From NCBI RefSeq assembly GCF_000734895.2, contig NZ_CP011382.1, positions 784,700 through 848,699 on the forward strand: a stretch of 64,000 bases of DNA. The letters are read 5' to 3'. The first letter of the stretch is position 1, and every line of letters begins with the position of its first letter. This DNA comes from Calothrix sp. 336/3 (lineage in GTDB: Bacteria; Cyanobacteriota; Cyanobacteriia; Cyanobacteriales; Nostocaceae). The notes beneath the pieces are model-generated. The model was not told the DNA's origin, did not search any database, and saw only the letters and a program-made list of their open reading frames with translations. Positions 1 to 64,000 of the stretch are shown here, in pieces. The position numbers were made by a program, and so were the translations under genes.

Positions 1-959
1 AACGCGGCTTGTGCTTCTTGAGTGCTACCTTGGGCGCTGGCAAAACTTTGTAAACTAACTACATAAAAATGCAGTTGATTTCTTCCAGAACGCCCAGCAG
101 CTTCTGCTAAATTATCAATACCTTTCGTATCCACAACTGCGGTTGAAGACTCACCCAGTTTTTGTAGCAAATGTGTAAACTCATCCGCAATCACAAAAAT
201 ACCACTATATTCACCTGCTTCTACCAGCTTTTGCGCCACTTCAAAAAACGCTTCTGATGGTCTTTCAATCACAGCAGTTGGTTGAAAAGGTGTGCCACTA
301 GCTTTCTGGGCTGCGGGACGAAAAATACCTAAAGCTGAGTCAGCACGGGGGCTTTTTAACTCATTTTTGAGTTGATTTAATGTCCGACGAAAATCATTTT
401 CTAAAATATCTGATAATCGCTGAATGATATCAGGATAATCACTTTCCCATGTTTCAATCTGATTTAAAGCCGCTTGATAATAAGTATTACCCAGTAAATC
501 TTCTAAATTATTTTCCTCAAGAGCATCAGCTAAACCACGCAAGACAAAACTATTAAAAGTAATGGCTGTATCTGCTTGTAAAAGTACAAGTAAAAAAGGT
601 GGTTTTTCTAAGCGAGCATCATATATGGCTTTTGCTTTTGAATCATTCAAAAGCCGTAGTTTCTGAAAAAATGGTTTTAAAAGTGGGTCGTCGGCAGAGC
701 GTGTGATATAATTTGCAATCATCAACATCAAATCAGATTTACCCGTGCCGTAAGTACCGACAAAGGAACGGGCGCGTTGTTCGGAATTAGATTGCAGACT
801 ATCCCGAACACTCATAAAGATGTCGAGAATTTCTGGAGTAGGGATATAGTTTTCAACGAAGTGGCGGTTCTGTTCCTGATCAAAAAAGTCATTCGGTAGT
901 TGGACGGAAGGTTTAAATCCACCTTGTACTCCAACTAACTCCCCCATCCTTCGTGTCAT
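1..959 (-). CDS. BrxC/PglY-like large P-loop ATPase (partial)
   Basis: Open reading frame entering from the left edge on the minus strand; about 319 N-terminal codons are visible and no stop is met. The start ATG at 959 overlaps the stop of the upstream gene (ATGA), so it is translationally coupled. The Walker A motif GTYGTGKSD lies near residue 75, early in the protein as in the large ATPases BrxC/PglY of BREX defence systems. A hydrophobic beta strand ending IFVIADEFTH further on fits a Walker B. In BREX, BrxC-type ATPases act with a methyltransferase and PglZ to exclude phage DNA; those partners would have to lie left of the window. The family assignment rests on Walker A position, size trend and neighbours; another defence-linked large ATPase family is possible. 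Confidence 0.6.
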   Translation of the reverse strand, partial: MTRRMGELVGVQGGFKPSVQLPNDFFDQEQNRHFVENYIPTPEILDIFMSVRDSLQSNSEQRARSFVGTYGTGKSDLMLMIANYITRSADDPLLKPFFQKLRLLNDSKAKAIYDARLEKPPFLLVLLQADTAITFNSFVLRGLADALEENNLEDLLGNTYYQAALNQIETWESDYPDIIQRLSDILENDFRRTLNQLKNELKSPRADSALGIFRPAAQKASGTPFQPTAVIERPSEAFFEVAQKLVEAGEYSGIFVIADEFTHLLQKLGESSTAVVDTKGIDNLAEAAGRSGRNQLHFYVVSLQSFASAQGSTQEAQAA

Positions 960-1438
960 AGCAGTATTTCCTCTGGCATCTCAAATATATGATTTTGACT
1001 CATTCCAGACAGTATTTTCCCTAACTCTAACTTTGCGTGCTTGCGAGTTACCAACACCACACCAGTCCGCAAATCGGTAGCACGCCCAACTTGCCTAAAA
1101 AACACCTCTTGCTGTTGCGGAGTCCACCAACCTAACAAAGGTTCAATCTCATCAACTACAACAAACTCAGCCGCAGTATCATTACATACTAACTTTAATA
1201 TTCCCAAAGAGTCTTCCGGACAATAGGTTTCTTCCCGTCCAATCAAATTTTCTAAAAAGTCTGGGTCAAGTGTAAAGTTGATATATTTCCAACCAGTACG
1301 GTTACAAAGCGCTCGGCAAAGGGAAGTTTTTCCAGAACGGGGCTTTCCAACAACCCAGAGAACGCGGTATCGAGCTTGCTGACTACATACCAAGCGGACT
1401 TGTTTCTCAAGTGAATCAAGCAGAGTATCAAATTTCAT
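956..1438 (-). CDS. Small P-loop ATPase, BrxF-like
   Basis: A 160-residue protein with Walker A GKPRSGKTS near residue 18 and a Walker B-like FVVVDEIEPLL near residue 95, followed by a sensor-like strand (TGVVLVTRKH). Length and motif spacing fit BrxF, the small ATPase of type 3 BREX loci, which sits directly before BrxC. I chose the ATG at 1438 because it overlaps the DUF4007 stop in an ATGA junction and because the 50 codons upstream carry no family signal. Its own stop overlaps the next start in the same way, so three genes form one tightly coupled operon. BrxF-like is an inference from size, motifs and position. Confidence 0.6.
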   Translation of the reverse strand: MKFDTLLDSLEKQVRLVCSQQARYRVLWVVGKPRSGKTSLCRALCNRTGWKYINFTLDPDFLENLIGREETYCPEDSLGILKLVCNDTAAEFVVVDEIEPLLGWWTPQQQEVFFRQVGRATDLRTGVVLVTRKHAKLELGKILSGMSQNHIFEMPEEILL

Positions 1439-2262
1439 CGCTGGCTGTAGTAACGTTCTAGTAACAGGTGTGGTGGTTCCAAATACAGTCGGTTGACTGG
1501 CTCGTGTTGTGTTTGTGAAAAACTTAAACAGCCCAAACCTGTTAATTCGCTGACAAACTGACGCACCTGTGGCTCCGAAGCTTGGCAAATATGCCCCAGG
1601 CTACCTTCTTCCTTACACAATTGGGGGAAGCTTAAGGTATTCGTTTGATTGTAATGACGCCGCCACCAATCAAATAACACATACCCTATTACCAAAATTT
1701 GTGGGAAATTAGGGGAAGCTACGCTGATGGTGGTTTTTTCTTTACCTAAAATCCCTAATTTGCTAAACCCTTGCGGGCGTATGTATGTACTAATAGCTGT
1801 GGAAGGGTCTTTTTTTAGTGCGGAGCGATTTTTAACTTCATCCCCCATAACACTGGCAAAATACGAAGTAAATTGTTCAGCAGTGAAACTCAAGCCAGGT
1901 GAAAGAAATTCATTCATCAGAACACGCCACGCTTGAGAACATTCAGTGTGTTTAGTGGATAAATAATAATGCAGTATCCATTGCGTTCCCAAATCTGTTA
2001 AATTTGGGTCGTAATTAAAAGCTAACTTGCCAAAGGGTGTTAGTTCGTAGCTTCGTCCCCGTTGACGTTGTTCTCCTAGCGTTGCTAAACCCGTATGACG
2101 TAACCACGCGGAAAATCCTTCTGCAACAGGCCGATTAACACCCATACAAGTCGCCAAAGCATCATGACCCAGTTCAGGCTGAGTCTCAACGCATTGTAAA
2201 GCTGCGCTTAGACGTTTCAAATCTAAATTAAAATTTTGATAAAAACCTATTGTTTTTGCCAA
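1435..2262 (-). CDS. DUF4007 family defence-associated protein
   Basis: A 275-residue protein starting MAKTIGFYQNFNLDLKRL. The N-terminal part reads like a winged-helix region (ATCMGVNRPVAEGFSAWLR then LTPFGKLAF), typical of DUF4007. From memory, DUF4007 genes recur next to DndA/IscS-like cysteine desulfurases and DndC/PAPS-reductase-like proteins in phosphorothioation or BREX-type loci; here the cysteine desulfurase lies divergently 323 bp away. No catalytic motif is visible, so a DNA-binding, regulatory or target-recognition role is more likely than an enzymatic one. It is the first gene of the coupled three-gene operon running off the left edge. Confidence 0.7.
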   Translation of the reverse strand: MAKTIGFYQNFNLDLKRLSAALQCVETQPELGHDALATCMGVNRPVAEGFSAWLRHTGLATLGEQRQRGRSYELTPFGKLAFNYDPNLTDLGTQWILHYYLSTKHTECSQAWRVLMNEFLSPGLSFTAEQFTSYFASVMGDEVKNRSALKKDPSTAISTYIRPQGFSKLGILGKEKTTISVASPNFPQILVIGYVLFDWWRRHYNQTNTLSFPQLCKEEGSLGHICQASEPQVRQFVSELTGLGCLSFSQTQHEPVNRLYLEPPHLLLERYYSQR

Positions 2263-2585
2263 GAGTTACACCTTTTACTTTTAATGGTTTATTTCCAAAA
2301 CAGAAATTTGCGTCAATACATATAGTTCAGGACTTACGCACTGAAGACGTAAAATCAAGTTTTGAGATTGCCGCGCTTTAGCTATCGCTATGCTTGCAAC
2401 GGACGTAATTCGGTCGCGGTGCGTGAATCCTAGTTATGCTTCACCCTCCTAGTGCTTACCACGCTTATAGCAGCAAGCCACAAAAGCATACGGATTGAGC
2501 AGGTTTAGCGCTACAATTTCCAAGTATGATTCTAATGTAAGCGCATTTACTTATCATTCTCAAGTTAGGAGTAGTCATTAACTCG
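2263..2585. other. Divergent intergenic region between DUF4007 operon and cysteine desulfurase
   Basis: This 323-bp gap separates two divergent transcription units and must hold both promoters. No gene is visible. An AGGAG ribosome-binding site at 2567-2571 lies 14 nt before the TTG used as start of the desulfurase but only 5 nt before an in-frame ATT at 2577, so the true start may be the rarer ATT. I could not identify operators with confidence. Confidence 0.5.
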
Positions 2586-3779
2586 TTGCTGCCTACTGAT
2601 ACACCCAATCAAAATTATCCTATCTATCTCGACTGCCACTCAACAACCCCGGTTGATAAGCGGGTTGCAGAATTGATGTTGCACTACATGACCAAAGCAT
2701 TCGGTAACGCTAGCAGCATCGATCATAGCTATGGCGATGAAGCAGAACAAGCGGTTTCTCAAGCAGCTATTCATGTAGCTAAATTAATTAGAGCTTCACC
2801 AAAAGAGGTAATTTTTACATCAGGAGCCACTGAAAGCATCAATTTAGCTATTCAAGGCAGCATCCTTGAAAAAACCACTAATAAAACCAGACTTTGCATT
2901 GCTGTCTTACCAATTGAACACAAAGCAGTTTTAGATACCTGTTATGCACTAGCGAAAAAAGGATTAGCTGAAGTTATAAACCTGCAAATTGATTCAAAAG
3001 GCAGATTAGACTTAGACCATGTAGAAAAAGTCTGTGCATCAGGGCTATCATTACTATGTGTAATGGCAGCCAACAATGAAATTGGCAATATTTATCCTAT
3101 CCAAGAAGTTGGAAAAATAGCTCAAAAATATAACATTCCTTTTTTATGTGATGCTTCCCAAGCTGTGGGAAAAATCCCTATGAATTTTGAAGAATGGGGC
3201 ATTACTTACCTAGCAATTTCTGCCCATAAACTTTACGGACCAAAAGGCTCAGGAGCTTTGGTTGTGAGAAAGGGATATCAACTTAATCCCATTTTATTTG
3301 GTGGTGGACATCAAAAGGGATTAAGGTCAGGTACTCTCAATGTTCCTGGTATTGTTGGGTTGGGAGAAGCTTGTCGCCTAAGACTACTAGAAATGGAAGA
3401 AGATGAATGGGCGATCGCTGAACTGAGAGATAAATTACAAAGCCTGTTACTAAGTAAAATCCCTGGTTTAATCCTCAATGGTGATGTTAACTCTCGGTTA
3501 TCTGGCAACCTCCATATCTCCATTCCTGATTTTCCCAACAGTGTAATCATTGCTAGAGTCCGTAATAAACTAGCTATCTCTACAGGTTCCGCTTGCTCAT
3601 CGGGTGTAGAAACACCTTCTCATGTTCTTCAAGCTATGGGTTTACCAACAGAAGTTATTGAAGGGGCACTGCGTATTGGCATAGGTAAATTTACAAATTC
3701 CTTTGAAATTGAACAGGCAGCAGAAATTTTATCATCAGTAGTCCACTTAACTCGTCCAATCATGTTTTTCCAGTCTTAG
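2586..3779 (+). CDS. Cysteine desulfurase (DndA/IscS/NifS family)
   Basis: A 397-residue PLP enzyme of the NifS/IscS fold that moves sulfur from cysteine to an active-site cysteine persulfide. Visible features: N-terminal IYLDCHSTTPVD (usual start of class V aminotransferases), TSGATESINLAI, the PLP lysine in SAHKLYGPKG (about Lys215) and the catalytic loop STGSACSSG (about Cys337). Length is normal. Its position opposite the DUF4007-BrxF-BrxC-like operon suggests it supplies sulfur for DNA phosphorothioation or a sulfur-dependent BREX variant rather than general Fe-S assembly, but sequence alone cannot separate DndA from IscS. The start is TTG, or possibly the ATT nine bases upstream. A strong hairpin follows the stop. 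Confidence 0.85.
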   Translation: MLPTDTPNQNYPIYLDCHSTTPVDKRVAELMLHYMTKAFGNASSIDHSYGDEAEQAVSQAAIHVAKLIRASPKEVIFTSGATESINLAIQGSILEKTTNKTRLCIAVLPIEHKAVLDTCYALAKKGLAEVINLQIDSKGRLDLDHVEKVCASGLSLLCVMAANNEIGNIYPIQEVGKIAQKYNIPFLCDASQAVGKIPMNFEEWGITYLAISAHKLYGPKGSGALVVRKGYQLNPILFGGGHQKGLRSGTLNVPGIVGLGEACRLRLLEMEEDEWAIAELRDKLQSLLLSKIPGLILNGDVNSRLSGNLHISIPDFPNSVIIARVRNKLAISTGSACSSGVETPSHVLQAMGLPTEVIEGALRIGIGKFTNSFEIEQAAEILSSVVHLTRPIMFFQS

Positions 3780-3791
3780 CATTATCAAAAG

Positions 3792-3834
3792 TTACTCCTA
3801 AGAAACACCTACCGAATGTGTTTCTTAGGAGTAA
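3792..3834. terminator. Perfect 17-bp inverted repeat, probable bidirectional terminator
   Basis: Arms 3792-3808 (TTACTCCTAAGAAACAC) and 3818-3834 are exact reverse complements around a 9-nt loop. It sits 12 nt after the cysteine desulfurase stop and 14 nt beyond the stop of the convergent transposase pseudogene, so it can stop transcription from both sides. It lacks a strong T-tract on either side. It could instead be part of the left end of the IS element. Confidence 0.6.
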
Positions 3835-3847
3835 AGGCATTATTTAC

Positions 3848-4962
3848 TCAACAAGGAAGAATGCCATCTATCCAATGTATGTAGCTAGTATCTTTATTCA
3901 TACAACTTTGAAGATAGCGATATTTATCTATTAATTTATCACCCCATTGTTCTGGTATCTCTATGAGTTGAAGTATTAAATAAGCAATGAGACTAGAATA
4001 GATTTGAATTGTGATTCCATTGACATTCTTGGTAATAAGCTTGTCAAGCTTTAAGTGCATTTTTAAGAACTTCCATAGCAATTCAACACCCCAACGACAT
4101 CGATAAATTTCCATAACTTCTTCATTTGATACACCAGCTTCTTCTCCTCGTTCGTCAGGAGAAATAAGTGAATTTGAAGTAGGCAAGTTTGTAACGAGAC
4201 GATACTCTGTTTTCGTTTCCATATCGCAGAAACTGACAACTCTATACAAGCCCGAATTTTTAGTTGTACCAACTTTAATCAATTCGTTTTTTTTATCAAA
4301 TTCTAGTTTCCAATTATTTTTTATCCTTAAAACGAAAAACTTATTTTCTTCGCTAAGTCGTTTGATGAATTCTAATCCAGCAAAGCCCCTATCCATAACA
4401 CCAACAGCTTCTGGAGGTAAATTTGACATCATTGACGAACCATATTTAGCATCATGGTCTTGTCCAAAAATAATCAAATTATTATTTTCTGGTGTCCCTT
4501 TCGTCAAATTCAATGAACTGAATAATTTGACTTGGTGATAACCTGCAATCCATAGCAATTTGCTAGTGAGTGTAATGATTGTAGAATCGAAATGATTGTA
4601 GAATCGATAGGACAAATCATATAATCTTTATCATGCTTGTTCTTTTTAATTTTATTAATTATCTGATTTAAATGTTGATATATCTTGATAAATTGTTCTG
4701 GACTTCGATGTTTATTCGCCTTTGAAAAGGTAGATATATCGGCTTCATAACCTGTATTGTTTAAACGTTTAAATAAATCACGCATACTTTCTAGACTATT
4801 ATCTAGAATAAATCCTATCCAGTATGAGACAAATAATCGAGTATTTAAAACCGGGTAATCATTTTTTGGCAAGTTACCAAGAATATTTTTGACAATTTTT
4901 GGAAATGAATGTACAATCACATTAATATTTATTTTATTAGTTTTATAGCTCCAAAGTATCAT
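3848..4962 (-). pseudogene. IS4-type transposase, inactivated by a 17-bp tandem duplication
   Basis: Two overlapping frames together make one DDE transposase. The N-terminal part runs to CPIDSTII (first catalytic Asp). The C-terminal part continues with VMDRGFAG (second Asp) and ends with an exact IS4 signature Y-2-R-3-E-6-K in YRCRWGVELLWKFLK. The frames join at a perfect 17-bp duplication (4574-4607). Removing one copy gives a span of 1098 bp, i.e. an uninterrupted protein of 365 residues. The element ends are not certain: an 11/13 match between the sequence near 3782-3794 and the complement near 4981-4993 may be the terminal inverted repeats. The element lies between the defence island and a truncated glycosyltransferase gene and looks immobile unless helped in trans. 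Confidence 0.85.
4574..4607. repeat. Exact 17-bp tandem duplication
   Basis: The unit AATGATTGTAGAATCGA occurs twice without a spacer (4574-4590 and 4591-4607). 17 is not a multiple of three, so the duplication shifts the transposase reading frame just at the DST catalytic motif. The identity of the copies suggests a recent slippage or template-switch event. Confidence 0.9.
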
Positions 4963-4994
4963 ATTTGGGGCTATTTTTATTTAACTTTTTTTAA

Positions 4995-5892
4995 CATTCA
5001 ACACTTGTGGCATATACTCGTAGCAAGGTGACAGGTGAATACCTGAAAAGTCGGGGAGTCGATGGGGAAAAAATTCAAGTTATTCCCAATGGAGTGGATA
5101 CCGATATTTTTCACTATTATCCCTCTTTTGTTACTACGAGGAGAGAAAAATACTATCTCTACTCTGAAAACTAAACAAAATAATGAATTGTGCGGTCGCG
5201 TCTTAATTTTGTCATTTAAATTCCTTTATTGAAAAAAGACGTAAATATAATAATTTCGGATTATTCTTTCCCCAAGGTAACAAAAGAGGGATTATTGTTC
5301 AGATATCTCCCATCCTTGTTCCCATCCTTGGCAGATGATATATTTTGGCACATTGTCGCCTTGGCAGGGAGTAAATTTAGCCATCGAAGCATTAGCTTTA
5401 CTCAATCGTGATATTCCTACTCATTTAACTATTATTGGGCAAGGGAAGCCATACCAAATAGAGCTTTGTCAACAATTAGTAACAAAACTTCAGGTTCAGG
5501 AAAAAATTCAAATTCTGGAGCCAATATCGCAAAATAAATTAGTAGAATATATCCACAGAGGAGATGTGGTACTTGCACCTTTGACTGCTAGCGATCGCAA
5601 CTTGATTCAAGGTTGTTGTCCTCTGAAAATTCTCGAAGCTATGGCGACAGGTACACCAGTAGTTGCCAGCGATTTACCAGTGGTGAGAGAGTTAGGAACA
5701 AATGGGGTAGATTTCTTACTCGTCAAACCAGGTTCAGCAAAAGCCATCAAGGATGCAGTGTTGCAATTGTACCACGATAGGGAACTAGGAAAATATTTAG
5801 CTGCCCATGCTCGCCAACGCATCGAACAGTTTTACACTTGGGAATGTGCGGGAAATAGTTTAGTGAAAGGATATAAATCAATTCAAAATTAA
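4995..5892 (+). pseudogene. Glycosyltransferase family 4, 3' half, split by a MITE
   Basis: The remnant begins after a stop at 4992 next to the IS4 element and lacks the N-terminal acceptor domain. The first piece reads KVTGEYLKSRG then IQVIPNGVDTDIF, the standard linker of GT-B family 4 enzymes. The second piece (5335-5892 in another frame) starts MIYFGTLSPWQGV and holds the donor-binding C-terminal domain, with the EX7E-like region in PLKILEAMATGTPVVASDLP. The two pieces are separated by a 174-bp inverted-repeat element; excising it with one TATT copy rejoins them in frame. No 5' half exists left of the IS, so the gene was truncated as well as interrupted. It was probably a paralogue of, or partner to, the intact minus-strand glycosyltransferase nearby. 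Confidence 0.85.
5119..5292. mobile_element. 174-bp MITE with 16-bp TIRs and TATT target duplication
   Basis: Terminal inverted repeats ATCCCTCTTTTGTTAC (5119-5134) and its exact complement (5277-5292) enclose an AT-rich, non-coding core. The tetranucleotide TATT is present immediately outside both ends (5115-5118 and 5293-5296). Deleting 5119-5296 restores the codons around FHYCSDISHP and joins the two glycosyltransferase frames, which confirms both the borders and the target duplication. No transposase is encoded, so it depends on a full-length relative elsewhere. Confidence 0.9.
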
Positions 5893-6046
5893 AGACAGTC
5901 ACTCTCTTTACTCCATGCGATGATTGAGTTAGGAGTTAGGAGTAATAAGTAAATTCATGAATCATATTCATTACTTTTTCAATTAGTTGCTGTACCTCAT
6001 AAACATTGAGTTTACTGTCATATCAGGGGTAAGATTGCTTCATTCC

Positions 6047-7198
6047 TTAATCCAATCCCAAATCTAAGATTCTCCAGAGTTGCTGCTTCTCCTGGTTCAA
6101 AGAATATTCTTTCACAATACAACGGCGAGCTGCGGCTTTAATTCTCTGTTTTTCACCCTCAGACAATTGCAGATATTCTAAAACTGCTTCCCCCAGTTGA
6201 TGCAGGTGCGATCGCCGCAAAATAAAGCCATTTTCTCCATGAAAAATTACCTCAGGAATACCCCCTGCATCACTACCAATACACACACAACCACATCCCA
6301 TTGCCTCTAATAGGGCATTTGGCATTCCTTCCCACAATGAAGGTTGCAAGTAGACATCCACCAACTGCAAATATTCTGCCACCTGCTGACTATCCTGGGA
6401 ATGTCCTGTAATAATTATTCTCGAACCATCTTCAGGGTACTGCTGTCGATAAGTTTGTAACATCGACTCCTGGGATGCTCGCACCTCCCCAATAATTAAT
6501 AAACAAGCAGGATATTTTTCCCTCACCCTCGTCAACGCACTTAGTAAAAATTGTTGCCCTTTCTTCTGTCGTAACTCTCCACAAAAACCTAACACCACCT
6601 CACCCGGTATAATTCCTAAGGATTCTGCCAACTCCCTCTTCCCTGGCGCTGGTGTAAAAATATTTGAATCAATCGTATTTTTTAATACTATTACATCATC
6701 CCTACCACTCAGTACAGACAACTTTCGCCCCATATCTGCACTCACAACAGTCAGCAAATTTGACTGTTCCAGCGTCCACCGCAAGCGAGCAAAATCTCCC
6801 GGGGGAAACATTTCCTTGTCAATATCATTACCACGGGCACTAACAATACTGCGTATTCCCTGCAATTTGCCAAACCATACAGCTAAAAAACCACTGGGAA
6901 ATAAATAATGTCCCCATATCAAATCATACCCATGAGTCTGCTGTAACCATTCCATAACATTTACCGTGTGGGGCATTGTCATATCCCAATGACGATATAA
7001 TCCTATGCGGTAAACCTGACAATTTTCTCCTATCTTTTCACAGGGAGATAATTCACCTGGTTGTAAATAACGACTCCACGTCAAGACATCAACCTGTACA
7101 CCCATGGTACAAAGACTAGTGACAATCCTTGTCGCGCTTCTGGCAACACCCCCAATATCCGGTGTAAATCTTTCGGTGATTAATAGTAGACGCTTCAT
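6047..7198 (-). CDS. Glycosyltransferase family 4 (GT-B fold)
   Basis: A complete 383-residue enzyme. The N-terminal acceptor domain opens with LLLITERFTPDIGGVARS, the typical glycine loop of GT4 enzymes. The donor domain holds GEVVLGFCGELRQKKGQQ and the sugar-nucleotide signature PSLWEGMPNALLEAMGCG, where the two glutamates bracket an EX7E motif. It should transfer a hexose from a nucleotide sugar to an exopolysaccharide or lipid acceptor at the cytoplasmic face of the membrane; the substrate cannot be read from the sequence. It stands alone on the minus strand, convergent with the broken glycosyltransferase, suggesting a decaying polysaccharide cluster. Confidence 0.85.
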   Translation of the reverse strand: MKRLLLITERFTPDIGGVARSATRIVTSLCTMGVQVDVLTWSRYLQPGELSPCEKIGENCQVYRIGLYRHWDMTMPHTVNVMEWLQQTHGYDLIWGHYLFPSGFLAVWFGKLQGIRSIVSARGNDIDKEMFPPGDFARLRWTLEQSNLLTVVSADMGRKLSVLSGRDDVIVLKNTIDSNIFTPAPGKRELAESLGIIPGEVVLGFCGELRQKKGQQFLLSALTRVREKYPACLLIIGEVRASQESMLQTYRQQYPEDGSRIIITGHSQDSQQVAEYLQLVDVYLQPSLWEGMPNALLEAMGCGCVCIGSDAGGIPEVIFHGENGFILRRSHLHQLGEAVLEYLQLSEGEKQRIKAAARRCIVKEYSLNQEKQQLWRILDLGLD

Positions 7199-7695
7199 GG
7201 AATTAATCCAGCACGTTGAAAAAGCTTAGACACACAAGAAAGTAATATCATGTCCAGTTGAATACTTATAATTTAAGGGAGCAGAGAGCAAGGTGCAGGG
7301 TGCAAAGGGAAAGAGAATTTTCCGATTTCTGTATACACAAGTTATTGTGCGGATATGAGATGAAACATAATTTGGTAAATAGCAGGGACTTCATTTTAGT
7401 TTAGTATTGTTTCACGTATCTCTAAAGATCGCGTAGCGGAACGAAGTTGTATCGCTTTGTAGATTGATGACATAAATATCTATCTAATTGACTATTTTTG
7501 TTGAGGTGATTTTCTGCTAATGAATCCTCTACCCTTCAGGCGATCGCAATAATGGTTTTTCCAATGCACAATAAAATCTGGAGCTAATTTTGCTTATGAT
7601 CGCAAGTGAACAAAAGCTAATAACGGACTGACATATCCTAAAAATATTATGTCATCGCCGTGTAACTCCGTGACTGACCACAAGGAGAAGCAAAG
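7199..7695. other. Divergent intergenic region, 497 bp
   Basis: No gene or structured RNA seen. It includes a short purine-rich stretch (about 7275-7315) and a fragment of the sort of dispersed repeat seen elsewhere in this window (GTAGCGGAACGAAGT near 7433). It must contain the promoters of the glycosyltransferase and the sensor kinase. A good ribosome-binding site, AAGGAG at 7681-7686, precedes the TTG start of the kinase. Confidence 0.5.
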
Positions 7696-9936
7696 TTGAA
7701 AAAAATCAGCCTTCTTCTTGCACCCTATGCTGTCGCAGTGTTGGCTGTAGGAAGTGCCCTGTTATTAACACTCTGGTTAGAACCTGTACTGACACCGACT
7801 TTATTTCAATTATTTTTTGCGGCGGTAGCAGTTAGTGCTTGGTATGGTGGAATGGGAGCAGGATTATTAGCTACTCTGTTGTCAACTGTGGCTATTAGCT
7901 ATTTTTTCTTAGAATCCATTTCTTCACCAGCATTATTGGCTGTGGACAATATTCTCCGAATGGGGATATATATTTTTGTCACAACTTTAATTAGTTCTCT
8001 TAATTCTAAGTTGCGCTCTGCCAAACAAGGGTTAGAAATCAGCTTACAAAAACTGCAAGCGAGTGAGTCAAAATTCCGCCGATTGGTAGATGCAAATATT
8101 ATAGGTGTGATTGTCGCTGATATCCGTGGGGGAATACAAGAGGCAAACGATGCTTTTTTAGATATGGTGGGTTACAGCAGGGAAGATTTAGCCCAGGGGA
8201 AAGTGCGTTGGCGAGAAATGACACCGCCGGAATATGTAGAATTGAGCGATCGCTCGATTCAAGAATTGCAGTACAAGGGAGTATGTAAACCTTTTGCCAA
8301 GGAATATATCCATAAACAAGGATACCGTGTCCCGGTTTTGCTGGGTTCTGCCTTATTAGATGATTCCCCAGAGCAGGTAATTGGTTTTGTTTTAGACTTA
8401 ACCCAACTTCAGCAGACAGAAACTGCCTTACATCAAAGTGAAAAGCGGTTTCGACAATTAGTTGAGTCAAATATTTTTGGGGTGATTTTTGCCGACTTCG
8501 AGGGTGGTATCCACTACGCAAACGATTATTTTCTCCAGATGGTAGGTTATACCCGCGCAGATTTAGCCGCAGGTAAAATTCGCTGGGATGAAATGACACC
8601 ACCGGAATATTATGATTTAAATCAACAGGCAATTCAGGAACTCAGAACCCTAGGTTACGCCACACCCTTCGAGAAAGAATATTTTCGTCAAGATGGTACA
8701 CGAGTACCCATACTTCTGGGGATTGCCACCATTCAGAATCCAGGTACTCGCAAACCAGAAGTTGTAGCTTTTTATCTAGATTTGAGCGATCGCAAACAAG
8801 CAGAAGCCGCATTACAGCAACGGGAAGAGGAATTGCGGTTAATTACCAATGCTTTACCTGTTTTAATTGCTTACGTAGACAAGGAAGAATGTTACTGTTT
8901 TAACAACCAAGCCTACGAACATTGGTTCGGTATCTCCCCAGCAGAAATCCTGGGCAAGTCGATGCGTGAAGTGATTGGGGAATGTAATTACCGATTGATT
9001 CAACCCTATATTCAACAAGTTTTATCCGGGGAGGAAGTCAACTATGAAATTCACATCCCCTGCACCCAAGGCAATGATAACTACATTCATGGTACGTATA
9101 TTCCCCAGTTTGACCTAGAGGGCAAAGTTAAGGGCTTTGTTTCCTTAGTCAGCGATATTACAGTACGGAAACTAGCCGAAAAAGAACGGGAAGAACTCCT
9201 GGCACGGGAACAGATAGCGAGGGCAGAGGCAGAGGCTGTCAACCGCCTCAAGGACGAGTTTTTAGCCACCATTTCCCACGAGTTACGCACCCCCTTGAAT
9301 GCCATGACGGGGTGGACACAATTATTACGTAGTCGCAAATTTGACGAGAATATCACCAGTAAAGCCCTAGAAACCATCGATCGCAATACCAAAAACCTGA
9401 CAAGTATTATCGAAGATGTATTAGATGTATCAGCAATTATTCGGGGTGAACTACGTTTAAATATCTCTCCCATCGATTTGATTGCGGTAGTCATGGCAGC
9501 AATTGATACTATCAAGCCAGCAGCAAACGCCAAGGAAATTTCCCTAACTTGGGATTTAGATCCCACCGTCGGGATTGTCATGGGTGATAGCGATCGCCTA
9601 CAACAAATTGCCTGGAATTTACTCTCAAACGCGGTTAAGTTTACCCATTCTGGGGGAAAGGTGAATATTTCTTTGAAGCGTCAAGATTCCTGGGTAGAAA
9701 TTCGTGTGCGAGATACGGGAGAAGGGATTGCTGCGGATTTCCTACCCTATGTGTTTGAGCGTTTTCGGCAAGCAGATGGTTCAAGAACCCGTTCCCATGG
9801 AGGATTAGGTTTAGGATTGGCGATCGTGCGGCATTTAGTGGAATTGCACGGGGGAACAGTGAAAGCTGATAGCTTGGGTATAGGGATGGGCACAACATTT
9901 ATTGTCAGTTTGCCAATGAAAGAGGTGAGTTGTTAG
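7696..9936 (+). CDS. DUF4118/multi-PAS sensor histidine kinase
   Basis: A 746-residue membrane sensor kinase starting with TTG behind AAGGAG. Residues about 5-110 form the four short membrane helices of the DUF4118 module (LFQLFFAAVAVSAWYGG), as in KdpD. A coiled linker is followed by three PAS domains; the first two (about 125-245 and 250-370) are clearly recent duplicates sharing VRWREMTPPEY / IRWDEMTPPEY. The HisKA box with phospho-acceptor His is in ATISHELRTPLNAMTGW and the HATPase has the N box NLLSNAVKFTHSGG and DTGEGIA. No receiver domain or adjacent response regulator is present, so its partner is encoded elsewhere. The signal is unknown. Confidence 0.9.
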   Translation: MKKISLLLAPYAVAVLAVGSALLLTLWLEPVLTPTLFQLFFAAVAVSAWYGGMGAGLLATLLSTVAISYFFLESISSPALLAVDNILRMGIYIFVTTLISSLNSKLRSAKQGLEISLQKLQASESKFRRLVDANIIGVIVADIRGGIQEANDAFLDMVGYSREDLAQGKVRWREMTPPEYVELSDRSIQELQYKGVCKPFAKEYIHKQGYRVPVLLGSALLDDSPEQVIGFVLDLTQLQQTETALHQSEKRFRQLVESNIFGVIFADFEGGIHYANDYFLQMVGYTRADLAAGKIRWDEMTPPEYYDLNQQAIQELRTLGYATPFEKEYFRQDGTRVPILLGIATIQNPGTRKPEVVAFYLDLSDRKQAEAALQQREEELRLITNALPVLIAYVDKEECYCFNNQAYEHWFGISPAEILGKSMREVIGECNYRLIQPYIQQVLSGEEVNYEIHIPCTQGNDNYIHGTYIPQFDLEGKVKGFVSLVSDITVRKLAEKEREELLAREQIARAEAEAVNRLKDEFLATISHELRTPLNAMTGWTQLLRSRKFDENITSKALETIDRNTKNLTSIIEDVLDVSAIIRGELRLNISPIDLIAVVMAAIDTIKPAANAKEISLTWDLDPTVGIVMGDSDRLQQIAWNLLSNAVKFTHSGGKVNISLKRQDSWVEIRVRDTGEGIAADFLPYVFERFRQADGSRTRSHGGLGLGLAIVRHLVELHGGTVKADSLGIGMGTTFIVSLPMKEVSC

Positions 9937-10076
9937 TGAATGGAAAGATAAGATGACTGTTTAAGATACTGCCTTCTCCCTTCTTTGGCTATGCAGCCAC
10001 ACCCAAATTGTAATTAAAACTGCCCCTTACGCCTTTTCTGCTGACATAATGACTAATATTAACGTAATGCTTTCTG

Positions 10077-11912
10077 GTGAGTGACGTGTCTGATTCTTTG
10101 TCTTGGCGGGAAAAATACCTTGCTCTCATTGATGAAATTGTCGAAACCACTCTCAAAGGGAAGATTAGTTCCACCGAACAGGTGTATCAAATGTTGTTGT
10201 CAGGGATAACAGCAGGAACAGGAGAAATATTTGAGATGGTATTGAGCGATCGCCTCACAGCTGCTCAAACCCAATTAGATGGGGAAACCGATGAACTCAA
10301 ACAAGCCAAAGCAACCCGCTCCCTACGAGCTATCAAGACAATTTCTACCCAGTGGCAACGGGCACAGGAGCAAAATAAAGCCAATGAAATCATCGCCACA
10401 GCTGCCAGAGAAATTATTACCGCTTCATCCGAGGAACGTCTGACTATCTTTTTGCGTGTCACCGATCCCAATCAAAAACATCCCCTAAATTTGGCACAAA
10501 TTCAGCAGCTAGCCAAGTCTCTGCAACAATTTGCCCAAGCTGATACAGATTTACAAGAAATATTTCAAGGTGTCAGCTATGGTATCTCTGCATGGCAACG
10601 ACTGCAAGATAATTTAGTGAGTTGGATGTATGAACAGGGTAGGGAATCCCTCGGTTTTGGCGGTGTACCAGGGGAAAGTGGTCCCTGGGCGACTTGGGGC
10701 AAAAAAGTTAATAGTGAGCTTCTGGGGGCATTTTTCCGCCACCTGGCAAGGGATGGTTCAGTAGTGGAATTTGCCCAACAACAACAGCTTTCCCTGGGAC
10801 AATGGATTGAAATCGCCATTGTTTTACAGTATTTGCAACGGGGTTTAGTTAATTGGTTCGACCAACAGCCCTACAATGTCAAAGCAGGTTCTAAGCTATC
10901 GATTTCTACTTTTTTAACCTTTGCTGCTATTTGGAGCCAGTTGGCTAGTGGCTTTAGCAATAGTCGCTACCGCAATGCAGCTTCCCAAATCATGTTACAA
11001 ATACTGCGCAACTTTTCCCAAAGACAGTATTTCCCCTTGTATGGGGGGATTTTCGCTTCCTTCTCCGGCAGCTATTTACGGGATACCTTGAACTACTTTG
11101 ATGAACCCTTGCAACAGGTAGAGGGAACCCAGGAGAAAGCCAGGATATTAACCCTTTTAGGCTATTCCCAAAGGGCTTTAGGGCAGTATGAACGCGCTCG
11201 AAATTTCCATCAACAAGCTCTCGAAATTGCCCGCAATGCTGGCGATCGCCCCTGCGAAATTGCTAATTTAAATCATCTCAGTCGTACCTGGGTGCAAGAA
11301 AAAAATTATACCGAAGCCATAAAATCTAGCCAACGGGGATTAATTCTCAGTCGCCAAGCTGGAGATAGAACCGGGGAAGCCAATGCCCTGGTAAACTTGG
11401 GTTATAGCGAAGTTATGCAAGCCCAGCAGCTAGAACAAGCAGAACCTGAAACCTACGAAAGCGCCATTAATTATTTACAACAGGGTTTAAAATTAGCAGA
11501 GCAATTAGGAGATGTCCAAAGCAAAGCTTTATGCTTGAGTAGTTTGGGTGTAGCCTACCAAGTAATTGGTGACAATGAAAATGCCATCCAGCATTTAGAA
11601 GCCGGTTTTAATACAGCACAAATTTCCGGAGACTTGTATTTACAGGGTTTAAATTTAGCCAACTTAGCCGAAGTCAATTATAGTATGGCTAACTTTGAAC
11701 GGGCAATTTATACAGGTTGTTTAGGGATGTATCTGCTCCATCAAATTACTTCCACTGAATGGCGCAAACCTGCCGGATTACTGACAATATTACAGGGACA
11801 AATCGGTACAGATAATTTTCAAAAATACCTAGAACAAAGTCGCCCAAAAATTATTTCTGTGATTGGCGTTGATGGCTATGATTATTTACCTCAACTTTTA
11901 AGAGAGTATTAA
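10077..11912 (+). CDS. Tetratricopeptide-repeat protein
   Basis: A 611-residue soluble protein with a GTG start (a second GTG lies three codons on). The N-terminal 340 residues are helical and carry no recognised domain. From about residue 355 onward there are at least five TPR-like repeats with the A-L-x-Y/L spacing, for example LGYSQRALGQYERARNFHQQ, LGVAYQVIGDNENAIQHLEA and LANLAEVNYSMANFERAIYT. TPR arrays bind partner proteins, so a scaffold or chaperone-like role is likely, but no partner can be named. It follows the PAS kinase by 140 bp on the same strand; a shared pathway is possible but not shown. Confidence 0.75.
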   Translation: MSDVSDSLSWREKYLALIDEIVETTLKGKISSTEQVYQMLLSGITAGTGEIFEMVLSDRLTAAQTQLDGETDELKQAKATRSLRAIKTISTQWQRAQEQNKANEIIATAAREIITASSEERLTIFLRVTDPNQKHPLNLAQIQQLAKSLQQFAQADTDLQEIFQGVSYGISAWQRLQDNLVSWMYEQGRESLGFGGVPGESGPWATWGKKVNSELLGAFFRHLARDGSVVEFAQQQQLSLGQWIEIAIVLQYLQRGLVNWFDQQPYNVKAGSKLSISTFLTFAAIWSQLASGFSNSRYRNAASQIMLQILRNFSQRQYFPLYGGIFASFSGSYLRDTLNYFDEPLQQVEGTQEKARILTLLGYSQRALGQYERARNFHQQALEIARNAGDRPCEIANLNHLSRTWVQEKNYTEAIKSSQRGLILSRQAGDRTGEANALVNLGYSEVMQAQQLEQAEPETYESAINYLQQGLKLAEQLGDVQSKALCLSSLGVAYQVIGDNENAIQHLEAGFNTAQISGDLYLQGLNLANLAEVNYSMANFERAIYTGCLGMYLLHQITSTEWRKPAGLLTILQGQIGTDNFQKYLEQSRPKIISVIGVDGYDYLPQLLREY

Positions 11913-12127
11913 TTTTTTGTTATCTACAATCAGAGATATGGTAGTAGCAAACCAGCAATATGTTTACATTACGTAACATAGAAATTCTGACATCTGTGAC
12001 AGATAGATTTTTTCAAATCTAAAATTATTCTCACGAAAAATTTAACTGAAATTCAGCATATTTACCGAATGCTTTTTAGCTACAGACAGGAGAGCCTAGA
12101 GAAATAAATAAATCTCTAGAATAAATT

Positions 12128-12280
12128 ATGTCTACACAAAATGTTACACAAACGACAGGAGAGCAGCCTCTTGTTAGTCAAATTTCTGTGGCTCCAATTC
12201 ATCAGATAAAAGCTACTAATATAAAATCATCTCATAAGCCTTTTACTGAACTATACCGGATGCTGCCACCTCTACGATAA
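12128..12280 (+). CDS. Small hypothetical protein (50 residues)
   Basis: An ATG-initiated 50-codon frame between the TPR gene and the permease, ending 46 bp before the permease start. It is polar, has no membrane segment and ends with FTELYRMLPPLR. The DNA just upstream carries a short inverted repeat (CTAGAGA ... TCTCTAG, about 12097-12120) that could be a hairpin before the start. It may be a real small protein, a leader peptide or chance. I do not recognise it. Confidence 0.35.
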   Translation: MSTQNVTQTTGEQPLVSQISVAPIHQIKATNIKSSHKPFTELYRMLPPLR

Positions 12281-12326
12281 CGGCAGTTTAGTTATTTCAA
12301 ATTACTTTAATATTAGGGAGATTGAA

Positions 12327-13916
12327 TTGTCAACGCTTACTTTAAAGCGCCTATTTCTTGCTGGGGAAATCGATGGTTTTTTGGCGCTAGCTTTAGAAAA
12401 TTTTGTCCAGGTAATGCTGATTTTGAGTCTATGTCAAGGTGTATTAGGTTTTACCCCAGACATGATTTATGAACGTATCTTACCAGGAGTTGCATTAAGT
12501 GTATTTTTAAGTAATTTTTTTTATGGCTGGTTGGGATATAACCAGAGCAAACAGCTTTCACGCTACAACATGACTGCTTTGCCCTCTGGGGTAAATATTG
12601 TTAGTCTCTTGGCTCATATTTTTTTAGTCATGCTGCCAGTAAAAACTAACGCGATCGCTCAAGGAGTTTCTACACAACAAGCCGCAGAAATGGCTTGGCA
12701 AGCAGGGATAGTAGCGTGTCTAGCATCTGGTTTCATCAAGTTAGCTGGGTTGTGGGCGATAAAAAGTCTCCAGCGTTTCATCCCTTTAGCCGCTCACTTA
12801 TCAACTTTAGGTGGAATTGCCCTGACGTTTATGGCAATGGGTTTCTTTATGCGGACATTTGCCTATCCAGTCGTGAGTTTAGTTCCTTTGGGAATTATCT
12901 TATTAGCTTATTTTGGTAAAGTTAAGTTTGCCATACCTGCGGGTTTACTGGCTATTCTTTTTGGTACTGCATTAGCTTGGGGAACAGGTTTAATGCACTG
13001 GGATAATTCCCAATTAATCGATGCTCTCAAACCAATTGGCATTTATACACCTGGTATTTGGTTAGGGAAATTATGGCAAGGACGAGGTTTTTTAATTGAA
13101 TACCAAGCTGTAATTGTTCCTTTAGCAATTTTTGATTTTATTAATGGTTTTCAAAACTTAGAAAGTGCAAAAGCTGCTGGTGATTCCTATCCCAAAATGC
13201 CAGCTTTAATGGGACATGGTATTTTTACTATTGTTGCTGCTATTTGTGGCTCTTGTTTTCCCACCACCATATATACAGGTCATCCCGGATGGAAAGCAAT
13301 GGGAGCAGGATTCAGTTACTCTTTTTTGAGTGGGATTTTTGCAGCAATTCTTTCCTTAACTGGTACAGCTTCTTTACTGGGCTATTTTATTCCTCTAGAA
13401 GGGGGGATGGCAGTTCTGATTGCTATTGGTATCTGTATTGTTGCTCAATGTTTTACTGTGGCTCCAGTCCGTCATGCACCAGCAGTTGTTATTGGTTTGT
13501 TGCCAGCAGTTGCTGCTTGGGGGACACTTATGGTTAAGGTTGCTCTGCAAATTGCAGAGATGGGTACAAAAGAGCGTCCCTTAACTCCAGAATTAATTAC
13601 ACAATTTCAACTGAATAACTTATTTATTGATGGAGGATTTGCTCTTGAACAGGGATATATACTCACTTCAATTATTCTTGCTTCTGTAATGGTACACATC
13701 ATTGAGCGTAATTTTCATCTCGCAGCAATTTGGACTCTAATTGGCTCTGCACTTTCTTGGTTTGGTTTAATACATGGCTATCGTTGGACTGAGACTAGTA
13801 CTGTAGGTGTTTTTGCCTGGGGTGCTGGAGGTGCTTGGGCTATTGGTTACTGTTTGCTTGGCATTCTCTTTTTCTATGCCCATTATCAGGCTAATTTTTC
13901 TCGTGATGTGGAATAA
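12327..13916 (+). CDS. NCS2-like (xanthine/uracil/AzgA superfamily) permease
   Basis: A 529-residue integral membrane protein with about 12-14 hydrophobic helices. It opens with FLALALENFVQVMLILSLCQG, the helix-1 pattern of nucleobase transporters. Helix 8-like LAIFDFINGFQNLESAKAAG resembles the conserved ...N..G....E...A region of the NCS2 family, and later GSCFPTTIYTGHPGWKAMGAG and VAPVRHAPAVVIGLLPAVA are of the same type. Start is TTG with AGGGAG eight bases upstream. Substrate is uncertain: purine, pyrimidine or another small heterocycle or anion. The 50-residue frame upstream may be co-transcribed. Confidence 0.75.
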   Translation: MSTLTLKRLFLAGEIDGFLALALENFVQVMLILSLCQGVLGFTPDMIYERILPGVALSVFLSNFFYGWLGYNQSKQLSRYNMTALPSGVNIVSLLAHIFLVMLPVKTNAIAQGVSTQQAAEMAWQAGIVACLASGFIKLAGLWAIKSLQRFIPLAAHLSTLGGIALTFMAMGFFMRTFAYPVVSLVPLGIILLAYFGKVKFAIPAGLLAILFGTALAWGTGLMHWDNSQLIDALKPIGIYTPGIWLGKLWQGRGFLIEYQAVIVPLAIFDFINGFQNLESAKAAGDSYPKMPALMGHGIFTIVAAICGSCFPTTIYTGHPGWKAMGAGFSYSFLSGIFAAILSLTGTASLLGYFIPLEGGMAVLIAIGICIVAQCFTVAPVRHAPAVVIGLLPAVAAWGTLMVKVALQIAEMGTKERPLTPELITQFQLNNLFIDGGFALEQGYILTSIILASVMVHIIERNFHLAAIWTLIGSALSWFGLIHGYRWTETSTVGVFAWGAGGAWAIGYCLLGILFFYAHYQANFSRDVE

Positions 13917-13920
13917 ATCT

Positions 13921-14312
13921 TATAGCGTTTCCCAATCAGATGAAATACAACCCCACCCGCCCTATCGGGCACCCTCCCCCGATTTTGGCTACGGTGTACA
14001 CACAAGTGGTAGCTGTAAGGGTTTCAGGCGTTATAGACCCCTTAAATTGTCATTACGAGCGCAGCGATAGCGGAGCGAAGTAATCACATAATCCCGTGGT
14101 TTTTGCGATTGCTGAGTCGCAAAGCGACACGCTGCGCGAACGTCGTTCCTCCTCGCAATGACAGGCTTCCAGAGCGATCGCACAACCTAAATCTAAATGA
14201 CGAAACCAAGTGCTAGGGGAAATTTTAAGACTTGTGTGTACACCGTAGCCCCGATTTCGGGGAGGGTTGGGGAGGGGTTCTTCTATACCTCACTAGAATG
14301 AGAAACGCTATA
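13921..14312. repeat. 392-bp foldback (inverted-repeat) element
   Basis: The outer ends TATAGCGTTTC (13921-13931) and its complement (14302-14312) are perfect. Further inside, 13987-14007 (GGCTACGGTGTACACACAAG plus T) is an exact 21-bp inverted match of 14230-14250, with related CCCTCCCCGATTT-type sequence between. The core contains a second, nested inverted pair of the widespread GTCATTACGAGCG / TCGCAATGAC repeat. Together this is a nested foldback of two repeat families, non-coding, placed five bases after the permease stop. It may act as a terminator when transcribed. Confidence 0.8.
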
Positions 14313-14352
14313 TCTATTAAAAATTCCTGAAAACTCTTATTGCAGATAATAT

Positions 14353-14973
14353 ATGAATATCAATTTTTTCACAAATTCTGCTCCATTACTCCGCCGTAAA
14401 CCGTCTAACCCTCAGTATTATAGTCACTATAAATATTGGTTTATTGACTGGCAAATTGGCAAATATCAGATATATTCAAATCTATATACTCAAATAGATT
14501 TAGCTTGTATTCTTTGGGCTTTTTTAGTATTTATTATGTTTGTCACTGCACAATTTTTCCCAGTTAGTTGGGTAGTGCAAACTGTTTTATGGTCAGCACT
14601 CAGTCTCATATGTCTGATAGCGATGATTCGTTGGACAAAAAATTGGGTGACAGTAGAGTGTGTCAACTGGTTGCTGAATTTTTGGGTAGTTCTAGTTATC
14701 GCTGGACTTCTCTGCACTAATTTGAGTATTTTCCTAGGTTGGGGGATAGTTTTAATACACCTTTGTTCCTTATGGTTGGGAGTAGCTTCTGTCGGTTACT
14801 TGTTGACAGGAATAACATTACATTCTCGTGCTTTAATCGTAGCAGGGATATTTCACCTCTTAGTGATTTGGTTTTTACCTTTTATCAGTGCGTGGCAATT
14901 TCTATTTACTGGAACTTTTATGGCTTTTTTTTTAGTCATATTAGCTGAATTTCAGTGGGATAGATATAAATAA
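14353..14973 (+). CDS. Hypothetical six-helix membrane protein
   Basis: A 206-residue protein: a polar N-terminal stretch (about 50 residues), then six hydrophobic segments (for example LACILWAFLVFIMFVTAQFF and LLNFWVVLVIAGLLCTNLSI) and a short charged tail QWDRYK. No catalytic or transport motif is recognisable. It starts after the foldback element on the same strand as the permease. It could be a small accessory membrane protein; function unknown. Confidence 0.55.
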   Translation: MNINFFTNSAPLLRRKPSNPQYYSHYKYWFIDWQIGKYQIYSNLYTQIDLACILWAFLVFIMFVTAQFFPVSWVVQTVLWSALSLICLIAMIRWTKNWVTVECVNWLLNFWVVLVIAGLLCTNLSIFLGWGIVLIHLCSLWLGVASVGYLLTGITLHSRALIVAGIFHLLVIWFLPFISAWQFLFTGTFMAFFLVILAEFQWDRYK

Positions 14974-15215
14974 TGTGTGACAAATAGGGCTTAGGGAAAC
15001 AAGAGCATAAACACCATATTTTTACGGGTGGAAATTTATGTAGTTAAGGAGCGCCTTCCCGCAGGGTATTATCTCTAAATCGTGTATTTTTGCATCAGAA
15101 ATAAAAAACAATTTATATAAATATAAAAACATTAGTAATTGGAATAATTTAATAATACTAGACAATCATTTGATAACGTCAATTGCTCAGGATTAAAATA
15201 GATAATGTGGCATTT

Positions 15216-15899
15216 TTAAGAGATAGAATTGATGATTTCCGGAGCAATTAATCCTTTGTGAATTGCCATGATTGCCGCTTGGGTTCTATCGCGTACGGCT
15301 AATTTTTGCAGAATAGCATGGACGTGAACTCTCACAGTACCGGGTGTGATATAAAGAAGTTGGGCAATTTCTTGATTATTTTTACCTTTGGCGATCAAAG
15401 CAAGAATTTCTTGTTCTCGGTTGGTAAGATAATTTTCTTGTTCCTCAGTTTCGTGAGATTTTGTTGGCAAGATAGCGGTTTGATTACCTTCAAAAACAGC
15501 ACGAATTTCCGAAGTGGCATTTTTATCCCACCAGGAAGCACCAGCAGCAACAGAACGTAATGCCAAAATTAAATTTTCTGCGGGAATACCTTTGAGACAA
15601 TATCCTTGTGCTCCGGCTTCAATTAGTTTAGCAATTAAGGGTTTTTCTGTGCGGGAAGTTAATACTAAAATTGGTAAATGGGGGTGTAGTTGTTTGATTT
15701 GCCGACAAGCTTCAATCCCACCAATTCCTGGTAAACCAATATCTAATAAAACGACATCTAGCAGCAGACGATTTGTCATTGCTACTGCGGTTTCACCATC
15801 CTCTGCTTCTGCAATAATTTCGATGCCCGGTTCTTGTTGTAACCTTGTACATAAACCAAGGCGAAATAATTCATCATCTTCAACAAGTAAAAGTCGCAT
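15216..15899 (-). CDS. NarL/LuxR-family response regulator
   Basis: A 227-residue regulator. The receiver domain has the acidic pair EDDE near residue 8, the phospho-Asp in VVLLDIGLPGIGG (about residue 53), the Thr/Ser in LVLTSR and the Lys in YCLKGIP. The C-terminal DNA-binding domain is LuxR-type: LTNREQEILALIAKGKNNQE followed by TPGTVRVHVHAILQKL. It lies 43 bp downstream of the sensor kinase gene on the same strand, so the two form an operon. Being divergent from the kdp genes, it is a candidate regulator of them, although KdpE in other bacteria is OmpR-type. Confidence 0.9.
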   Translation of the reverse strand: MRLLLVEDDELFRLGLCTRLQQEPGIEIIAEAEDGETAVAMTNRLLLDVVLLDIGLPGIGGIEACRQIKQLHPHLPILVLTSRTEKPLIAKLIEAGAQGYCLKGIPAENLILALRSVAAGASWWDKNATSEIRAVFEGNQTAILPTKSHETEEQENYLTNREQEILALIAKGKNNQEIAQLLYITPGTVRVHVHAILQKLAVRDRTQAAIMAIHKGLIAPEIINSIS

Positions 15900-15942
15900 T
15901 TGGTCAGTAGTTATGAATCATGAGTCTATCATCCCATCTTTC

Positions 15943-17040
15943 CTAATCCCCTGATGGTGGAGATGTCGGTAGACGAAAGACAAACATTGCACCCTTGGGA
16001 GAAAGATTCTCTGCCCAAATTATACCCCCGTGAGCTTCAATGATTTGGCGGGTGAGGTACAAACCTAAACCTGAACCACTGGCATGGCGATCGCCATCTC
16101 CCTGGTAAAATCTTTCAAATAGATGGGGTAATTCTGCTTCTGTAATACCACTACCACTATCAATAATTTTGACAATCTGATAAGTGGAGTAATTTTCCCT
16201 AACAATTTCTACCCTGCCCCCACGGGGTGTATGATTGATGGCATTGATGAGTAAATTGCTGAATACCCGTCCTAATTGTAGTTTGTCACCATTTACCCAG
16301 AGGGCACGGCGAAAATCAGAGGCTCCAGAGTTGAGGGAAATATATACTTGACGGTTTCTAGCAACTTCTGCCAGGGTGGTAATTGCTTCATCGGCAATGG
16401 TTACTAAATCTACTACTTGACAATCTAATTTCAATCCCTCGGCATCAATCTGATAAACATCCAAGAGGGTTTCCAGAAGTTGTAAAGTATTGCGATGACT
16501 ACGAGTGATAGTTTCAATAACTTTTTGTTGGGTAGAGTTGACTTCCCCAAATAATCCATTTTGAAAAGACTTAAGGGTTTCAATAGCACCCAAGAGGGGA
16601 GTTTTTAAGTCATGGGTGAGGGTAGAAGTGAAATCTTCCCGCATCTGTGCAAGTTGCACTTGGGAATTTAGCTGTGCTTGGGTGTAGGCGATCGCCTCTT
16701 CATTCCGACGGTTGCGCGCACTTAAACATCCTGTAACAATTAAAGCAAAGGTGGCGATCGCTCGATTGGCAATTGCTGATAGGGTGATGATTTGCCAGTT
16801 GGGAATAAAAATATTTAGTAAGGTAAAACCGCAAGCAGCAACGGTGACGATGAATACTGCACGACGATTCAATTGTGAACTGGCTAATAAAATTGTTCCT
16901 GTATAAAGATAACCAAAGACATATTCCGGTGGAGTCAGATATTCTAAGGTAATAACAATTGTAAAAGCTATGATCATTAGCCAGTAAATACCCTGGGGAT
17001 GATTTCTTTTCAAGATTAAGTGTCCATGATTACCAACCAC
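15943..17040 (-). CDS. Membrane sensor histidine kinase
   Basis: A 365-residue kinase with a GTG start. Residues about 18-105 contain four or five membrane helices, then a short coiled linker. The HisKA box is DFTSTLTHDLKTPLLGAIET (phospho-His about 147) and the ATPase has NLLINAINHTPRGG, DSGSGI and GSGLGLYLTRQI. The periplasmic loops are very short, so the input is probably sensed in the membrane (turgor, ion or lipid state). It is the cognate kinase of the adjacent LuxR-type regulator and stands divergent to the potassium-uptake genes, 290 bp or more away. Confidence 0.9.
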   Translation of the reverse strand: MVGNHGHLILKRNHPQGIYWLMIIAFTIVITLEYLTPPEYVFGYLYTGTILLASSQLNRRAVFIVTVAACGFTLLNIFIPNWQIITLSAIANRAIATFALIVTGCLSARNRRNEEAIAYTQAQLNSQVQLAQMREDFTSTLTHDLKTPLLGAIETLKSFQNGLFGEVNSTQQKVIETITRSHRNTLQLLETLLDVYQIDAEGLKLDCQVVDLVTIADEAITTLAEVARNRQVYISLNSGASDFRRALWVNGDKLQLGRVFSNLLINAINHTPRGGRVEIVRENYSTYQIVKIIDSGSGITEAELPHLFERFYQGDGDRHASGSGLGLYLTRQIIEAHGGIIWAENLSPKGAMFVFRLPTSPPSGD

Positions 17041-17348
17041 TTGTCATTATCCGGGATATTTTTGTAACTAGGTAGGGAATAAACACAGTCTATATCTAGA
17101 GATATAGGATTACTCCTGGATTTTGTCATCAAGACAGGGTTATCTATAATTCCCAAGCTGGGTGTTATGAACTCTATTCACACATCTGAAAGTAGGATAT
17201 TTTGCCAACACAAAAAGTAAAAGTCCTATACATATTGAATATATCTCCCTATATATAATTCACCAACCATAAAATATATCAATTATCTAATAGAATTAGC
17301 GCAGATTTTCCAGTAAAAAATATTTATAGCTTGATTTATCTCAATCTG

Positions 17349-17672
17349 ATGTTTATGAAATTTACTCCTATTCCTAACTCAGACTGCAATTTCCAAGGTC
17401 GAGATTTAAAGCCACAATTAGTGAATGTCAAAATTCAGTTAAATAGTCTTTACTGTGGAATAAATTTAAATAAAATAGCTCTACCTAGAGAGTGTTTCTG
17501 TATTGGCTTAATTCGTCAAGGTACAATAATTTCAGCTAGGGACAATCCCAGGATTTACTGTGGAGATAATATTTTAGTTTTGGCGATGGTCAATAATTCT
17601 ATTCCTGCCTTAAAAATTCTTCTCCATCAAAACCATCCAATTACATGGTCAGAATTTCAATGTCCTCTGTAA
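17349..17672 (+). CDS. Orphan TrkA-C/RCK-C domain small protein
   Basis: A 107-residue protein with no membrane segment. From about residue 25 it reads VNVKIQLNSLYCGINLNKIA, then LPRECFCIGLIRQGTIISAR and GDNILVLAMVNNSIPALKIL, the pattern of a TrkA-C (RCK-C) domain, which binds nucleotides or ions and gates K+ transporters. There is no NAD-binding TrkA-N half. Placed upstream of kdpA on the same strand, it may sense K+ status or a nucleotide and regulate Kdp or another channel. The start is uncertain: TTG 17331, ATG 17349 and ATG 17355 are all in frame and none has a clear ribosome-binding site. Confidence 0.6.
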   Translation: MFMKFTPIPNSDCNFQGRDLKPQLVNVKIQLNSLYCGINLNKIALPRECFCIGLIRQGTIISARDNPRIYCGDNILVLAMVNNSIPALKILLHQNHPITWSEFQCPL

Positions 17673-17998
17673 AATCTCCTAAAAATTTTATTCCTATCCA
17701 GCATTTCATCCTAGAGGCAGATAATATGGAATATTACCAAAAAACTGTAAATTCATGATTATATAAACAAGTTTTATTCCTAATCATGAAATTTATGGAA
17801 CCACATCTGATAGATTATTTAATAGTAATGGCAGGTAGTCGAGGTAAATTATTTGTTGGAATCATTACAATTTACCTTATCCCCTTGCACCCCGAAATCA
17901 AAGAGTTCCCAGAATCATATTTTACCCTAGGGTTACTATGTCATCAAAGATACAAAAATATTAACTAAAATATCTTCATCATCTACAGCTATAAATAC
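17673..17998. other. Region upstream of kdpA
   Basis: 326 bp, AT-rich. It contains a 60-codon frame (17786-17968) with no recognisable feature, which I do not call. No c-di-AMP (ydaO-type) riboswitch could be recognised by eye. The kdpA start at 17999 has no evident Shine-Dalgarno sequence. The kdp promoter lies here or upstream of the TrkA-C gene. Confidence 0.4.
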
Positions 17999-19672
17999 AT
18001 GGAACAAGGTCTTTTTCAAATAGGTATTACCCTAATTATTATCATTGCCATTACACCCATTTTAGGTAGGTATATTGCGGGTGTATTCATGGGTGAACGC
18101 TCAATTATCGACCCCCTACTCAACCCCATCGAGAAAGTTATCTATATTCTCGGAGGTGTGCGTCGTCAGGAAGACATGACAGGTTGGCAATATATTCGCG
18201 CTGTAATTTTTACTAACATTGCCATGGCAATTCTCGTATATTTGCTGATAATATCCCAGCAAGGATTGCCATTTAATCCCACAGGTTTGACTGCTCCCAG
18301 TTGGCATTTAGCCCTACACACGACAATTTCCTTTCTCACCAACACCGATCAGCAACATTACTCCGGTGAAACAACCTTTAGTTATTTTACCCAAACCACC
18401 GCTTTAGGGTTCTTGATGTTTACCTCTGCGGCTACAGGTTTAGCAGTGGGGATCGCCTTTATTCGCGGTGTTACAGGTAGACCCCTAGGTAATTTTTATG
18501 TAGACTTAACCCGTGGAATTACGCGCATTTTGTTACCCATCTCCATTGTGGGGGCGATCGCCCTAGTATTTCTCGGTGTACCCCAAACTCTCGCTCCTCC
18601 CCTAGTTGCCAAAACCCTAGAAGGAGCTAACCAATACATTGCCAGGGGTCCGGTGGCATCCTTTGAGATGATTAAACAATTAGGTGAAAATGGCGGTGGC
18701 TTTTTTGGGGTTAATTCTGCCCACCCCTTCGAGAATCCCAATCCAGCTAGTAACCTGCTGGAAACTATTGCCATGATTGCCATACCTGCGGCTCTAATTT
18801 ATACCTACGGTATCTTTGCCAACAACCTCAAACAAGCTTGGTTACTATTCTGGATGGTATTTATTATCTTCCTGGTACTCGTGGTAATTACAGCCAGTGG
18901 GGAGTATGGTGGCAATCCCCTGATTAACAGTACCGTTGGATTAGAGCAACCGAATCTGGAAGGGAAAGAAGTCCGCTTTGGTTGGGCGCAAACGGCACTT
19001 TGGGCAGTGATGACAACCGCAACCATGTGTGGTGCAGTCAACGGCATGCATGATTCCCTGATGCCATCGGGCGGGTTTACCACCATGTTAAATATGTTCC
19101 TACAAATTATCTGGGGCGGTCAAGGAACAGGTACAGCCTACCTATATATATTCCTGATTCTCACCGTTTTCTTAACTGGTTTGATGGTGGGGCGCACCCC
19201 GGAATTTTTAGGACGGAAAATTGAAAAACGGGAAATTGTCCTTGCTAGCGTCGTTTTACTGATTCATCCCATCGCCGTACTCATTCCCAGCGCGATCGCC
19301 CTAGCATTTCCCACCCAACTAGCCGGAATCAGTAACCCCGGTTTCCATGGAATTTCCCAAGTCGTATACGAATATACCTCCGCCGCCGCGAATAATGGCT
19401 CTGGGTTGGAAGGTTTAGGTGATGGGACTCTCTGGTGGAATCTCAGTACATCCTTAAGTATTTTACTGGGTCGCTATGTCCCAATTATTGCTATCCTGCT
19501 CCTGGCTGACAGTATGGCACAAAAACAGCCAGTTCCCGAAACCCCCGGTACACTGCGGACTGATTCCCTGCTATTCACCGTCGTCACCGCAGGTGTAATT
19601 TTAATTCTCAATGTCCTAACATTCTTCCCCGTCCTCGCCCTAGGACCGATCGCCGAAGGTTTTAAATTATGA
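17999..19672 (+). CDS. kdpA: Potassium-transporting ATPase subunit A
   Basis: A 557-residue membrane protein, the K+-binding and translocating subunit of the KdpFABC pump. The four selectivity-filter-like loops are visible: [44 protein letters not shown] and [13 protein letters not shown]. Its stop overlaps the kdpB start (ATGA), the usual coupling. The complex imports K+ with high affinity when external K+ is scarce; in Anabaena, kdp operons are linked to K+ limitation and desiccation. Length and motifs are normal, so the subunit should be functional. Confidence 0.97.
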
Positions 19673-21750
19673 ACTCAACACCTCGTAACCCACGTAACCG
19701 CCGCCGTCAAGCCAAGAAACAGGCAAAAGTCAGTAACAAAGGACTCTACCAAAGAGCCATCACAGATGCTTTTGTCAAACTCAATCCCCAACATGCGGTG
19801 AAAAACCCCGTGATGTTTCTAGTGTGGATGGGTACGATTATTACCTTACTTGTCACCATCGAGCCGAATTTATTTGGACCTGTTGCCGGAAAAAATCCCC
19901 GATTATTTAACGGGTTAATTACCCTGATTCTATTTTTTACCGTAGTGTTTGCCAATTTTGCGGAGGCGATCGCCGAAGGTAGGGGCAAAGCCCAAGCAGA
20001 TGCACTGCGAGCCACAAAATCAGACACCCTGGCGAAGAAACTCCAGCCCGATGGCTCCACAATTGAAGTATCATCTACCACCTTGCAACGGGGTGACTCC
20101 GTATACGTGGTAGCAGGGGACATCATTCCTGCCGATGGGGAAGTAGTTATGGGTGTTGCCAGTGTGGACGAGTCGGCAATTACCGGAGAATCAGCCCCTG
20201 TATTAAAAGAATCCGGTTCGGATGTCGCCAGTTCCGTCACCGGAGGAACCCGAATTATTTCCGATGAGCTAGTAATTAAAATTACTGCCGACCCCGGAAA
20301 GGGCTTTATTGACAGGATGATTGCCTTGGTAGAGGGAGCAGAGCGCTCAAAAACACCCAATGAAATTGCCTTGACGGTACTGTTAGCAGTGTTAACCCTG
20401 GTGTTTCTATTTGTGGTTGTCACCCTCCCCACAATTAGTAGCTATGTGAAAATTCCTGTGAGCGTCCCCGTTTTGGTAGCTCTCCTAGTTGCCCTAATTC
20501 CCACAACTATCGGCGGCTTATTGAGCGCGATCGGGATTGCAGGGATGGATAGAGTTGCCCAATTTAATGTAATTGCGACTTCTGGACGCGCCGTAGAAGC
20601 CTGCGGAGATATTAATACTTTGATTTTGGATAAAACAGGGACAATTACCTTAGGGAACCGTTTAGCCGAGGAATTTATCCCCGTCAATGGGCACTCTCAC
20701 CAAGAAGTAGCAAGTGTTGCCCTCGCTGCAAGTATCTTTGATGACACCCCCGAAGGAAAATCTATTGTCAGATTAGCAGAGAAATTAGACGCTCCACTGC
20801 ATTTTTCCCAGGAAAAGGCTGAAGGTGTGGAATTTTCCGCCAAAACCCGGATGAGTGGCACAAATTTTCCCGATGGCAAACAAGCGCGCAAGGGTGCAGT
20901 ATCAGCAATTAAAGGGTTTGTGCGTTCCCGTGACGGCAAGGAAACCCCAGAGCTAGATGCTGCCTATGAGCAAGTTTCCCTACTCGGTGGCACACCCCTA
21001 GCTGTATGCTTGGATGGAGATATCTATGGTGTGATTTACCTCAAAGATATTGTCAAGCCCGGTATCCGCGAACGTTTCGACCAATTGCGGCGTATGGGTG
21101 TAAAAACTATCATGTTGACTGGGGATAATCACATCACAGCATCGGTGATTGCTAAGGAAGCGGGGGTAGATGATTTTATTGCCGAAGCCTCTCCAGAAGA
21201 CAAAATTGCTGTGATTCAACGGGAGCAGGCACAGGGTAAGCTGGTAGCAATGACGGGGGATGGCACCAATGATGCTCCGGCTTTAGCCCAGGCAAATGTG
21301 GGTGTGGCAATGAATACAGGTACTCAGGCAGCGAAGGAAGCTGCAAATATGGTGGATTTGGATTCTGATCCCACAAAGTTAATTGATATTGTCGGTATTG
21401 GTAAGCAACTATTAATTACCCGTGGAGCTTTAACAACTTTTTCCATTGCAAATGATATCGCCAAGTATTTTGCGATTATTCCGGTATTGTTTGCGGCGGC
21501 AAATTTACAGGATTTAAATGTGATGAAGTTGACGAGTACAAATTCGGCAGTATTATCGGCATTAATTTATAATGCGGCAATTATTCCGGCTTTGATTCCT
21601 TTAGCTTTGACTGGGGTGAAGTTTCGCCCTTTGACAGCAAATCAATTATTACAAAGAAATATCTTGATTTATGGTTTGGGTGGGGTGATTGCACCGTTTA
21701 TTGCGATTAAGTTGATTGATATTGTGATTACGGTGGTGGGATTAGGGTGA
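19669..21750 (+). CDS. kdpB: Potassium-transporting ATPase subunit B (P-type ATPase)
   Basis: A 693-residue P-type ATPase. Visible: the phosphorylation motif [11 protein letters not shown] (Asp about 322), the actuator-loop motif [19 protein letters not shown]-like [14 protein letters not shown] in membrane helix 4, and the hinge [10 protein letters not shown] and [13 protein letters not shown]. An N-terminal basic tail ([14 protein letters not shown]) precedes the first helix. It hydrolyses ATP to drive K+ uptake through KdpA. It starts inside the kdpA stop codon. Nothing is missing. Confidence 0.97.
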
Positions 21751-22048
21751 GTGATGAGTGATGAGTAGTGAGTGATGAGTAATGAGTAGTGAGTAGAGAC
21801 GTGTTAGCGTTAGCTTCGCCCTACTACGAAAACGATTAGCGTGTCGCTTTGCAACTCAGTTCCTCTGCAAGAGGCTATATCACGTCTGTGATGGGGAATG
21901 GGTGGATTATTTTTTTAAAGGAAGGGATTTGTAGATAAACTTTTACCCCTGGTAAAGCTACAAAGTCAACAGCCGAGAATTAGGGCAAAGGTGAAAGATT
22001 TCAGATGATTTGGATGTATCAAATAGCAAATGATAGCAATTGAAAATC
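21751..22048. repeat. Simple GAGTGATGAGTA-type repeat and spacer inside the kdp operon
   Basis: The first ~50 bp after the kdpB stop is a run of short imperfect repeats built from GTGATGA and GTAGTGA (21748-21797). It is followed by a dispersed-repeat fragment containing TTAGCGTGTCGCTTTGCAAC near 21836. The remainder has no gene. The 298-bp gap is large for a kdp operon and could allow an internal promoter or terminator between kdpB and the downstream subunits. Confidence 0.6.
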
Positions 22049-22363
22049 ATGAAAAATATGCTGACAAAAAATATTTTTGCTCGTCTGAGAGAGAATAATC
22101 AATTTGCTTCTCAACTGACAGATGTAAAAACAGATGTATTTGAGGCGATTGTTTTTATTTGGAATGGCTGGAAAAAGCAAAGATATCCGGCAATTATTTT
22201 CCTATCTTTATGTATCAATGTCTTGCTCGCGCCCGTAGTTTATGCAGCATCTGGGGGTAAATTTGAACCACGTCATGCTTACGCTTTGGGTGGGTTAGGG
22301 TTATTGACTTTAGGATTAGTAATTTATCTGTTTGATGTGGTATTTCATCCTGAGAAATATTAG
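22049..22363 (+). CDS. KdpG/KdpF-like small membrane subunit
   Basis: A 104-residue protein with an N-terminal polar region and two hydrophobic segments: YPAIIFLSLCINVLLAPVVY and ALGGLGLLTLGLVIYLFDVV, ending VFHPEKY. The second helix plus the PEKY tail is what KdpF (about 29 residues, ending LRPEKF) looks like. Anabaena kdp operons carry an extra gene called kdpG between kdpB and kdpC; this gene has the same place. It probably stabilises the KdpABC complex. ATG 22049 preferred over the in-frame TTG at 22040. Confidence 0.7.
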   Translation: MKNMLTKNIFARLRENNQFASQLTDVKTDVFEAIVFIWNGWKKQRYPAIIFLSLCINVLLAPVVYAASGGKFEPRHAYALGGLGLLTLGLVIYLFDVVFHPEKY

Positions 22364-22415
22364 AAGTGGGAAAAATTACTGGTAGAGATAACCATAAAAT
22401 CAGAGGTTGATTGAC

Positions 22416-22988
22416 ATGAAAAATATACTTAAAATTATCCGTATGACTGTCGGATTGTGGGTATTGACTGCCTTGATATATCCTGTTGTGATTTTGGCAG
22501 TCAGTCAAGTTGCCTTTGCCAGTCAAGGAAATGGTAGTGTGTTACGAAATTCCCAAGGAACCGTTATTGGTTCGGTACTAATTGGTCAAGAGTTTAAATC
22601 TGAGAGATATTTTAGCGATCGCCCTAGTACAATTAACTATAGCCAAGATGAATCAGCCAAACCAACAGGTGTTTCTGGGGCTAGTAACTTGGCACCTAGT
22701 AACCCAGATTTATTAAAGAGAGTCCAAGAAGATGCTAGTCGTCTTCAACAGAAGAACACAAAACCCGTTGCCGATTTAATCTACACCTCTGGTTCTGGCT
22801 TAGATCCTCACATTTCCACCGCAGCCGCGCAAGCACAATTAAATAGGGTTGCTCAAGCGCGTAATTTGCAGCCCGGTGAGATAGCTGCTTTAATTGATAG
22901 GTATACAGAACGGAGATTTTTAGGGATTTTCGGAGAACCTGGAGTCAATGTTCTGGAATTAAATTACGCCCTTGATTCTCGACCATAA
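22416..22988 (+). CDS. kdpC: Potassium-transporting ATPase subunit C, copy 1
   Basis: A 190-residue subunit with one N-terminal membrane helix (VGLWVLTALIYPVVILAVSQ) and a soluble domain showing the family motifs GSVLIGQEF, RPS then SGASNLAPSNPDL, SGSGLDPHIS and RFLGIFGEPGVNVLELN. KdpC sits at the KdpA/KdpB interface and affects nucleotide affinity. AGAGG precedes the ATG at 22416. Only five bases separate its stop from the next start, which encodes a second KdpC. Confidence 0.95.
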   Translation: MKNILKIIRMTVGLWVLTALIYPVVILAVSQVAFASQGNGSVLRNSQGTVIGSVLIGQEFKSERYFSDRPSTINYSQDESAKPTGVSGASNLAPSNPDLLKRVQEDASRLQQKNTKPVADLIYTSGSGLDPHISTAAAQAQLNRVAQARNLQPGEIAALIDRYTERRFLGIFGEPGVNVLELNYALDSRP

Positions 22989-22993
22989 CCCTA

Positions 22994-23629
22994 ATGTCTA
23001 TTTTGCGAAGCATAATTAGAGCCATACGCATGACTCTGATTATCTGGGTGTTAACTGCCATGATTTACCCTGCTATCATCTGGACTGTAGGTAGTAAGGC
23101 TTTTCCTGTTCAAGCTAATGGTAGTACAGTCTTCAATATTCAAGGTGAACCCATTGGTTCCGCATTGATTGGACAACAGTTTAAATCAGACAAGTATTTT
23201 CACGGTCGTCCAAGTACTATTAGATACAGTCAAGGCAGACAAGCAAGACCAAGGGGAATCTCTGGTGCAAGCAACCTTGCTCCTTCTAACCCTGATTTAC
23301 TCGATCGCATTACTCAGCAAGCAAACCAACTACGAGATGATAATATCCAGCCCTTATCAGAATTAATTTATACTTCTGGCTCTGGTTTAGATCCCCACAT
23401 CTCTGTACGTGCTGTGCGCGAGCAATTGGAAAGAGTTTCAAAAGCACGAGGAATTAGAGCCATTGAAATTTTACCTTTAATTGAAAAGTATACTGATGGC
23501 AGATTTCTGGGAATTTTTGGTGAACCGGGAGTAAATATCCTCAGGTTAAATTATGACCTAGACTTGCAGGATTTTAACCGTAGACAAAGCTCTCACCCGG
23601 AAAACTTCGGCGATCGCCCAACTCAATAG
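22994..23629 (+). CDS. Potassium-transporting ATPase subunit C, copy 2
   Basis: A 211-residue paralogue in direct tandem with the first kdpC. It keeps all family blocks (GSALIGQQF, SGASNLAPSNPDL, SGSGLDPHIS, RFLGIFGEPGVNILRLN) plus a 15-20 residue polar extension at the C-terminus (FNRRQSSHPENFGDRPTQ). The DNA has diverged well beyond a recent duplication, so both copies seem selected. There is no clear ribosome-binding site; re-initiation from the upstream stop is likely. It could form alternative KdpFABC complexes or have another regulatory role. Confidence 0.92.
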   Translation: MSILRSIIRAIRMTLIIWVLTAMIYPAIIWTVGSKAFPVQANGSTVFNIQGEPIGSALIGQQFKSDKYFHGRPSTIRYSQGRQARPRGISGASNLAPSNPDLLDRITQQANQLRDDNIQPLSELIYTSGSGLDPHISVRAVREQLERVSKARGIRAIEILPLIEKYTDGRFLGIFGEPGVNILRLNYDLDLQDFNRRQSSHPENFGDRPTQ

Positions 23630-23739
23630 CAGCAGAAGTCTGCAAGAGGTGGAACTTTAAGATTACTTGCTTACGTCGCATTAACATCAGTGTGCTTGTG
23701 TCATTCCTAAGTAATAAGTAATCATTTTGGCAAAATATT

Positions 23740-24516
23740 ATGTTGAAATCACTGAGTAAATATTTTCCTCATCAGTCCCTTATCTGGTTAGGAATCTTAG
23801 GCGCTAGTAGTATTTTGTACTCACTAACAATAGTCCACCAACCAGCCAAAGCAGAAGAATCTCTGGCAGAATGTATTCGGAATTTGATGAATGAGGGGAT
23901 TTCTGAACAAAGTGCGGCGATCGCCTGTCGTCGGGATGAACGGGATGAACGGGATGAACCCGGTGAGCGAGATGAGCGAGATGAATGGCGAAGGGATGAT
24001 AATTTTGTCGAATTACGGGCAAAGTCAGGTCCCACCCCGGAAGGTCGTTGGCGTTATGATAGCTCAGGGATTCCTGATGATGCCATGAGTCGTGCAGGGT
24101 GTGAAAGAGTTGGTTGGAATGATTGGCGTTGTCCGACTCGTAGAATCAGAGTACAGGTGCTAGATAAAAATTATAGAACCGTAGAATTACGGGCAAAGTC
24201 TGGTCCTACCCCCGAAGGACGCTGGCGCTATGATGCTCCTGGTATACCTAGTGAGTCCATGGTCAGAGCTGGGTGTGAGAGTGTAGGTTGGAGTGGTTGG
24301 CGTTGTCCAACTCGCAGAATCAGAGTACAAGTAGCAGAAAAGACAGAACGAGTAGTAGAATTACGAGCTAATTCAGGTCCTACCCCGGAAGGTCGCTGGC
24401 GCTATAACGCGAATGGAATTCCCTATGAATCTATGCGTCGCGCCGGGTGTGAAAATGTTAGGGGTGATGATTGGCGTTGTCCTAGTCGCAGAATTCGAGT
24501 CACTATCACTGAATAG
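23740..24516 (+). CDS. Secreted protein with three Cys-paired repeats, inside the kdp operon
   Basis: A 258-residue protein. Residues 1-38 look like a signal peptide cleaved after AKA. A short helical Cys-containing segment (ECIRNLMNEG ... AIACRR) and a charged Arg-Asp-Glu linker (about 64-87) follow. Then come three ~51-residue repeats at about 90-140, 148-198 and 206-256, each starting VELRAxSGPTPEGRWRY and containing two cysteines in AGCE ... WRCP and ending RRIRV. The pattern suggests a small disulfide-linked beta domain in the periplasm. I do not recognise the repeat family. It lies 110 bp after kdpC copy 2 and 11 bp before kdpD, so it is probably co-transcribed with them. Confidence 0.75.
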   Translation: MLKSLSKYFPHQSLIWLGILGASSILYSLTIVHQPAKAEESLAECIRNLMNEGISEQSAAIACRRDERDERDEPGERDERDEWRRDDNFVELRAKSGPTPEGRWRYDSSGIPDDAMSRAGCERVGWNDWRCPTRRIRVQVLDKNYRTVELRAKSGPTPEGRWRYDAPGIPSESMVRAGCESVGWSGWRCPTRRIRVQVAEKTERVVELRANSGPTPEGRWRYNANGIPYESMRRAGCENVRGDDWRCPSRRIRVTITE

Positions 24517-24527
24517 TTAAATATTGC

Positions 24528-25640
24528 ATGTATCCATCACGACGGGGAAAACATAAAATCTTTATCGGTATGGCTCCTGGTGTGGGTAAAACCTATAAGA
24601 TGCTAGAGGAAGCCCATAGTCTGAAATCTGAGGGAATTGATGTTGTAATTGGGTTATTAGAAACCCATGGACGCAAGGAGACAGCAGAAAAAGCCGCAGG
24701 ATTAGAAGTGGTTCCCCGTCGGGAAATTTCGCGGGGTGCAATGACTCTGACGGAGATGGATACGGAAAAAATTATCGCGCGATCGCCCCAACTGATTTTA
24801 ATTGATGAACTAGCACATACTAATATTCCTGGTTCTCCACGGGAAAAACGCTACCAAGACGTGGAAATCATTTTGAATGCAGGTATAGATGTTTACTCAA
24901 CCATGAATATTCAACATCTGGAGAGTTTAAATGACTTAGTAGCTAGAATTACAGGGGTAATTGTCAGGGAGCGTGTACCGGATAGGTTTTTAGAGGAAGC
25001 GGAGGAGATTATTGTTGTTGATATTACACCAGAAAGTCTCCAAGAACGTATCCGTGAGGGGAAGGTGTATGCAGCAGCGAAAATTGACGAGTCGCTGACG
25101 AATTTCTTTCGCAAACCGAACTTGATTGCTTTACGGGAATTAGCTTTGCGGGAAGTAGCGGATAATGTGGAAGAACAAGCTTTATCTGCAAATCCCCAGG
25201 GATTAGTTTGTAATATTCACGAACGAGTTTTAGTTTGTGTTTCCACCTATGCGAATTCTGTCCAGTTGTTGCGTCGGGGTGCAAGACTGGCTAATTATAT
25301 GAATGCACCCTTGTATGTGGTATTTGTTGCCGATCCCGAACGGTTTTTGACTAAGGAAGAAAGCTTACATATTGAAAACTGCGAAAAGTTGTGTCAGGAG
25401 TTCGGAGGTACTTTTCTGCGGGTGACAGGTAGTGATATTGTTAAGGCGATCGCCCAAACTGCACAGAAGTATCGCATTACCCAAATAGTTATCGGTGAAA
25501 GTCAACGCTCCCGGTGGCAAATTTTACTCAGGGGTTCTTTGACACAAAAGTTAGTCAAATTATTGAAAAATATCGATTTACATATTATTGCGACAGATGT
25601 AGCCAGGAACAAGGAACAGGGAACAGGGGATAGAGAATAG
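24528..25640 (+). CDS. kdpD: KdpD N-terminal sensor protein without kinase domain
   Basis: A 370-residue protein consisting only of the KdpD N-terminal module: GKHKIFIGMAPGVGKTYKML (Walker A), LILIDELAHTNIPGS (Walker B), then a Usp-type domain from about residue 225 (ERVLVCVSTYANSVQLLRRG to VIGESQRSRWQILLRGS). The membrane, HisKA and HATPase parts are absent. Such truncated KdpD proteins are standard in cyanobacterial kdp operons (Anabaena kdp2), so this is not a broken gene. It may bind c-di-AMP or ATP and modulate the pump or a separate kinase, such as the one encoded at 15943-17040. Confidence 0.92.
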   Translation: MYPSRRGKHKIFIGMAPGVGKTYKMLEEAHSLKSEGIDVVIGLLETHGRKETAEKAAGLEVVPRREISRGAMTLTEMDTEKIIARSPQLILIDELAHTNIPGSPREKRYQDVEIILNAGIDVYSTMNIQHLESLNDLVARITGVIVRERVPDRFLEEAEEIIVVDITPESLQERIREGKVYAAAKIDESLTNFFRKPNLIALRELALREVADNVEEQALSANPQGLVCNIHERVLVCVSTYANSVQLLRRGARLANYMNAPLYVVFVADPERFLTKEESLHIENCEKLCQEFGGTFLRVTGSDIVKAIAQTAQKYRITQIVIGESQRSRWQILLRGSLTQKLVKLLKNIDLHIIATDVARNKEQGTGDRE

Positions 25641-26131
25641 AAGCGATCGCCGAACTGCGAACGGCTTTTTCACTACACTTGAGAATGTGGGTATTGTTTA
25701 TGCCTATTTCTTTTCCTAAATAGCTGTTGAGCTAAACTCGACTTTATCCATTTTTCCTGAACCTCACAACCGATGCTGAAACCATTACAATATGGTAGTT
25801 TGAGTTTTTGAAGTTGAGCGCAAATCTGTGATATGGAAAAAGTATTTGCTAAAAAAACAGGATTTTTGTGGGATAAGGAAAGCCAAGTTCTCAATTTTGG
25901 AGAAAGTCGAGCTAAGAGCATGTTTGAAAAGTTTTTGAAGATATAATTTGTGATTCTGAGTGGAGCTTTGCGAAACGTTAGCTTCGTCGCTATAATTCGT
26001 AAACGCGTAGCGTGCCGTAGGCTGTAGAATCTAGGGTTTCGTCTACGTACTGAGATGCTTCGTTCCTCAGCATGACATAGAAGACGACTTTTCAAACAAC
26101 CTCTAAGATTGAGAAAATCTCTAGTGCCGTA
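25641..26131. other. Intergenic region with degraded sequence and dispersed repeat
   Basis: 491 bp without a convincing gene. The right part (about 25960-26090) is a dispersed cyanobacterial repeat: AGCTTCGTCGC, GCGTAGCGTGCC and TTCGTTCCTCAGCATGAC all belong to this type. The left part holds a minus-strand frame with unusually protein-like composition (about 25673-25920) but no start of its own outside the repeat; it may be a relic of a transposon or other gene. Confidence 0.5.
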
Positions 26132-27082
26132 ATGACCAAGTTACCTAAACGCTCTAAATCTCAAAAGATCGGGGTAAGTACAGCTGATCTTCTCAGTTCT
26201 GTTTTTGCCAAGTTTTGCAACGTTATCCCTGTCCCTCAAGATAGAGACTTCGGTATCGACTTCATCTGTGAAATTATGCGGGGAGAACACCCAACTGGAA
26301 AATTATTTAATATTCAATGTAAAGGGAAAGAAGAAGCCAAAGTAGAAGGTGATTCAATCACAATTCCCATCAAAGTCACGACTCTCAATTATTGGCTCCT
26401 TCAACCAAATCCAACATTCTTAATTGTTGTTGATGGCAAAGATGGTTTATTTTACTGGTCTTTTCCTCAAGAATTTCTCGGTTCACTCAATAAAAATTGG
26501 CAAGAACAGAATACAGTATCAATTCCAGTTCCTGTTCAGAATTGGTTCAAGCAAGATATAAATGACTTGCCTGCTCAATTAGTTTCAATAGTTAATTCAC
26601 ATGCATCAGCTACTCCTCGGAATGGCGATTATCTCGGAACATTAACACTTGGAGATGCCATAGATAGGGCTGCTGACTACGGATTACATGTTTTGAGAAC
26701 ACCCTTTCATCGTCCTTTTCAGTATATGGGAATGTTTATTGCAGATGCGGCAAGCGCGGTTGGTGGTCAACCCAATAAAGTTGGCAATATCATCGTTGAG
26801 TCTGATCAAGCCCACATGCTGTTAGAGGCAGAAGGAAATTTTGTGAATTATGTAGATATTGAACTAAAAAAGACTGCACCTTGGAGTCAGAGCCGCCCGT
26901 TTGATTCTGCGGCAATTTTAGGAGTACTTAGTATTAACCCAGGCGAGTTAGAATTAGCCCGTAAACAGACACACTTTCACACCTACTATGACCATAAGAG
27001 AAGATTAAAGATTGGTGTATCTTGTCAGTATGAGGGCGCACCGCTATCTGTAGGATTTAGCAGCAAGTATTACAGAGCTTGA
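26132..27082 (+). CDS. DUF4365 family protein
   Basis: A 316-residue protein. The N-terminal half has the DUF4365 pattern: a helix after the start, then VPQDRDFGIDFICEIM, FNIQCKGKEEA and a strand pair (NPTFLIVVDGKDGLFYWSFP). The D-x-G-x-D and Q-x-K elements are what one expects from a PD-(D/E)XK nuclease-like core (GID ... QCK). The C-terminal half (from about residue 160) is unfamiliar. DUF4365 proteins often sit in defence or mobile islands. This gene stands alone next to rearranged sequence. Nuclease activity is an inference from the motif. Confidence 0.75.
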   Translation: MTKLPKRSKSQKIGVSTADLLSSVFAKFCNVIPVPQDRDFGIDFICEIMRGEHPTGKLFNIQCKGKEEAKVEGDSITIPIKVTTLNYWLLQPNPTFLIVVDGKDGLFYWSFPQEFLGSLNKNWQEQNTVSIPVPVQNWFKQDINDLPAQLVSIVNSHASATPRNGDYLGTLTLGDAIDRAADYGLHVLRTPFHRPFQYMGMFIADAASAVGGQPNKVGNIIVESDQAHMLLEAEGNFVNYVDIELKKTAPWSQSRPFDSAAILGVLSINPGELELARKQTHFHTYYDHKRRLKIGVSCQYEGAPLSVGFSSKYYRA

Positions 27083-27237
27083 AATGATAAATAAAAGCAA
27101 TTCTGTTTCAAAAGTGGCATTGTTGTACCAAAAGTTGAAATTGGCTCAAGTTCAGAAGTAATATCATGTTCGGCTAAATACTTGCACTATATGCGACAAT
27201 AAGCAAAAGTACATCGCGGCTACTACTCAACTCAGTT

Positions 27238-27879
27238 TTATATTAACTTTTCCCTGACCCAACTCCGAAAAGCTCGCATCACAGAATTTCTACCCGCCGT
27301 TTGACTTAATTCCAAATACTGAATAATCGTTGTGTTTAAATCAAAACTTGGGAATATTGCACTTCTGGACGACTCCACATAAGCACCATTCTTTAACAAA
27401 TTGATTTGTAACTTTCCTTTTTCAAATCTCCAAAGCTCCGGTACCTTTAAAGATTCATAAATACTGGGATTTGTGCGACAAGTAACATCAATTTCCAAAG
27501 CTAAATCTGGCGGCGGGTCTGTTTCTAAATCTAATTTTTGCTTACCGCGAACCTTACTTTCATTTTGAATATAGAAACACTGGTCGGGTTCAATCCCCTG
27601 AAGCATTTTTTTGTTTTTGAAAGTAGTCGAACCTAGACTAATAAATTCAATATCTAACTCCTCTAAAAGCGCTTTGATTAAGTCACTAATAATTTCCTTC
27701 CCAAACTCATGTTCTGGCAGTGGAGCCATAATTTCCAACACCCCTCGGTCATAAGCGATACGCACAGCGCGATGTTCTCCTAACTCCTCAAGAATTGTTT
27801 CAAATTCTTGCCAAGTTACATCACGCAACAAAACACGTTGTCCTGGTGGAACATCGATACGTTTAATGTTCAATAGCAT
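27238..27879 (-). CDS. Uma2 family endonuclease-like protein (DUF820)
   Basis: A 213-residue protein of the very large cyanobacterial Uma2/DUF820 group, which has a PD-(D/E)XK nuclease fold. Visible features: YDRGVLEIMAPLPEHEFGKE (substrate-loop and His), then PPPDLALEIDVTCRTNPS, where D-x-x-L-E-I-D supplies the metal-binding acids, and VPELWRFEKGKLQI. I chose ATG 27879 over the longer in-frame start because homologous proteins begin close to the VPPGQRVLL segment. The first 16 codons and the upstream region are duplicated at 30168-30342. The biological role of Uma2 proteins is unknown; many are thought to be transposon- or defence-related. Confidence 0.85.
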   Translation of the reverse strand: MLLNIKRIDVPPGQRVLLRDVTWQEFETILEELGEHRAVRIAYDRGVLEIMAPLPEHEFGKEIISDLIKALLEELDIEFISLGSTTFKNKKMLQGIEPDQCFYIQNESKVRGKQKLDLETDPPPDLALEIDVTCRTNPSIYESLKVPELWRFEKGKLQINLLKNGAYVESSRSAIFPSFDLNTTIIQYLELSQTAGRNSVMRAFRSWVREKLI

Positions 27880-27995
27880 CTGATCGCTCCGGTGTTTCTC
27901 TGCGATTAATACTAGCTTAATATTGTCATACACCAACTACCACGATAAACCTACGGTTCGCTTTGCGATCGCTGAAGCGCTACCATTAAACCATC
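27830..27995. repeat. Direct repeat, left copy (Uma2 5' end plus upstream region)
   Basis: From AAAACACGTTGTCCTGGTGG at 27830 the sequence is almost identical, in the same orientation, to 30168-30342. Differences are a few substitutions and two short insertions in the right copy. The left copy covers the first 16-17 codons of the Uma2 gene, its promoter region and the beginning of the broken DUF4351-type frame. The two copies are 2.34 kb apart and enclose selO. Confidence 0.9.
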
Positions 27996-28143
27996 CCTAC
28001 CAACAAGTAACACTGGAACTGGTTTACAGCCTGCGGGAAAATTTCAGAATAAATTCGAGCAGTTGGAAAATCTTGGGGAAGCATTGCTCTATTTTACCAG
28101 TATCAGCGATTTGGAAGCTTGGTTAAATATGCAACGGGAATAA
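27996..28143 (+). pseudogene. Remnant of a DUF4351/Rpn-type protein
   Basis: Only the 3' end is recognisable: QLENLGEALLYFTSISDLEA followed by WLNMQRE and a stop at 28141-28143. This is the characteristic C-terminus of the DUF4351 domain found at the end of cyanobacterial Rpn/PDDEXK transposase-like proteins. The sequence upstream is in another frame and cut by the direct repeat. The protein cannot be functional. Confidence 0.65.
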
Positions 28144-28299
28144 TTGCGATCGAGCGAAAATAGGGAAAAAAGATTATATGTTAATGCATCATAATCCTAG
28201 AAATAGCTGTAAATTTATTACACTCCCTGAATATGTTAGCCTCTATAAGGTTCTCAATTAAAACATGAATCTTTCCCAACAATACGGGCGCTAGGAACA

Positions 28300-30003
28300 A
28301 TGTCATATTCATCTAAACCATCTGCCGAGTCTTGCGTAACGACCTTCGATGAGTTTGTGCAACTGGCAGATTATTCTCTGATGAACACTTTAAATGCCGA
28401 TCCCGATGCCACGGTCGATGGTGACGATCGCCGTCCCCGTCAGGTTTTTTCTGGTCATTTCGTACCTGTGACACCCACGCCGCTTGCAGAACCAGAATAC
28501 GTCACCCATAGCAGCACTTTTTTTAAGGAACTTGGGTTGAGCGATGAGTTAGCGTTTAATGAAAAATTTCGCCATCTATTTTCTGGTGATATCTCTGTAG
28601 CGCATGAACCTATGCGTCCGTTTGGCTGGGCAACTGGCTATGCACTGTCGATTTATGGCACCGAATATATCCAAAATTGTCCATTCGGTACTGGCAATGG
28701 TTATGGCGATGGTCGGGCAATCTCTGTGTTTGAAGGAATCATCAATGGGCAGCGCTGGGAAATGCAATTGAAAGGTGGTGGACCAACGCCTTATTGCCGT
28801 GGTGCCGACGGGCGCGCAGTGCTCCGTTCAAGTGTGCGTGAGTTTTTAGCGCAAGAATATATGCAGGCTTTAGGTGTTCCAACATCGCGCTCTTTGACAC
28901 TGTATGTTTCTAAATCTGACACCGTTACCCGACCTTGGTATTCTCAAGACTCCCACTCCATCGACCCTGATGTTTTGGTGGACAATCCTGTGGCTATTTC
29001 AACTCGCGTTGCACCATCCTTTTTGCGGATTGGTCAGCTAGAGCTATTTGCCCGCCGTGTTCGCAGCAACGCTCATCCAAAAGCATTAGAAGAGTTGAGC
29101 ATGATAGTGTCGCATTTAATTGAGCGAGAATACAAACGCGACATTGATCAAAATCTTAGTTTTGCAGATCAATTGGTTGAATTAGCGAAGTTATTTCGTC
29201 AGCGTCTGACAACCCTGGTGGCTAATTGGCTACGAATTGGTTACTGCCAGGGTAATTTTAATAGTGACAACTGTGCTGCGGGTGGCTTTACCCTCGACTA
29301 TGGACCATTTGGATTTTGTGAAATTTTTGACCCTTGGTTTCAACCTTGGACTGGCGGCGGCAAACACTTTTCATTCTTCAATCAGCCGATCGCAGCAGAG
29401 GCAAATTATCATATGTTTTGGCAATCTGTGAGACCGCTGCTTGCAGAAGATGCCGAAGCTTTAGAACATTTCGACCAAGTACGTCATGGCTTTGCAGAAG
29501 CAATGCAAAAACAAATCCAAAAAATGTGGGCGGACAAACTTGGTTTGCCTGAATTTAATCCAACGCTATTTCAGGAATTAATGCAGTTAATGTCCCAGTC
29601 AGAGGTAGATTACACCATCTTCTTCCGAGAGTTATCTCATATACCAGACGATGTTTCAGCATTGCAAAAGAGCTTCTACGTTAAAACTTCGCCCCAACTC
29701 GATGAACAATGGCAATTTTGGCTAAAAAGCTGGCGTAACCTCGTCATTAAGGACGACAATTTGGCTGAGATATCAACAAAGATGAAACAGACTAACCCAA
29801 AATACGCATGGCGAGAGTGGTTGGTTGTCCCTGCCTATCAACAAGCCATGCAGGGCAACTACACGTTAATTAAAGAGTTGCAAGAAATACTGAGCTATCC
29901 ATATGATGAGCAATCACAAGAAGTAGAAGATAAATACTATCGCCTAAAACCCAAGGCGTTTTCTAGCGTTGGTGGTGTATCGCACTATAGCTGTTCATCT
30001 TGA
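28300..30003 (+). CDS. selO: SelO-type protein adenylyltransferase (YdiU/UPF0061)
   Basis: A 567-residue SelO pseudokinase, a family that transfers AMP from ATP to Ser/Thr/Tyr of target proteins in redox control. Visible: the glycine-rich and lysine region [20 protein letters not shown] followed by [14 protein letters not shown] (about 155-188), the [11 protein letters not shown] block, the catalytic Asn/Asp segment [13 protein letters not shown] (about 317-329; commonly NTDN) and the metal Asp in LDYGPFGF. The C-terminus ends SCSS, where the Cys sits at the position of selenocysteine in animal SelO. Length is slightly above the usual ~480-550. It stands alone between two copies of a direct repeat and among gene fragments, suggesting that the segment was moved here. 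Confidence 0.9.
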
Positions 30004-30080
30004 TGACGACGCGACCTGAATCGCTTGGGTATTGTCAACTTAACTGATTATATTCAAGATGGTCTTTGGAGGTTCCCGTC

Positions 30081-30221
30081 GTGAAGCCAAATTTTAGTAC
30101 CATGACAAAAAGTGATTTAAGAGCTTATGTTATAGCCTATCCCGACGATCGAACTGCATTTCAATTTAAAACACGTTGTCCTGGTGGAACATCGATACGT
30201 TTAATGTTCAATAGCATCTGA
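30081..30221 (+). pseudogene. DUF6887-like gene fragment fused to the direct repeat
   Basis: GGAGG at 30067-30071 is followed by a GTG start and MKPNFSTMTKSDLRAYVIAY PDDRTAF (written here with a break), which resembles the N-terminus of the small cyanobacterial DUF6887 proteins. At codon 30 the frame enters the right copy of the direct repeat and reads antisense Uma2 sequence to a TGA at 30219. The 3' part of the gene is lost. It marks the junction of the rearrangement. Confidence 0.6.
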
Positions 30222-30342
30222 TCGCTCCGGTGTTTCTCTGCGATTAATACTAGCTTAATGTTGTTATACACCAACTACCGTGCGTGATAAACCTACGGTT
30301 CGTTTTGCGATCGCCGAACTACAAGCGCTACCATTAACCATC
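30168..30342. repeat. Direct repeat, right copy
   Basis: Near-identical to 27830-27995 in the same orientation, with a few extra bases (for example GCGT near 30281 and ACTACA near 30318). It contains only the first Uma2 codons, on the minus strand, without the rest of the gene. The following ~290 bp up to the M61 peptidase hold no gene that I can see. Confidence 0.9.
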
Positions 30343-30631
30343 TTTATCACCAAGCTATTGGGATATTTTTTCTAGTTTTTGGGTCGATGCCAGTTATTTT
30401 GAATAAATATAAATCTTTAACTTTACTAATTCGAGTACCAGATTCTACCCAGGATGAGGGCTGAACCATCATTTGAGTAATCATGGTAGTTATGGATTAG
30501 GTTGATATAGTCGTATTCTAGCAACGAATGCTGCCTAGCGGTTTTCGCACCTTGCAACAACACACTTTTTGCAAAATTCAAAATGATATAACTACTACAC
30601 GACTATTGACCTTGACTAGTGACACCTAACT

Positions 30632-32359
30632 ATGACAAATATTTATTATCAGGTAGCAATGCCCCAACCGGAGAACCACTTATTCGAGGTGGTTTTACGT
30701 CTTGAAGATTATCCCCACCCCATTCTTGATTTAAAATTGCCGGTGTGGACTCCTGGTTCCTACTTAGTGCGAGAATATGCGAGAAATTTACAAGATTTTA
30801 CCGCCAAAACCACTGCACAACCCCTAATTTGGCGGAAAATTAGTAAGAATCATTGGCAAATAGAGACAAATGGAGAAAGGGAACTAACTGTCACATATCG
30901 GATTTATGCTAACGAATTATCTGTCCGCACCAATCATTTAGATCGAACCCATGGTTATTTTAACGGAGCAGCATTATTTTTCCGCTTACCTGAGTATGAC
31001 AAACTGCCAATATCTGTAAGCATTATTCCACCCTATCCAGAATGGCAAGTCACCACAGCATTACCAAAGGTAGAAGAAGCAGATAATACCTATATCGCCG
31101 CAGACTTTGATACTTTAGTCGATAGCCCCTTTGAAATTGGTACCCATGACGTACATAAGTTTGAAGTACTAGGTAAACCCCATGAATTAGCAATTTGGGG
31201 AGACGGGAATTTTCAGCTACCACAGATGATTGCGGATATTCAGAAGATTATCCATGTGGAAGCGGAAATGTTTGGAGGTTTACCCTATCAACGTTATGTA
31301 TTTTTGTTACATCTGTTAGCTCAAGCCTATGGGGGGTTAGAGCATAAAGATAGCTGCTCATTAATTTATCAGCGTTTGGGCTTTCGTGAGCGGGATAAAT
31401 ATGAGCGTTTTATACAGCTAGTTGCCCATGAATTTTTCCATCTGTGGAATGTGAAACGGATTCGTCCCCAGGGATTGGAAGTTTTTGATTATGACCAGGA
31501 AAATTATACCAGTTGTCTGTGGTTTTGCGAGGGAACCACAAGCTACTATGATTTGCTGATTCCTTTGCGAGCGGGGATTTATGATGCCAAGACATTCCAG
31601 ACAAATTGGAGTCAGGAAATAACCAGGTATTTAAATACACCTGGACGACTGGTACAACCCCTATCAGAGTCAAGTTTTGATGCTTGGATTAAGCTATATC
31701 GTCCCGATGCCAATAGTGGGAATTCCCAGATGTCCTATTATTTGAAAGGGGAAATGGTGTCTTTATTGCTAGATTTGCGGATTCGGGCAAAACATCAAAA
31801 TCAGCGATCGCTAGATGATGTGATGCGGCAGATGTGGCAGAAATTCGGTAAAAATGAAATTGGTTACACTAGCTATGAGTTGCAATCAGTCATAGAATCA
31901 GTGGCAGAGGAGGATTTGAGCGATTTCTTTGCCCGTTATCTCCATAGTACAGAGGAATTACCCTTTAATGAGTATTTAGCACCCTTCGGCTTAGAGTTAG
32001 TTGCCGAAACCTGCAAAGAACCATTTTTAGGGATACGGGTGAGTACAGAAAATACCCGGGAAATGATAAAATTCGTGGAATTTGCCTCTCCTGCACAACT
32101 TGCGGGAATTGATGCGGGTGATGAATTATTGGCAATCAACGGGATTAAAGTTGCTCCTGGAAATTTGGGCGATCGCCTCAAAGATTATCAACCTCAGGAA
32201 ACAATCCACATCAGTATCTTCCATCAAGACGAGTTACACACCCTTCCTGTGACTCTAGCTGCTCCGAAGGCAAATAAATATCAAGTCAAACTGATGAAAA
32301 ATGTCTCATCCTCGCAGAAAGACAATTTGAGTGGGTGGTTGGGAATGAAATACGAGTAA
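30632..32359 (+). CDS. M61 family metallopeptidase with PDZ domain
   Basis: A 575-residue peptidase of the glycyl-aminopeptidase family M61. An N-terminal beta domain (about 1-190, PVWTPGSYLVREYARNLQ) is followed by the catalytic domain with GGLEHKDS (substrate site, about 234) and the zinc motif AHEFFHLWNVKRIRP (HEFFH at about 266-270) and the third ligand Glu in FCEGTTSYYDLL. The C-terminal PDZ domain (about 480-560) contains AQLAGIDAGDELLAINGIKV. No signal peptide, so it is cytoplasmic. It removes N-terminal residues, preferring glycine/alanine in characterised members. Complete. Confidence 0.93.
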   Translation: MTNIYYQVAMPQPENHLFEVVLRLEDYPHPILDLKLPVWTPGSYLVREYARNLQDFTAKTTAQPLIWRKISKNHWQIETNGERELTVTYRIYANELSVRTNHLDRTHGYFNGAALFFRLPEYDKLPISVSIIPPYPEWQVTTALPKVEEADNTYIAADFDTLVDSPFEIGTHDVHKFEVLGKPHELAIWGDGNFQLPQMIADIQKIIHVEAEMFGGLPYQRYVFLLHLLAQAYGGLEHKDSCSLIYQRLGFRERDKYERFIQLVAHEFFHLWNVKRIRPQGLEVFDYDQENYTSCLWFCEGTTSYYDLLIPLRAGIYDAKTFQTNWSQEITRYLNTPGRLVQPLSESSFDAWIKLYRPDANSGNSQMSYYLKGEMVSLLLDLRIRAKHQNQRSLDDVMRQMWQKFGKNEIGYTSYELQSVIESVAEEDLSDFFARYLHSTEELPFNEYLAPFGLELVAETCKEPFLGIRVSTENTREMIKFVEFASPAQLAGIDAGDELLAINGIKVAPGNLGDRLKDYQPQETIHISIFHQDELHTLPVTLAAPKANKYQVKLMKNVSSSQKDNLSGWLGMKYE

Positions 32360-32465
32360 TGAGTAAGGAGTAGGGAGTAAGGAGTAAGGAGTAAAGAGTA
32401 AGGAGTAGCCATAATGAACTGCGTACACCAAAACACATGAAAATGGGCATTAGGCATTAATTATT

Positions 32466-32685
32466 TCTCCCTAATCTCCCTAATCTCCCTAATCTCCCTA
32501 ATCTCCCTAATCTCCCTAATCTCCCTTGTCTCCCTAATCTCCCTAATCTCCCTTGTCTCCCTAATCTCCCTTGTCTCCCTAATCTCCCTAATCCCCCTAA
32601 TCTCCCTAATCTCCCTAATCTCCCTAATCTCCCTTGTCTCCCTTGTCTCCCTTGTCTCCCTAATCTCCCTTGTCTCCCTACTCCC
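32466..32685. repeat. 9-bp tandem repeat array (about 24 units)
   Basis: Units CTCCCTAAT and CTCCCTTGT alternate in an irregular order over 220 bp, with one CCCCCTAAT variant near 32592. The array is preceded by short GAGTAAGGAGTA-type repeats (32357-32412). It lies in the gap before the phosphatase gene and ends about 90 bp before its start. It is a variable-number tandem repeat, not a CRISPR. A related array of opposite orientation occurs at 62188-62240. Confidence 0.92.
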
Positions 32686-32777
32686 CTGCTGATACAGTTT
32701 TTTATTCGGAATTCCGCGCAGAGTTTGTGCCGTTTTGCATTAGAATTAGACCTTTAGATAGAGGGAGGGCAAAAAGC

Positions 32778-34127
32778 ATGACTCGTGTCATCATCGTGCG
32801 TCACGGGGAGAGTACTTATAATACTGAGAAGCGGATTCAAGGACGTTCCGATGCTTCGAGGTTAACAGAAAAAGGTCGTGAGGATGCTAGTTTAGTTGGG
32901 AAAGCCCTTGGTAGTATCAAATTTCATGCATTATATTGCAGCCCTTTGCAAAGAGCCAAGGAAACCGCAGAGATTATTTGCCAATCAGTACAAGCTCACT
33001 CCCCGGAAGTCAAACTGCAAGTAGAAGATAAATTACGAGAAATTGATTTACCTCTATGGGAAGGGATGTTGTCATCCGAGGTAAAACAAAACTTAGCTGA
33101 AGATTATCGTACCTGGAAAGAGCAACCCCACGAACTGAAAATGTTAGTCACCAGGGATGGGGAGACACAAACACATTTTCCTGTTTTATCTCTATACGCC
33201 CAAGCTCAGGAATTTTGGCAAGAACTTTTGTCTCGTCACCAGGGCGAAACAGTCTTAGTTGTTGGGCACAATGGTATTAATCGTGCTTTAATCAGTACTG
33301 CTTTGGGGATTCCAGCTGCGCGTTACCACTGCATACAGCAATCGAATTGCGGTGTGAGTGTACTCAATTTCTCCGGTGGTTTGGGTGAGACTGTGCAACT
33401 AGAATCAATGAATCAGACTCAACATCTGGGAGAAAACTTCCCTTCTCTGCGCCCCAATCATCAAGGTTTACGTTTATTATTAATTCGTCACGGAGAAACA
33501 GAGTGGAACCGTCAAGGGAAGTTTCAAGGACAAATTGACGTACCCCTGAATGAAAACGGCAAAGCTCAAGCCCAAAAAGCCGCAGACTTTCTCCAGGATG
33601 TAGATATAGATTTTGCTGTCACTAGTCCGATGTCACGTCCCCAGGAAACAGCAAAAATTATTTTACAGTACCATCAAGATGTAGAATTAGAATTACGGGA
33701 CGGCTTGCGCGAAATTAGTCATGGACTCTGGGAAGGAAAATTCGAGAAAGAGATTGAGGAGGAATTTCCAGGAGAGTTAGAACGTTGGCGTACAATTCCT
33801 GGAGAAGTGCAAATGCCAGAGGGAGAAAATTTGCAGCAGGTTTGGGAGCGTAGCGTTGTGGCTTGGCAAAATTTGTTAGAAACAGCTTTCGCCAAGGGCT
33901 GTAAAACTGGTATAGTTGTCGCCCATGATGCCACAAACAAGACTTTGCTGTGTCACCTACTGGGTTTATCTCCTGAAAGCTTTTGGAATTTCCGTCAAGG
34001 AAACTGTGCAGTTAGTGTGATTGACTATGCCAAAGGTTTGGATGATTTACCAGTATTGCAAGCAATGAACATTACTGCTCATCTTGGTGGTGGTGTGCTG
34101 GATAAAACGGCGGCTGGTGCTTTGTAA
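32778..34127 (+). CDS. Double-domain histidine phosphatase (phosphoglycerate mutase superfamily)
   Basis: A 449-residue protein with two complete histidine-phosphatase domains in tandem. Each has the catalytic RHG signature: IIVRHGESTYNTEKRIQGRS at the N-terminus and LIRHGETEWNRQGKFQGQID at about residue 235. Each also has its second histidine (VVGHNGINRALI and VVAHDATNKTLLCHLLG). Such twin-domain proteins are typical of cyanobacteria; substrates such as sugar phosphates or 2-carboxyarabinitol 1-phosphate have been proposed for relatives. ATG 32778 with GGAGGG upstream is preferred over a longer frame that begins in the tandem repeat. Dihydroorotase-like gene follows after 2 bp, so the two are co-transcribed. 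Confidence 0.9.
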   Translation: MTRVIIVRHGESTYNTEKRIQGRSDASRLTEKGREDASLVGKALGSIKFHALYCSPLQRAKETAEIICQSVQAHSPEVKLQVEDKLREIDLPLWEGMLSSEVKQNLAEDYRTWKEQPHELKMLVTRDGETQTHFPVLSLYAQAQEFWQELLSRHQGETVLVVGHNGINRALISTALGIPAARYHCIQQSNCGVSVLNFSGGLGETVQLESMNQTQHLGENFPSLRPNHQGLRLLLIRHGETEWNRQGKFQGQIDVPLNENGKAQAQKAADFLQDVDIDFAVTSPMSRPQETAKIILQYHQDVELELRDGLREISHGLWEGKFEKEIEEEFPGELERWRTIPGEVQMPEGENLQQVWERSVVAWQNLLETAFAKGCKTGIVVAHDATNKTLLCHLLGLSPESFWNFRQGNCAVSVIDYAKGLDDLPVLQAMNITAHLGGGVLDKTAAGAL

Positions 34128-34129
34128 TT

Positions 34130-35404
34130 ATGATAACTGAACTGCTACAACAAGTACGGGTAATTGACCCGGTTGCGGGAACTGACGCGATCGCCGATGT
34201 TTTAATTAGCAAACAAGAGGGGATAAATTCCCATCCTCAGATTGTATCAGTTGCGGCAACAATCACTGATATCCCCCAGGATGCAGTTATCCATGACTGT
34301 CGAGGATTACTTCTGGGTACTGGTTTGGTGGATTTATATAGCCATTCGGGGGAACCAGGATTTGAAGAAAGGGAAACCCTCACATCTTTGTTACAAGCAG
34401 CGACAGCAGGGGGTTTTACACGCATTTGTATTTTACCGGATACCTCGCCGATTATTGATCATCCCGGTGTTGTCACCCAGTTATTACAAGCAACTGCATC
34501 CGCAACTCCCTCTATTTATCTTTGGGGTTCCCTCACCCTCAATGCTGCTGGTAAACAAATGACAGAGTTTGCAGACTTGCTGAATGCGGGGGTAGTGGGT
34601 TTTGCTGAGAGTCAACCTTGGGAAAATTTGGGAACAGTACGACGAATTTTAGAATATCTCCAACCCTTGGGCAAACCTGTGTTGTTATGGTGTTGCGATC
34701 GCCAACTTGCAGGTAACGGAGTTATGCGTGAGGGTACAGATTCCATCCGCTTTGGTTTACCAGGAAATCCCACTGCTGCGGAAACCTCTGCGGTTGCTGC
34801 TTTAATTGAATTGGTGGCAACTACTGGTACTCCTGTACACATTATGCGCGTCTCTACTGCTCGAAGTGTGGAACTAATTGCCGCAGCGAAGTCACAAGGT
34901 ATACCTGTCACTGCAAGTACAACTTGGATGCACCTGCTTTTAGATACCTCCGCACTCCAGAGTTACCATCCCAGTTTACATTTAGAGCCACCCTTGGGTA
35001 ATCCTCAGGATAGAATAGCTTTAAGGCGGGCAGTGAAAACAGGCATAATTGAGGCGATCGCCATCGATCATGCACCCTACACCTACGAAGAAAAAACCGT
35101 AGCCTTTGCAGAATCACCTCCAGGGGCGATAGGTTTAGAATTAGCTTTGCCCCTATTATGGTCAAACTTGGTGGCAACAGGGGAGTTCACTGCCTTAGAA
35201 TTATGGCAAGCTATGAGTAGTCGCCCTGGGGAATGTTTGCAGCAAAAAATCCCAGCCATTATTCCTGGTAACAAGGCAGAATTAACATTATTCGATCCCC
35301 ACAAGAGTTGGCAAGTAGCAGGTAAATATCTCCATACTCTTTCCCGTAATACCCCTTGGTTAGGGGAAAATTTAACAGGAAAGGTTCTGCAAACGTGGAA
35401 CTAA
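34130..35404 (+). CDS. Dihydroorotase-like protein lacking metal ligands
   Basis: A 424-residue amidohydrolase of the type-I dihydroorotase family (PyrC). The fold signature is present: GLVDLYSHSGEPGFEERETL where active enzymes have D-x-H-x-H-x-R-x-P-G, then a Rossmann-like barrel and IDHAPYTYEEK for the final Asp. However the first His is Tyr, the substrate Arg is Gly, H-x-x-H-V-S-T reads HIMRVST and T-P-H-H reads TTWMH. Thus most metal ligands are lost. It may be a non-catalytic homologue similar to the PyrC-like subunits that stabilise aspartate transcarbamoylase, or have a changed activity. It is coupled to the upstream phosphatase gene. Confidence 0.8.
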   Translation: MITELLQQVRVIDPVAGTDAIADVLISKQEGINSHPQIVSVAATITDIPQDAVIHDCRGLLLGTGLVDLYSHSGEPGFEERETLTSLLQAATAGGFTRICILPDTSPIIDHPGVVTQLLQATASATPSIYLWGSLTLNAAGKQMTEFADLLNAGVVGFAESQPWENLGTVRRILEYLQPLGKPVLLWCCDRQLAGNGVMREGTDSIRFGLPGNPTAAETSAVAALIELVATTGTPVHIMRVSTARSVELIAAAKSQGIPVTASTTWMHLLLDTSALQSYHPSLHLEPPLGNPQDRIALRRAVKTGIIEAIAIDHAPYTYEEKTVAFAESPPGAIGLELALPLLWSNLVATGEFTALELWQAMSSRPGECLQQKIPAIIPGNKAELTLFDPHKSWQVAGKYLHTLSRNTPWLGENLTGKVLQTWN

Positions 35405-35435
35405 CACACTATTAAATGTGATTCTAGATTTGACT

Positions 35436-35819
35436 ATGCGTGTTTTTGTGTTACTATTTAATGCCCGTACCGCAAATGAAGGTATTCATTCCATCCGCGA
35501 AGGCGATCGCAACAAGATTCTTCTGTTTGAATCAGAGGACGATGCTACCCGTTTTGCCCTATTATTAGAAGCACAGGATTTTCCCACACCCACACCGGAA
35601 GCAATGGATTCGGAAGAGGTGAAAGCTTTCTGTGAAAAAGCGGGCTACGATTGGGAAATTGTACCAGAAAATAATGCTGTGGTCATGCCCCCAGAACGCA
35701 ACCTTGAGGAAACAGACTGGGAAGCAGAGGAGACTGCAAAATCAGATACCCCAGCAGATACGGAATTCTCTGACAAAGATTTAGAACAAATTCGTCGCAA
35801 GTTAGAAGGATTACTTTAG
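35436..35819 (+). CDS. DUF3110 family protein
   Basis: A 127-residue soluble protein starting MRVFVLLFNARTANEGIHSI, with ILLFESEDDATRFALLLEAQ and a PTPTPEAMD loop, matching the DUF3110 family restricted to cyanobacteria and plastids. The C-terminal third is acidic. The function is unknown. It lies 31 bp after the dihydroorotase-like gene on the same strand. The ATG at 35436 is chosen over an in-frame GTG six codons upstream because family members begin with this segment. Confidence 0.85.
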   Translation: MRVFVLLFNARTANEGIHSIREGDRNKILLFESEDDATRFALLLEAQDFPTPTPEAMDSEEVKAFCEKAGYDWEIVPENNAVVMPPERNLEETDWEAEETAKSDTPADTEFSDKDLEQIRRKLEGLL

Positions 35820-35905
35820 TGCTGCTGATTCCTCCCCTGATTTCGCAAAGAAGTCGGGGATATGAATAGTCAAAAACTATCTCACCAATTAACACCCCTT
35901 CCCCC

Positions 35906-36826
35906 ATGACTAACTTACAAGAACGTGGACATTTACTCACAGAGCAAGTTAACCCTAATAGTGCCAATTTAGACCAACTTAGCTGTTTAGAATTAGTAGA
36001 AATATTTAATCAAGAAGACGCAAAAGCTGTAGCCGCTATCGCTGCGGCAAAGATGCAACTTGCAGAAGCCATTGAAATCACAGCCCATGGTCTGCGGCAT
36101 GGTGGTCGCCTTTTTTACATCGGTGCGGGGACTAGCGGCAGGTTGGGAGTTTTAGATGCAGCCGAATGCCCACCCACTTTTTGCACTCCCCCCGAAATGG
36201 TACAGGGGATTATTGCCGGGGGTGCAGGGGCTTTAGTCAGGAGTTCTGAGGATTTGGAAGACCGTAGCGAGGACGGAGAAACCGCGATCGCCGAGCGCAA
36301 AATCTCCCATCTGGATGTGGTAGTTGGTATCACTGCGGGAGGAACAACTCCGTATGTTCACGGAGCATTGAAAGCAGCAAAGCAACGGGGTGCAAGTACT
36401 ATTTTTATTGCCTGTGTTCCCCAGGAACAAGTTAGTTGTGATGTTGATGTTGATATCCGCTTAATAACAGGTCCCGAAGTTTTGGCAGGTTCTACCCGTC
36501 TCAAAGCAGGTACGGTGACAAAATTAGCCTTAAATATCCTCTCTACGGGGGTGATGGTACAACTAGGGAAAGTGTACGGCAATCGCATGGTGGATGTGGC
36601 TGTAACTAATCAAAAATTGCGCGATCGCGCTTTGCGTATTCTCCAAGATTTAACAGATTTAAACCGTGATGGTGCTAATCGTCTTCTGGAACGTAGCGGC
36701 AAATGGGTAAAATTAGCCTTACTTATGCATTGGACAGGTTTAGATAAAGCAGCAGCTAGCCAGCTTCTAACAGAATATCAAGGGAACCTGCGTCAAGCTG
36801 CCTCTGGTTATGAGAAATCAACGTGA
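35906..36826 (+). CDS. murQ: N-acetylmuramic acid 6-phosphate etherase
   Basis: A 306-residue SIS-domain enzyme that cleaves the lactyl ether of MurNAc 6-phosphate to GlcNAc 6-phosphate and lactate in cell-wall recycling. Signatures: FYIGAGTSGRLGVLDAAECP, EDGETAIAERKI (with the catalytic Glu region) and GITAGGTTPYVHGALKAAK; GPEVLAGSTRLKAGTVTKLA and ILSTGVMVQLGKVYGNRMVD follow. Length is the family norm. It acts in the cytoplasm. No cell-wall genes adjoin it. Confidence 0.96.
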   Translation: MTNLQERGHLLTEQVNPNSANLDQLSCLELVEIFNQEDAKAVAAIAAAKMQLAEAIEITAHGLRHGGRLFYIGAGTSGRLGVLDAAECPPTFCTPPEMVQGIIAGGAGALVRSSEDLEDRSEDGETAIAERKISHLDVVVGITAGGTTPYVHGALKAAKQRGASTIFIACVPQEQVSCDVDVDIRLITGPEVLAGSTRLKAGTVTKLALNILSTGVMVQLGKVYGNRMVDVAVTNQKLRDRALRILQDLTDLNRDGANRLLERSGKWVKLALLMHWTGLDKAAASQLLTEYQGNLRQAASGYEKST

Positions 36827-36881
36827 TACTTATGAATCTGTTTATTGTGCTGATGATAACTGTAAAAACAACTAACCCATT

Positions 36882-37853
36882 TTAAAGTTTTCTACTGCGA
36901 TCGCCAGATTCAAGCAAAATCACTGTACCTGGTTTAACACCTACTATATTAAGGCGTATGCGATACAACACATTACTAGCTGTGATATAAAGTGTTTTGT
37001 AGTCTTTGTCTCCCCAAGCCAAATTTGTGACTATATCTGGCACAATAATCTTGCCCAATAGTTGAGCGTTGGGTGAAAAAACCCATATTCCCCCTGAACC
37101 GCTACAGTAGATATTACCTTGGACATCCACTTTCATACCATCGGGTACACCTTTGTCAGCAGATCCTGGCAACTGTGCAAAAACTTGTCCCTTATCTAGC
37201 GTTCCATCTTGCTTGACCTGGAAAACCATGATATGTTGCTTTTGGGAATCGCTCACATACAGTTTTTTCTCATCTGGCGAGAAAGCGAGTCCATTAGGAC
37301 GCACCATTTCCTGAGTCAGCAACTTTAAAGTTCCATTCAATAAAAGTCTATAGACTCCATAAAAACCCAGTTCTTCCTTATCTTTACCGATACCATAAGG
37401 AGGGTCAGTGAAATAAATACTACCATCTGACTTGGTGACGACATCGTTAGGGCTGTTAAGTCGCTTGTTTCCATAGCGTTCAGCCAAAACAGTTAATTTA
37501 CCATCATTCTCAGTACGGACAAGACGACGATCATGTTCAGCAGTAATTAAGCGTCCTTTTAAATCCAATGTATTGCCGTTAGAATGTCCGGCAGGATGAC
37601 GAAATATGGAAATCTGACCGTCAGGAGTCCATTTATAGATAGTATTTGCACCGATATCACTGAATAATAGGAAACCACGTTTATTCCAAACAGGTCCTTC
37701 TATAAATTTAAAGCCACCAGACAGTTTTTCTAATTTGGTATTATTGCTCAAAATGGTGTCTAATCCAACTCGGCTGTTAGCTTTGGTGTACTGGGCAATT
37801 AATATAGTCAGTAAGAAACTGCACGTAGCTATTGGCAAGATAAATTTGTTCAT
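36882..37853 (-). CDS. SMP-30/gluconolactonase/LRE-type secreted beta-propeller
   Basis: A 323-residue protein with an N-terminal signal peptide (FILPIATCSFLLTILIAQYT then KANS). The propeller motifs are GGFKFIEGPVWNKRGFLLFS (metal Glu), GRLITAEHDRRLVR, RLNSPNDVVTKSDGSIYFTD and VRPNGLAFSPDEKKLYVSDS, with the ligand Asn and Asp in place. It should hydrolyse a lactone such as gluconolactone in the periplasm. It follows the aldo/keto reductase by 36 bp on the same strand, so the two probably form an operon for oxidising or detoxifying a sugar or aldehyde. Confidence 0.88.
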   Translation of the reverse strand: MNKFILPIATCSFLLTILIAQYTKANSRVGLDTILSNNTKLEKLSGGFKFIEGPVWNKRGFLLFSDIGANTIYKWTPDGQISIFRHPAGHSNGNTLDLKGRLITAEHDRRLVRTENDGKLTVLAERYGNKRLNSPNDVVTKSDGSIYFTDPPYGIGKDKEELGFYGVYRLLLNGTLKLLTQEMVRPNGLAFSPDEKKLYVSDSQKQHIMVFQVKQDGTLDKGQVFAQLPGSADKGVPDGMKVDVQGNIYCSGSGGIWVFSPNAQLLGKIIVPDIVTNLAWGDKDYKTLYITASNVLYRIRLNIVGVKPGTVILLESGDRSRKL

Positions 37854-37889
37854 GATTATCTATGCTGAAAACTGTTAGTATTAACCGTA

Positions 37890-38858
37890 TTAACCCCAAG
37901 CACGATAGAAAGTGCTGCTTTCCCAAATTGTGGCTGTGCGTTTTTCAATTGCTGCTAGTTGTGTATTACTGAGTTGCTTGAAGGCACAGGCTACTTTGAC
38001 ATTTTCTTCTAATTGCTTCACGTCATCTGCGGAAATTATGCAGCAATCCACACCAGATTGAGATAGGGTATAACCCATTGCTTCCTGCATTCCTGTCAAA
38101 CCACCAGGTTGAAACAATTTTCCATAAGCCGGTACTTTCATCGCTATCACGCCTACATTTTGTTGTCGAGCTAATGATAAAACCAAAGGAAAGTAGGGTC
38201 GCGGATGGTGTTTATCAGCCGCATTTACCGGAATCAACACTGTGTGGAAGGGATAGCGACGCATAGCTTCAACAATTACATCTGGTTCACGGTGTCCAGT
38301 AATACCAACAAACCGGACAATTTTCTGTTCTTTGGCTTCTTCTAGAGCTTTAATTCCGCCGTTGGAGCTAAAGATTTTGTCAATATGTTCAGGTAAAGCA
38401 ACGCTATGTAACTGCCACAAGTCCAAATAATCTGTATTCAGACGTTTGAGTGAGCGTTCTAATTCTCGCCACACAGCATCCCTGTCTTTTTCATAAGTCT
38501 TGCTGGCTAAAAATATCTGGGAACGGTAGGATGGCAGCACTTTTCCCAAATAGATTTCACTAGATCCGTAGCTGGCAGCAGTATCAAAATAACGAATGCC
38601 TAATGCGATCGCTCTTTCAATAATTGCTAAGGCATCCTCTTCTCTATCCTCTTTATCCAGTGGTGTTTTTGTACCTGCACCTCCCAAACCCAACAGTGGC
38701 ACTTTTACTCCCGTGCGTCCTAGCACTCGTTCTGGCATGGGTACTGGTGTTTTTGCACCGTTGGCACTATCTATTTGCAAGGTATTTGCTCCCATAATAG
38801 TACCAGCAGCAGCCACACTGGTAATCAAGAAATTACGTCGTGTCGTGTTTTTGGTCAT
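37890..38858 (-). CDS. Tat-exported aldo/keto reductase
   Basis: A 322-residue aldo/keto reductase with a twin-arginine signal (NTTRRNFLITSVAAAGTI) at the N-terminus. The catalytic Asp is in RYFDTAASYGSSEIYLGKVL with Tyr following; the Lys is in FLASKTYEKD; the His is in DLWQLHSV. The C-terminal NADPH-binding part is shorter than in cytosolic members. ATG 38858 is chosen because the Tat motif then lies six residues in. Export of a folded, cofactor-bound reductase fits Tat. The neighbour gluconolactonase-like gene suggests a common substrate class. Confidence 0.88.
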   Translation of the reverse strand: MTKNTTRRNFLITSVAAAGTIMGANTLQIDSANGAKTPVPMPERVLGRTGVKVPLLGLGGAGTKTPLDKEDREEDALAIIERAIALGIRYFDTAASYGSSEIYLGKVLPSYRSQIFLASKTYEKDRDAVWRELERSLKRLNTDYLDLWQLHSVALPEHIDKIFSSNGGIKALEEAKEQKIVRFVGITGHREPDVIVEAMRRYPFHTVLIPVNAADKHHPRPYFPLVLSLARQQNVGVIAMKVPAYGKLFQPGGLTGMQEAMGYTLSQSGVDCCIISADDVKQLEENVKVACAFKQLSNTQLAAIEKRTATIWESSTFYRAWG

Positions 38859-38946
38859 AAATTCTTTCTCTTCTGAAAAACTTTGCACTTTTGTGGTCAG
38901 CCAGAGATGAAAAAATGTTTTTAATTCTCCTCCTGACTCCTGACTC

Positions 38947-39648
38947 CTAGCTCTCCCAACTGCCCTCAGCGATCGCCCCTAGCTTTGCCCAATCCAACAC
39001 AAAAATCTTGCCTCCCCGACTGTACTCAACGATTCCTTGGATTTGCTTAAACAATCGAGCGCATTCTTCATAGGTAATCCCAATTGTACCTGCAATCTGG
39101 GCATAGGGTAGATGAGCGCACAACAGTAACCCCTGCGGTGTCTCACGAGTCCCTTCGGCGATCGCTGCTGATTGAATACAGTGCGCCAATCGCACGATCG
39201 CCCGTTCCGAAGCTAATCCATGCACCACTTGATGCAGATGTTGGAGGCGTTCGGTCAACACAGCAATGATTTGCAAGGCTAATTCTGGCGTGTTTTGAAT
39301 CATGTCTAACAAAGCAGGGCGCTCAATGGTAAGAATCTGAGAGTCTTGCATCGCCACAACCGTTGCTGGAGCAGTGCTATTACCAAAGAGAGCGGGAGCC
39401 GCAAACAGTTCACCAGCAGGTAAGGTTCGGAGAATGGTTTCCTTCCCAGTTGATGCCATTTTCTTGACTTCAATTCTGCCACTGAGAACCGCAAAGAGTT
39501 GAGGGGGTAGGCGATCGCCCTCATGTAAAATAATTGCTTCACGGGCATAGTTTTTGACCAAGGCATGGGGTTGTAACTGCTGCAACTGACCATGATCCAG
39601 CCTAGATAAAATTAAGATTTTTTGGAGTTGCTCAACCGTTGCTGGCAT
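38947..39648 (-). CDS. Crp/Fnr family transcriptional regulator
   Basis: A 233-residue regulator with an N-terminal cyclic-nucleotide-binding fold (ILHEGDRLPPQLFAVLSGRI, LRTLPAGELFAAPALFG) and a C-terminal HTH of the Crp type (LPYAQIAGTIGITYEECARL). No Fnr-type cysteine cluster is visible, and the usual R-x-S/T pair of the cAMP pocket is absent, so the ligand is unknown. ATG 39648 chosen; a TTG seven codons upstream is in frame. It is divergent from two small cupin genes 170 bp away, which are likely targets. Confidence 0.9.
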   Translation of the reverse strand: MPATVEQLQKILILSRLDHGQLQQLQPHALVKNYAREAIILHEGDRLPPQLFAVLSGRIEVKKMASTGKETILRTLPAGELFAAPALFGNSTAPATVVAMQDSQILTIERPALLDMIQNTPELALQIIAVLTERLQHLHQVVHGLASERAIVRLAHCIQSAAIAEGTRETPQGLLLCAHLPYAQIAGTIGITYEECARLFKQIQGIVEYSRGGKIFVLDWAKLGAIAEGSWES

Positions 39649-39818
39649 CCTTAAAACTACCCTGAACAAATGAGTGGGAATGATTTCTCCAATTTTACGA
39701 TTTCTCTGCCAATTATGAGCTAGATCAAAGACATTGTTGGTCGCATCTGTCAGAGTAAAGGTAATTCAAATTTATGGAGTCAACTCTATGACTCTTACAT
39801 CTAACCAGGAGAATGATC

Positions 39819-40127
39819 ATGACTTCTACACAAGCCTTCACAACCCAACTGCATGAGCAAGCTAACTATAATAAATCTGGCGTTCAGCGCCAAGTTTTAG
39901 TCAAAAATGATCAAGCACAATTCTCACTCGTTTGTCTAACAGCAGGGACAAGCATCCCAGAACACTCCACCCCCCGCAATGTTTCAGTAACCATCATTGA
40001 AGGTAGTGGCTCTCTTACTTTGGCAGGACAGGAAATCGCCTTGCAACCTGGAGTATTTGTCTATATCCCAGCAAAAGCTCCTCACTCCCTGCGAGCATTG
40101 GAAAATCTTGCCTTTCTCCATACCTAG
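39819..40127 (+). CDS. Small cupin protein
   Basis: A 102-residue single-domain cupin: TAGTSIPEHSTPRNVSVTII followed by EGSGSLTLAGQEIALQPGVF and IPAKAPHSLRALENLAFLHT. The usual cupin metal histidines are partly present (EH and PHS). AGGAG precedes ATG 39819 at seven bases. It is divergent from a Crp-type regulator gene. Cupins of this size often protect or sense quinols or reactive species, but no substrate can be assigned. Confidence 0.8.
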   Translation: MTSTQAFTTQLHEQANYNKSGVQRQVLVKNDQAQFSLVCLTAGTSIPEHSTPRNVSVTIIEGSGSLTLAGQEIALQPGVFVYIPAKAPHSLRALENLAFLHT

Positions 40128-40274
40128 AGTCCTAGAAGCTTTTTGGCATATTGACATTTTAAGTCAATTTTTTCGACGTTTTTAGTCACTGTTTTGGGAT
40201 TAGGGTGGCGAGTATTCTAAAACTATTAAAAGTTCCACTCCTGATAAACACAGATTCTCAAGAGGAACAAGAAG

Positions 40275-40721
40275 ATGACAGTATTACGCAGTCAAGCAGG
40301 TGAAAACTTACAAGTATTAACTGATCGCATCTGTATCAAATTCAAATCTGCTGATTCACCCAACCAGATGGCGGTAATGACGGTGGATGTTCCCGCAGAT
40401 GGTTGCGTTCCTCCCCATATCCATGACAAAGAGGAAGAAAGCTATTTTATGTTGCAAGGTTCAATAGTCATGCAGTTAGGCAACCAAGAATTCACAATTG
40501 AACCCGGTGATTTTGTTCATGTCCCCCCAGGAACAATACACGGCTACAAGAACCCTTCCCCTCAATGCGCTCGTTTCCTCGCATGGACTATTGGTGGAGC
40601 AATTGACGATTTTTTTACAGAAATGGCTGAAAAAGTGCAAGAGATACCTGACGATTTACCTAAGATGTCTGCAATCCTGGAGAAGTATGGTGTTCAGATG
40701 GTTCAACCATCACTAGCATGA
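40275..40721 (+). CDS. Cupin domain protein
   Basis: A 148-residue cupin with the motif G(X)5HXH(X)3,4E(X)6G in CVPPHIHDKEEESYFMLQGS and the second motif PGDFVHVPPGTIHGYKNPSP. Metal ligands are all present (two His, Glu, His). AAGAGGAACAAGAAG upstream gives a fair ribosome-binding site. It is 147 bp after the first cupin gene, with an IS982 element inserted beyond it. The function is unknown; quercetinase-like or small-molecule-binding roles are possible. Confidence 0.87.
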   Translation: MTVLRSQAGENLQVLTDRICIKFKSADSPNQMAVMTVDVPADGCVPPHIHDKEEESYFMLQGSIVMQLGNQEFTIEPGDFVHVPPGTIHGYKNPSPQCARFLAWTIGGAIDDFFTEMAEKVQEIPDDLPKMSAILEKYGVQMVQPSLA

Positions 40722-40844
40722 GTAGAAGTTTGAGATTAAAGGGGAATGATTGCCTAAAAGTAATGCCTTAGTTGCAAATTAATATTCTTTGTCGTGTTTA
40801 AATTTTTTCTCATCGGTGGAAGTAAGGAATAGGTTTTGTATGGA

Positions 40845-41804
40845 ACCTGAGTTCGGGATAAGGAAAGGGACAGGTAGTAAGCTGAAAATAACGTAAAATC
40901 CAGCACCTGCCCTATGTTTAGTTTAGAAGAATTGTTCTGCCACGTAGATGATTTCTGTCAAAGATTTGAAGCCCAATGGCATAAAACCCTATTACAACAT
41001 GGAGGAATCAAACGAGTTCGTTCAAAAAGCATGTCTTTAAGCGAAATCATGACAATTCTGATTGCGTTTCACCAAAACCATTATCGAAATTTTAAGCATT
41101 TTTATATCGAATACGTACAAGAAAAATGGGGTAGTGCATTTCCAGGACTTCCCAGCTATCAGCGATTTGTGGAATGGACACCATCAGTTCTCATCCCTCT
41201 ATGCGCATACTTGAAGCATTGTTTTGGAAAATGCACGGGTATTGGTTTTGTTGATTCAACCAGTTTGAAGGTCTGCCATAATCGTCGAATCCCAAGAAAT
41301 AAGGTATTTAAGGGTTTTGCGGCTAGGGGTAAGACTTCTGTAGATTGGTTTTATGGTTTTAAGCTCCATATCGTAGTTAGCGATCGCGGTGAAATCTTAA
41401 ATGCTATCGTGACTCCTGGTAATATTGATGACCGCAAACCCATTCCTGATTTACTGAGTGGGCTTTTTGGGAAAATTTTTGCTGACCGAGGTTATGTATC
41501 CAAAGAATTGGCTGACAAGCTTTTCAAAGAATTCGGGATTGAATTTTTCGCCAAGCCACGTCGCAATATGAAAAATCATCTGATGCGCTTTCATGACAAA
41601 CTTTTGTCGCGTAAGCGCTCAATTATCGAGACAATCAACGACCAACTCAAAAACATTTCTCAAATCGAACATTCTAGGCATCGAAGTCCTGTTAATTTCT
41701 GCATTAATGTCCTGTGTGGATTAATCGCCTATTGCCATCAACCGAAGAAGCCTAGCCTTCAGATGGACTGAGTCTTATCCAATCTGCTTAACCCGAACTC
41801 AGGT
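40845..41804 (+). mobile_element. IS982 family insertion sequence, complete
   Basis: 960 bp with terminal inverted repeats beginning ACCTGAGTTCGGG at the left (40845) and its complement at the right end (41804); the next base differs (A/T) and TAAG matches again. A 6-bp target duplication TATGGA flanks it (40839-40844 and 41805-41810). It carries one intact transposase gene in the same orientation as the downstream amidase. The element is probably recent and active. Confidence 0.95.
40914..41771 (+). CDS. IS982 family transposase
   Basis: A 285-residue DDE transposase. The N-terminal [20 protein letters not shown] is the IS982 helix pattern. Catalytic residues are in [16 protein letters not shown] (Asp), [16 protein letters not shown] (Asp) and [20 protein letters not shown] (Glu). 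The gene lies 69 bp inside the left end and ends 33 bp before the right end, as usual for the family. No frameshift or stop. Confidence 0.95.
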
Positions 41805-41816
41805 TATGGAGGAAAG

Positions 41817-43298
41817 ATGATGAACGAGATTGTATTTAAGTCTGCGGTGGAATTAGCTCAGATGATTAGCGATCGCCAAGTTTCAGCAATGGAAGTGCTA
41901 GAAGCTCATTTAGCACAAATTGCTCGCTACAACTCCAAACTTAATGCCATTTGTACCCTAGATGAAGCCAACGCCCGCATCAAAGCCAAACAAGCAGATG
42001 AGGCTCTTGCTAAGGGTGAGAATTGGGGCGCATTACATGGTGTACCAGTGACGATTAAAGACATTTTTGAAACGGCTGGACTCCGTACCACCGCAGGATA
42101 TATTCCCCTCAAGGATTATATTCCTCAAGAAGATGCTACCGTCGTTGGCAGACTCAAAGCAGCAGGAGCGATAATTCTCGGCAAGACAAACATGGCAGAA
42201 CTTGCCGCAGACTATCAAAGCATCAATTCTCTGTTTCCCTCCGTTAATAATCCTTGGCATCTTGACTATACCCCCGGTGGCAGTTCTGGAGGTAGTGCAG
42301 CAGCGATCGCCGCCGGACTTTCACCCCTCGATTTAGGCAATGATTTTGGTGGATCAATTCGTCAACCAGCCCATTTCTGTGGCGTGTATGGCTTGAAACC
42401 GACGGATCGCCGCCTTTCTACCGCAGGTATCATTCCCGAAGTTCCTGGAATGCCTCTGTCTATTCGCCAAATGATGACCGTTGGCTGTTTTGCGCGATCG
42501 CTGGCAGACATCCGGCTGGGCTTTTCCCTGATGGTGGGTGCAGATATTCGTCGTCCCGATGTTCCACCCGTTCCCCTTGATACACCTTCAGGCAAATCAA
42601 TCAAGGATCTAAAAATTGCCTGGAGCGATGAATGGGCGGATATACCAGTTGCCACAGATATCCGTAATGCTATGCACAATATGGCTCAAAAGCTGGCTGA
42701 GTCTGGTGTTCAACTAGAACCCTGGCAGCCTCAAAACTTTGATATTGCCAAAATCATGAACCTTTATATGCGGGTGGCAGCCTATAATACCACCTATGCC
42801 CAACCGCAGGACCGCTACACCCTCAAGCTAAATTTAGCGTTAATCGCTCGGAGTGCTACCCAAGGTGACAAAAAACTTAGACAATTGGGAGATTTTAGCC
42901 GCTTTCTCCCAGAAATACTCAATCCCAGTTTAAAGAGATATTTTGAAGCATTGACAGAGCGCGATCGCTTTATTGGTCAACTTGACCTAGAATTAGAACC
43001 TTGGGATGTCTGGTTAGTACCAGTGGCAGCAACTAGCGCATTTACCCATCGTCCGGCTTGGAGTGCGGTGGAAATTGATGGCAGATCCTATCCCTATGGT
43101 GTTGCTAATGGCGGTTACAGCATGCCGTTTAATTTAAGTGGACATCCAGCGATCGTCATTCCCATTGGGCAAACTCAAGAAGGATTACCGATAGGAATGC
43201 AGATTGTGGGAAAAAGATGGCGAGAGATGGAATTAATCGCGATCGCGCAACAATTAGATCAGATTATTGGCACATTTCAACACCCTCCTTTATTCTGA
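41817..43298 (+). CDS. Amidase (amidase-signature family)
   Basis: A 493-residue enzyme with the Ser-cisSer-Lys triad: Lys81 in HGVPVTIKDIFET, Ser156 in TPGGSSGGSAAAIAAG and nucleophile Ser180 in LGNDFGGSIRQPAHFCGVYG (normally GTDTGGSIR). It hydrolyses a small amide; length and the missing GatB/C partners argue against a GatA role. The start ATG is preceded by GGAGG, partly inside the target duplication of the IS982 element, so translation signals survive while the native promoter is now 970 bp away. The last 9 bp overlap the convergent NADAR gene. Confidence 0.9.
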   Translation: MMNEIVFKSAVELAQMISDRQVSAMEVLEAHLAQIARYNSKLNAICTLDEANARIKAKQADEALAKGENWGALHGVPVTIKDIFETAGLRTTAGYIPLKDYIPQEDATVVGRLKAAGAIILGKTNMAELAADYQSINSLFPSVNNPWHLDYTPGGSSGGSAAAIAAGLSPLDLGNDFGGSIRQPAHFCGVYGLKPTDRRLSTAGIIPEVPGMPLSIRQMMTVGCFARSLADIRLGFSLMVGADIRRPDVPPVPLDTPSGKSIKDLKIAWSDEWADIPVATDIRNAMHNMAQKLAESGVQLEPWQPQNFDIAKIMNLYMRVAAYNTTYAQPQDRYTLKLNLALIARSATQGDKKLRQLGDFSRFLPEILNPSLKRYFEALTERDRFIGQLDLELEPWDVWLVPVAATSAFTHRPAWSAVEIDGRSYPYGVANGGYSMPFNLSGHPAIVIPIGQTQEGLPIGMQIVGKRWREMELIAIAQQLDQIIGTFQHPPLF

Positions 43299-43733
43299 TT
43301 TTTGGCGTAATTCTTGACGCACTTGTTGAAGAATTTTCCCTAACTTATTCAAACCTGTACCATCTTTTCCACACCCCCAATAATAATCTCCGGGAGCATT
43401 TTCTATAATTTCCTCATCCCCAGTAGACAATAGTAATTCCCTAATCGCACCATGGGTGGAAAATTTTTTCCTCACAGCAAGTAACATAATTCCATCTTTA
43501 ACTATTTCCCAATCAGAACGTAGGGGTACTTTGCGACTACGTCCTAATTCTGCTGCTTGTTTTGGCGTATGAGCATTACGGATTTTTTCCTGATAATCTA
43601 AATCTAAAAATTTTTGTCCCTGGAAATAATGCTCGACAGTCATCCACCAAAGTCCATCTAATTCTACTCCATGACGGGAAAAGTTAGAAAAAGCGCCGTA
43701 TTCTTCTATCGTTGTATAAAAATAGATTGGCAT
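43290..43733 (-). CDS. NADAR family protein (ADP-ribose/riboflavin-intermediate glycosidase)
   Basis: A 147-residue protein of the NADAR/YbiA family. The signature is present: YGAFSNFSRHGVELDGLWWM then TVEHYFQGQKF, MLLAVRKKFSTHGAIRELLL and WGCGKDGTGLNKLGKILQQV. Family members hydrolyse N-glycosidic bonds in ADP-ribose-type or riboflavin-pathway intermediates, and some remove ADP-ribose from guanine in DNA. ATG 43733 is preferred; the longer frame only adds a hydrophobic stretch not found in the family. It overlaps the amidase gene tail to tail by 9 bp. Confidence 0.93.
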   Translation of the reverse strand: MPIYFYTTIEEYGAFSNFSRHGVELDGLWWMTVEHYFQGQKFLDLDYQEKIRNAHTPKQAAELGRSRKVPLRSDWEIVKDGIMLLAVRKKFSTHGAIRELLLSTGDEEIIENAPGDYYWGCGKDGTGLNKLGKILQQVRQELRQKSE

Positions 43734-43845
43734 ACACAGAGTTATTATGAAAGTTAAGCTAGGTAGATAATAAACAAAAAATTTTGACCACAAAGAATTA
43801 GTTGACTAGTTCTACAATCAAATTAGTCTACCGAGTATTTGACTA

Positions 43846-44685
43846 ATGACTCCAAACCAGGAAATTAATCTACCCTACTTTGACCATCTCCTGACGAGTT
43901 TCCAACAAGGAAACAATGATATGGTGACAATTTTTGGTCGTCATGTCCACTGGGGTTACTGGGAAAATCCCAATTCCGCAGATGGTTCACCCCAGGATTT
44001 TGCCCAAGCAGCAGAAAACCTCTCTCGACGAGTCTGTGATGCAGGGGAAATTAGCGATGGAATGCGTGTTTTAGATTGCGGTTGTGGTTTCGGGGGAACC
44101 ATTGCTAGTCTCAATGAGCGCTTTACAAATATGCAATTAGTCGGGTTAAATATTGATGCTCGACAGCTTACCAGAGCCAGAGAACTAGTTCATCCTCGTT
44201 CTAATAATTCTATCGAATTTGTTGAAGGAGATGCCTGTCAACTCCCCTTTGCAGATAATTCCGTAGATCGAGTTTTAGCAGTGGAATGTATATTTCATTT
44301 CCCCAGTCGTCAGCGTTTTTTCCAGGAAGCATGGCGAGTTTTAAAACCCGGTGGTAAGTTAGCAATCTGTGATTTTGTCCCCCTGCAAGCTCTGCAACCG
44401 TTTCTGCAATTAGGGGGTAAAATCTTGAAACCAAAAATTGGTAGTTATTATGGTGACGTGGATACTAGCTATACCCTCTCTGCTTACCGAGAACTGGCAA
44501 AAACCGTAGGCTTTACACCCCTAGTCACCGAAGATATTACCACAAACACCCTACCTACCTATCCTGTAGTACGTCAGATGCAATTAGATGATGGCAATAT
44601 CGAGTCGGAAAAAGCGACTGCGGTGGCAGAATGGTTAGGTCGCTGGGGTATTATTCGCTACTTGATTTTATCCTACAGTAAATAA
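43846..44685 (+). CDS. Class I SAM-dependent methyltransferase
   Basis: A 279-residue enzyme with the AdoMet motifs MRVLDCGCGFGGTIASLNER (motif I), LVGLNIDARQLTRAR (acidic loop), FVEGDACQLPFADNSVDRVL and WRVLKPGGKLAICDF. It resembles small-molecule methyltransferases of the tocopherol/sterol/quinone type (VHWGYWENP at the N-terminus). The C-terminal lid has TYPVVRQMQLDDGN. The substrate is unknown. It is divergent from NADAR and convergent with queF. Confidence 0.85.
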   Translation: MTPNQEINLPYFDHLLTSFQQGNNDMVTIFGRHVHWGYWENPNSADGSPQDFAQAAENLSRRVCDAGEISDGMRVLDCGCGFGGTIASLNERFTNMQLVGLNIDARQLTRARELVHPRSNNSIEFVEGDACQLPFADNSVDRVLAVECIFHFPSRQRFFQEAWRVLKPGGKLAICDFVPLQALQPFLQLGGKILKPKIGSYYGDVDTSYTLSAYRELAKTVGFTPLVTEDITTNTLPTYPVVRQMQLDDGNIESEKATAVAEWLGRWGIIRYLILSYSK

Positions 44686-44710
44686 TATCAGCTAGGGTCA
44701 GGGGGCTAAA

Positions 44711-45100
44711 TTACTCCCCACCCTTGATGTGACGCACTTCCACAACGGTATGCACATTTCCCCGTGGTGTAAAGTCTGTCTTGACGATCGCCTCTAGGGG
44801 GTCACAAGCAGCCACAAAATCATCGAGAATTTGATTAGCTGATTCTTCGTGGGAAATATAGCGATCGCGGTAACTATTAATATAAAGTTTTAAAGCTTTT
44901 AACTCCACTACTTTTTCATCAGGAACGTAGGTGATGTAAATAGTGGCAAAATCGGGATAACCGGAAAAGGGACACTTACAAGTAAATTCCGGCAAGGTAA
45001 TCTCAATATTGTAACGTCGTCCAATACGTGGATTTGGAAAAGTGATTAACTTTCCTTCCTGAATTTCCCGCTCACCATACTTGATTTCTTGATTTGTCAT
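44711..45100 (-). CDS. queF: NADPH-dependent 7-cyano-7-deazaguanine reductase
   Basis: A 129-residue unimodular QueF that reduces preQ0 to preQ1 in queuosine synthesis. Catalytic Cys43 lies in PEFTCKCPFSGYPDFATIYI with Asp50, and the NADPH/fold motif is VVELKALKLYINSYRDRYIS (usually VESKSLKLYLFSFR). ATG 45100 gives the family length; a longer frame overlaps the neighbouring gene and is not used. Active in the cytoplasm. The gene is downstream of a small Cys-rich protein gene on the same strand. Confidence 0.96.
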   Translation of the reverse strand: MTNQEIKYGEREIQEGKLITFPNPRIGRRYNIEITLPEFTCKCPFSGYPDFATIYITYVPDEKVVELKALKLYINSYRDRYISHEESANQILDDFVAACDPLEAIVKTDFTPRGNVHTVVEVRHIKGGE

Positions 45101-45158
45101 ACCGATTAGAAATTTGAGATTTGAGAGTGGGGATGGGGAATTTGCAATCAACTTACCC

Positions 45159-45572
45159 TTATCCCTCCCAGTCTGGACAATGTTCATCTTGCCAACCATG
45201 GGGATGCATCCCACAAACTAATAAGTTACCACCATAAGCTTGACCATGGTAGTGATGACAACCGACACAAGCAGGATTTTTCTCTGGTGTTGCGTCTACA
45301 GAATAGGGAAAAGCTGGATCCACATCGAAATCATCACTAACTATATCTTCCAACTCCCAGTAAAAATCTAATATCGGTTCGGCTAATTCTTGCAAATACT
45401 GATCTACTTCAGTGGCTATAGTATTCTGTACTTGCTCTGTCATCTCTTCCGTAAACTCAAAAAAGGTATCCACCATTTCATTTACCTCTAGGAAGAAACG
45501 TTCCACCTCATCCGCTACCGTTTGTACTGCATTGAATAAATCTTTTTGCCACTGTTCCATATGCTTTTCCAA
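45159..45572 (-). CDS. Conserved small Cys/His-rich protein
   Basis: A 137-residue protein. The first 80 residues are acidic and helical (VERFFLEVNEMVDTFFEFTE); the C-terminus has four cysteines and several histidines: NPACVGCHHYHGQAYGGNLL, then CGMHPHGWQDEHCPDWEG. The layout suggests a metal-binding knuckle, perhaps zinc or an iron centre. The function is unknown. It lies 58 bp before queF on the same strand and may be co-transcribed. A second in-frame ATG is four codons downstream. Confidence 0.75.
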   Translation of the reverse strand: MEKHMEQWQKDLFNAVQTVADEVERFFLEVNEMVDTFFEFTEEMTEQVQNTIATEVDQYLQELAEPILDFYWELEDIVSDDFDVDPAFPYSVDATPEKNPACVGCHHYHGQAYGGNLLVCGMHPHGWQDEHCPDWEG

Positions 45573-45771
45573 GTCCTAACTGGGTTTTTACGGAGGACGC
45601 TGGTATCAAGGGGAAGTTGACAGCAAAACGAGATACCCAAAAAAGCTCACCAACTTACCACCACCAAGTATCCATAGACGCGCTACTCCAAGTATGTAGC
45701 GTCACACCTTGATAATCTGATGTTGCCTAGGGATTTCGCGATAAAAATTCCCATGCTGATACTAGATTAGT

Positions 45772-46164
45772 CTACTTTTGGTCACGTTGTAGATTCTTCA
45801 GTTCATTTTGCAAATCTAAAACCTGTTGCCGTAAAGTATCTACATTCCCAGTTGGGGGAGATTCTTTCTGAGTTGGTTGCTCGTCTTCTTCTAATATTTC
45901 GATGCGACGCGGTTCTGAAGGGGGCGCTTTGTCGCTGGTTTCGCTATTATTAACTTGCTGTTGCTGCGCTTGCCTCATCATATCTTCGACGAAACGACGA
46001 GCTTCTTCCGTGGTCATTTCACCCTTTGCCACCATTTCATCTGCCAGCTTTTGTAGTTGTGATGGCAACTCTCCTAAAGTTCCGCCAGCTTTCTCGCCTG
46101 CATAGGAAGCTAGACCGACACCGAGGTAAAAAGCTTTTTTAACAATATCTCCAAAACCTGGCAT
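45772..46164 (-). CDS. Phasin-like small helical protein
   Basis: A 130-residue soluble protein: KKAFYLGVGLASYAGEKAGG and ELPSQLQKLADEMVAKGEMT form amphipathic helices similar to the cyanobacterial phasin-like family. A Pro/Glu/Gln-rich linker leads to a C-terminal coiled coil (LRQQVLDLQNELKNLQRDQK). No catalytic motif. The gene is separated from the upstream Cys-rich gene by about 200 bp and starts 46 bp downstream of the SRP RNA gene on the same strand. Confidence 0.7.
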   Translation of the reverse strand: MPGFGDIVKKAFYLGVGLASYAGEKAGGTLGELPSQLQKLADEMVAKGEMTTEEARRFVEDMMRQAQQQQVNNSETSDKAPPSEPRRIEILEEDEQPTQKESPPTGNVDTLRQQVLDLQNELKNLQRDQK

Positions 46165-46210
46165 TGCTGCTAATCAGACTCCTAGACAATGGGCGATTCA
46201 GAAAAAGGGT

Positions 46211-46304
46211 GACCCGGAGACTACGCCTACCACAAGCATCCCGTGTTGCTGCTACCTTCCGGTCCTGACAAGATTTAGGCGTTGCAGCCGCATAGATCCG
46301 AGTC
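46211..46304 (-). ncRNA. ffs: Small signal recognition particle RNA (4.5S-like)
   Basis: Read on the minus strand, the core GTCAGGACCGGAAGGTAGCA, then GCAACA, carries the universal SRP domain IV loop (GTCAGG, GGAAG, AGCAGC). The ends GACTCGGA and TCCGGGTC are complementary and close the long hairpin, giving about 94 nt. It binds Ffh to target membrane proteins. The position before the phasin-like gene on the same strand suggests separate transcription. Confidence 0.93.
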
Positions 46305-46341
46305 AATATCTAGTATAGCATGAAAATGCTACAAATGGGAA

Positions 46342-46608
46342 CTATTCAACAACAATCCGCCATTCATACAGTTTATAAATTACACAACTATTGGCTACCA
46401 AAGGGTCACGGGCGACTATTGCCTCTGCTTCACTCATGGAATCGGCTTCAAATATCATCATCCCACCCCCTTTTTGCCCCCAATACCCTGTTTTTGCTTT
46501 ATACCCTTTGGCGATTAAATCTCGTACATAGTCCTTGTGGGCGGGTACGTACTGGTCAAAGCTGGCTTTGTCAAGTATTCCTGCTTCGATTTTCACAAAC
46601 GTTGGCAT
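46342..46608 (-). CDS. YciI-like family protein
   Basis: An 88-residue ferredoxin-fold protein with the YciI pattern: an N-terminal strand (FVKIEAGI), RDLIAKGYKAKTGYWGQ, MIFEADSMSEAEAIVARDPL and a final strand. Cyanobacterial members use a His/Asp pair in other YciI proteins; here the position equals D in KDYV. ATG 46608 matches family length. Function unknown; likely a small-molecule-binding or hydrolase-like protein. Confidence 0.8.
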   Translation of the reverse strand: MPTFVKIEAGILDKASFDQYVPAHKDYVRDLIAKGYKAKTGYWGQKGGGMMIFEADSMSEAEAIVARDPLVANSCVIYKLYEWRIVVE

Positions 46609-46969
46609 TCTGCTTAAAACCTCTTCCTGAATAACACTTCTGACTCTTTTATTACTATTTTGAGTAGCATTTGAGTAGCAAATCATCAAAAGTATGAATA
46701 TTCTGCCTCAACCACCTTGGGGTAGGAGTCAGTAGAGCGGCGTAAATATATTGTTGGAATAAGGCAAAGGAGCAGGGAGAGAAAGAGCTTGAGGATTATT
46801 TAACTTTCTTCACATAAGTAGAACGGCTTAAATAATTCACGCTATGTCATTGCGAATGAAACGAAGTGGAATGAAGCAATCGCAACGGTTTTGACGATTT
46901 TACAATCTGTTACATAGTTAGGTTTATTCTCACTGACTTACTTAGTTTGGTTTGATTGCACCGACTGAC
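46609..46969. other. Intergenic region with a dispersed repeat, 361 bp
   Basis: No gene. Around 46850-46890 is a copy of the dispersed GTCATTGCGAATGA/GAAGCAATCGCAACGG-type repeat. It marks the boundary between the housekeeping block and the STAND/WD40 locus; a terminator for the latter should lie here, but I cannot point to one. Confidence 0.5.
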
Positions 46970-48037
46970 TTAACTCAACTTTGCTGCCAACCAATTACGG
47001 AAGTTAGGATGATACAACCTGTATCGAATTTCCTTGTCTACTTGATGCTGTTGTAAAAATTCAAACCAAGTTTCCAAAACTTCTTCCACATCGAATATAT
47101 CTGCATCAATAGTTGGTGGGTTTGTCTGGTGAATCCTTTGCAGTATGGTACTTGCCGATATACCTTCATTTTCGGCAGTTGCGAGAACCTGCAATATTTT
47201 CATGGCAATATCTGAGAAACCCTCACCTTGCATTTGCTGCCAATGTTGGGTAAATGCTGCGTCAGTATCCCAGTTTTTTAAGTCATGTTGGGATAAATCA
47301 AGAATTTGGGATGGTGCTTCGATTAATAAACCCGATTTTTCGGTTTTGAAGGGACGACGGGTAAGGAGGAAATAAATACCTGGGGGAAGATATCGGGGGA
47401 GATATAACAGGTTTGTTCCTAGGGGTTGGTTGTTGGGGTTAATTGTATCTAGTGCATCAATGGCTATTATTAGCTTTTGGTTAGGTGCGAGTTCGTCGCT
47501 AATTTGTTGAAGTAATAACGATAAAAACCAACTTCCCTCCGTTGCATTATCGGGAAGAATCCCCCTCTGTCCCCCCGTGTACGTGGGGAAGTTAGAATCT
47601 TGCTCCCTCTGTTTCTCTGTATATGGTGGGAAGTTGGAATCTTGCTCCCTCTGTTTCTCTGTATATGGTGGGAAGTTGGAATCTTGCTCCCTCCCCGCTA
47701 GCGGGGAGGGTTGGGGTGGGGTGATCGACGAATTATGGAACTTTTCAATTAATTGACTACAAACATATTTAAGAAAATCTTCTGCGGTGTTTTTGCCTTC
47801 GATTTGGGCATTGTAATAGATAATTTTAATATCTGGATGAGAATTATAACTAGCAAATTGAGCCAGGATAGCACTTTTACCGCTACCGGGAGAACCAACG
47901 ATGGTGAAATAACCCCGGTTATATTTATGTAAAAAATCATCAATTGCGACAAAGATAAATTCGCAGTTAGTAAAATTTTGGCTTTTTTCTAATATTATTT
48001 TTTGGAATTGGGAAGCTAATTGAGGTGAGGTGTTCAT
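46970..48037 (-). CDS. STAND-type (NACHT-like) P-loop ATPase, second copy
   Basis: A 355-residue ATPase: YFTIVGSPGSGKSAILAQFA (Walker A, about residue 46) and LIIAIDALDTINP (Walker B), followed by LLTRRPF and a helical/winged-helix tail ending YRLYHPNFRNWLAAKLS. This parallels the ATPase encoded at 49900-51288 but lacks its HTH. Between Walker A and B it has an odd linker of 14-residue repeats (REQDSNFPPYTEKQ) that derives from inserted non-coding repeat DNA (47583-47724), yet the frame stays open. It starts 9 bp after the WD40 gene in the same operon. It probably acts as a nucleotide-driven oligomerising switch; no effector domain is attached. Confidence 0.85.
   Translation of the reverse strand: MNTSPQLASQFQKIILEKSQNFTNCEFIFVAIDDFLHKYNRGYFTIVGSPGSGKSAILAQFASYNSHPDIKIIYYNAQIEGKNTAEDFLKYVCSQLIEKFHNSSITPPQPSPLAGREQDSNFPPYTEKQREQDSNFPPYTEKQREQDSNFPTYTGGQRGILPDNATEGSWFLSLLLQQISDELAPNQKLIIAIDALDTINPNNQPLGTNLLYLPRYLPPGIYFLLTRRPFKTEKSGLLIEAPSQILDLSQHDLKNWDTDAAFTQHWQQMQGEGFSDIAMKILQVLATAENEGISASTILQRIHQTNPPTIDADIFDVEEVLETWFEFLQQHQVDKEIRYRLYHPNFRNWLAAKLS
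47583..47724. repeat. 42-bp tandem repeat and dispersed GC-rich repeat within the second STAND ATPase gene
   Basis: Two successive 42-bp units and a third truncated unit (starting at 47583, 47626 and 47668), each containing CTTGCTCCCTCTGTTTCTCT, are followed by the common dispersed sequence CCCCGCTAGCGGGGAGGG at about 47693-47710. Because the unit length is a multiple of three and no stop is created, the insert is translated as a low-complexity linker between the Walker A and Walker B halves of the ATPase. Confidence 0.88.
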
Positions 48038-48046
48038 GACTGTACC

Positions 48047-49903
48047 TCAACATCCTTGCAATCGGAGGAAATGCAATCTTCCTGATGCATCACCCAATGC
48101 TATTACGACACCATCGAAAGTGATTATTGCACAACATCTAATTTCACTTTCACCTGTAAAGCTACCAATAAATTTTTTCCCAAAAGCATCCCATATCTTA
48201 ATACATTCGTTACCTGAAGACCAAATCTGAAGCATTCCATCATAAGTTGTAGCGAGAAGACAAGGTGAACTATCACTAATATTATGAAGGGTACATTCTG
48301 CATCAATACATTTAATTTCAAAAACTCTGTAATTCTCATAATTACCAAAAGTAGTTGCTGATTGACTTTTTCCCGTAAAGCTATATTCATTATTCCAATT
48401 TTGCACGTTCCATAATTTAATATTGTCATCTTTAGCAGCAGAAATTAGATACTCCCCATTAGGTGTAAATGCAACTAATTCTACGGAATCACTGTGACTT
48501 GGTTTCATGGAATCATAAATATCAAATAATTCTTGATTGACAAATTTTTCTAATTCCCATACTTTGATAGTATGGTCATTTGAAAAATGAGAAATATTAC
48601 TTCCCGATCCAGAAATTATACTTTTAGAATCAGAAGTTGCAGTAACAGCAAGAACGGAACCAGTGTGGTTATAAATAATAGCTTCATTTTCCCAAGTCTC
48701 TATTTTCCAAATCTTGAGAGTTTTATCGTCCGACACGGAAATTATTCTTTTTCCATCTGAAGTAATAGATATAGCACGTACTGAATTCCTATGAGCTTCC
48801 AATATACGCTCTTTCTTCAAAGTATCAATATTCCAAATAGTAATAGTTCCATTATGCAAACCACAAATAAGTATTTTTTTTCCAGAAATAGCTAAAATAG
48901 AACATATTATATCTCTATCATTAAGAGTAAATTCTTCTTTTCCTGTTTCTAAATTCCACCCCTTAATAATATTATTATATGAGCCTGAAACTAACAAACT
49001 TTTATTATTGTGGCTAATGATTGTCATTGCCTGTACTGAAGCGGTATGACCAACAAATGTATGTAACACCTCGCCACTTTTTAAATTCCAAACTCTAATA
49101 GAAGTGTCAGATGATGCGGAAACTATTTTGGAGCCGTCAGGAGTTAGTACAATTGCATTAACCGAACTTCTATGACCAGTTAGAGCAAAAATTTCTTTTC
49201 CTGTGATTAATTCCCAAACTTTGATTGTATTGTCAGAAGAACCAGAAACGATGTATTTGTCATCATGGCTCAATGAGACTGCATTAACCCAGTCGCTGTG
49301 ACCAGTTAGAGTCAAAATTTCTTTTCCTGTGACTAATTCCCAAACTTTGATTGTATTATCAGAAGAACCAGAAACGATGTATTTGTCATCATGGCTCAAT
49401 GAGACTGCATTAACCGAAGCTGTATGACCAGTCAGGGTGCGAACTAACCCGTTACCAGGAGGAGTTAAGCTAGCAGTAAGAGGACGCAACCAAGTAATTT
49501 CGGTTTGTGATATTTGTTGAAATAATTTTTGAATTGTTACTTGTTCTTCAAAAGGTAATAAACGTCCCGTTAATTGTCCTGGTAATTGCTTTGTATCTTG
49601 ATTTAAAACATGTGCCGATAGTCGCAAAGCTTCTTTAATTAATTTTAAATCTTTGAGAGTTTCGGGATTATATCCTTGTTTATTTCCCAATTTCTCATTC
49701 TCGATTAACTCATAATCTTCAATTGCTGCTTGCACTCCAAACAGGAAATGATTAATTTTTGCCTCTATGAAATCATAATTACTCAATAAATCACAACATT
49801 TATGAATCTCCCCACCATCTAACAATAAACGCGGGCTTTCACCTAGAAAATGTTCGATTTCTTCCGGTGATTTTTCTGCCAACCAAGCGCGAAGATTACT
49901 CAT
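48047..49903 (-). CDS. WD40-repeat sensor protein with STAND-type helical N-terminus
   Basis: A 618-residue protein. The first ~150 residues are helical (SNYDFIEAKINHFLFGVQAA, then LKLIKEALRLSAHVL and WLRPLTASLTPPGNGLVRTL), which is exactly the stretch that joins NACHT ATPases to WD40 propellers in large cyanobacterial fusion proteins. From there about ten WD40 units follow (HTASVNAVSLSHDDKYIVSG then SSDNTIKVWEL). The first two units are almost identical in DNA. It starts in an ATGA overlap with the HTH-STAND gene, so the sensor and the ATPase are translationally coupled but separate chains. It probably recognises the trigger and controls the ATPase. Confidence 0.9.
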   Translation of the reverse strand: MSNLRAWLAEKSPEEIEHFLGESPRLLLDGGEIHKCCDLLSNYDFIEAKINHFLFGVQAAIEDYELIENEKLGNKQGYNPETLKDLKLIKEALRLSAHVLNQDTKQLPGQLTGRLLPFEEQVTIQKLFQQISQTEITWLRPLTASLTPPGNGLVRTLTGHTASVNAVSLSHDDKYIVSGSSDNTIKVWELVTGKEILTLTGHSDWVNAVSLSHDDKYIVSGSSDNTIKVWELITGKEIFALTGHRSSVNAIVLTPDGSKIVSASSDTSIRVWNLKSGEVLHTFVGHTASVQAMTIISHNNKSLLVSGSYNNIIKGWNLETGKEEFTLNDRDIICSILAISGKKILICGLHNGTITIWNIDTLKKERILEAHRNSVRAISITSDGKRIISVSDDKTLKIWKIETWENEAIIYNHTGSVLAVTATSDSKSIISGSGSNISHFSNDHTIKVWELEKFVNQELFDIYDSMKPSHSDSVELVAFTPNGEYLISAAKDDNIKLWNVQNWNNEYSFTGKSQSATTFGNYENYRVFEIKCIDAECTLHNISDSSPCLLATTYDGMLQIWSSGNECIKIWDAFGKKFIGSFTGESEIRCCAIITFDGVVIALGDASGRLHFLRLQGC

Positions 49904-51288
49904 AAAATAACCCCCTCGGTCATATTCTTGGCAACTTCAGCGCTAATATCAGGTAAATTTATCCCCGCAGCTTGAACAATATCTCGACGGTGTAAAAAAT
50001 CTCGAAAACTCTCATGGTAAAATCGATAGCGGGGTGGTTGATAGATTTCCTGTTTCTGTAAAAATTGCGCCCATCCATCCAGAACTTCTTGCACAGTCAA
50101 TGCATTCTGCTTGGAATATTTAGCAATCACTTCACGGGAAGCAGCACTACGCAAAGCACACATAACATAAACAATTTTGATTTTATTTTTCGGTAAAGGT
50201 TTAGCTGTCATCCCCATAATATGCCAGTGGTTTTCGTAATATCCTTGCAATCCCACAGGCAATTCATCCAAGGGTTTATCATGATAGTAACCTTCAGCAA
50301 TCGCGGGTAAAATACACCGCAAATACATAAAGTTATTTTCACTGTTCACAGCAATTATCTCAACAAAATACTCACAAGAAATATGACTTTCCATATGATC
50401 TTGCTGCTCAATCCATTTAACTAAACCCTGCTGATATTTGCTATCGGCTAATAATTCTCGAATATACTCTTTGACATCCTGCACACTTTCTTGGATTTTC
50501 TCTCTCAAATCTAATTCTTGAGTGGGAGTGCTGGGGGAAAGATTCAGCCTTTTTTCATTCTGATTATAGGGTCTTCTAGTGAGGACAAAGTAAACCCCGT
50601 CGGGGAGAATTGTTGGTAAATATAATATATTTGCTGTTCCTTCCTGGTCAACTTCATCCAGGGCATCCACAACAATAATTAATCGTTCTCCAGTGAATAA
50701 CTTTTCCTTTGCTTTAGTCAATAAAATTGATAAATCTGCATCAGCAACATCTAGTAATTGAAACCGAGCTATTAGCTGTTGGCGAATTCTCTTCAAAAAT
50801 ATTTCTGGACGATTATTTCCCTCAGCACGAATATTAAAAAAACAAATAGTTTCTGGATTATCTAATACATACTTTGCAGAAATGGCGCTTTTACCCATCC
50901 CCGCATCACCAATAATAGTGAAATAGCCATTGGGATTATTTTGTAAGAAATCCTCAATCGCATCAAATACAAATTTTCGTCCACAAAATAGCTCAGTTTT
51001 TTCGTAAATTAGTCGCTCAAACTCTGGTGGTAACTGCCGTTGAGGATACCAGTCTTTAACATCAACGATATCTGTAGGTTCCATTTTCAGAACTTTTGCA
51101 ATATTTTTAACTGCTTGTCGTTCAACCCCGTTTGGACAATCCTTTGTACCAAGTAGGCGTTTAACTGTATCCACAGATACATTCGCTTGGCTTGCTAGTT
51201 CCTCTTGAGTTAACTTAGCTTCCTTATAAGCTTGTTTGAGTCTGGCTTTACCTTCCTCACTAGATTGCACTTTATCAGATTCACGCAT
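49900..51288 (-). CDS. HTH-STAND (NACHT-like) ATPase
   Basis: A 462-residue protein. Residues about 8-70 form a Cro/C1-type helix-turn-helix (KLTQEELASQANVSVDTVKR). The STAND ATPase follows: YFTIIGDAGMGKSAISAKYV (Walker A) and LIIVVDALDEVDQEG (Walker B with the D-x-x-D of NACHT proteins), then VLTRRPY and a winged-helix/helical tail with RYRFYHESFRDFLHRRDIVQ. It lacks a nuclease or membrane effector, so the HTH may be the output, or it may recruit another protein. ATG 51288 is chosen over a start 12 codons upstream. First gene of the three-gene operon; divergent from the two-TM gene. Confidence 0.88.
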   Translation of the reverse strand: MRESDKVQSSEEGKARLKQAYKEAKLTQEELASQANVSVDTVKRLLGTKDCPNGVERQAVKNIAKVLKMEPTDIVDVKDWYPQRQLPPEFERLIYEKTELFCGRKFVFDAIEDFLQNNPNGYFTIIGDAGMGKSAISAKYVLDNPETICFFNIRAEGNNRPEIFLKRIRQQLIARFQLLDVADADLSILLTKAKEKLFTGERLIIVVDALDEVDQEGTANILYLPTILPDGVYFVLTRRPYNQNEKRLNLSPSTPTQELDLREKIQESVQDVKEYIRELLADSKYQQGLVKWIEQQDHMESHISCEYFVEIIAVNSENNFMYLRCILPAIAEGYYHDKPLDELPVGLQGYYENHWHIMGMTAKPLPKNKIKIVYVMCALRSAASREVIAKYSKQNALTVQEVLDGWAQFLQKQEIYQPPRYRFYHESFRDFLHRRDIVQAAGINLPDISAEVAKNMTEGVIL

Positions 51289-51506
51289 TGCCGTAACTGA
51301 GTATTGATACTTGTATATAAACAATAGCGAATTAGTTGTTTTCCGAACTAGGGCAGATAGATTTTCTTTACTTCCCCATCTGCCCTAAATTACCACACAG
51401 CAATAGGGCAACACCCAACACAAACAAAACCCATTTGCCCTGGTACGTATTTTTTAGTCTGAGTAGGATACCAATATCACGAAATACAGCATTTTGGAGA
51501 GTCACC

Positions 51507-51797
51507 ATGCAGTTTAATTTTTTCAAACCCGAAAATAACGACGACAACAGAAATATAAAAGAAGAAATCATCCGCGAATTATTGCACATGACACGTAAAA
51601 GCTACAATCTCGCGTTAGGTATTACGGCTGCATCTGCGTTGATGACTCTGTTTGGTGTGGGACTTTTGTATTTCAATAAAGTATCTGAAGCTAGTCTCAC
51701 AGCATCCGGTGGAGTTTTGACAACTTTAGTTAGTGTTCAGCATACCAACAAGAAACAGGAAGAGCTCTGTGAAATGTTAAATAAACTTTCGGAATAA
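51507..51797 (+). CDS. Two-TM protein resembling the cyanobacterial TRADD-N-associated membrane domain
   Basis: A 96-residue protein: a polar N-terminus (MQFNFFKPENNDDNRNI), a helix (EIIRELLHMTRKSYNLALGI), two hydrophobic helices (ITAASALMTLFGVGLLYF; ASLTASGGVLTTLVSVQH) and a short basic/helical tail (EELCEMLNKLSE). This fits, from memory, the cyanobacterial TRADD-N-associated two-TM domain, known from predicted bacterial apoptosis/immunity loci. ATG 51507 is preferred to a longer frame that begins inside the operon of the other strand. Being next to a STAND operon, it is a plausible membrane-disrupting effector. Confidence 0.6.
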   Translation: MQFNFFKPENNDDNRNIKEEIIRELLHMTRKSYNLALGITAASALMTLFGVGLLYFNKVSEASLTASGGVLTTLVSVQHTNKKQEELCEMLNKLSE

Positions 51798-51898
51798 CTT
51801 TGGTATTAACCTTTTTGGGGTTAGTGGACTCTACAAGTGAAGCTAACCCAAAACCTTTTCAGGTATCATGTAAAATTACATTGAGTTTTTGTAATTTC

Positions 51899-52408
51899 GT
51901 GTTAACCGAAGCCCATATTATTGAATCATTAAGTCGAGCCTATATCCGAGCAGTTGCAGGTAAAGCAGGCTTAAATCTTTCTATCCGCGAATATGATTAT
52001 GGGGTAGATGGTAACTTTGATGAAATAGCTATTCACAACAATCGACGGGTAGAGTCAGGCTTTTCACTCAGTTTTCAATTAAAAGCTTCTACTCAATGGC
52101 AGCGAGACGAAAATACTATCACCTACGATTTGGAAGCCAAAACTTACAATGACTTAGTTATTCGTCGCAATTTTCGCATGGCTGTACCTTGTATTCTCAT
52201 CTTATTTGCCTTACCTCCAGATGCTTCCCAATGGTTAACACAGGATGAGGATGAAATGCGTTTGCGTGGAAGCTGTTATTGGGAATACATAAGCGGTAAA
52301 CCAACCACCAATCGTCAAAGTGTTAGAATTAGGATTCCTAGACAGCAAAAGCTAACTCCAGAATCGTTGTTAGGTTTAATAGAAAAAGTCAAAACAGGGG
52401 ATTGGTGA
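51899..52408 (+). CDS. DUF4365 family protein, second copy
   Basis: A 169-residue protein with a GTG start, giving the usual family N-terminus (LTEAHIIESLSRAYIRAVAG). The nuclease-like core is visible: REYDYGVDGNFDEIAI (Asp pair), SFQLKASTQWQ (Q-x-K) and VPCILILFALPPDASQW. These are the acid and lysine positions of a PD-(D/E)XK fold. The stop overlaps the next start (TGATG). It lies 101 bp after the two-TM gene. It is a candidate nuclease of this island. The start is inferred from family alignment; the longer frame (TTG 51800) has no family signal. Confidence 0.75.
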   Translation: MLTEAHIIESLSRAYIRAVAGKAGLNLSIREYDYGVDGNFDEIAIHNNRRVESGFSLSFQLKASTQWQRDENTITYDLEAKTYNDLVIRRNFRMAVPCILILFALPPDASQWLTQDEDEMRLRGSCYWEYISGKPTTNRQSVRIRIPRQQKLTPESLLGLIEKVKTGDW

Positions 52409-52701
52409 TGGCACAGCAAATTTCAACAGAGGAATTACAAACCAATTCCCTGCAAATTGAGAATGTTGTCAACTACCTCCAGCAACAAGGATGGCAGACA
52501 GTAAACCACCCCAACCCCCGCTTGTTGGTATTTCAAGGTGATAAAGATGATGCAGGTAATCCCATCCAACTTGTGTTACCCAGCCAAAACAGTTTTGAAG
52601 ATAGCGATCGCCTACTTAAAAAAGCCATAAATTTACTAGCAGCGATCACAGAAAAATCTCCACAGGAAATTATCAACAGAATTAATAAAATACCACTGTG
52701 A
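52408..52701 (+). CDS. Small partner protein of DUF4365
   Basis: A 97-residue soluble protein: SLQIENVVNYLQQQGWQTVN, HPNPRLLVFQGDKDDAGNPI, and RLLKKAINLLAAITEKSPQE. The layout (helix, beta hairpin, two helices) is simple and not recognised. The start overlaps the DUF4365 stop by one base (TGATG), which strongly suggests that the two products act together. It may be an antitoxin-like inhibitor, a specificity subunit or a structural partner. Confidence 0.6.
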   Translation: MAQQISTEELQTNSLQIENVVNYLQQQGWQTVNHPNPRLLVFQGDKDDAGNPIQLVLPSQNSFEDSDRLLKKAINLLAAITEKSPQEIINRINKIPL

Positions 52702-52775
52702 TTGTGGAAGGGATTGCATAAAACCATAACACTCTACCTATCTATAGAGTACAAGTTTCAAACTGAGGTAGAGCA

Positions 52776-53318
52776 ATGATGAAATCTTACTTATATCGTG
52801 TTGGCGTAACAGCGATCGCCATGATGACTTCACTAACTATTTTTCCTAGCTTAGTTAAAGCACAGGAAACTCGAAGTCAAGCTTTGGTTCCCCTGGAACT
52901 ATACTGGAGTGCAGACAGAGGGGATAATTTCACCACTGCAACTCCACAGGGGAAAAATAGCGCCATCGAAGCAGGTTATACTTTTGCGCGAGTGGAAGGA
53001 TGTGTTTTTCGCCGACAGCAACAAGGAACAGTACCCCTCAAGCTTTACTGGAGTGCTCAAAGGGGGGATAATTTCACCACAGCTACCCGTATCGGTGCTA
53101 GAAGTGCCATTGAAGCAGGTTATACCTATGCACGAGTGGAAGGCTATGTTTTCCCTACCCAGCAACCAGGAACAGTTCCTCTGCAACTATATTGGAGTGC
53201 CCAAAGGGGGGATAATTTCACCACAGCTACCCGTATCGGTGCCAGTAGCGCCATTGAAGCAGGTTATACCTATGCACGGGTAGAAGGCTATGTTTTTCCT
53301 GCCAGTCAATGTCAGTAG
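52776..53318 (+). CDS. Secreted protein with three 41-residue repeats
   Basis: A 180-residue protein. Residues 1-29 are a signal peptide (TAIAMMTSLTIFPSLVKA then Q). Three repeats of about 41 residues at 38-78, 86-126 and 134-174 (period 48) share LYWSAxRGDNFTTAT and SAIEAGYTYARVEGYVF. The pattern resembles the DUF5648-type repeat, a putative extracellular carbohydrate- or protein-binding beta repeat. It lies between the DUF4365 pair and the minus-strand eCIS block, 75 bp after the former. The repeats are similar at the DNA level too, pointing to recent amplification. Confidence 0.8.
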   Translation: MMKSYLYRVGVTAIAMMTSLTIFPSLVKAQETRSQALVPLELYWSADRGDNFTTATPQGKNSAIEAGYTFARVEGCVFRRQQQGTVPLKLYWSAQRGDNFTTATRIGARSAIEAGYTYARVEGYVFPTQQPGTVPLQLYWSAQRGDNFTTATRIGASSAIEAGYTYARVEGYVFPASQCQ

Positions 53319-53333
53319 ACTTCTTTCATTGAC

Positions 53334-55868
53334 TTATGGTTCTAGCTGAGGTGGTAACTCAACGGGGGCAAGGGATGGTGGTGTTTTGGACTCAGTACCA
53401 TCATCATCGCTGTCATCCTCGGTATTTGCGGCTGGTGGTGCTGCTGCGGGAGTTTGGGCAGGATTTTTCGCGGCTTCGGCTGCTTTTTGAGCTTCCGCGA
53501 TCGCGCTTGCTGCGGCTTTGGCTGCTACCACTGCTGGATTCTCTGCATTGGGATCGTAGGTTTCTAAAACTAGCGATCGCATTACCTGTTGTCCATTGCT
53601 ACTAGTGACTTGCAGCATCAAAGTGATATTACCTGGTTCGGGGTTGGGGGTATAAGCGAGAGAACCTTGTAAACCTACGGTTCCTGGTGCTGGCAATAAA
53701 TCCACCTTACTACCCTCACTAGCATCAACTTTCCAGGATATCTGCAATGGAGTTACAGGTTTACCCTTAGTGATGGCTAAACGATGCTTTGCGGTTACAG
53801 GTTTACCATTAATTGTGAATTCGATAATTTGCGGCATCCGAGGTAAAATTTTTACAGGGTCAGATTTTTTGATATTTACCTGATTACTCACTTCCCCCTT
53901 AGGTACTGCTCGCAACTCGAAGATATAGTCACCCGGTTTGCGGATTCCAGTTTGTATATCAATACATACCAGGGGTTCCCCTTGCCGACAAAATTTCTTC
54001 AAAGATGGGGGAATACCTTGACTTAAATCGTATGTCACCAAGGGTTTAGCTTCCAAACCATCGATAGTCTTAGCAATTAATTGTAATGCTTGCAATTGTT
54101 TAGGATTGGCGATCGCCCAATTGAGACGAATTTCCCAATCCTTGACTTGTTTCTCTGGGTTTTTATCTTTGATCAGACTAGTAATATTACTGACTTCCTT
54201 GTAAATTGGTTGCATAGAACCAAAAGCCAGAATTTGCGGACTGGGAATGGGGGCGATCGCCACAGGGTTAGTTTTCAAACTGTGGGGAACCGCAGATTTA
54301 ATTTGCTTGGGCAAAGTTGTGATTTCAAAAACATAGGTTCCAGGTTTGCGTGCATTGGTACGCACATTTCGACAAGTAAGTAACTGCTTTTCCTGAACAC
54401 AAACAGCTGCCAAACTTGCAGGAATACCCCGACTAAAGTTATAGCTTTCTACCCGTGTCATCGGTTTACCATCGGCAGATAAACCAACAATTTTTATCTC
54501 TTGCAACTGTTGTGGATCATTGACACTAAAACCCAGATGAATAATATCGTTATTTACCGCACTGTAATTACTATCTTCTGGGTAAACTTCAAAAATTTTC
54601 GGTGATGGGGGAACTCGCAGGAAAAACCACCAAATTAGATAAGCACCCCCACCAATACCCAATAAAATCAGTAAAAAAATCGGTAAAAATTGCCACCAAG
54701 GACGGGGTTCCCAAATTAATATCCCTGGCAAATGCTTATTATTAATCGGTAATTCCTGGGTATCTTCCAGGTCTACAGTAAAATTTACTACCTTAGCTCC
54801 CCCAATTAAGGGACGCTTCCAAGCTTTTTGTGGTTTGACGAGCAAATTAACCCCGATAGTTTGCTGGGGTTGAATTAATGCTGTGGTACTGTCCAAGGTA
54901 TAAAGACAAGTATCATCTTCCTCCTGGTTGTGAATTTGCAGATTCATTTGACGGGGAGTGTTCCCAGAATTGCTCAGACGAATTTGATATTCTCCAGCCC
55001 GACTACTTACCCGACTGATGAGAGTTCGCATCTCAGTTTCTAGGGCATAACGGGGTGGTACTTGTAAATATAATAAATCCAAGAGCATCAACTCTGGATT
55101 ATTTTCCGAGTATAAACGCACCGTCGGGACATAATTACCAGCCAGAGCAGTTTCTGGAGGATGAATAATTAAAGAAATTTGCCCCGTTTCCCCAGGATTG
55201 AGATTTAATGCATCCCCTTGCAGTACCAAACCCATCCCTTGAAAACCTTGGGGATAGGTAATTTTATACCAACTCTTATGTAAATCAGAGCAAACGAGTC
55301 GGAATTTATCCACGCGATCGCTACGATTTTGTACCCATACCTGTAGCGCTAATGCTCCTCCTGCTGGAATCAACGCAGGTTCTGAGGAATTGGTAACGGG
55401 TTGTACAACAAAAGTCGGATCGCTACTAGCAACGGTATCTACACTCGCAGGTAGAACCTGGATAAATTGCTCATAACGAATTGGTGTTTCCTCTGGATAA
55501 TCCTCCGGTGCATCCACCACCAAGGTATAACTATAATTACCCGGAAAGGCATTAACTGGTACGGAAAATTGAAAGCTGATTTCTTCACTTTGTTCTGCAC
55601 CCAGGGCTAACTGTTCCCGTGCTTTTTTGCACCACTGCCGCACACCGGAAGAAACTTCTTCTATATAAACTTCAATGACAGCACTCTTTTGACCCTTATT
55701 ACTTACAGCCACACTGAGAGTGAAATTAGTGCCAGCAGGTACTCCCTCTCTCCCAGAAGCACTGAGAATCACCGCCAACGGTTTGGGAACAAAAGTATTG
55801 TGAGCAGCAGAAGTTAAAGCTTGCTGTTCGGCGATGGATATGGCAGTTTCGATATGTTCACTCAACAT
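53334..55868 (-). CDS. Large single-TM protein with Ig-like domains, eCIS-associated
   Basis: An 844-residue protein. The N-terminal ~390 residues contain several Ig-like/CARDB-type beta domains (for example NFTLSVAVSNKGQKSAVIEV and SYTLVVDAPEDYPEETPIRY). One strong membrane helix lies at about 388-415 (FLPIFLLILLGIGGGAYLIW). The C-terminal half holds further beta domains of a different type, with a repeated segment (EIRLNWAIANPKQLQALQLI and DIIHLGFSVNDPQQLQEIKI), and a Pro/Ala-rich end. It starts 1 bp after the stop of the WD40/TM gene, with GGAGGG before ATG 55868. It could anchor or support the injection apparatus in the membrane. Confidence 0.75.
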   Translation of the reverse strand: MLSEHIETAISIAEQQALTSAAHNTFVPKPLAVILSASGREGVPAGTNFTLSVAVSNKGQKSAVIEVYIEEVSSGVRQWCKKAREQLALGAEQSEEISFQFSVPVNAFPGNYSYTLVVDAPEDYPEETPIRYEQFIQVLPASVDTVASSDPTFVVQPVTNSSEPALIPAGGALALQVWVQNRSDRVDKFRLVCSDLHKSWYKITYPQGFQGMGLVLQGDALNLNPGETGQISLIIHPPETALAGNYVPTVRLYSENNPELMLLDLLYLQVPPRYALETEMRTLISRVSSRAGEYQIRLSNSGNTPRQMNLQIHNQEEDDTCLYTLDSTTALIQPQQTIGVNLLVKPQKAWKRPLIGGAKVVNFTVDLEDTQELPINNKHLPGILIWEPRPWWQFLPIFLLILLGIGGGAYLIWWFFLRVPPSPKIFEVYPEDSNYSAVNNDIIHLGFSVNDPQQLQEIKIVGLSADGKPMTRVESYNFSRGIPASLAAVCVQEKQLLTCRNVRTNARKPGTYVFEITTLPKQIKSAVPHSLKTNPVAIAPIPSPQILAFGSMQPIYKEVSNITSLIKDKNPEKQVKDWEIRLNWAIANPKQLQALQLIAKTIDGLEAKPLVTYDLSQGIPPSLKKFCRQGEPLVCIDIQTGIRKPGDYIFELRAVPKGEVSNQVNIKKSDPVKILPRMPQIIEFTINGKPVTAKHRLAITKGKPVTPLQISWKVDASEGSKVDLLPAPGTVGLQGSLAYTPNPEPGNITLMLQVTSSNGQQVMRSLVLETYDPNAENPAVVAAKAAASAIAEAQKAAEAAKNPAQTPAAAPPAANTEDDSDDDGTESKTPPSLAPVELPPQLEP

Positions 55869-55869
55869 T

Positions 55870-58017
55870 TTATTCACACCCTCCACTGGGTTGGGTTAAT
55901 CGATGCAATCTGACTTGATAATCATCACCACCACTGGCAACCAATACCTGATTTTGAGCGCGGATAATATCAATGCTTCTCAGAGGTTTATTACCTTTGT
56001 AAATAACTTTACCTGTGGCATCATCAGTGGTACGTTTACCTTCGCGGTTTAATCCCCAGACTCTAGCTGTACCATCATCACCACCGGAGGCAAGGTAGCA
56101 ACCATCACTAGATAGGGCAACACTCCGCACAGCTTCCTTACTTGCCGTCCATTGGTCTAGTAATTCACATTCCCCTCTATTATTCAGACAGGGGCTAAGG
56201 TTCCAGAGTTTGATATTACCTTGGTTGTCAGCAGTCGCCAGGAGGTTGGGTTTACTGTCAGGGCTGCCCAGGGCAAGAATGTAATCTTGTTGACCGCCAA
56301 GAGGATTTTTTACGGGTATTTGCTGATTTGTTTGCCAATCCCAGAGGGTGATTTGGTTAAATCTGCCAGCGATCGCCAGGTAATTTTGTTTCTCTCCCAC
56401 CAAAGTCATCGCATTCACGGCAAAACCTACCTGTTGTTGCTGTGTAGGTTGCAAGGGTACACCTTGGGTTAAGTTCCACTGTAAAACTAAACCGCTCCCA
56501 TGACCGCTAAATATAGTTTGGGAATCTTTACTAAAAGTAATATCAAATACGCGATCGTCTTTTTGATAGGCAAAAGGTATTTGGGTTGTTCTTGATAACA
56601 AATTAAATATCTGAATTTCCCCATTTTCGTATCCTACCGCCACACGGTCATTATTTACAGGACGGTAGCGAACAACACGCACAGCTTTATCACTTTTTCC
56701 CAGAATTCCTAGGGGATGAATATCAAATTTTTTGACCTGCCAGCGTCTAATTGTTTGGTCATTAGAACCACTGGTAATTTCTGTTCCCAATCCACTAAAT
56801 CTAACTGTATTTACTTCCTTATTATGCTCATGTTGGAGCGTAAAAATTTGTCGAGCGACGACTAAACTTAACAATATAGTTACAGCAATATAACCAGTTT
56901 GTAACCAAATTGGGATTACAGGTAAGACTCGTAATTCCAGAGTTTGAGTATCATTTTGGACTTCAATTCTATTATCTGGGGTGATAGCTTTGACTGTAAT
57001 TTCTCGTCGTCTCACCCATCCAAACCAAGGGCGTTGACGGCGGACATTTAAATTAAATTGAGTGGGGTGGGTTAAACTCAATTCAGTTCTTTCTGGAGTT
57101 AATTCCCAAATAGTCTGACGTTGACTTTGCCTTCTTAATAATTTATTCCAGAGTTTATTCCATCGTGAGGTAGCAGATTCCGGAACATGAATATCTAAGC
57201 TAACTTCTTGAGCAAGATTACTGTGGTTATGAAATTCTAACGTATATGTAGCAGTATTCCTTATTTCTTTATCAGCACTTTTTTCCGGAATTGTATATAC
57301 CAAAGGATGACATTTTAAATTCAAGGAACCCTGGGGTAAAACCGTCAAATTACCAGAGACAGTTACTAAAGGTGCTTCTGGTTGCTGAACTTCAATAGTA
57401 AAAGGATATACCCGACTTGCCGCTTGACTCAATTCCGGAATTTGACATTCCCAGACTTCTCTAACTTGCTCACCAGTAGGTATCTGCAAGCGTTTTTCTG
57501 CACCTTCAGGAAACCAACTGGAATCAATACCCAAAAAGCGTAAAGTCACATTGGCAGTACGTTGGGTGAAACTTTCCAGAGAGACGGGAATTTTTATGCG
57601 ATCGCCAGGATAACCGAGAAAATCCTGCGTCGGTAAATCTACGCGAGGAGCCGCAACACCAGTACCAGGAATTACTAATCTAACTACGTGGCGATTTTCC
57701 GCAGCAGCTAATTCTAAGGAAAATACCCGAATCGTTAACGTCATTAACCCCACAAATCCTGGTGTGGGAATATCAGATATTTTTACCGTAAATTGGGTGA
57801 TATCTCCTGGAGGTTTTTTCGTGCAAACTTCTGGGGAAATACTATACCAATTATTATTAGCTCCAACTTTCACTCCAGCAGCTAAAACCTCAACTTGGAA
57901 CGTCGCAAACTGTTCACTTTGATTCACAACAGTCACATCAAAGCTAACAGGTTCACCCCCCGGATGAAAGGTGACTTCTTTTTTAGAAACTTGGGTATTA
58001 ATTAGTTCTTTAAGCAT
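55870..58017 (-). CDS. Single-TM protein with Ig-like domains and WD40 propeller, eCIS-associated
   Basis: A 715-residue protein. The N-terminal half has beta domains of the same kind as the neighbour (VTFHPGGEPVSFDVTVVNQS and VNVTLRFLGIDSSW-like segments; RTANVTLRFLGIDSSWFPEG). A membrane helix follows at about 365-390 (WLQTGYIAVTILLSLVVARQ). The C-terminal ~315 residues are a WD40 propeller (TEITSGSNDQTIRRWQVKKF, then SSDGCYLASGGDDGTARVWG). It is tightly coupled to the downstream Ig-TM gene. Ig-like region and propeller are on opposite sides of the membrane. Likely a sensor or anchor linked to the contractile injection system. Confidence 0.78.
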   Translation of the reverse strand: MLKELINTQVSKKEVTFHPGGEPVSFDVTVVNQSEQFATFQVEVLAAGVKVGANNNWYSISPEVCTKKPPGDITQFTVKISDIPTPGFVGLMTLTIRVFSLELAAAENRHVVRLVIPGTGVAAPRVDLPTQDFLGYPGDRIKIPVSLESFTQRTANVTLRFLGIDSSWFPEGAEKRLQIPTGEQVREVWECQIPELSQAASRVYPFTIEVQQPEAPLVTVSGNLTVLPQGSLNLKCHPLVYTIPEKSADKEIRNTATYTLEFHNHSNLAQEVSLDIHVPESATSRWNKLWNKLLRRQSQRQTIWELTPERTELSLTHPTQFNLNVRRQRPWFGWVRRREITVKAITPDNRIEVQNDTQTLELRVLPVIPIWLQTGYIAVTILLSLVVARQIFTLQHEHNKEVNTVRFSGLGTEITSGSNDQTIRRWQVKKFDIHPLGILGKSDKAVRVVRYRPVNNDRVAVGYENGEIQIFNLLSRTTQIPFAYQKDDRVFDITFSKDSQTIFSGHGSGLVLQWNLTQGVPLQPTQQQQVGFAVNAMTLVGEKQNYLAIAGRFNQITLWDWQTNQQIPVKNPLGGQQDYILALGSPDSKPNLLATADNQGNIKLWNLSPCLNNRGECELLDQWTASKEAVRSVALSSDGCYLASGGDDGTARVWGLNREGKRTTDDATGKVIYKGNKPLRSIDIIRAQNQVLVASGGDDYQVRLHRLTQPSGGCE

Positions 58018-58159
58018 TTTAATTATATTGGGTAATGCTTGCCATGAGTGACTTGTACTCAGCGAAGTCGAGGTAAATTAAACGGGTAATATATATTTGG
58101 TTACAGGTGACAGATATTTCTCTTTTTACCTCTTCCTAAATATTCTCCATCTACTGCAA

Positions 58160-59557
58160 TTAAACCTTATCTCTTGCTTCCCTCGATCTCAAAAGTAATG
58201 CTTGAATATTTGTATTACCAGACATTTGACTTTCTAGAGCCGCTTTTTTCACTTTTTCACTTTCATTTTTCATCTGTTCTAAGCGATTTTTAAGATTTGC
58301 TTCTCTATCTTGAACAGTATTAGCCATTTCCTGAAAGACTCTTGCTAGTTCACCCAATTCATCACCACGTTGGGCAATAATTGCCAACTTTTCTGGTTCA
58401 AAACTTTGATTTTCATCACAAATATGCTTTGCAGCTTGATTAACTTGCACAATTGGTACAACTAACCAGTTAGAAACCACTACTCCAGCAAAAATACTAA
58501 AGGCAATCGTACCAATAATGATAACGATCGCCGCATTTCTAGTCTGCTGTAAAGATTCTGTAAATGATGATTCTGGTACAGCTATCACTAACCACCAATC
58601 TAAACCATAATCATCTTTCATACGGCTAACTTTAATTAGCTGTTTTTCTCCATTCACCGGATGAAATTTAAATTTACCTACCTTGCCAATATCTTGAAAA
58701 TTACCATATTTTTTTTCTAAATCTTGAGCAACTTGACTTATCAAAGGATTTTGAGTAAATTTTGTCGCCAGAATTTGCTCACCCTTATCATCAAAAACAG
58801 GCTTTTTATCAGAAGCAGCAATCAGTTTTCCTGATGGTTCAATAATAAAGATTGTCTTGGAAGATTCCTTACTCAAACCTGACAAGAAATCATTAATTTG
58901 ATTCAAGAAAAAGTCAGAAGAGATAACACCAACTAGCCGCTTATTTTTATCAAAAATTGGACGTGCCCCAGATATCCTTAACTGTAAAGTATCAGATGTT
59001 TTTTTCGGAGAGACGGGAGTCCAAATCGGTTTACCTGCGGCAACTGCGGCTTTATACCAAGGACGCTTCCGAGCATCATAATCCCCCTCTCGCTTAATTT
59101 CCTTGCCCCGTTTGCCATCAGATGATACTTCATAAATGGCAGATTTTTGCTGGGTTGAGCTATCAGCCAGATTATACTGTAATACCTTACCTTCTCTCAC
59201 AATTGACCTGAGTTGTCCACCTTGTTCATAACCGAACTGAATGCCATTTACATTATTGAATATTTGTGATTGTGACCAAAAGTTAATTAGTAAAGCGTCT
59301 GGTTTATCTAAGCTTAAATCTAATTGCCCTTGACTAATAGCATCAGCATTAAGTTGATTAATTAAATGAGGTCTTCTGAGTAGTACACCTAATCTTTCTC
59401 GAATTCTTTGACTTTGGGCATCCATAATTTGCTGTGAGAATTTATCTACAGCTTTTTGTCCGGTATACCAGGCAATTGCCGCTACTAACCCCACACAAGA
59501 TACTAAAGGAATGAGAAAAGCAATCGGAACTGTTTTTTGGATAGAGAATGAACGCAT
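58160..59557 (-). CDS. Cache-HAMP sensor without output domain
   Basis: A 465-residue membrane protein with an N-terminal helix (TVPIAFLIPLVSCVGLVAAI), a large periplasmic dCache-like domain (DYDARKRPWYKAAVAAGKPI, RISGARPIFDKNKRLVGVIS), a second helix (AAIVIIIGTIAFSIFAGVVV) and a HAMP domain (VVPIVQVNQAAKHI ... GDELGELARVFQEMANTVQD). The protein then ends after a short coiled coil; there is no kinase, cyclase or methyl-accepting domain. The frame is open with a normal stop. It may signal through partner proteins. The gene stands between the eCIS baseplate genes and the two Ig-TM genes. Confidence 0.85.
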   Translation of the reverse strand: MRSFSIQKTVPIAFLIPLVSCVGLVAAIAWYTGQKAVDKFSQQIMDAQSQRIRERLGVLLRRPHLINQLNADAISQGQLDLSLDKPDALLINFWSQSQIFNNVNGIQFGYEQGGQLRSIVREGKVLQYNLADSSTQQKSAIYEVSSDGKRGKEIKREGDYDARKRPWYKAAVAAGKPIWTPVSPKKTSDTLQLRISGARPIFDKNKRLVGVISSDFFLNQINDFLSGLSKESSKTIFIIEPSGKLIAASDKKPVFDDKGEQILATKFTQNPLISQVAQDLEKKYGNFQDIGKVGKFKFHPVNGEKQLIKVSRMKDDYGLDWWLVIAVPESSFTESLQQTRNAAIVIIIGTIAFSIFAGVVVSNWLVVPIVQVNQAAKHICDENQSFEPEKLAIIAQRGDELGELARVFQEMANTVQDREANLKNRLEQMKNESEKVKKAALESQMSGNTNIQALLLRSREARDKV

Positions 59558-59754
59558 AATTTTTTGTTGGGAAGGGGGAAGGGATTGAGAATTAATAGGT
59601 GTTAAGTAATAAGTAATGAGTATTAAGTAATAAGTTTGACCTCACCGCTATTGCCAAAAGATATAATCAAAGGAATGTAATTTTTAACTTTTTATCTCAA
59701 AAAGAGAGATATTTTAAACCTTTTTCTTCAGTCTCACGACTCACGACTCACTAC

Positions 59755-61077
59755 CTACTGACTTAATAGAGTTAGTTGTCGTCTTTGCCAAGCAAAGTGG
59801 AGAATATTTATCCCCATTTCTTGAGCATTGCGGATAGCTTCACGGGAAAGGGATAGGGTATCTATGCTCCAGGAGGTGGAGAGGGAACCAACTACCAGTA
59901 AAATGCCACCCCAGTTAAAGATATTGATAGGTGCATTCCTAACGCTTGGTAGTTGAGCAAAGAGAAAGGGTTGCTGATGGAGGGGGTGGTTACGGGAAAT
60001 AAATTCAGAGCGAGTCGCACTAATACCAACTTTCTCAGCAAATTCACGGATAGGAAGAGAAACATGATTCAGTAATTCAATGATTGCAGCTTCATTGGCA
60101 GCGAGTTCTGTTTGCAATTCCTGAAGGATGAAAGACGCTGCGGGGTTAGGGGGTAAGTTGGCGATCGCCTGCTGTAATTCTTGTCTAATCGTGCTTAATT
60201 CAGCAGTATTGGCATCCTGGGCAGAAATTTCCACCATCAACAGCGCCCCACTTTGCAAATACTGGCGCATGATATCAATTTCTGTTTCCTTCAGGGTGAG
60301 TAAATTTTGGTAATTGACATAGAGCAAATCATAATCGAGCTTGTCTAACCCTGCCGTCAAATCAACCTTCACAACTGCGGTTCCTTCCATGGGTGGGTAG
60401 AGCGATCGCACTGATTGGGCTAAATAATTTAAATTGCTCCAAGCAGTTGTGTAATCATTTTGACCTGGTGATAGATAGCCAATTCTCACTGATTCGATAG
60501 CTCGCATCTGTGCCTGTTGTCGATAACGCAAATCGATTTCATTCACAGTCGGGGCAAACACATCATCGGCGATTTTTAATTCCACATCCCCCGGTTGCAA
60601 CAAAATTCGACACAACTCAATTTCCGTATTTTGGGGAACCGAAGTTTTCTCATTGATACGGAAAGTCTCACAAACAAATTGGCGATTATTCTGAAATTGC
60701 AATTTATCTGGATCTACATAGTCAATCACAATGTAAACCGTCAAAAACCCACTTTTCGGCAGTTCCGAACCAATGCGAAATACCAACGCTTCCGGTACCA
60801 CAATCGGATTACCCTGAGCATCAATCGCCAATCCTGGTTGAATTTCTAACCACCGCCCATCCCGATACTCCGAGGAAACCTCCTGAGGAGCCGCAATAGT
60901 TCGCACACCCAAACCCCAAACAATTCCCGACTGATGTAAAGACTGATAATAAATATTTTGGCGCTGTCGATGGTAATCATGCGCCTGCCGCCAACCCTCA
61001 GCAGTTAACAGCAAGCCATCATTTACTTGTAATCTTTGTAACGGCTTAATTCCGGTTGGTGACAGACGTGATGACAT
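59755..61077 (-). CDS. eCIS baseplate-associated protein with DUF4159-like C-terminal region
   Basis: A 440-residue protein. The N-terminal part (KPLQRLQVNDGLLLTAEGWR, then GIVWGLGVRTI and LAIDAQGNPIVVPE) is of the type found beside TIGR02243 baseplate genes in eCIS loci. From about residue 200 there is a DUF4159-like Rossmann region (VRIGYLSPGQNDYTTAWSNL then YDLLYVNYQNLLTLKETEID) and it ends with a further region rich in structural residues. It overlaps the upstream tail-protein gene by 32 bp, so the two are coupled. Its role in the particle is unknown; a baseplate or cap-like component is possible. Confidence 0.75.
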   Translation of the reverse strand: MSSRLSPTGIKPLQRLQVNDGLLLTAEGWRQAHDYHRQRQNIYYQSLHQSGIVWGLGVRTIAAPQEVSSEYRDGRWLEIQPGLAIDAQGNPIVVPEALVFRIGSELPKSGFLTVYIVIDYVDPDKLQFQNNRQFVCETFRINEKTSVPQNTEIELCRILLQPGDVELKIADDVFAPTVNEIDLRYRQQAQMRAIESVRIGYLSPGQNDYTTAWSNLNYLAQSVRSLYPPMEGTAVVKVDLTAGLDKLDYDLLYVNYQNLLTLKETEIDIMRQYLQSGALLMVEISAQDANTAELSTIRQELQQAIANLPPNPAASFILQELQTELAANEAAIIELLNHVSLPIREFAEKVGISATRSEFISRNHPLHQQPFLFAQLPSVRNAPINIFNWGGILLVVGSLSTSWSIDTLSLSREAIRNAQEMGINILHFAWQRRQLTLLSQ

Positions 61078-62119
61078 ATTCGCTACTCCGAGGCTCTATA
61101 TATAATTCATAGGTACAAAAAGCTGGCTTCTCTTGCTCAATCACATTTCTGACGAGCAACTCATCAATTTCACTCCCATATTCTGGATGCAAGCGTACAG
61201 TAAAATGAAACGGTCGCCCTCCACCAATAATTGCATCTTCACCCAATTTGGCTTGTCCAAATACCAAACCCCGACTAAAGGATTCTGTAATGCAGATATG
61301 TTTATCTACCTCATTCCCCATCTCTTCATCCAGAGGTAAGCCCGTTGCCAAATGCAAATATAAACGTAATCCCCGACGTGTTCCTCGCCAGCGATAAATC
61401 TCCATCGCCTTCTTAATTAAAAGACGTTGCTGTGCTTCACTTAGCTGTACAGTTGGTTGCCAAGCTACCCACTGCGCCAAAAACGGCAACATCCCAGAAG
61501 GAGCAGTCAAAGGATCCAGATATGCCCACAAACTATCCAAAGTATGAACACAAGGTTCAAAACTCTGCTCAAATACCTTCAGGAAGCGCCCCACAAAATC
61601 CACTTCCCGATAAATCATCGGTAGGAAATTGAGATATAAACTATGGGGACGAATATTTAGGTGAAATTTCACCTCTTCTATATGTTGTACCCCTGTGTTT
61701 GCTTCCTGCCAATGCACAGACAAACGCACATCATAATCTAACTTCAGTCGCTCCCCCTTCCCCACAGCCGTATATCGCTCAAAGAAATCCGCAGCTATCT
61801 GGAAATACAGCACCGCTTCCATTTGCTGCCCAGGCAACACCTGGGAACCTTCCATTCCCACCTGACACCATTCCTGGGGAAAATCTCCCTGCACCTGCAA
61901 ATTTAAACCTAGGGGACGCGCTCCCATATTTTTCACCTGCACCACCATCTCACTCGGCTCTCCGGGGCGCAACAGTAAATTTCGCTTCAGACTCGTACCA
62001 TCAGTACTAGCCATTTTCACCCAATTTGCAGCTGGTTGCTGTCCGGAAGCAGTCGGAACCGCTTCTGGGATTTGCATTGGCGTGAGTTGGAGACTAATTA
62101 GTTGCTGGGATTGCTTCAT
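61046..62119 (-). CDS. Phage tail protein I-like eCIS baseplate component (TIGR02242 type)
   Basis: A 357-residue protein. An Ig-like N-terminal region (RNLLLRPGEPSEMVVQVKNM) precedes the tail-protein domain from about residue 155: SLYLNFLPMIYREVDFVGRF, ALDSLWAYLDPLTAPSGMLP-like (LDSLWAYLDPLTAPSGMLPF), LAQWVAWQ and MEIYRWRGTRRGLRLYLHLA. These are the usual motifs of the P2 gpI/TIGR02242 family in contractile injection systems. It forms a wedge of the baseplate with the TIGR02243 protein. The N-terminal Ig-like part is extra and matches the Ig-like domains of the two TM proteins downstream. Confidence 0.85.
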   Translation of the reverse strand: MKQSQQLISLQLTPMQIPEAVPTASGQQPAANWVKMASTDGTSLKRNLLLRPGEPSEMVVQVKNMGARPLGLNLQVQGDFPQEWCQVGMEGSQVLPGQQMEAVLYFQIAADFFERYTAVGKGERLKLDYDVRLSVHWQEANTGVQHIEEVKFHLNIRPHSLYLNFLPMIYREVDFVGRFLKVFEQSFEPCVHTLDSLWAYLDPLTAPSGMLPFLAQWVAWQPTVQLSEAQQRLLIKKAMEIYRWRGTRRGLRLYLHLATGLPLDEEMGNEVDKHICITESFSRGLVFGQAKLGEDAIIGGGRPFHFTVRLHPEYGSEIDELLVRNVIEQEKPAFCTYELYIEPRSSEYVITSVTNRN

Positions 62120-62187
62120 GGCAGAGAGGAAGGGGGAAGGGAGTAGGGAGTAGGGAGTAGGGAGCTAGTAGTCTGTCAGATTTGAAT

Positions 62188-62240
62188 TGGGGGACTAGGG
62201 GGATTAGGGGGACTAGGGGGACTAGGGGGATTAGGGGGAG
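62188..62240. repeat. 9-bp G-rich tandem repeat within the eCIS operon
   Basis: About six units of GGGGGACTA or GGGGGATTA in the gap between two baseplate genes. Upstream of it (62140-62163) are GGGAGTA-type short repeats. The unit is closely related to the complement of the array at 32466-32685 (ATTAGGGGG versus ATTAGGGAG). Consecutive runs of five G could fold into a G-quadruplex on the plus strand. Confidence 0.88.
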
Positions 62241-62273
62241 ATATCCCTCAAATTATTACCCATCACCCATTAC

Positions 62274-64000
62274 CTAAATCAAAGTAATTGTGTGACTGGA
62301 ACGAAGTTGATTGTCTGCCCAGGAGCAAATAAGCCCTTGGGGGGTGGGGTTGACAATACCACCAGGGGCAAGGGAGCGGAACCAAGAGGAACCTTCTTTG
62401 CGTAGTTCAAATAACAAAATCGTGCCCAGGTAGCGCACACCTTCTGTTTTCTGGAACAAACTGATAATGTCCGAGGGATAAACACAGGCTCCAAATTCCC
62501 ATCCCGTACCGTTGACTCCTCCGGTGAGGGGGTTAAGGAAGTGATAGAGGGAAACCTGTAACTTTTGCAGAACAGATTGCTGTGCTTGGCGGTTGCTGTA
62601 TTCGGGGTATAATCCCACCTCTGCTTGTACGGCAACACCGACATATTCCGGTTCTTGCAAACGCACTTCCACACCGAGTAACCGTCGCTCATCTAGGTAG
62701 TTGAGGAGTTGGGTTTTCAGGGAAAGATTGAGGGCGAATTGTTGGGGATTAATACCTTCACCATAGAAAATACTGTCCGTATTCGCTTGGGGAACAATCA
62801 GTAAATCCACAACTCCCCTACTGGTTTCGTTGTTGGAGCGGGGTGGACAATAGGCACGGGCGATCGCCCCTTTACCTCCTTGTAAAGCTAGGGTTTCAAA
62901 GTCTTCGGGGGTGACAGCGCGATCGCGGGTTCGCAGTATCCGAGGTACACGCATCACAGCTTCGTCTAGGGTTTCGGCATCGGCTCCATTTCTCGCGGGC
63001 ACATGATTTGTCACCTTTTCAACGTACGGAATGGCGGTTTTGGGTGTTTCCAGGGTATGGGCTTGGACGTTACCCTTACGCCCTCCTCCGGTGCGATACA
63101 GCGCCATGCGAATTTGGGAACCCCTGGGAGGAATTGCGCCATATTGTCGTTCCATGCGTTGCACTTCTGCGACTTGTTCCTGTACCTGGAGAGATGTTGC
63201 ACCATTGACCTGTATCTTTGCCCGTAATTGCGTATCCTCACGGATTTGGTTCGACTGACGAATCACAAACCCAAACTGAACTTCTCCGGTTTGGTCATCA
63301 ATTATGTAGTGTCGGTCTTGCTCCTGGGAATCCGCAAAATCACTTACCTCTTGCCAGATTTCCGGCAGTCCTCCGGGAGGCAGAACAATTAGATGTTCAC
63401 CCTGACGACGGGGTAAAATGGAGCCGTTTTGCAATTGAAATTTTTGCCCTGGTGTACCATCGCTGATTCCCAAAACTTCATCGGCAACCAAGGTACATTG
63501 ACTCGCTGCCACGGTTCCACCAATGGCTTTCACTCCCATCCCTGATAATTGGGGCGATCGCAAATAACCTGATTGTATTCCCGATGGCAATGTATAAGTA
63601 CAGCGCAACCATCTCCCTTGATAGGCAGCAAAATAACTATTGGGGAAAGTTTGCGGTAGGTGTAACACCACATCCCCCTCTGCCAGGGTATTTACTCCTT
63701 GCCCACTCTCGTTGAAGCTGAAACCTTTGCTACTATCATCTGCTTCCTGTAACAGTACTGTCACCCAATCCTCACCATCCCAAGCTTCCCAACGTCGGGG
63801 TGGATTGTCGGGATTAATACCCGTAGCTGTTGCGGTTTCCCCCTGAAGTTTCACCGCAATCACGTTCCCTTCCAGGGGTTGATCGGGACTGAGAACCACG
63901 TAAAAACAATTACCTGGTTGGGGTTGCTCCTCAAAAATCGATTGCTTTCTCCCTTCCCATATGCCATCACCATTTTTGCTCCAGGTGTTGGTTAGGCGAT
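62274..64000 (-). CDS. Putative baseplate assembly protein (TIGR02243/gpJ-like), partial
   Basis: At least 575 codons are open up to the right edge, where the frame continues beyond any in-window start; a GTG at 63899 is not the true start because the upstream codons (GIWEGRKQSIFEEQ, PGNCFYVV) are family-like too. The core shows GQKFQLQNGSILPRRQGEHL, DQTGEVQFGFVIRQSNQIRE, RMALYRTGGGRKGNVQAHTL and RVPRILRTRDRAVTPEDFET, LALQGGKGAIARAYCPPRS, typical of the large wedge proteins of the J family. The gene would be the upstream member of the eCIS baseplate block in this orientation; the sheath and tube genes are expected to the right. Confidence 0.88.
   Translation of the reverse strand, partial: RLTNTWSKNGDGIWEGRKQSIFEEQPQPGNCFYVVLSPDQPLEGNVIAVKLQGETATATGINPDNPPRRWEAWDGEDWVTVLLQEADDSSKGFSFNESGQGVNTLAEGDVVLHLPQTFPNSYFAAYQGRWLRCTYTLPSGIQSGYLRSPQLSGMGVKAIGGTVAASQCTLVADEVLGISDGTPGQKFQLQNGSILPRRQGEHLIVLPPGGLPEIWQEVSDFADSQEQDRHYIIDDQTGEVQFGFVIRQSNQIREDTQLRAKIQVNGATSLQVQEQVAEVQRMERQYGAIPPRGSQIRMALYRTGGGRKGNVQAHTLETPKTAIPYVEKVTNHVPARNGADAETLDEAVMRVPRILRTRDRAVTPEDFETLALQGGKGAIARAYCPPRSNNETSRGVVDLLIVPQANTDSIFYGEGINPQQFALNLSLKTQLLNYLDERRLLGVEVRLQEPEYVGVAVQAEVGLYPEYSNRQAQQSVLQKLQVSLYHFLNPLTGGVNGTGWEFGACVYPSDIISLFQKTEGVRYLGTILLFELRKEGSSWFRSLAPGGIVNPTPQGLICSWADNQLRSSHTITLI

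What the first reader, a model, noticed from the sequence alone, without database searches (positions are those of the whole stretch)
53334..64000. eCIS baseplate block followed by Ig-TM and WD40-TM proteins: candidate membrane anchor and sensor of a cyanobacterial injection system
Seen: TIGR02243- and TIGR02242-like baseplate proteins and a DUF4159-like baseplate-associated protein, then two proteins with N-terminal Ig-like beta domains and a central membrane helix (one with a WD40 propeller). The tail protein carries an Ig-like segment of similar style. Known: thylakoid-anchored contractile injection systems exist in multicellular cyanobacteria. Inference: Ig-like domains of the TM proteins dock on the baseplate and tether the particle; the propeller may sense stress and trigger firing.
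Basis: partly seen in the sequence, partly recalled or inferred. Interest (0 to 1): 0.7.

Follow-up and report, generated by a model that had tools for sequence, protein, structure and literature searches.

The report
Membrane module of a cyanobacterial injector
A cyanobacterium carries a phage-tail-like injection machine of the Streptomyces kind, and its genes travel with a fixed set of membrane proteins that probably dock the machine to a membrane and tell it when to fire.

Summary
The window holds the baseplate end of a complete contractile injection system (CIS); sheath, tubes, spike and AAA+ lie just right of it. Downstream come IgWD (3 Ig-like domains, membrane helix, WD40 propeller) and IgTM (3 Ig, helix, 3 Ig), which share their N-terminal Ig array and helix.

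Linkage is very strong. Of 339 cyanobacterial genomes, 20 have this baseplate type (one, G066, diverged) and the same 20 have IgTM and IgWD; none was found in the other 319. A pseudokinase-TM-solute-binding protein of the cluster is in 19 of the 20 and no other.

The thylakoid analogy does not follow. The core is closest to the Streptomyces cytoplasmic CIS, not Anabaena tCIS. A true tCIS with its own TM-anchored Cis13 lies elsewhere in this genome.

Best reading: an obligate membrane platform doing, with several proteins, what CisA does in Streptomyces (docking plus signal input). Docking, orientation, which membrane, and sensing are inferred. I found no description in the papers searched. New variant of a known kind.

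The parts
53334..55886 (-). IgTM, 850 aa: three Ig-like domains (37-392), membrane helix 397-420, three Ig-like domains (430-777), C-terminal helix and disordered tail
   Evidence: ORF; AF2 mean pLDDT 79.0; families A1/A5; in the same 20 of 339 genomes as the baseplate protein
55870..58017 (-). IgWD, 715 aa: three Ig-like domains (1-364), membrane helix 370-395, WD40 propeller 402-708; overlaps the IgTM start by 17 bases
   Evidence: ORF; Pfam WD40; AF2 mean pLDDT 88.5; Foldseek WD40 matches; shares the Ig array and helix with IgTM, hhalign E 2e-20; overlap
   Evidence: Pfam dCache_1 E 1.5e-16; HAMP E 1.2e-4, just under its cut-off; a relative occupies this slot in 13 of 32 loci where IgWD follows CIS13L
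59755..61077 (-). CIS13L, 440 aa: N-terminal CIS13_fam-like domain plus C-terminal DUF4159; no membrane helix by hydropathy in this copy
   Evidence: NCBIfam NF053767 residues 20-120 E 4.7e-12, below cut-off; DUF4159 E 2e-8; family A4; highest 19-residue hydropathy 1.38
61046..62119 (-). TIGR02242 / Cis12-like baseplate protein, 357 aa, with an extra N-terminal Ig-like domain
   Evidence: TIGR02242 E 8.8e-38; Ig similarity to IgWD and IgTM; the Streptomyces chain 9gtp_E is 190 aa and matches only the TIGR02242 part
62274..64000 (-). TIGR02243 / Cis11-like baseplate protein, 731 aa, cut by the window end (continues to about 64469)
   Evidence: TIGR02243 E 1e-184; closest solved relative 9gtp_1K E 7.5e-111

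Best explanation
The cluster encodes a Streptomyces-like (type IId-related) contractile injection system of cyanobacteria with an obligate, separately encoded membrane platform. IgWD and IgTM are single-pass membrane proteins whose matching N-terminal Ig arrays (probably cytoplasmic) bind the baseplate rim, most likely through the extra Ig domain of the TIGR02242 protein and/or CIS13L, and so hold or recruit the particle at a membrane. Their different C-terminal parts (a propeller, three Ig domains) lie on the other side. The pseudokinase-TM-solute-binding protein, and in many clusters a Cache/Tll0287-HAMP sensor (often with a cyclic-nucleotide-binding domain), feed a signal to the platform that licenses firing. 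Shown: gene content, shared N-terminal architecture, strict co-occurrence. Inferred: docking, orientation, which membrane, signalling, firing.
For: Same 20 of 339 genomes for full-length TIGR02243, IgTM and IgWD, and 19 of these 20 for the pseudokinase; they keep co-occurring where some lie far apart on one contig, e.g. G241. IgTM was found in 75 of 77 genomes behind 80 named loci. Shared Ig array plus helix and Ig similarity to the baseplate protein (controls 84, 85). Core closest to the Streptomyces CIS (depositions named), whose firing needs a separate membrane protein, CisA, with a solute-binding-like outer domain, encoded just downstream of baseplate genes (PMC12237407 sections 5 and 9; PMC10066040 passages). 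No N-terminal signal peptide stands out by hydropathy in the window proteins, and large domains precede the helix; the close-spaced conserved cysteine pairs lie after the helix. Both suit N-in/C-out.
Against: No interaction was computed or measured. Charges beside the helix do not support N-in: IgTM K+R 33 before/51 after; IgWD 38/35 with D+E 55/18. Single cysteines before the helix are also well conserved (IgTM C199 17 of 20, C327 18 of 20). In 16 of 28 loci read mostly for the second arrangement no CIS gene lies in the ~8-20 kb around the pair. This genome has an orphan IgTM paralogue with no CIS structural gene in the 60 kb read around it. Two of 77 genomes gave no IgTM. The sensor slot holds no recognised sensor in 19 of 32 loci.
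Confidence: 0.6

Rival explanations
1. Permanent thylakoid anchor: the particle sits fixed in thylakoid pores as Anabaena tCIS does, with IgWD/IgTM replacing the Cis13 membrane helix.
For: Cyanobacterial host; tCIS precedent (PMC8894136 passages); the window's CIS13L shows no membrane helix by hydropathy, so an anchor must come from elsewhere.
Against: Core is Streptomyces-like; a separate true tCIS exists in this genome; the module also occurs in a MAG titled Gloeobacterales. No sequence feature seen here tells thylakoid from cytoplasmic membrane.
Confidence: 0.15
2. IgWD and IgTM act on the envelope (opening or weakening it so that particles are released or cells lyse) and never touch the baseplate.
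For: The pair can stand apart from structural genes (16 of 28 loci).
Against: Ig similarity to the baseplate protein; in the first arrangement the pair follows baseplate genes (32 of 80 loci); no enzyme or pore domain was found.
Confidence: 0.12
3. IgWD and IgTM are parts of the particle itself (fibre- or crown-like) that insert into the target membrane after release.
For: Position after the baseplate genes, where eCIS fibre genes often lie (PMC10066040 passages); Ig-like knobs occur in some eCIS fibres (PMC12923769 passages).
Against: Mid-protein membrane helix with large domains on both sides, unlike a fibre tip; no long fibre shaft in the two models.
Confidence: 0.08
4. The link is only shared gene inheritance on a mobile island, without a working relation.
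For: Clusters can be plasmid-borne.
Against: Co-occurrence holds where the genes are far apart on one contig (G241, G125, G167) and within genera that vary in having the system (g2, g5, g7).
Confidence: 0.05

Closest known systems
Streptomyces coelicolor cytoplasmic CIS (type IId) with CisA
   Same: Sheath (8bky, E 1e-111), TIGR02243 protein (9gtp_1K, E 7.5e-111) and TIGR02242 domain (9gtp_E, E 1.3e-12) are the closest solved relatives (both entries belong to the Streptomyces CIS papers); a membrane protein gene follows the baseplate genes; CisA has an outer solute-binding-like domain, as the pseudokinase protein here has
   Different: Here the TIGR02242 protein has an added Ig domain; there is a CIS13L-DUF4159 protein; and instead of one CisA there are IgWD, IgTM, a pseudokinase-TM-PBP protein and often a sensor. 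Homology to CisA was not tested (sequence not in hand).
Anabaena thylakoid CIS (tCIS)
   Same: Cyanobacterial CIS of the contractile-tail kind; membrane attachment expected
   Different: Sheath match much weaker (7b5h E 2.4e-48); tCIS anchors by the Cis13 C-terminal helix and a Cis12 extension (PMC8894136 passages). The genome's separate second cluster is of that type: All3316-like protein E 4e-48, All3325-like sheath E 2.5e-198.
Haloarchaeal T6SS-like CIS with putative anchor Hbor_38620
   Same: Separately encoded, conserved membrane protein tied to one CIS clade (PMC11566945 passages)
   Different: Described as six membrane helices with a ~150-residue cytoplasmic domain; here single-pass, Ig arrays, propeller
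T6SS threonine-phosphorylation control (PpkA/Fha; recalled, no call)
   Same: Kinase, FHA and membrane-sensor genes beside the IgWD-IgTM pair or the contractile genes
   Different: No T6SS membrane-complex protein was recognised among the cluster proteins scanned; the kinase and FHA genes were seen only in some clusters of the second arrangement and were not shown to act on the CIS

Membership tests
Contractile injection system (eCIS-type cluster) | sheath, tube, spike, gp25, J-like baseplate, AAA+, Pvc16_N genes together | tested here: met
   C1:846973-877689
Streptomyces-like (type IId-related) CIS | sheath and baseplate proteins closer to the Streptomyces CIS than to other solved CIS | tested here: met
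   with 112, 113 (best-hit test; no tree was built)
Streptomyces-like (type IId-related) CIS | CisA orthologue | not tested
   CisA sequence not in hand; the pseudokinase-TM-PBP protein shares only a general layout
Anabaena thylakoid CIS | Cis13 tail-fibre-like protein with C-terminal membrane helix in the cluster | tested here: not met
   No such protein seen among the ORFs listed for this cluster; one is present in the separate second cluster
Anabaena thylakoid CIS | thylakoid location | not testable with these tools
   needs imaging
T6SS | recognisable trans-envelope membrane-complex genes | tested here: not met
   None among the cluster proteins scanned; not every small ORF was scanned
CisA-like separate membrane adaptor (works like) | membrane protein that co-occurs strictly with the CIS | tested here: met
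   20 of 20 positive, 0 of 319 others at E 1e-5
CisA-like separate membrane adaptor (works like) | required for contraction in the cell | not testable with these tools
   needs deletion and cryo-ET

The most novel reading that the evidence does not exclude
A signal-gated, membrane-docked injection system: cyanobacteria turned a cytoplasmic CIS into a device wired to membrane sensors (Cache/Tll0287-HAMP with or without a cyclic-nucleotide-binding domain, CHASE2-kinase plus FHA, and an obligate pseudokinase joined to an outer binding protein), with twin Ig-array proteins as the coupling between membrane and baseplate, comparable in logic to T6SS phospho-control but built from other parts.
Probability: 0.35. 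Interest if true: 0.78.

Novelty: new variant of a known kind. Interest (0 to 1): 0.62.

Why it matters
How a free cytoplasmic CIS finds a membrane and is told to fire is an open question; CisA is the Streptomyces answer, and the Roseiflexus relatives were reported to lack close cisA homologues (PMC12998442 passages). Here is a defined, conserved set of membrane proteins in many cyanobacteria, some of them named isolates, that makes the question testable by deletion and imaging. It also shows that one cyanobacterium can carry two CIS of different types, one with a Cis13 anchor and one apparently with a different anchoring solution.

Tried and rejected
Rejected: tCIS membership of this cluster. 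Rejected: equating CIS13L with Anabaena Cis13; the short All3316-like protein is a different protein in the second cluster, and NCBIfam CIS13_fam matches only the first ~100 residues of CIS13L, below its cut-off. Rejected: anti-phage defence reading; PADLOC gave only weak matches. No phage relative of the TIGR02242 protein within reach of the phage collection (no match). Uninformative: Foldseek of IgTM gave generic Ig-rich proteins; Foldseek of IgWD gave mainly WD40 and other propeller or Ig-rich proteins; profile A4 against PDB hit only designed TIM barrels, taken as chance, a single-sequence search gave nothing, and profile A1 gave nothing. Topology by flanking charge was inconclusive.
Full report
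WHAT IS THERE. The window is C1:784700-848699 of a 6.42-Mb genome. IgWD and IgTM overlap by 17 bases. To the right lie gp25 (C1:849245-849643), an eCIS_core protein (C1:850079-852790), AAA+ (C1:857340-859307), Pvc16_N (C1:859549-860820), sheath (C1:861758-863470), four tube-like proteins (two of the four were scanned; both hit Phage_T4_gp19), a 2362-aa low-complexity protein, a CIS_tube protein (labelled LysM in my scripts), a VgrG-like spike, a DUF4280 PAAR-like protein, and a pseudokinase-TM-PBP protein (C1:877835-880132). Labels of unscanned members follow position and mutual similarity.

ARCHITECTURE. AlphaFold2 models: IgWD (mean pLDDT 88.5) has three beta domains, helix 370-395 and a propeller at 402-708, with many WD40 structures as matches. 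IgTM (79.0) has three beta domains, helix 397-420, three beta domains, a helix and a disordered tail. Profile comparison shows that the two families share the N-terminal Ig array and the helix (99.3%, E 2e-20, 375 columns): they look like paralogues with exchanged C-terminal parts. The N-terminal Ig domain of the TIGR02242 protein resembles both (89.9% and 88.8%), while the neighbouring CIS13L family, used as a control, does not (0.1-0.2%). Ig folds of this type are common, so this is support for a related module, not proof of contact. CIS13L: the window copy has no hydropathy peak above 1.38; 8 of 21 relatives reach 1.74-1.94, mostly within the DUF4159 part, which I do not read as a membrane helix but cannot exclude.

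LINKAGE. Query TIGR02243 in 339 genomes drawn from the phylum: 30 have a match. Compared full length in the fetched stretches, two groups stand apart: 42.7% identity or more and at least 580 bits in 20 genomes, against at most 29% over the length and 251 bits in the five other clusters read (L086-L090). G019 belongs to the second group although one 138-residue piece reached 43%. My note before the IgTM profile search counted 19 genomes at 49% or more; the diverged G066 (42.7%, 580 bits) was added afterwards on the full-length comparison. IgTM profile in the same 339: 20, the same 20 genomes. IgWD N-terminal part: 20, the same 20 (G066 only at E 1.5e-8). Pseudokinase protein at E 1e-30: 19, the same set without G066. 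None of the other 319 genomes has any of the three at these thresholds; the tool scored only a few first-look candidates per genome, so a miss is possible. The trait varies inside genera g2, g5 and g7, and the genes vary together there. An earlier search of 40 relatives with single-sequence IgTM found it in 12.

NAMED GENOMES. 222 stretches encode TIGR02242 relatives; the best 80 loci, all titled as cyanobacteria, were kept. In 32 of 80, IgWD follows CIS13L directly, after a sensor gene, or in one case (L111) after one unidentified ORF. In 28 of these 32 one open frame over 650 aa matches both halves of IgTM (L130 runs to its contig end, L111 is short at 664 aa). For 40 of the other loci (38 genomes) the whole genome was searched: IgTM in 37 of 38. 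For the last 8 loci plus the 4 with broken or missing IgTM (12 genomes): 11 of 12. Together 75 of 77 genomes, counting Nostoc sp. LPT, which holds two of the loci, once; the two misses (L109, L117) are genomes whose records are MAGs.

RESULTS AGAINST STRICT ADJACENCY. In the second arrangement (mainly Nostoc and Calothrix kin) the pair lies away from the baseplate genes. Of 28 loci read (one of which, L250, is of the first arrangement), IgWD is directly followed by IgTM in 27 (small unmatched ORFs left out; one has a secretion-type ORF between); 12 of 28 show a CIS structural, AAA+ or Pvc16-like gene in the same ~8-20 kb stretch and 16 do not. In some of these the baseplate genes are on the same contig some 20-30 kb away (for example Calothrix PCC 7103, NIES-4105 and PCC 7716; positions). 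This genome has an extra IgTM paralogue at C1:2524015-2526204; in C1:2496000-2555999 no CIS structural gene was seen, only one weak match (34 bits) to the pseudokinase protein. Co-occurrence is therefore stronger than adjacency.

WHICH CIS. The sheath is closest to 8bky (E 1e-111) and far from Anabaena 7b5h (E 2.4e-48); the TIGR02243 protein and the TIGR02242 domain hit 9gtp chains best. 8BKY and 9GTP are depositions of the two Streptomyces CIS papers (data statements). The 190-aa chain 9gtp_E matches only the TIGR02242 part, so the Ig domain is an addition here relative to that chain. The same genome carries a second cluster at about C1:2.39-2.42 Mb with an All3325-like sheath (E 2.5e-198) and an All3316-like Cis13 (E 4e-48) whose end looks like a membrane helix by eye: a true tCIS with its own anchor. 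The IgTM and IgWD searches found no match of this genome there.

SIGNALLING GENES. The slot between CIS13L and IgWD holds a membrane sensor in 13 of 32 loci. Ten such proteins were scanned (from 9 of the 13 loci): seven have a dCache_1 match (two of them below the cut-off) and three Tll0287-like, all ten a HAMP match (three below the cut-off); six have a cyclic-nucleotide-binding domain. L057, from the unnamed set, has the same dCache-HAMP-cNMP layout. The window's protein has no output domain. In the second arrangement, relatives of a CHASE2-kinase or a kinase-TM protein were found in 9 of 28 stretches and of an FHA protein in 7 of 28, counts that include the loci the query proteins came from. 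The pseudokinase family has HGN or HGH where active kinases have HRD and CDL where they have DFG, in all 10 distinct sequences aligned (the canonical motifs are recalled and the placing is by eye); it continues with a membrane helix and, in this genome's copy, a PBP_like_2 domain. Casu et al. report a solute-binding-like outer domain of CisA and suggest sensing (PMC12237407 section 9).

ORIENTATION. No N-terminal signal peptide stands out by hydropathy in the window proteins (a few relatives have a more hydrophobic start), so by the usual rules for signal-anchor proteins (established knowledge) the Ig array should stay in the cytoplasm. Close-spaced conserved cysteine pairs lie after the helix: IgTM C496/C505 in 20 and 20 of 20 and C633/C641 in 19 and 20 of 20; IgWD C610/C617 in 19 and 21 of 21. 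Before the helix the conserved cysteines are far apart (IgTM C86 11, C199 17, C327 18 of 20; IgWD C191 17, C236 12 of 21), though some are as well kept; the argument is the pairing, and distances in the models were not measured. Flanking charges do not support this orientation. I take N-in as likely, unproven. The propeller would then face the periplasm or lumen.

MEMBRANE. Nothing seen here tells thylakoid from cytoplasmic membrane. A MAG titled Gloeobacterales has an IgTM ORF (43% to the Ig array) and an IgWD ORF (36% to the Ig array, propeller matched too) side by side on one contig; Gloeobacter is described as lacking thylakoids (abstract starts listed). The title may be wrong or the bin contaminated. 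The module is also in MAGs titled Acaryochloris and Acaryochloridaceae, which I recall as unicellular, whereas the Cis13 membrane helix was reported only in filamentous cyanobacteria (PMC8894136 passages).

LITERATURE. Searches for WD40 with CIS and cyanobacteria (1 paper), for eCIS with the domain names (9 and 3 papers), and for CIS with Ig-like, FHA, anchor and cyanobacteria terms (10 of 63 listed) showed no paper whose title or abstract start describes these proteins. The passages or sections seen in PMC8894136, PMC12998442, PMC12237407, PMC11566945, PMC8213781, PMC10066040 and PMC12923769 do not mention them. Subscription papers and supplementary tables were not seen, so earlier mention elsewhere is possible.

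VERDICT. A real, conserved membrane and signalling module of a Streptomyces-like cyanobacterial CIS. The anchor idea survives in changed form; the thylakoid analogy does not follow. New variant of a known kind; interest 0.62.

Noticed in passing
G000 C1:~2.386-2.424 Mb (L233, L245): A second, Anabaena-type tCIS in the same genome: All3325-like sheath, All3316-like Cis13 with a hydrophobic C-terminal end, and a 1901-aa protein that by eye has Ig/PKD-like repeats and a hydrophobic stretch near its end (no domain call).
   Followed up: partly
L004:3835-6132 (C1:877835-880132): Pseudokinase-TM-PBP_like_2 protein present in 19 of the 20 genomes with this CIS type and in none of the other 319 at E 1e-30; candidate functional counterpart of CisA.
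   Followed up: partly
G000 C1:2524015-2526204 (L083:8001-10199): Orphan IgTM paralogue with no IgWD and no CIS structural gene in the 60 kb read around it.
   Followed up: partly
L003:11282-18370: 2362-aa, Asn/Ser-rich low-complexity protein with long internal repeats between a tube gene and the CIS_tube gene; weak relatives or other large ORFs sit at this place in some other clusters. Possible length- or cargo-related part; not examined.
   Followed up: no
window 46970-51324: Minus-strand NTPase-like and WD40-like proteins left of the cluster (by eye), resembling a signalling or conflict module.
   Followed up: no
window 52776-53318: 180-aa protein with a DUF5648 match and visible repeats, just left of IgTM on the opposite strand.
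   Followed up: no
NZ_AP017564.1 64955-106661 (L265): CIS genes with an IgTM relative on a 125-kb Pseudanabaena sp. ABRG5-3 plasmid, annotated as hypothetical protein.
   Followed up: partly
L053, L093, L168: IgWD or IgTM genes split into several reading frames in MAG or unnamed contigs; sequencing errors or decay.
   Followed up: no
L240:7518-9329, L239:3854-5929: Omp85/ShlB-type secretion genes beside the IgWD-IgTM pair in G125.
   Followed up: no
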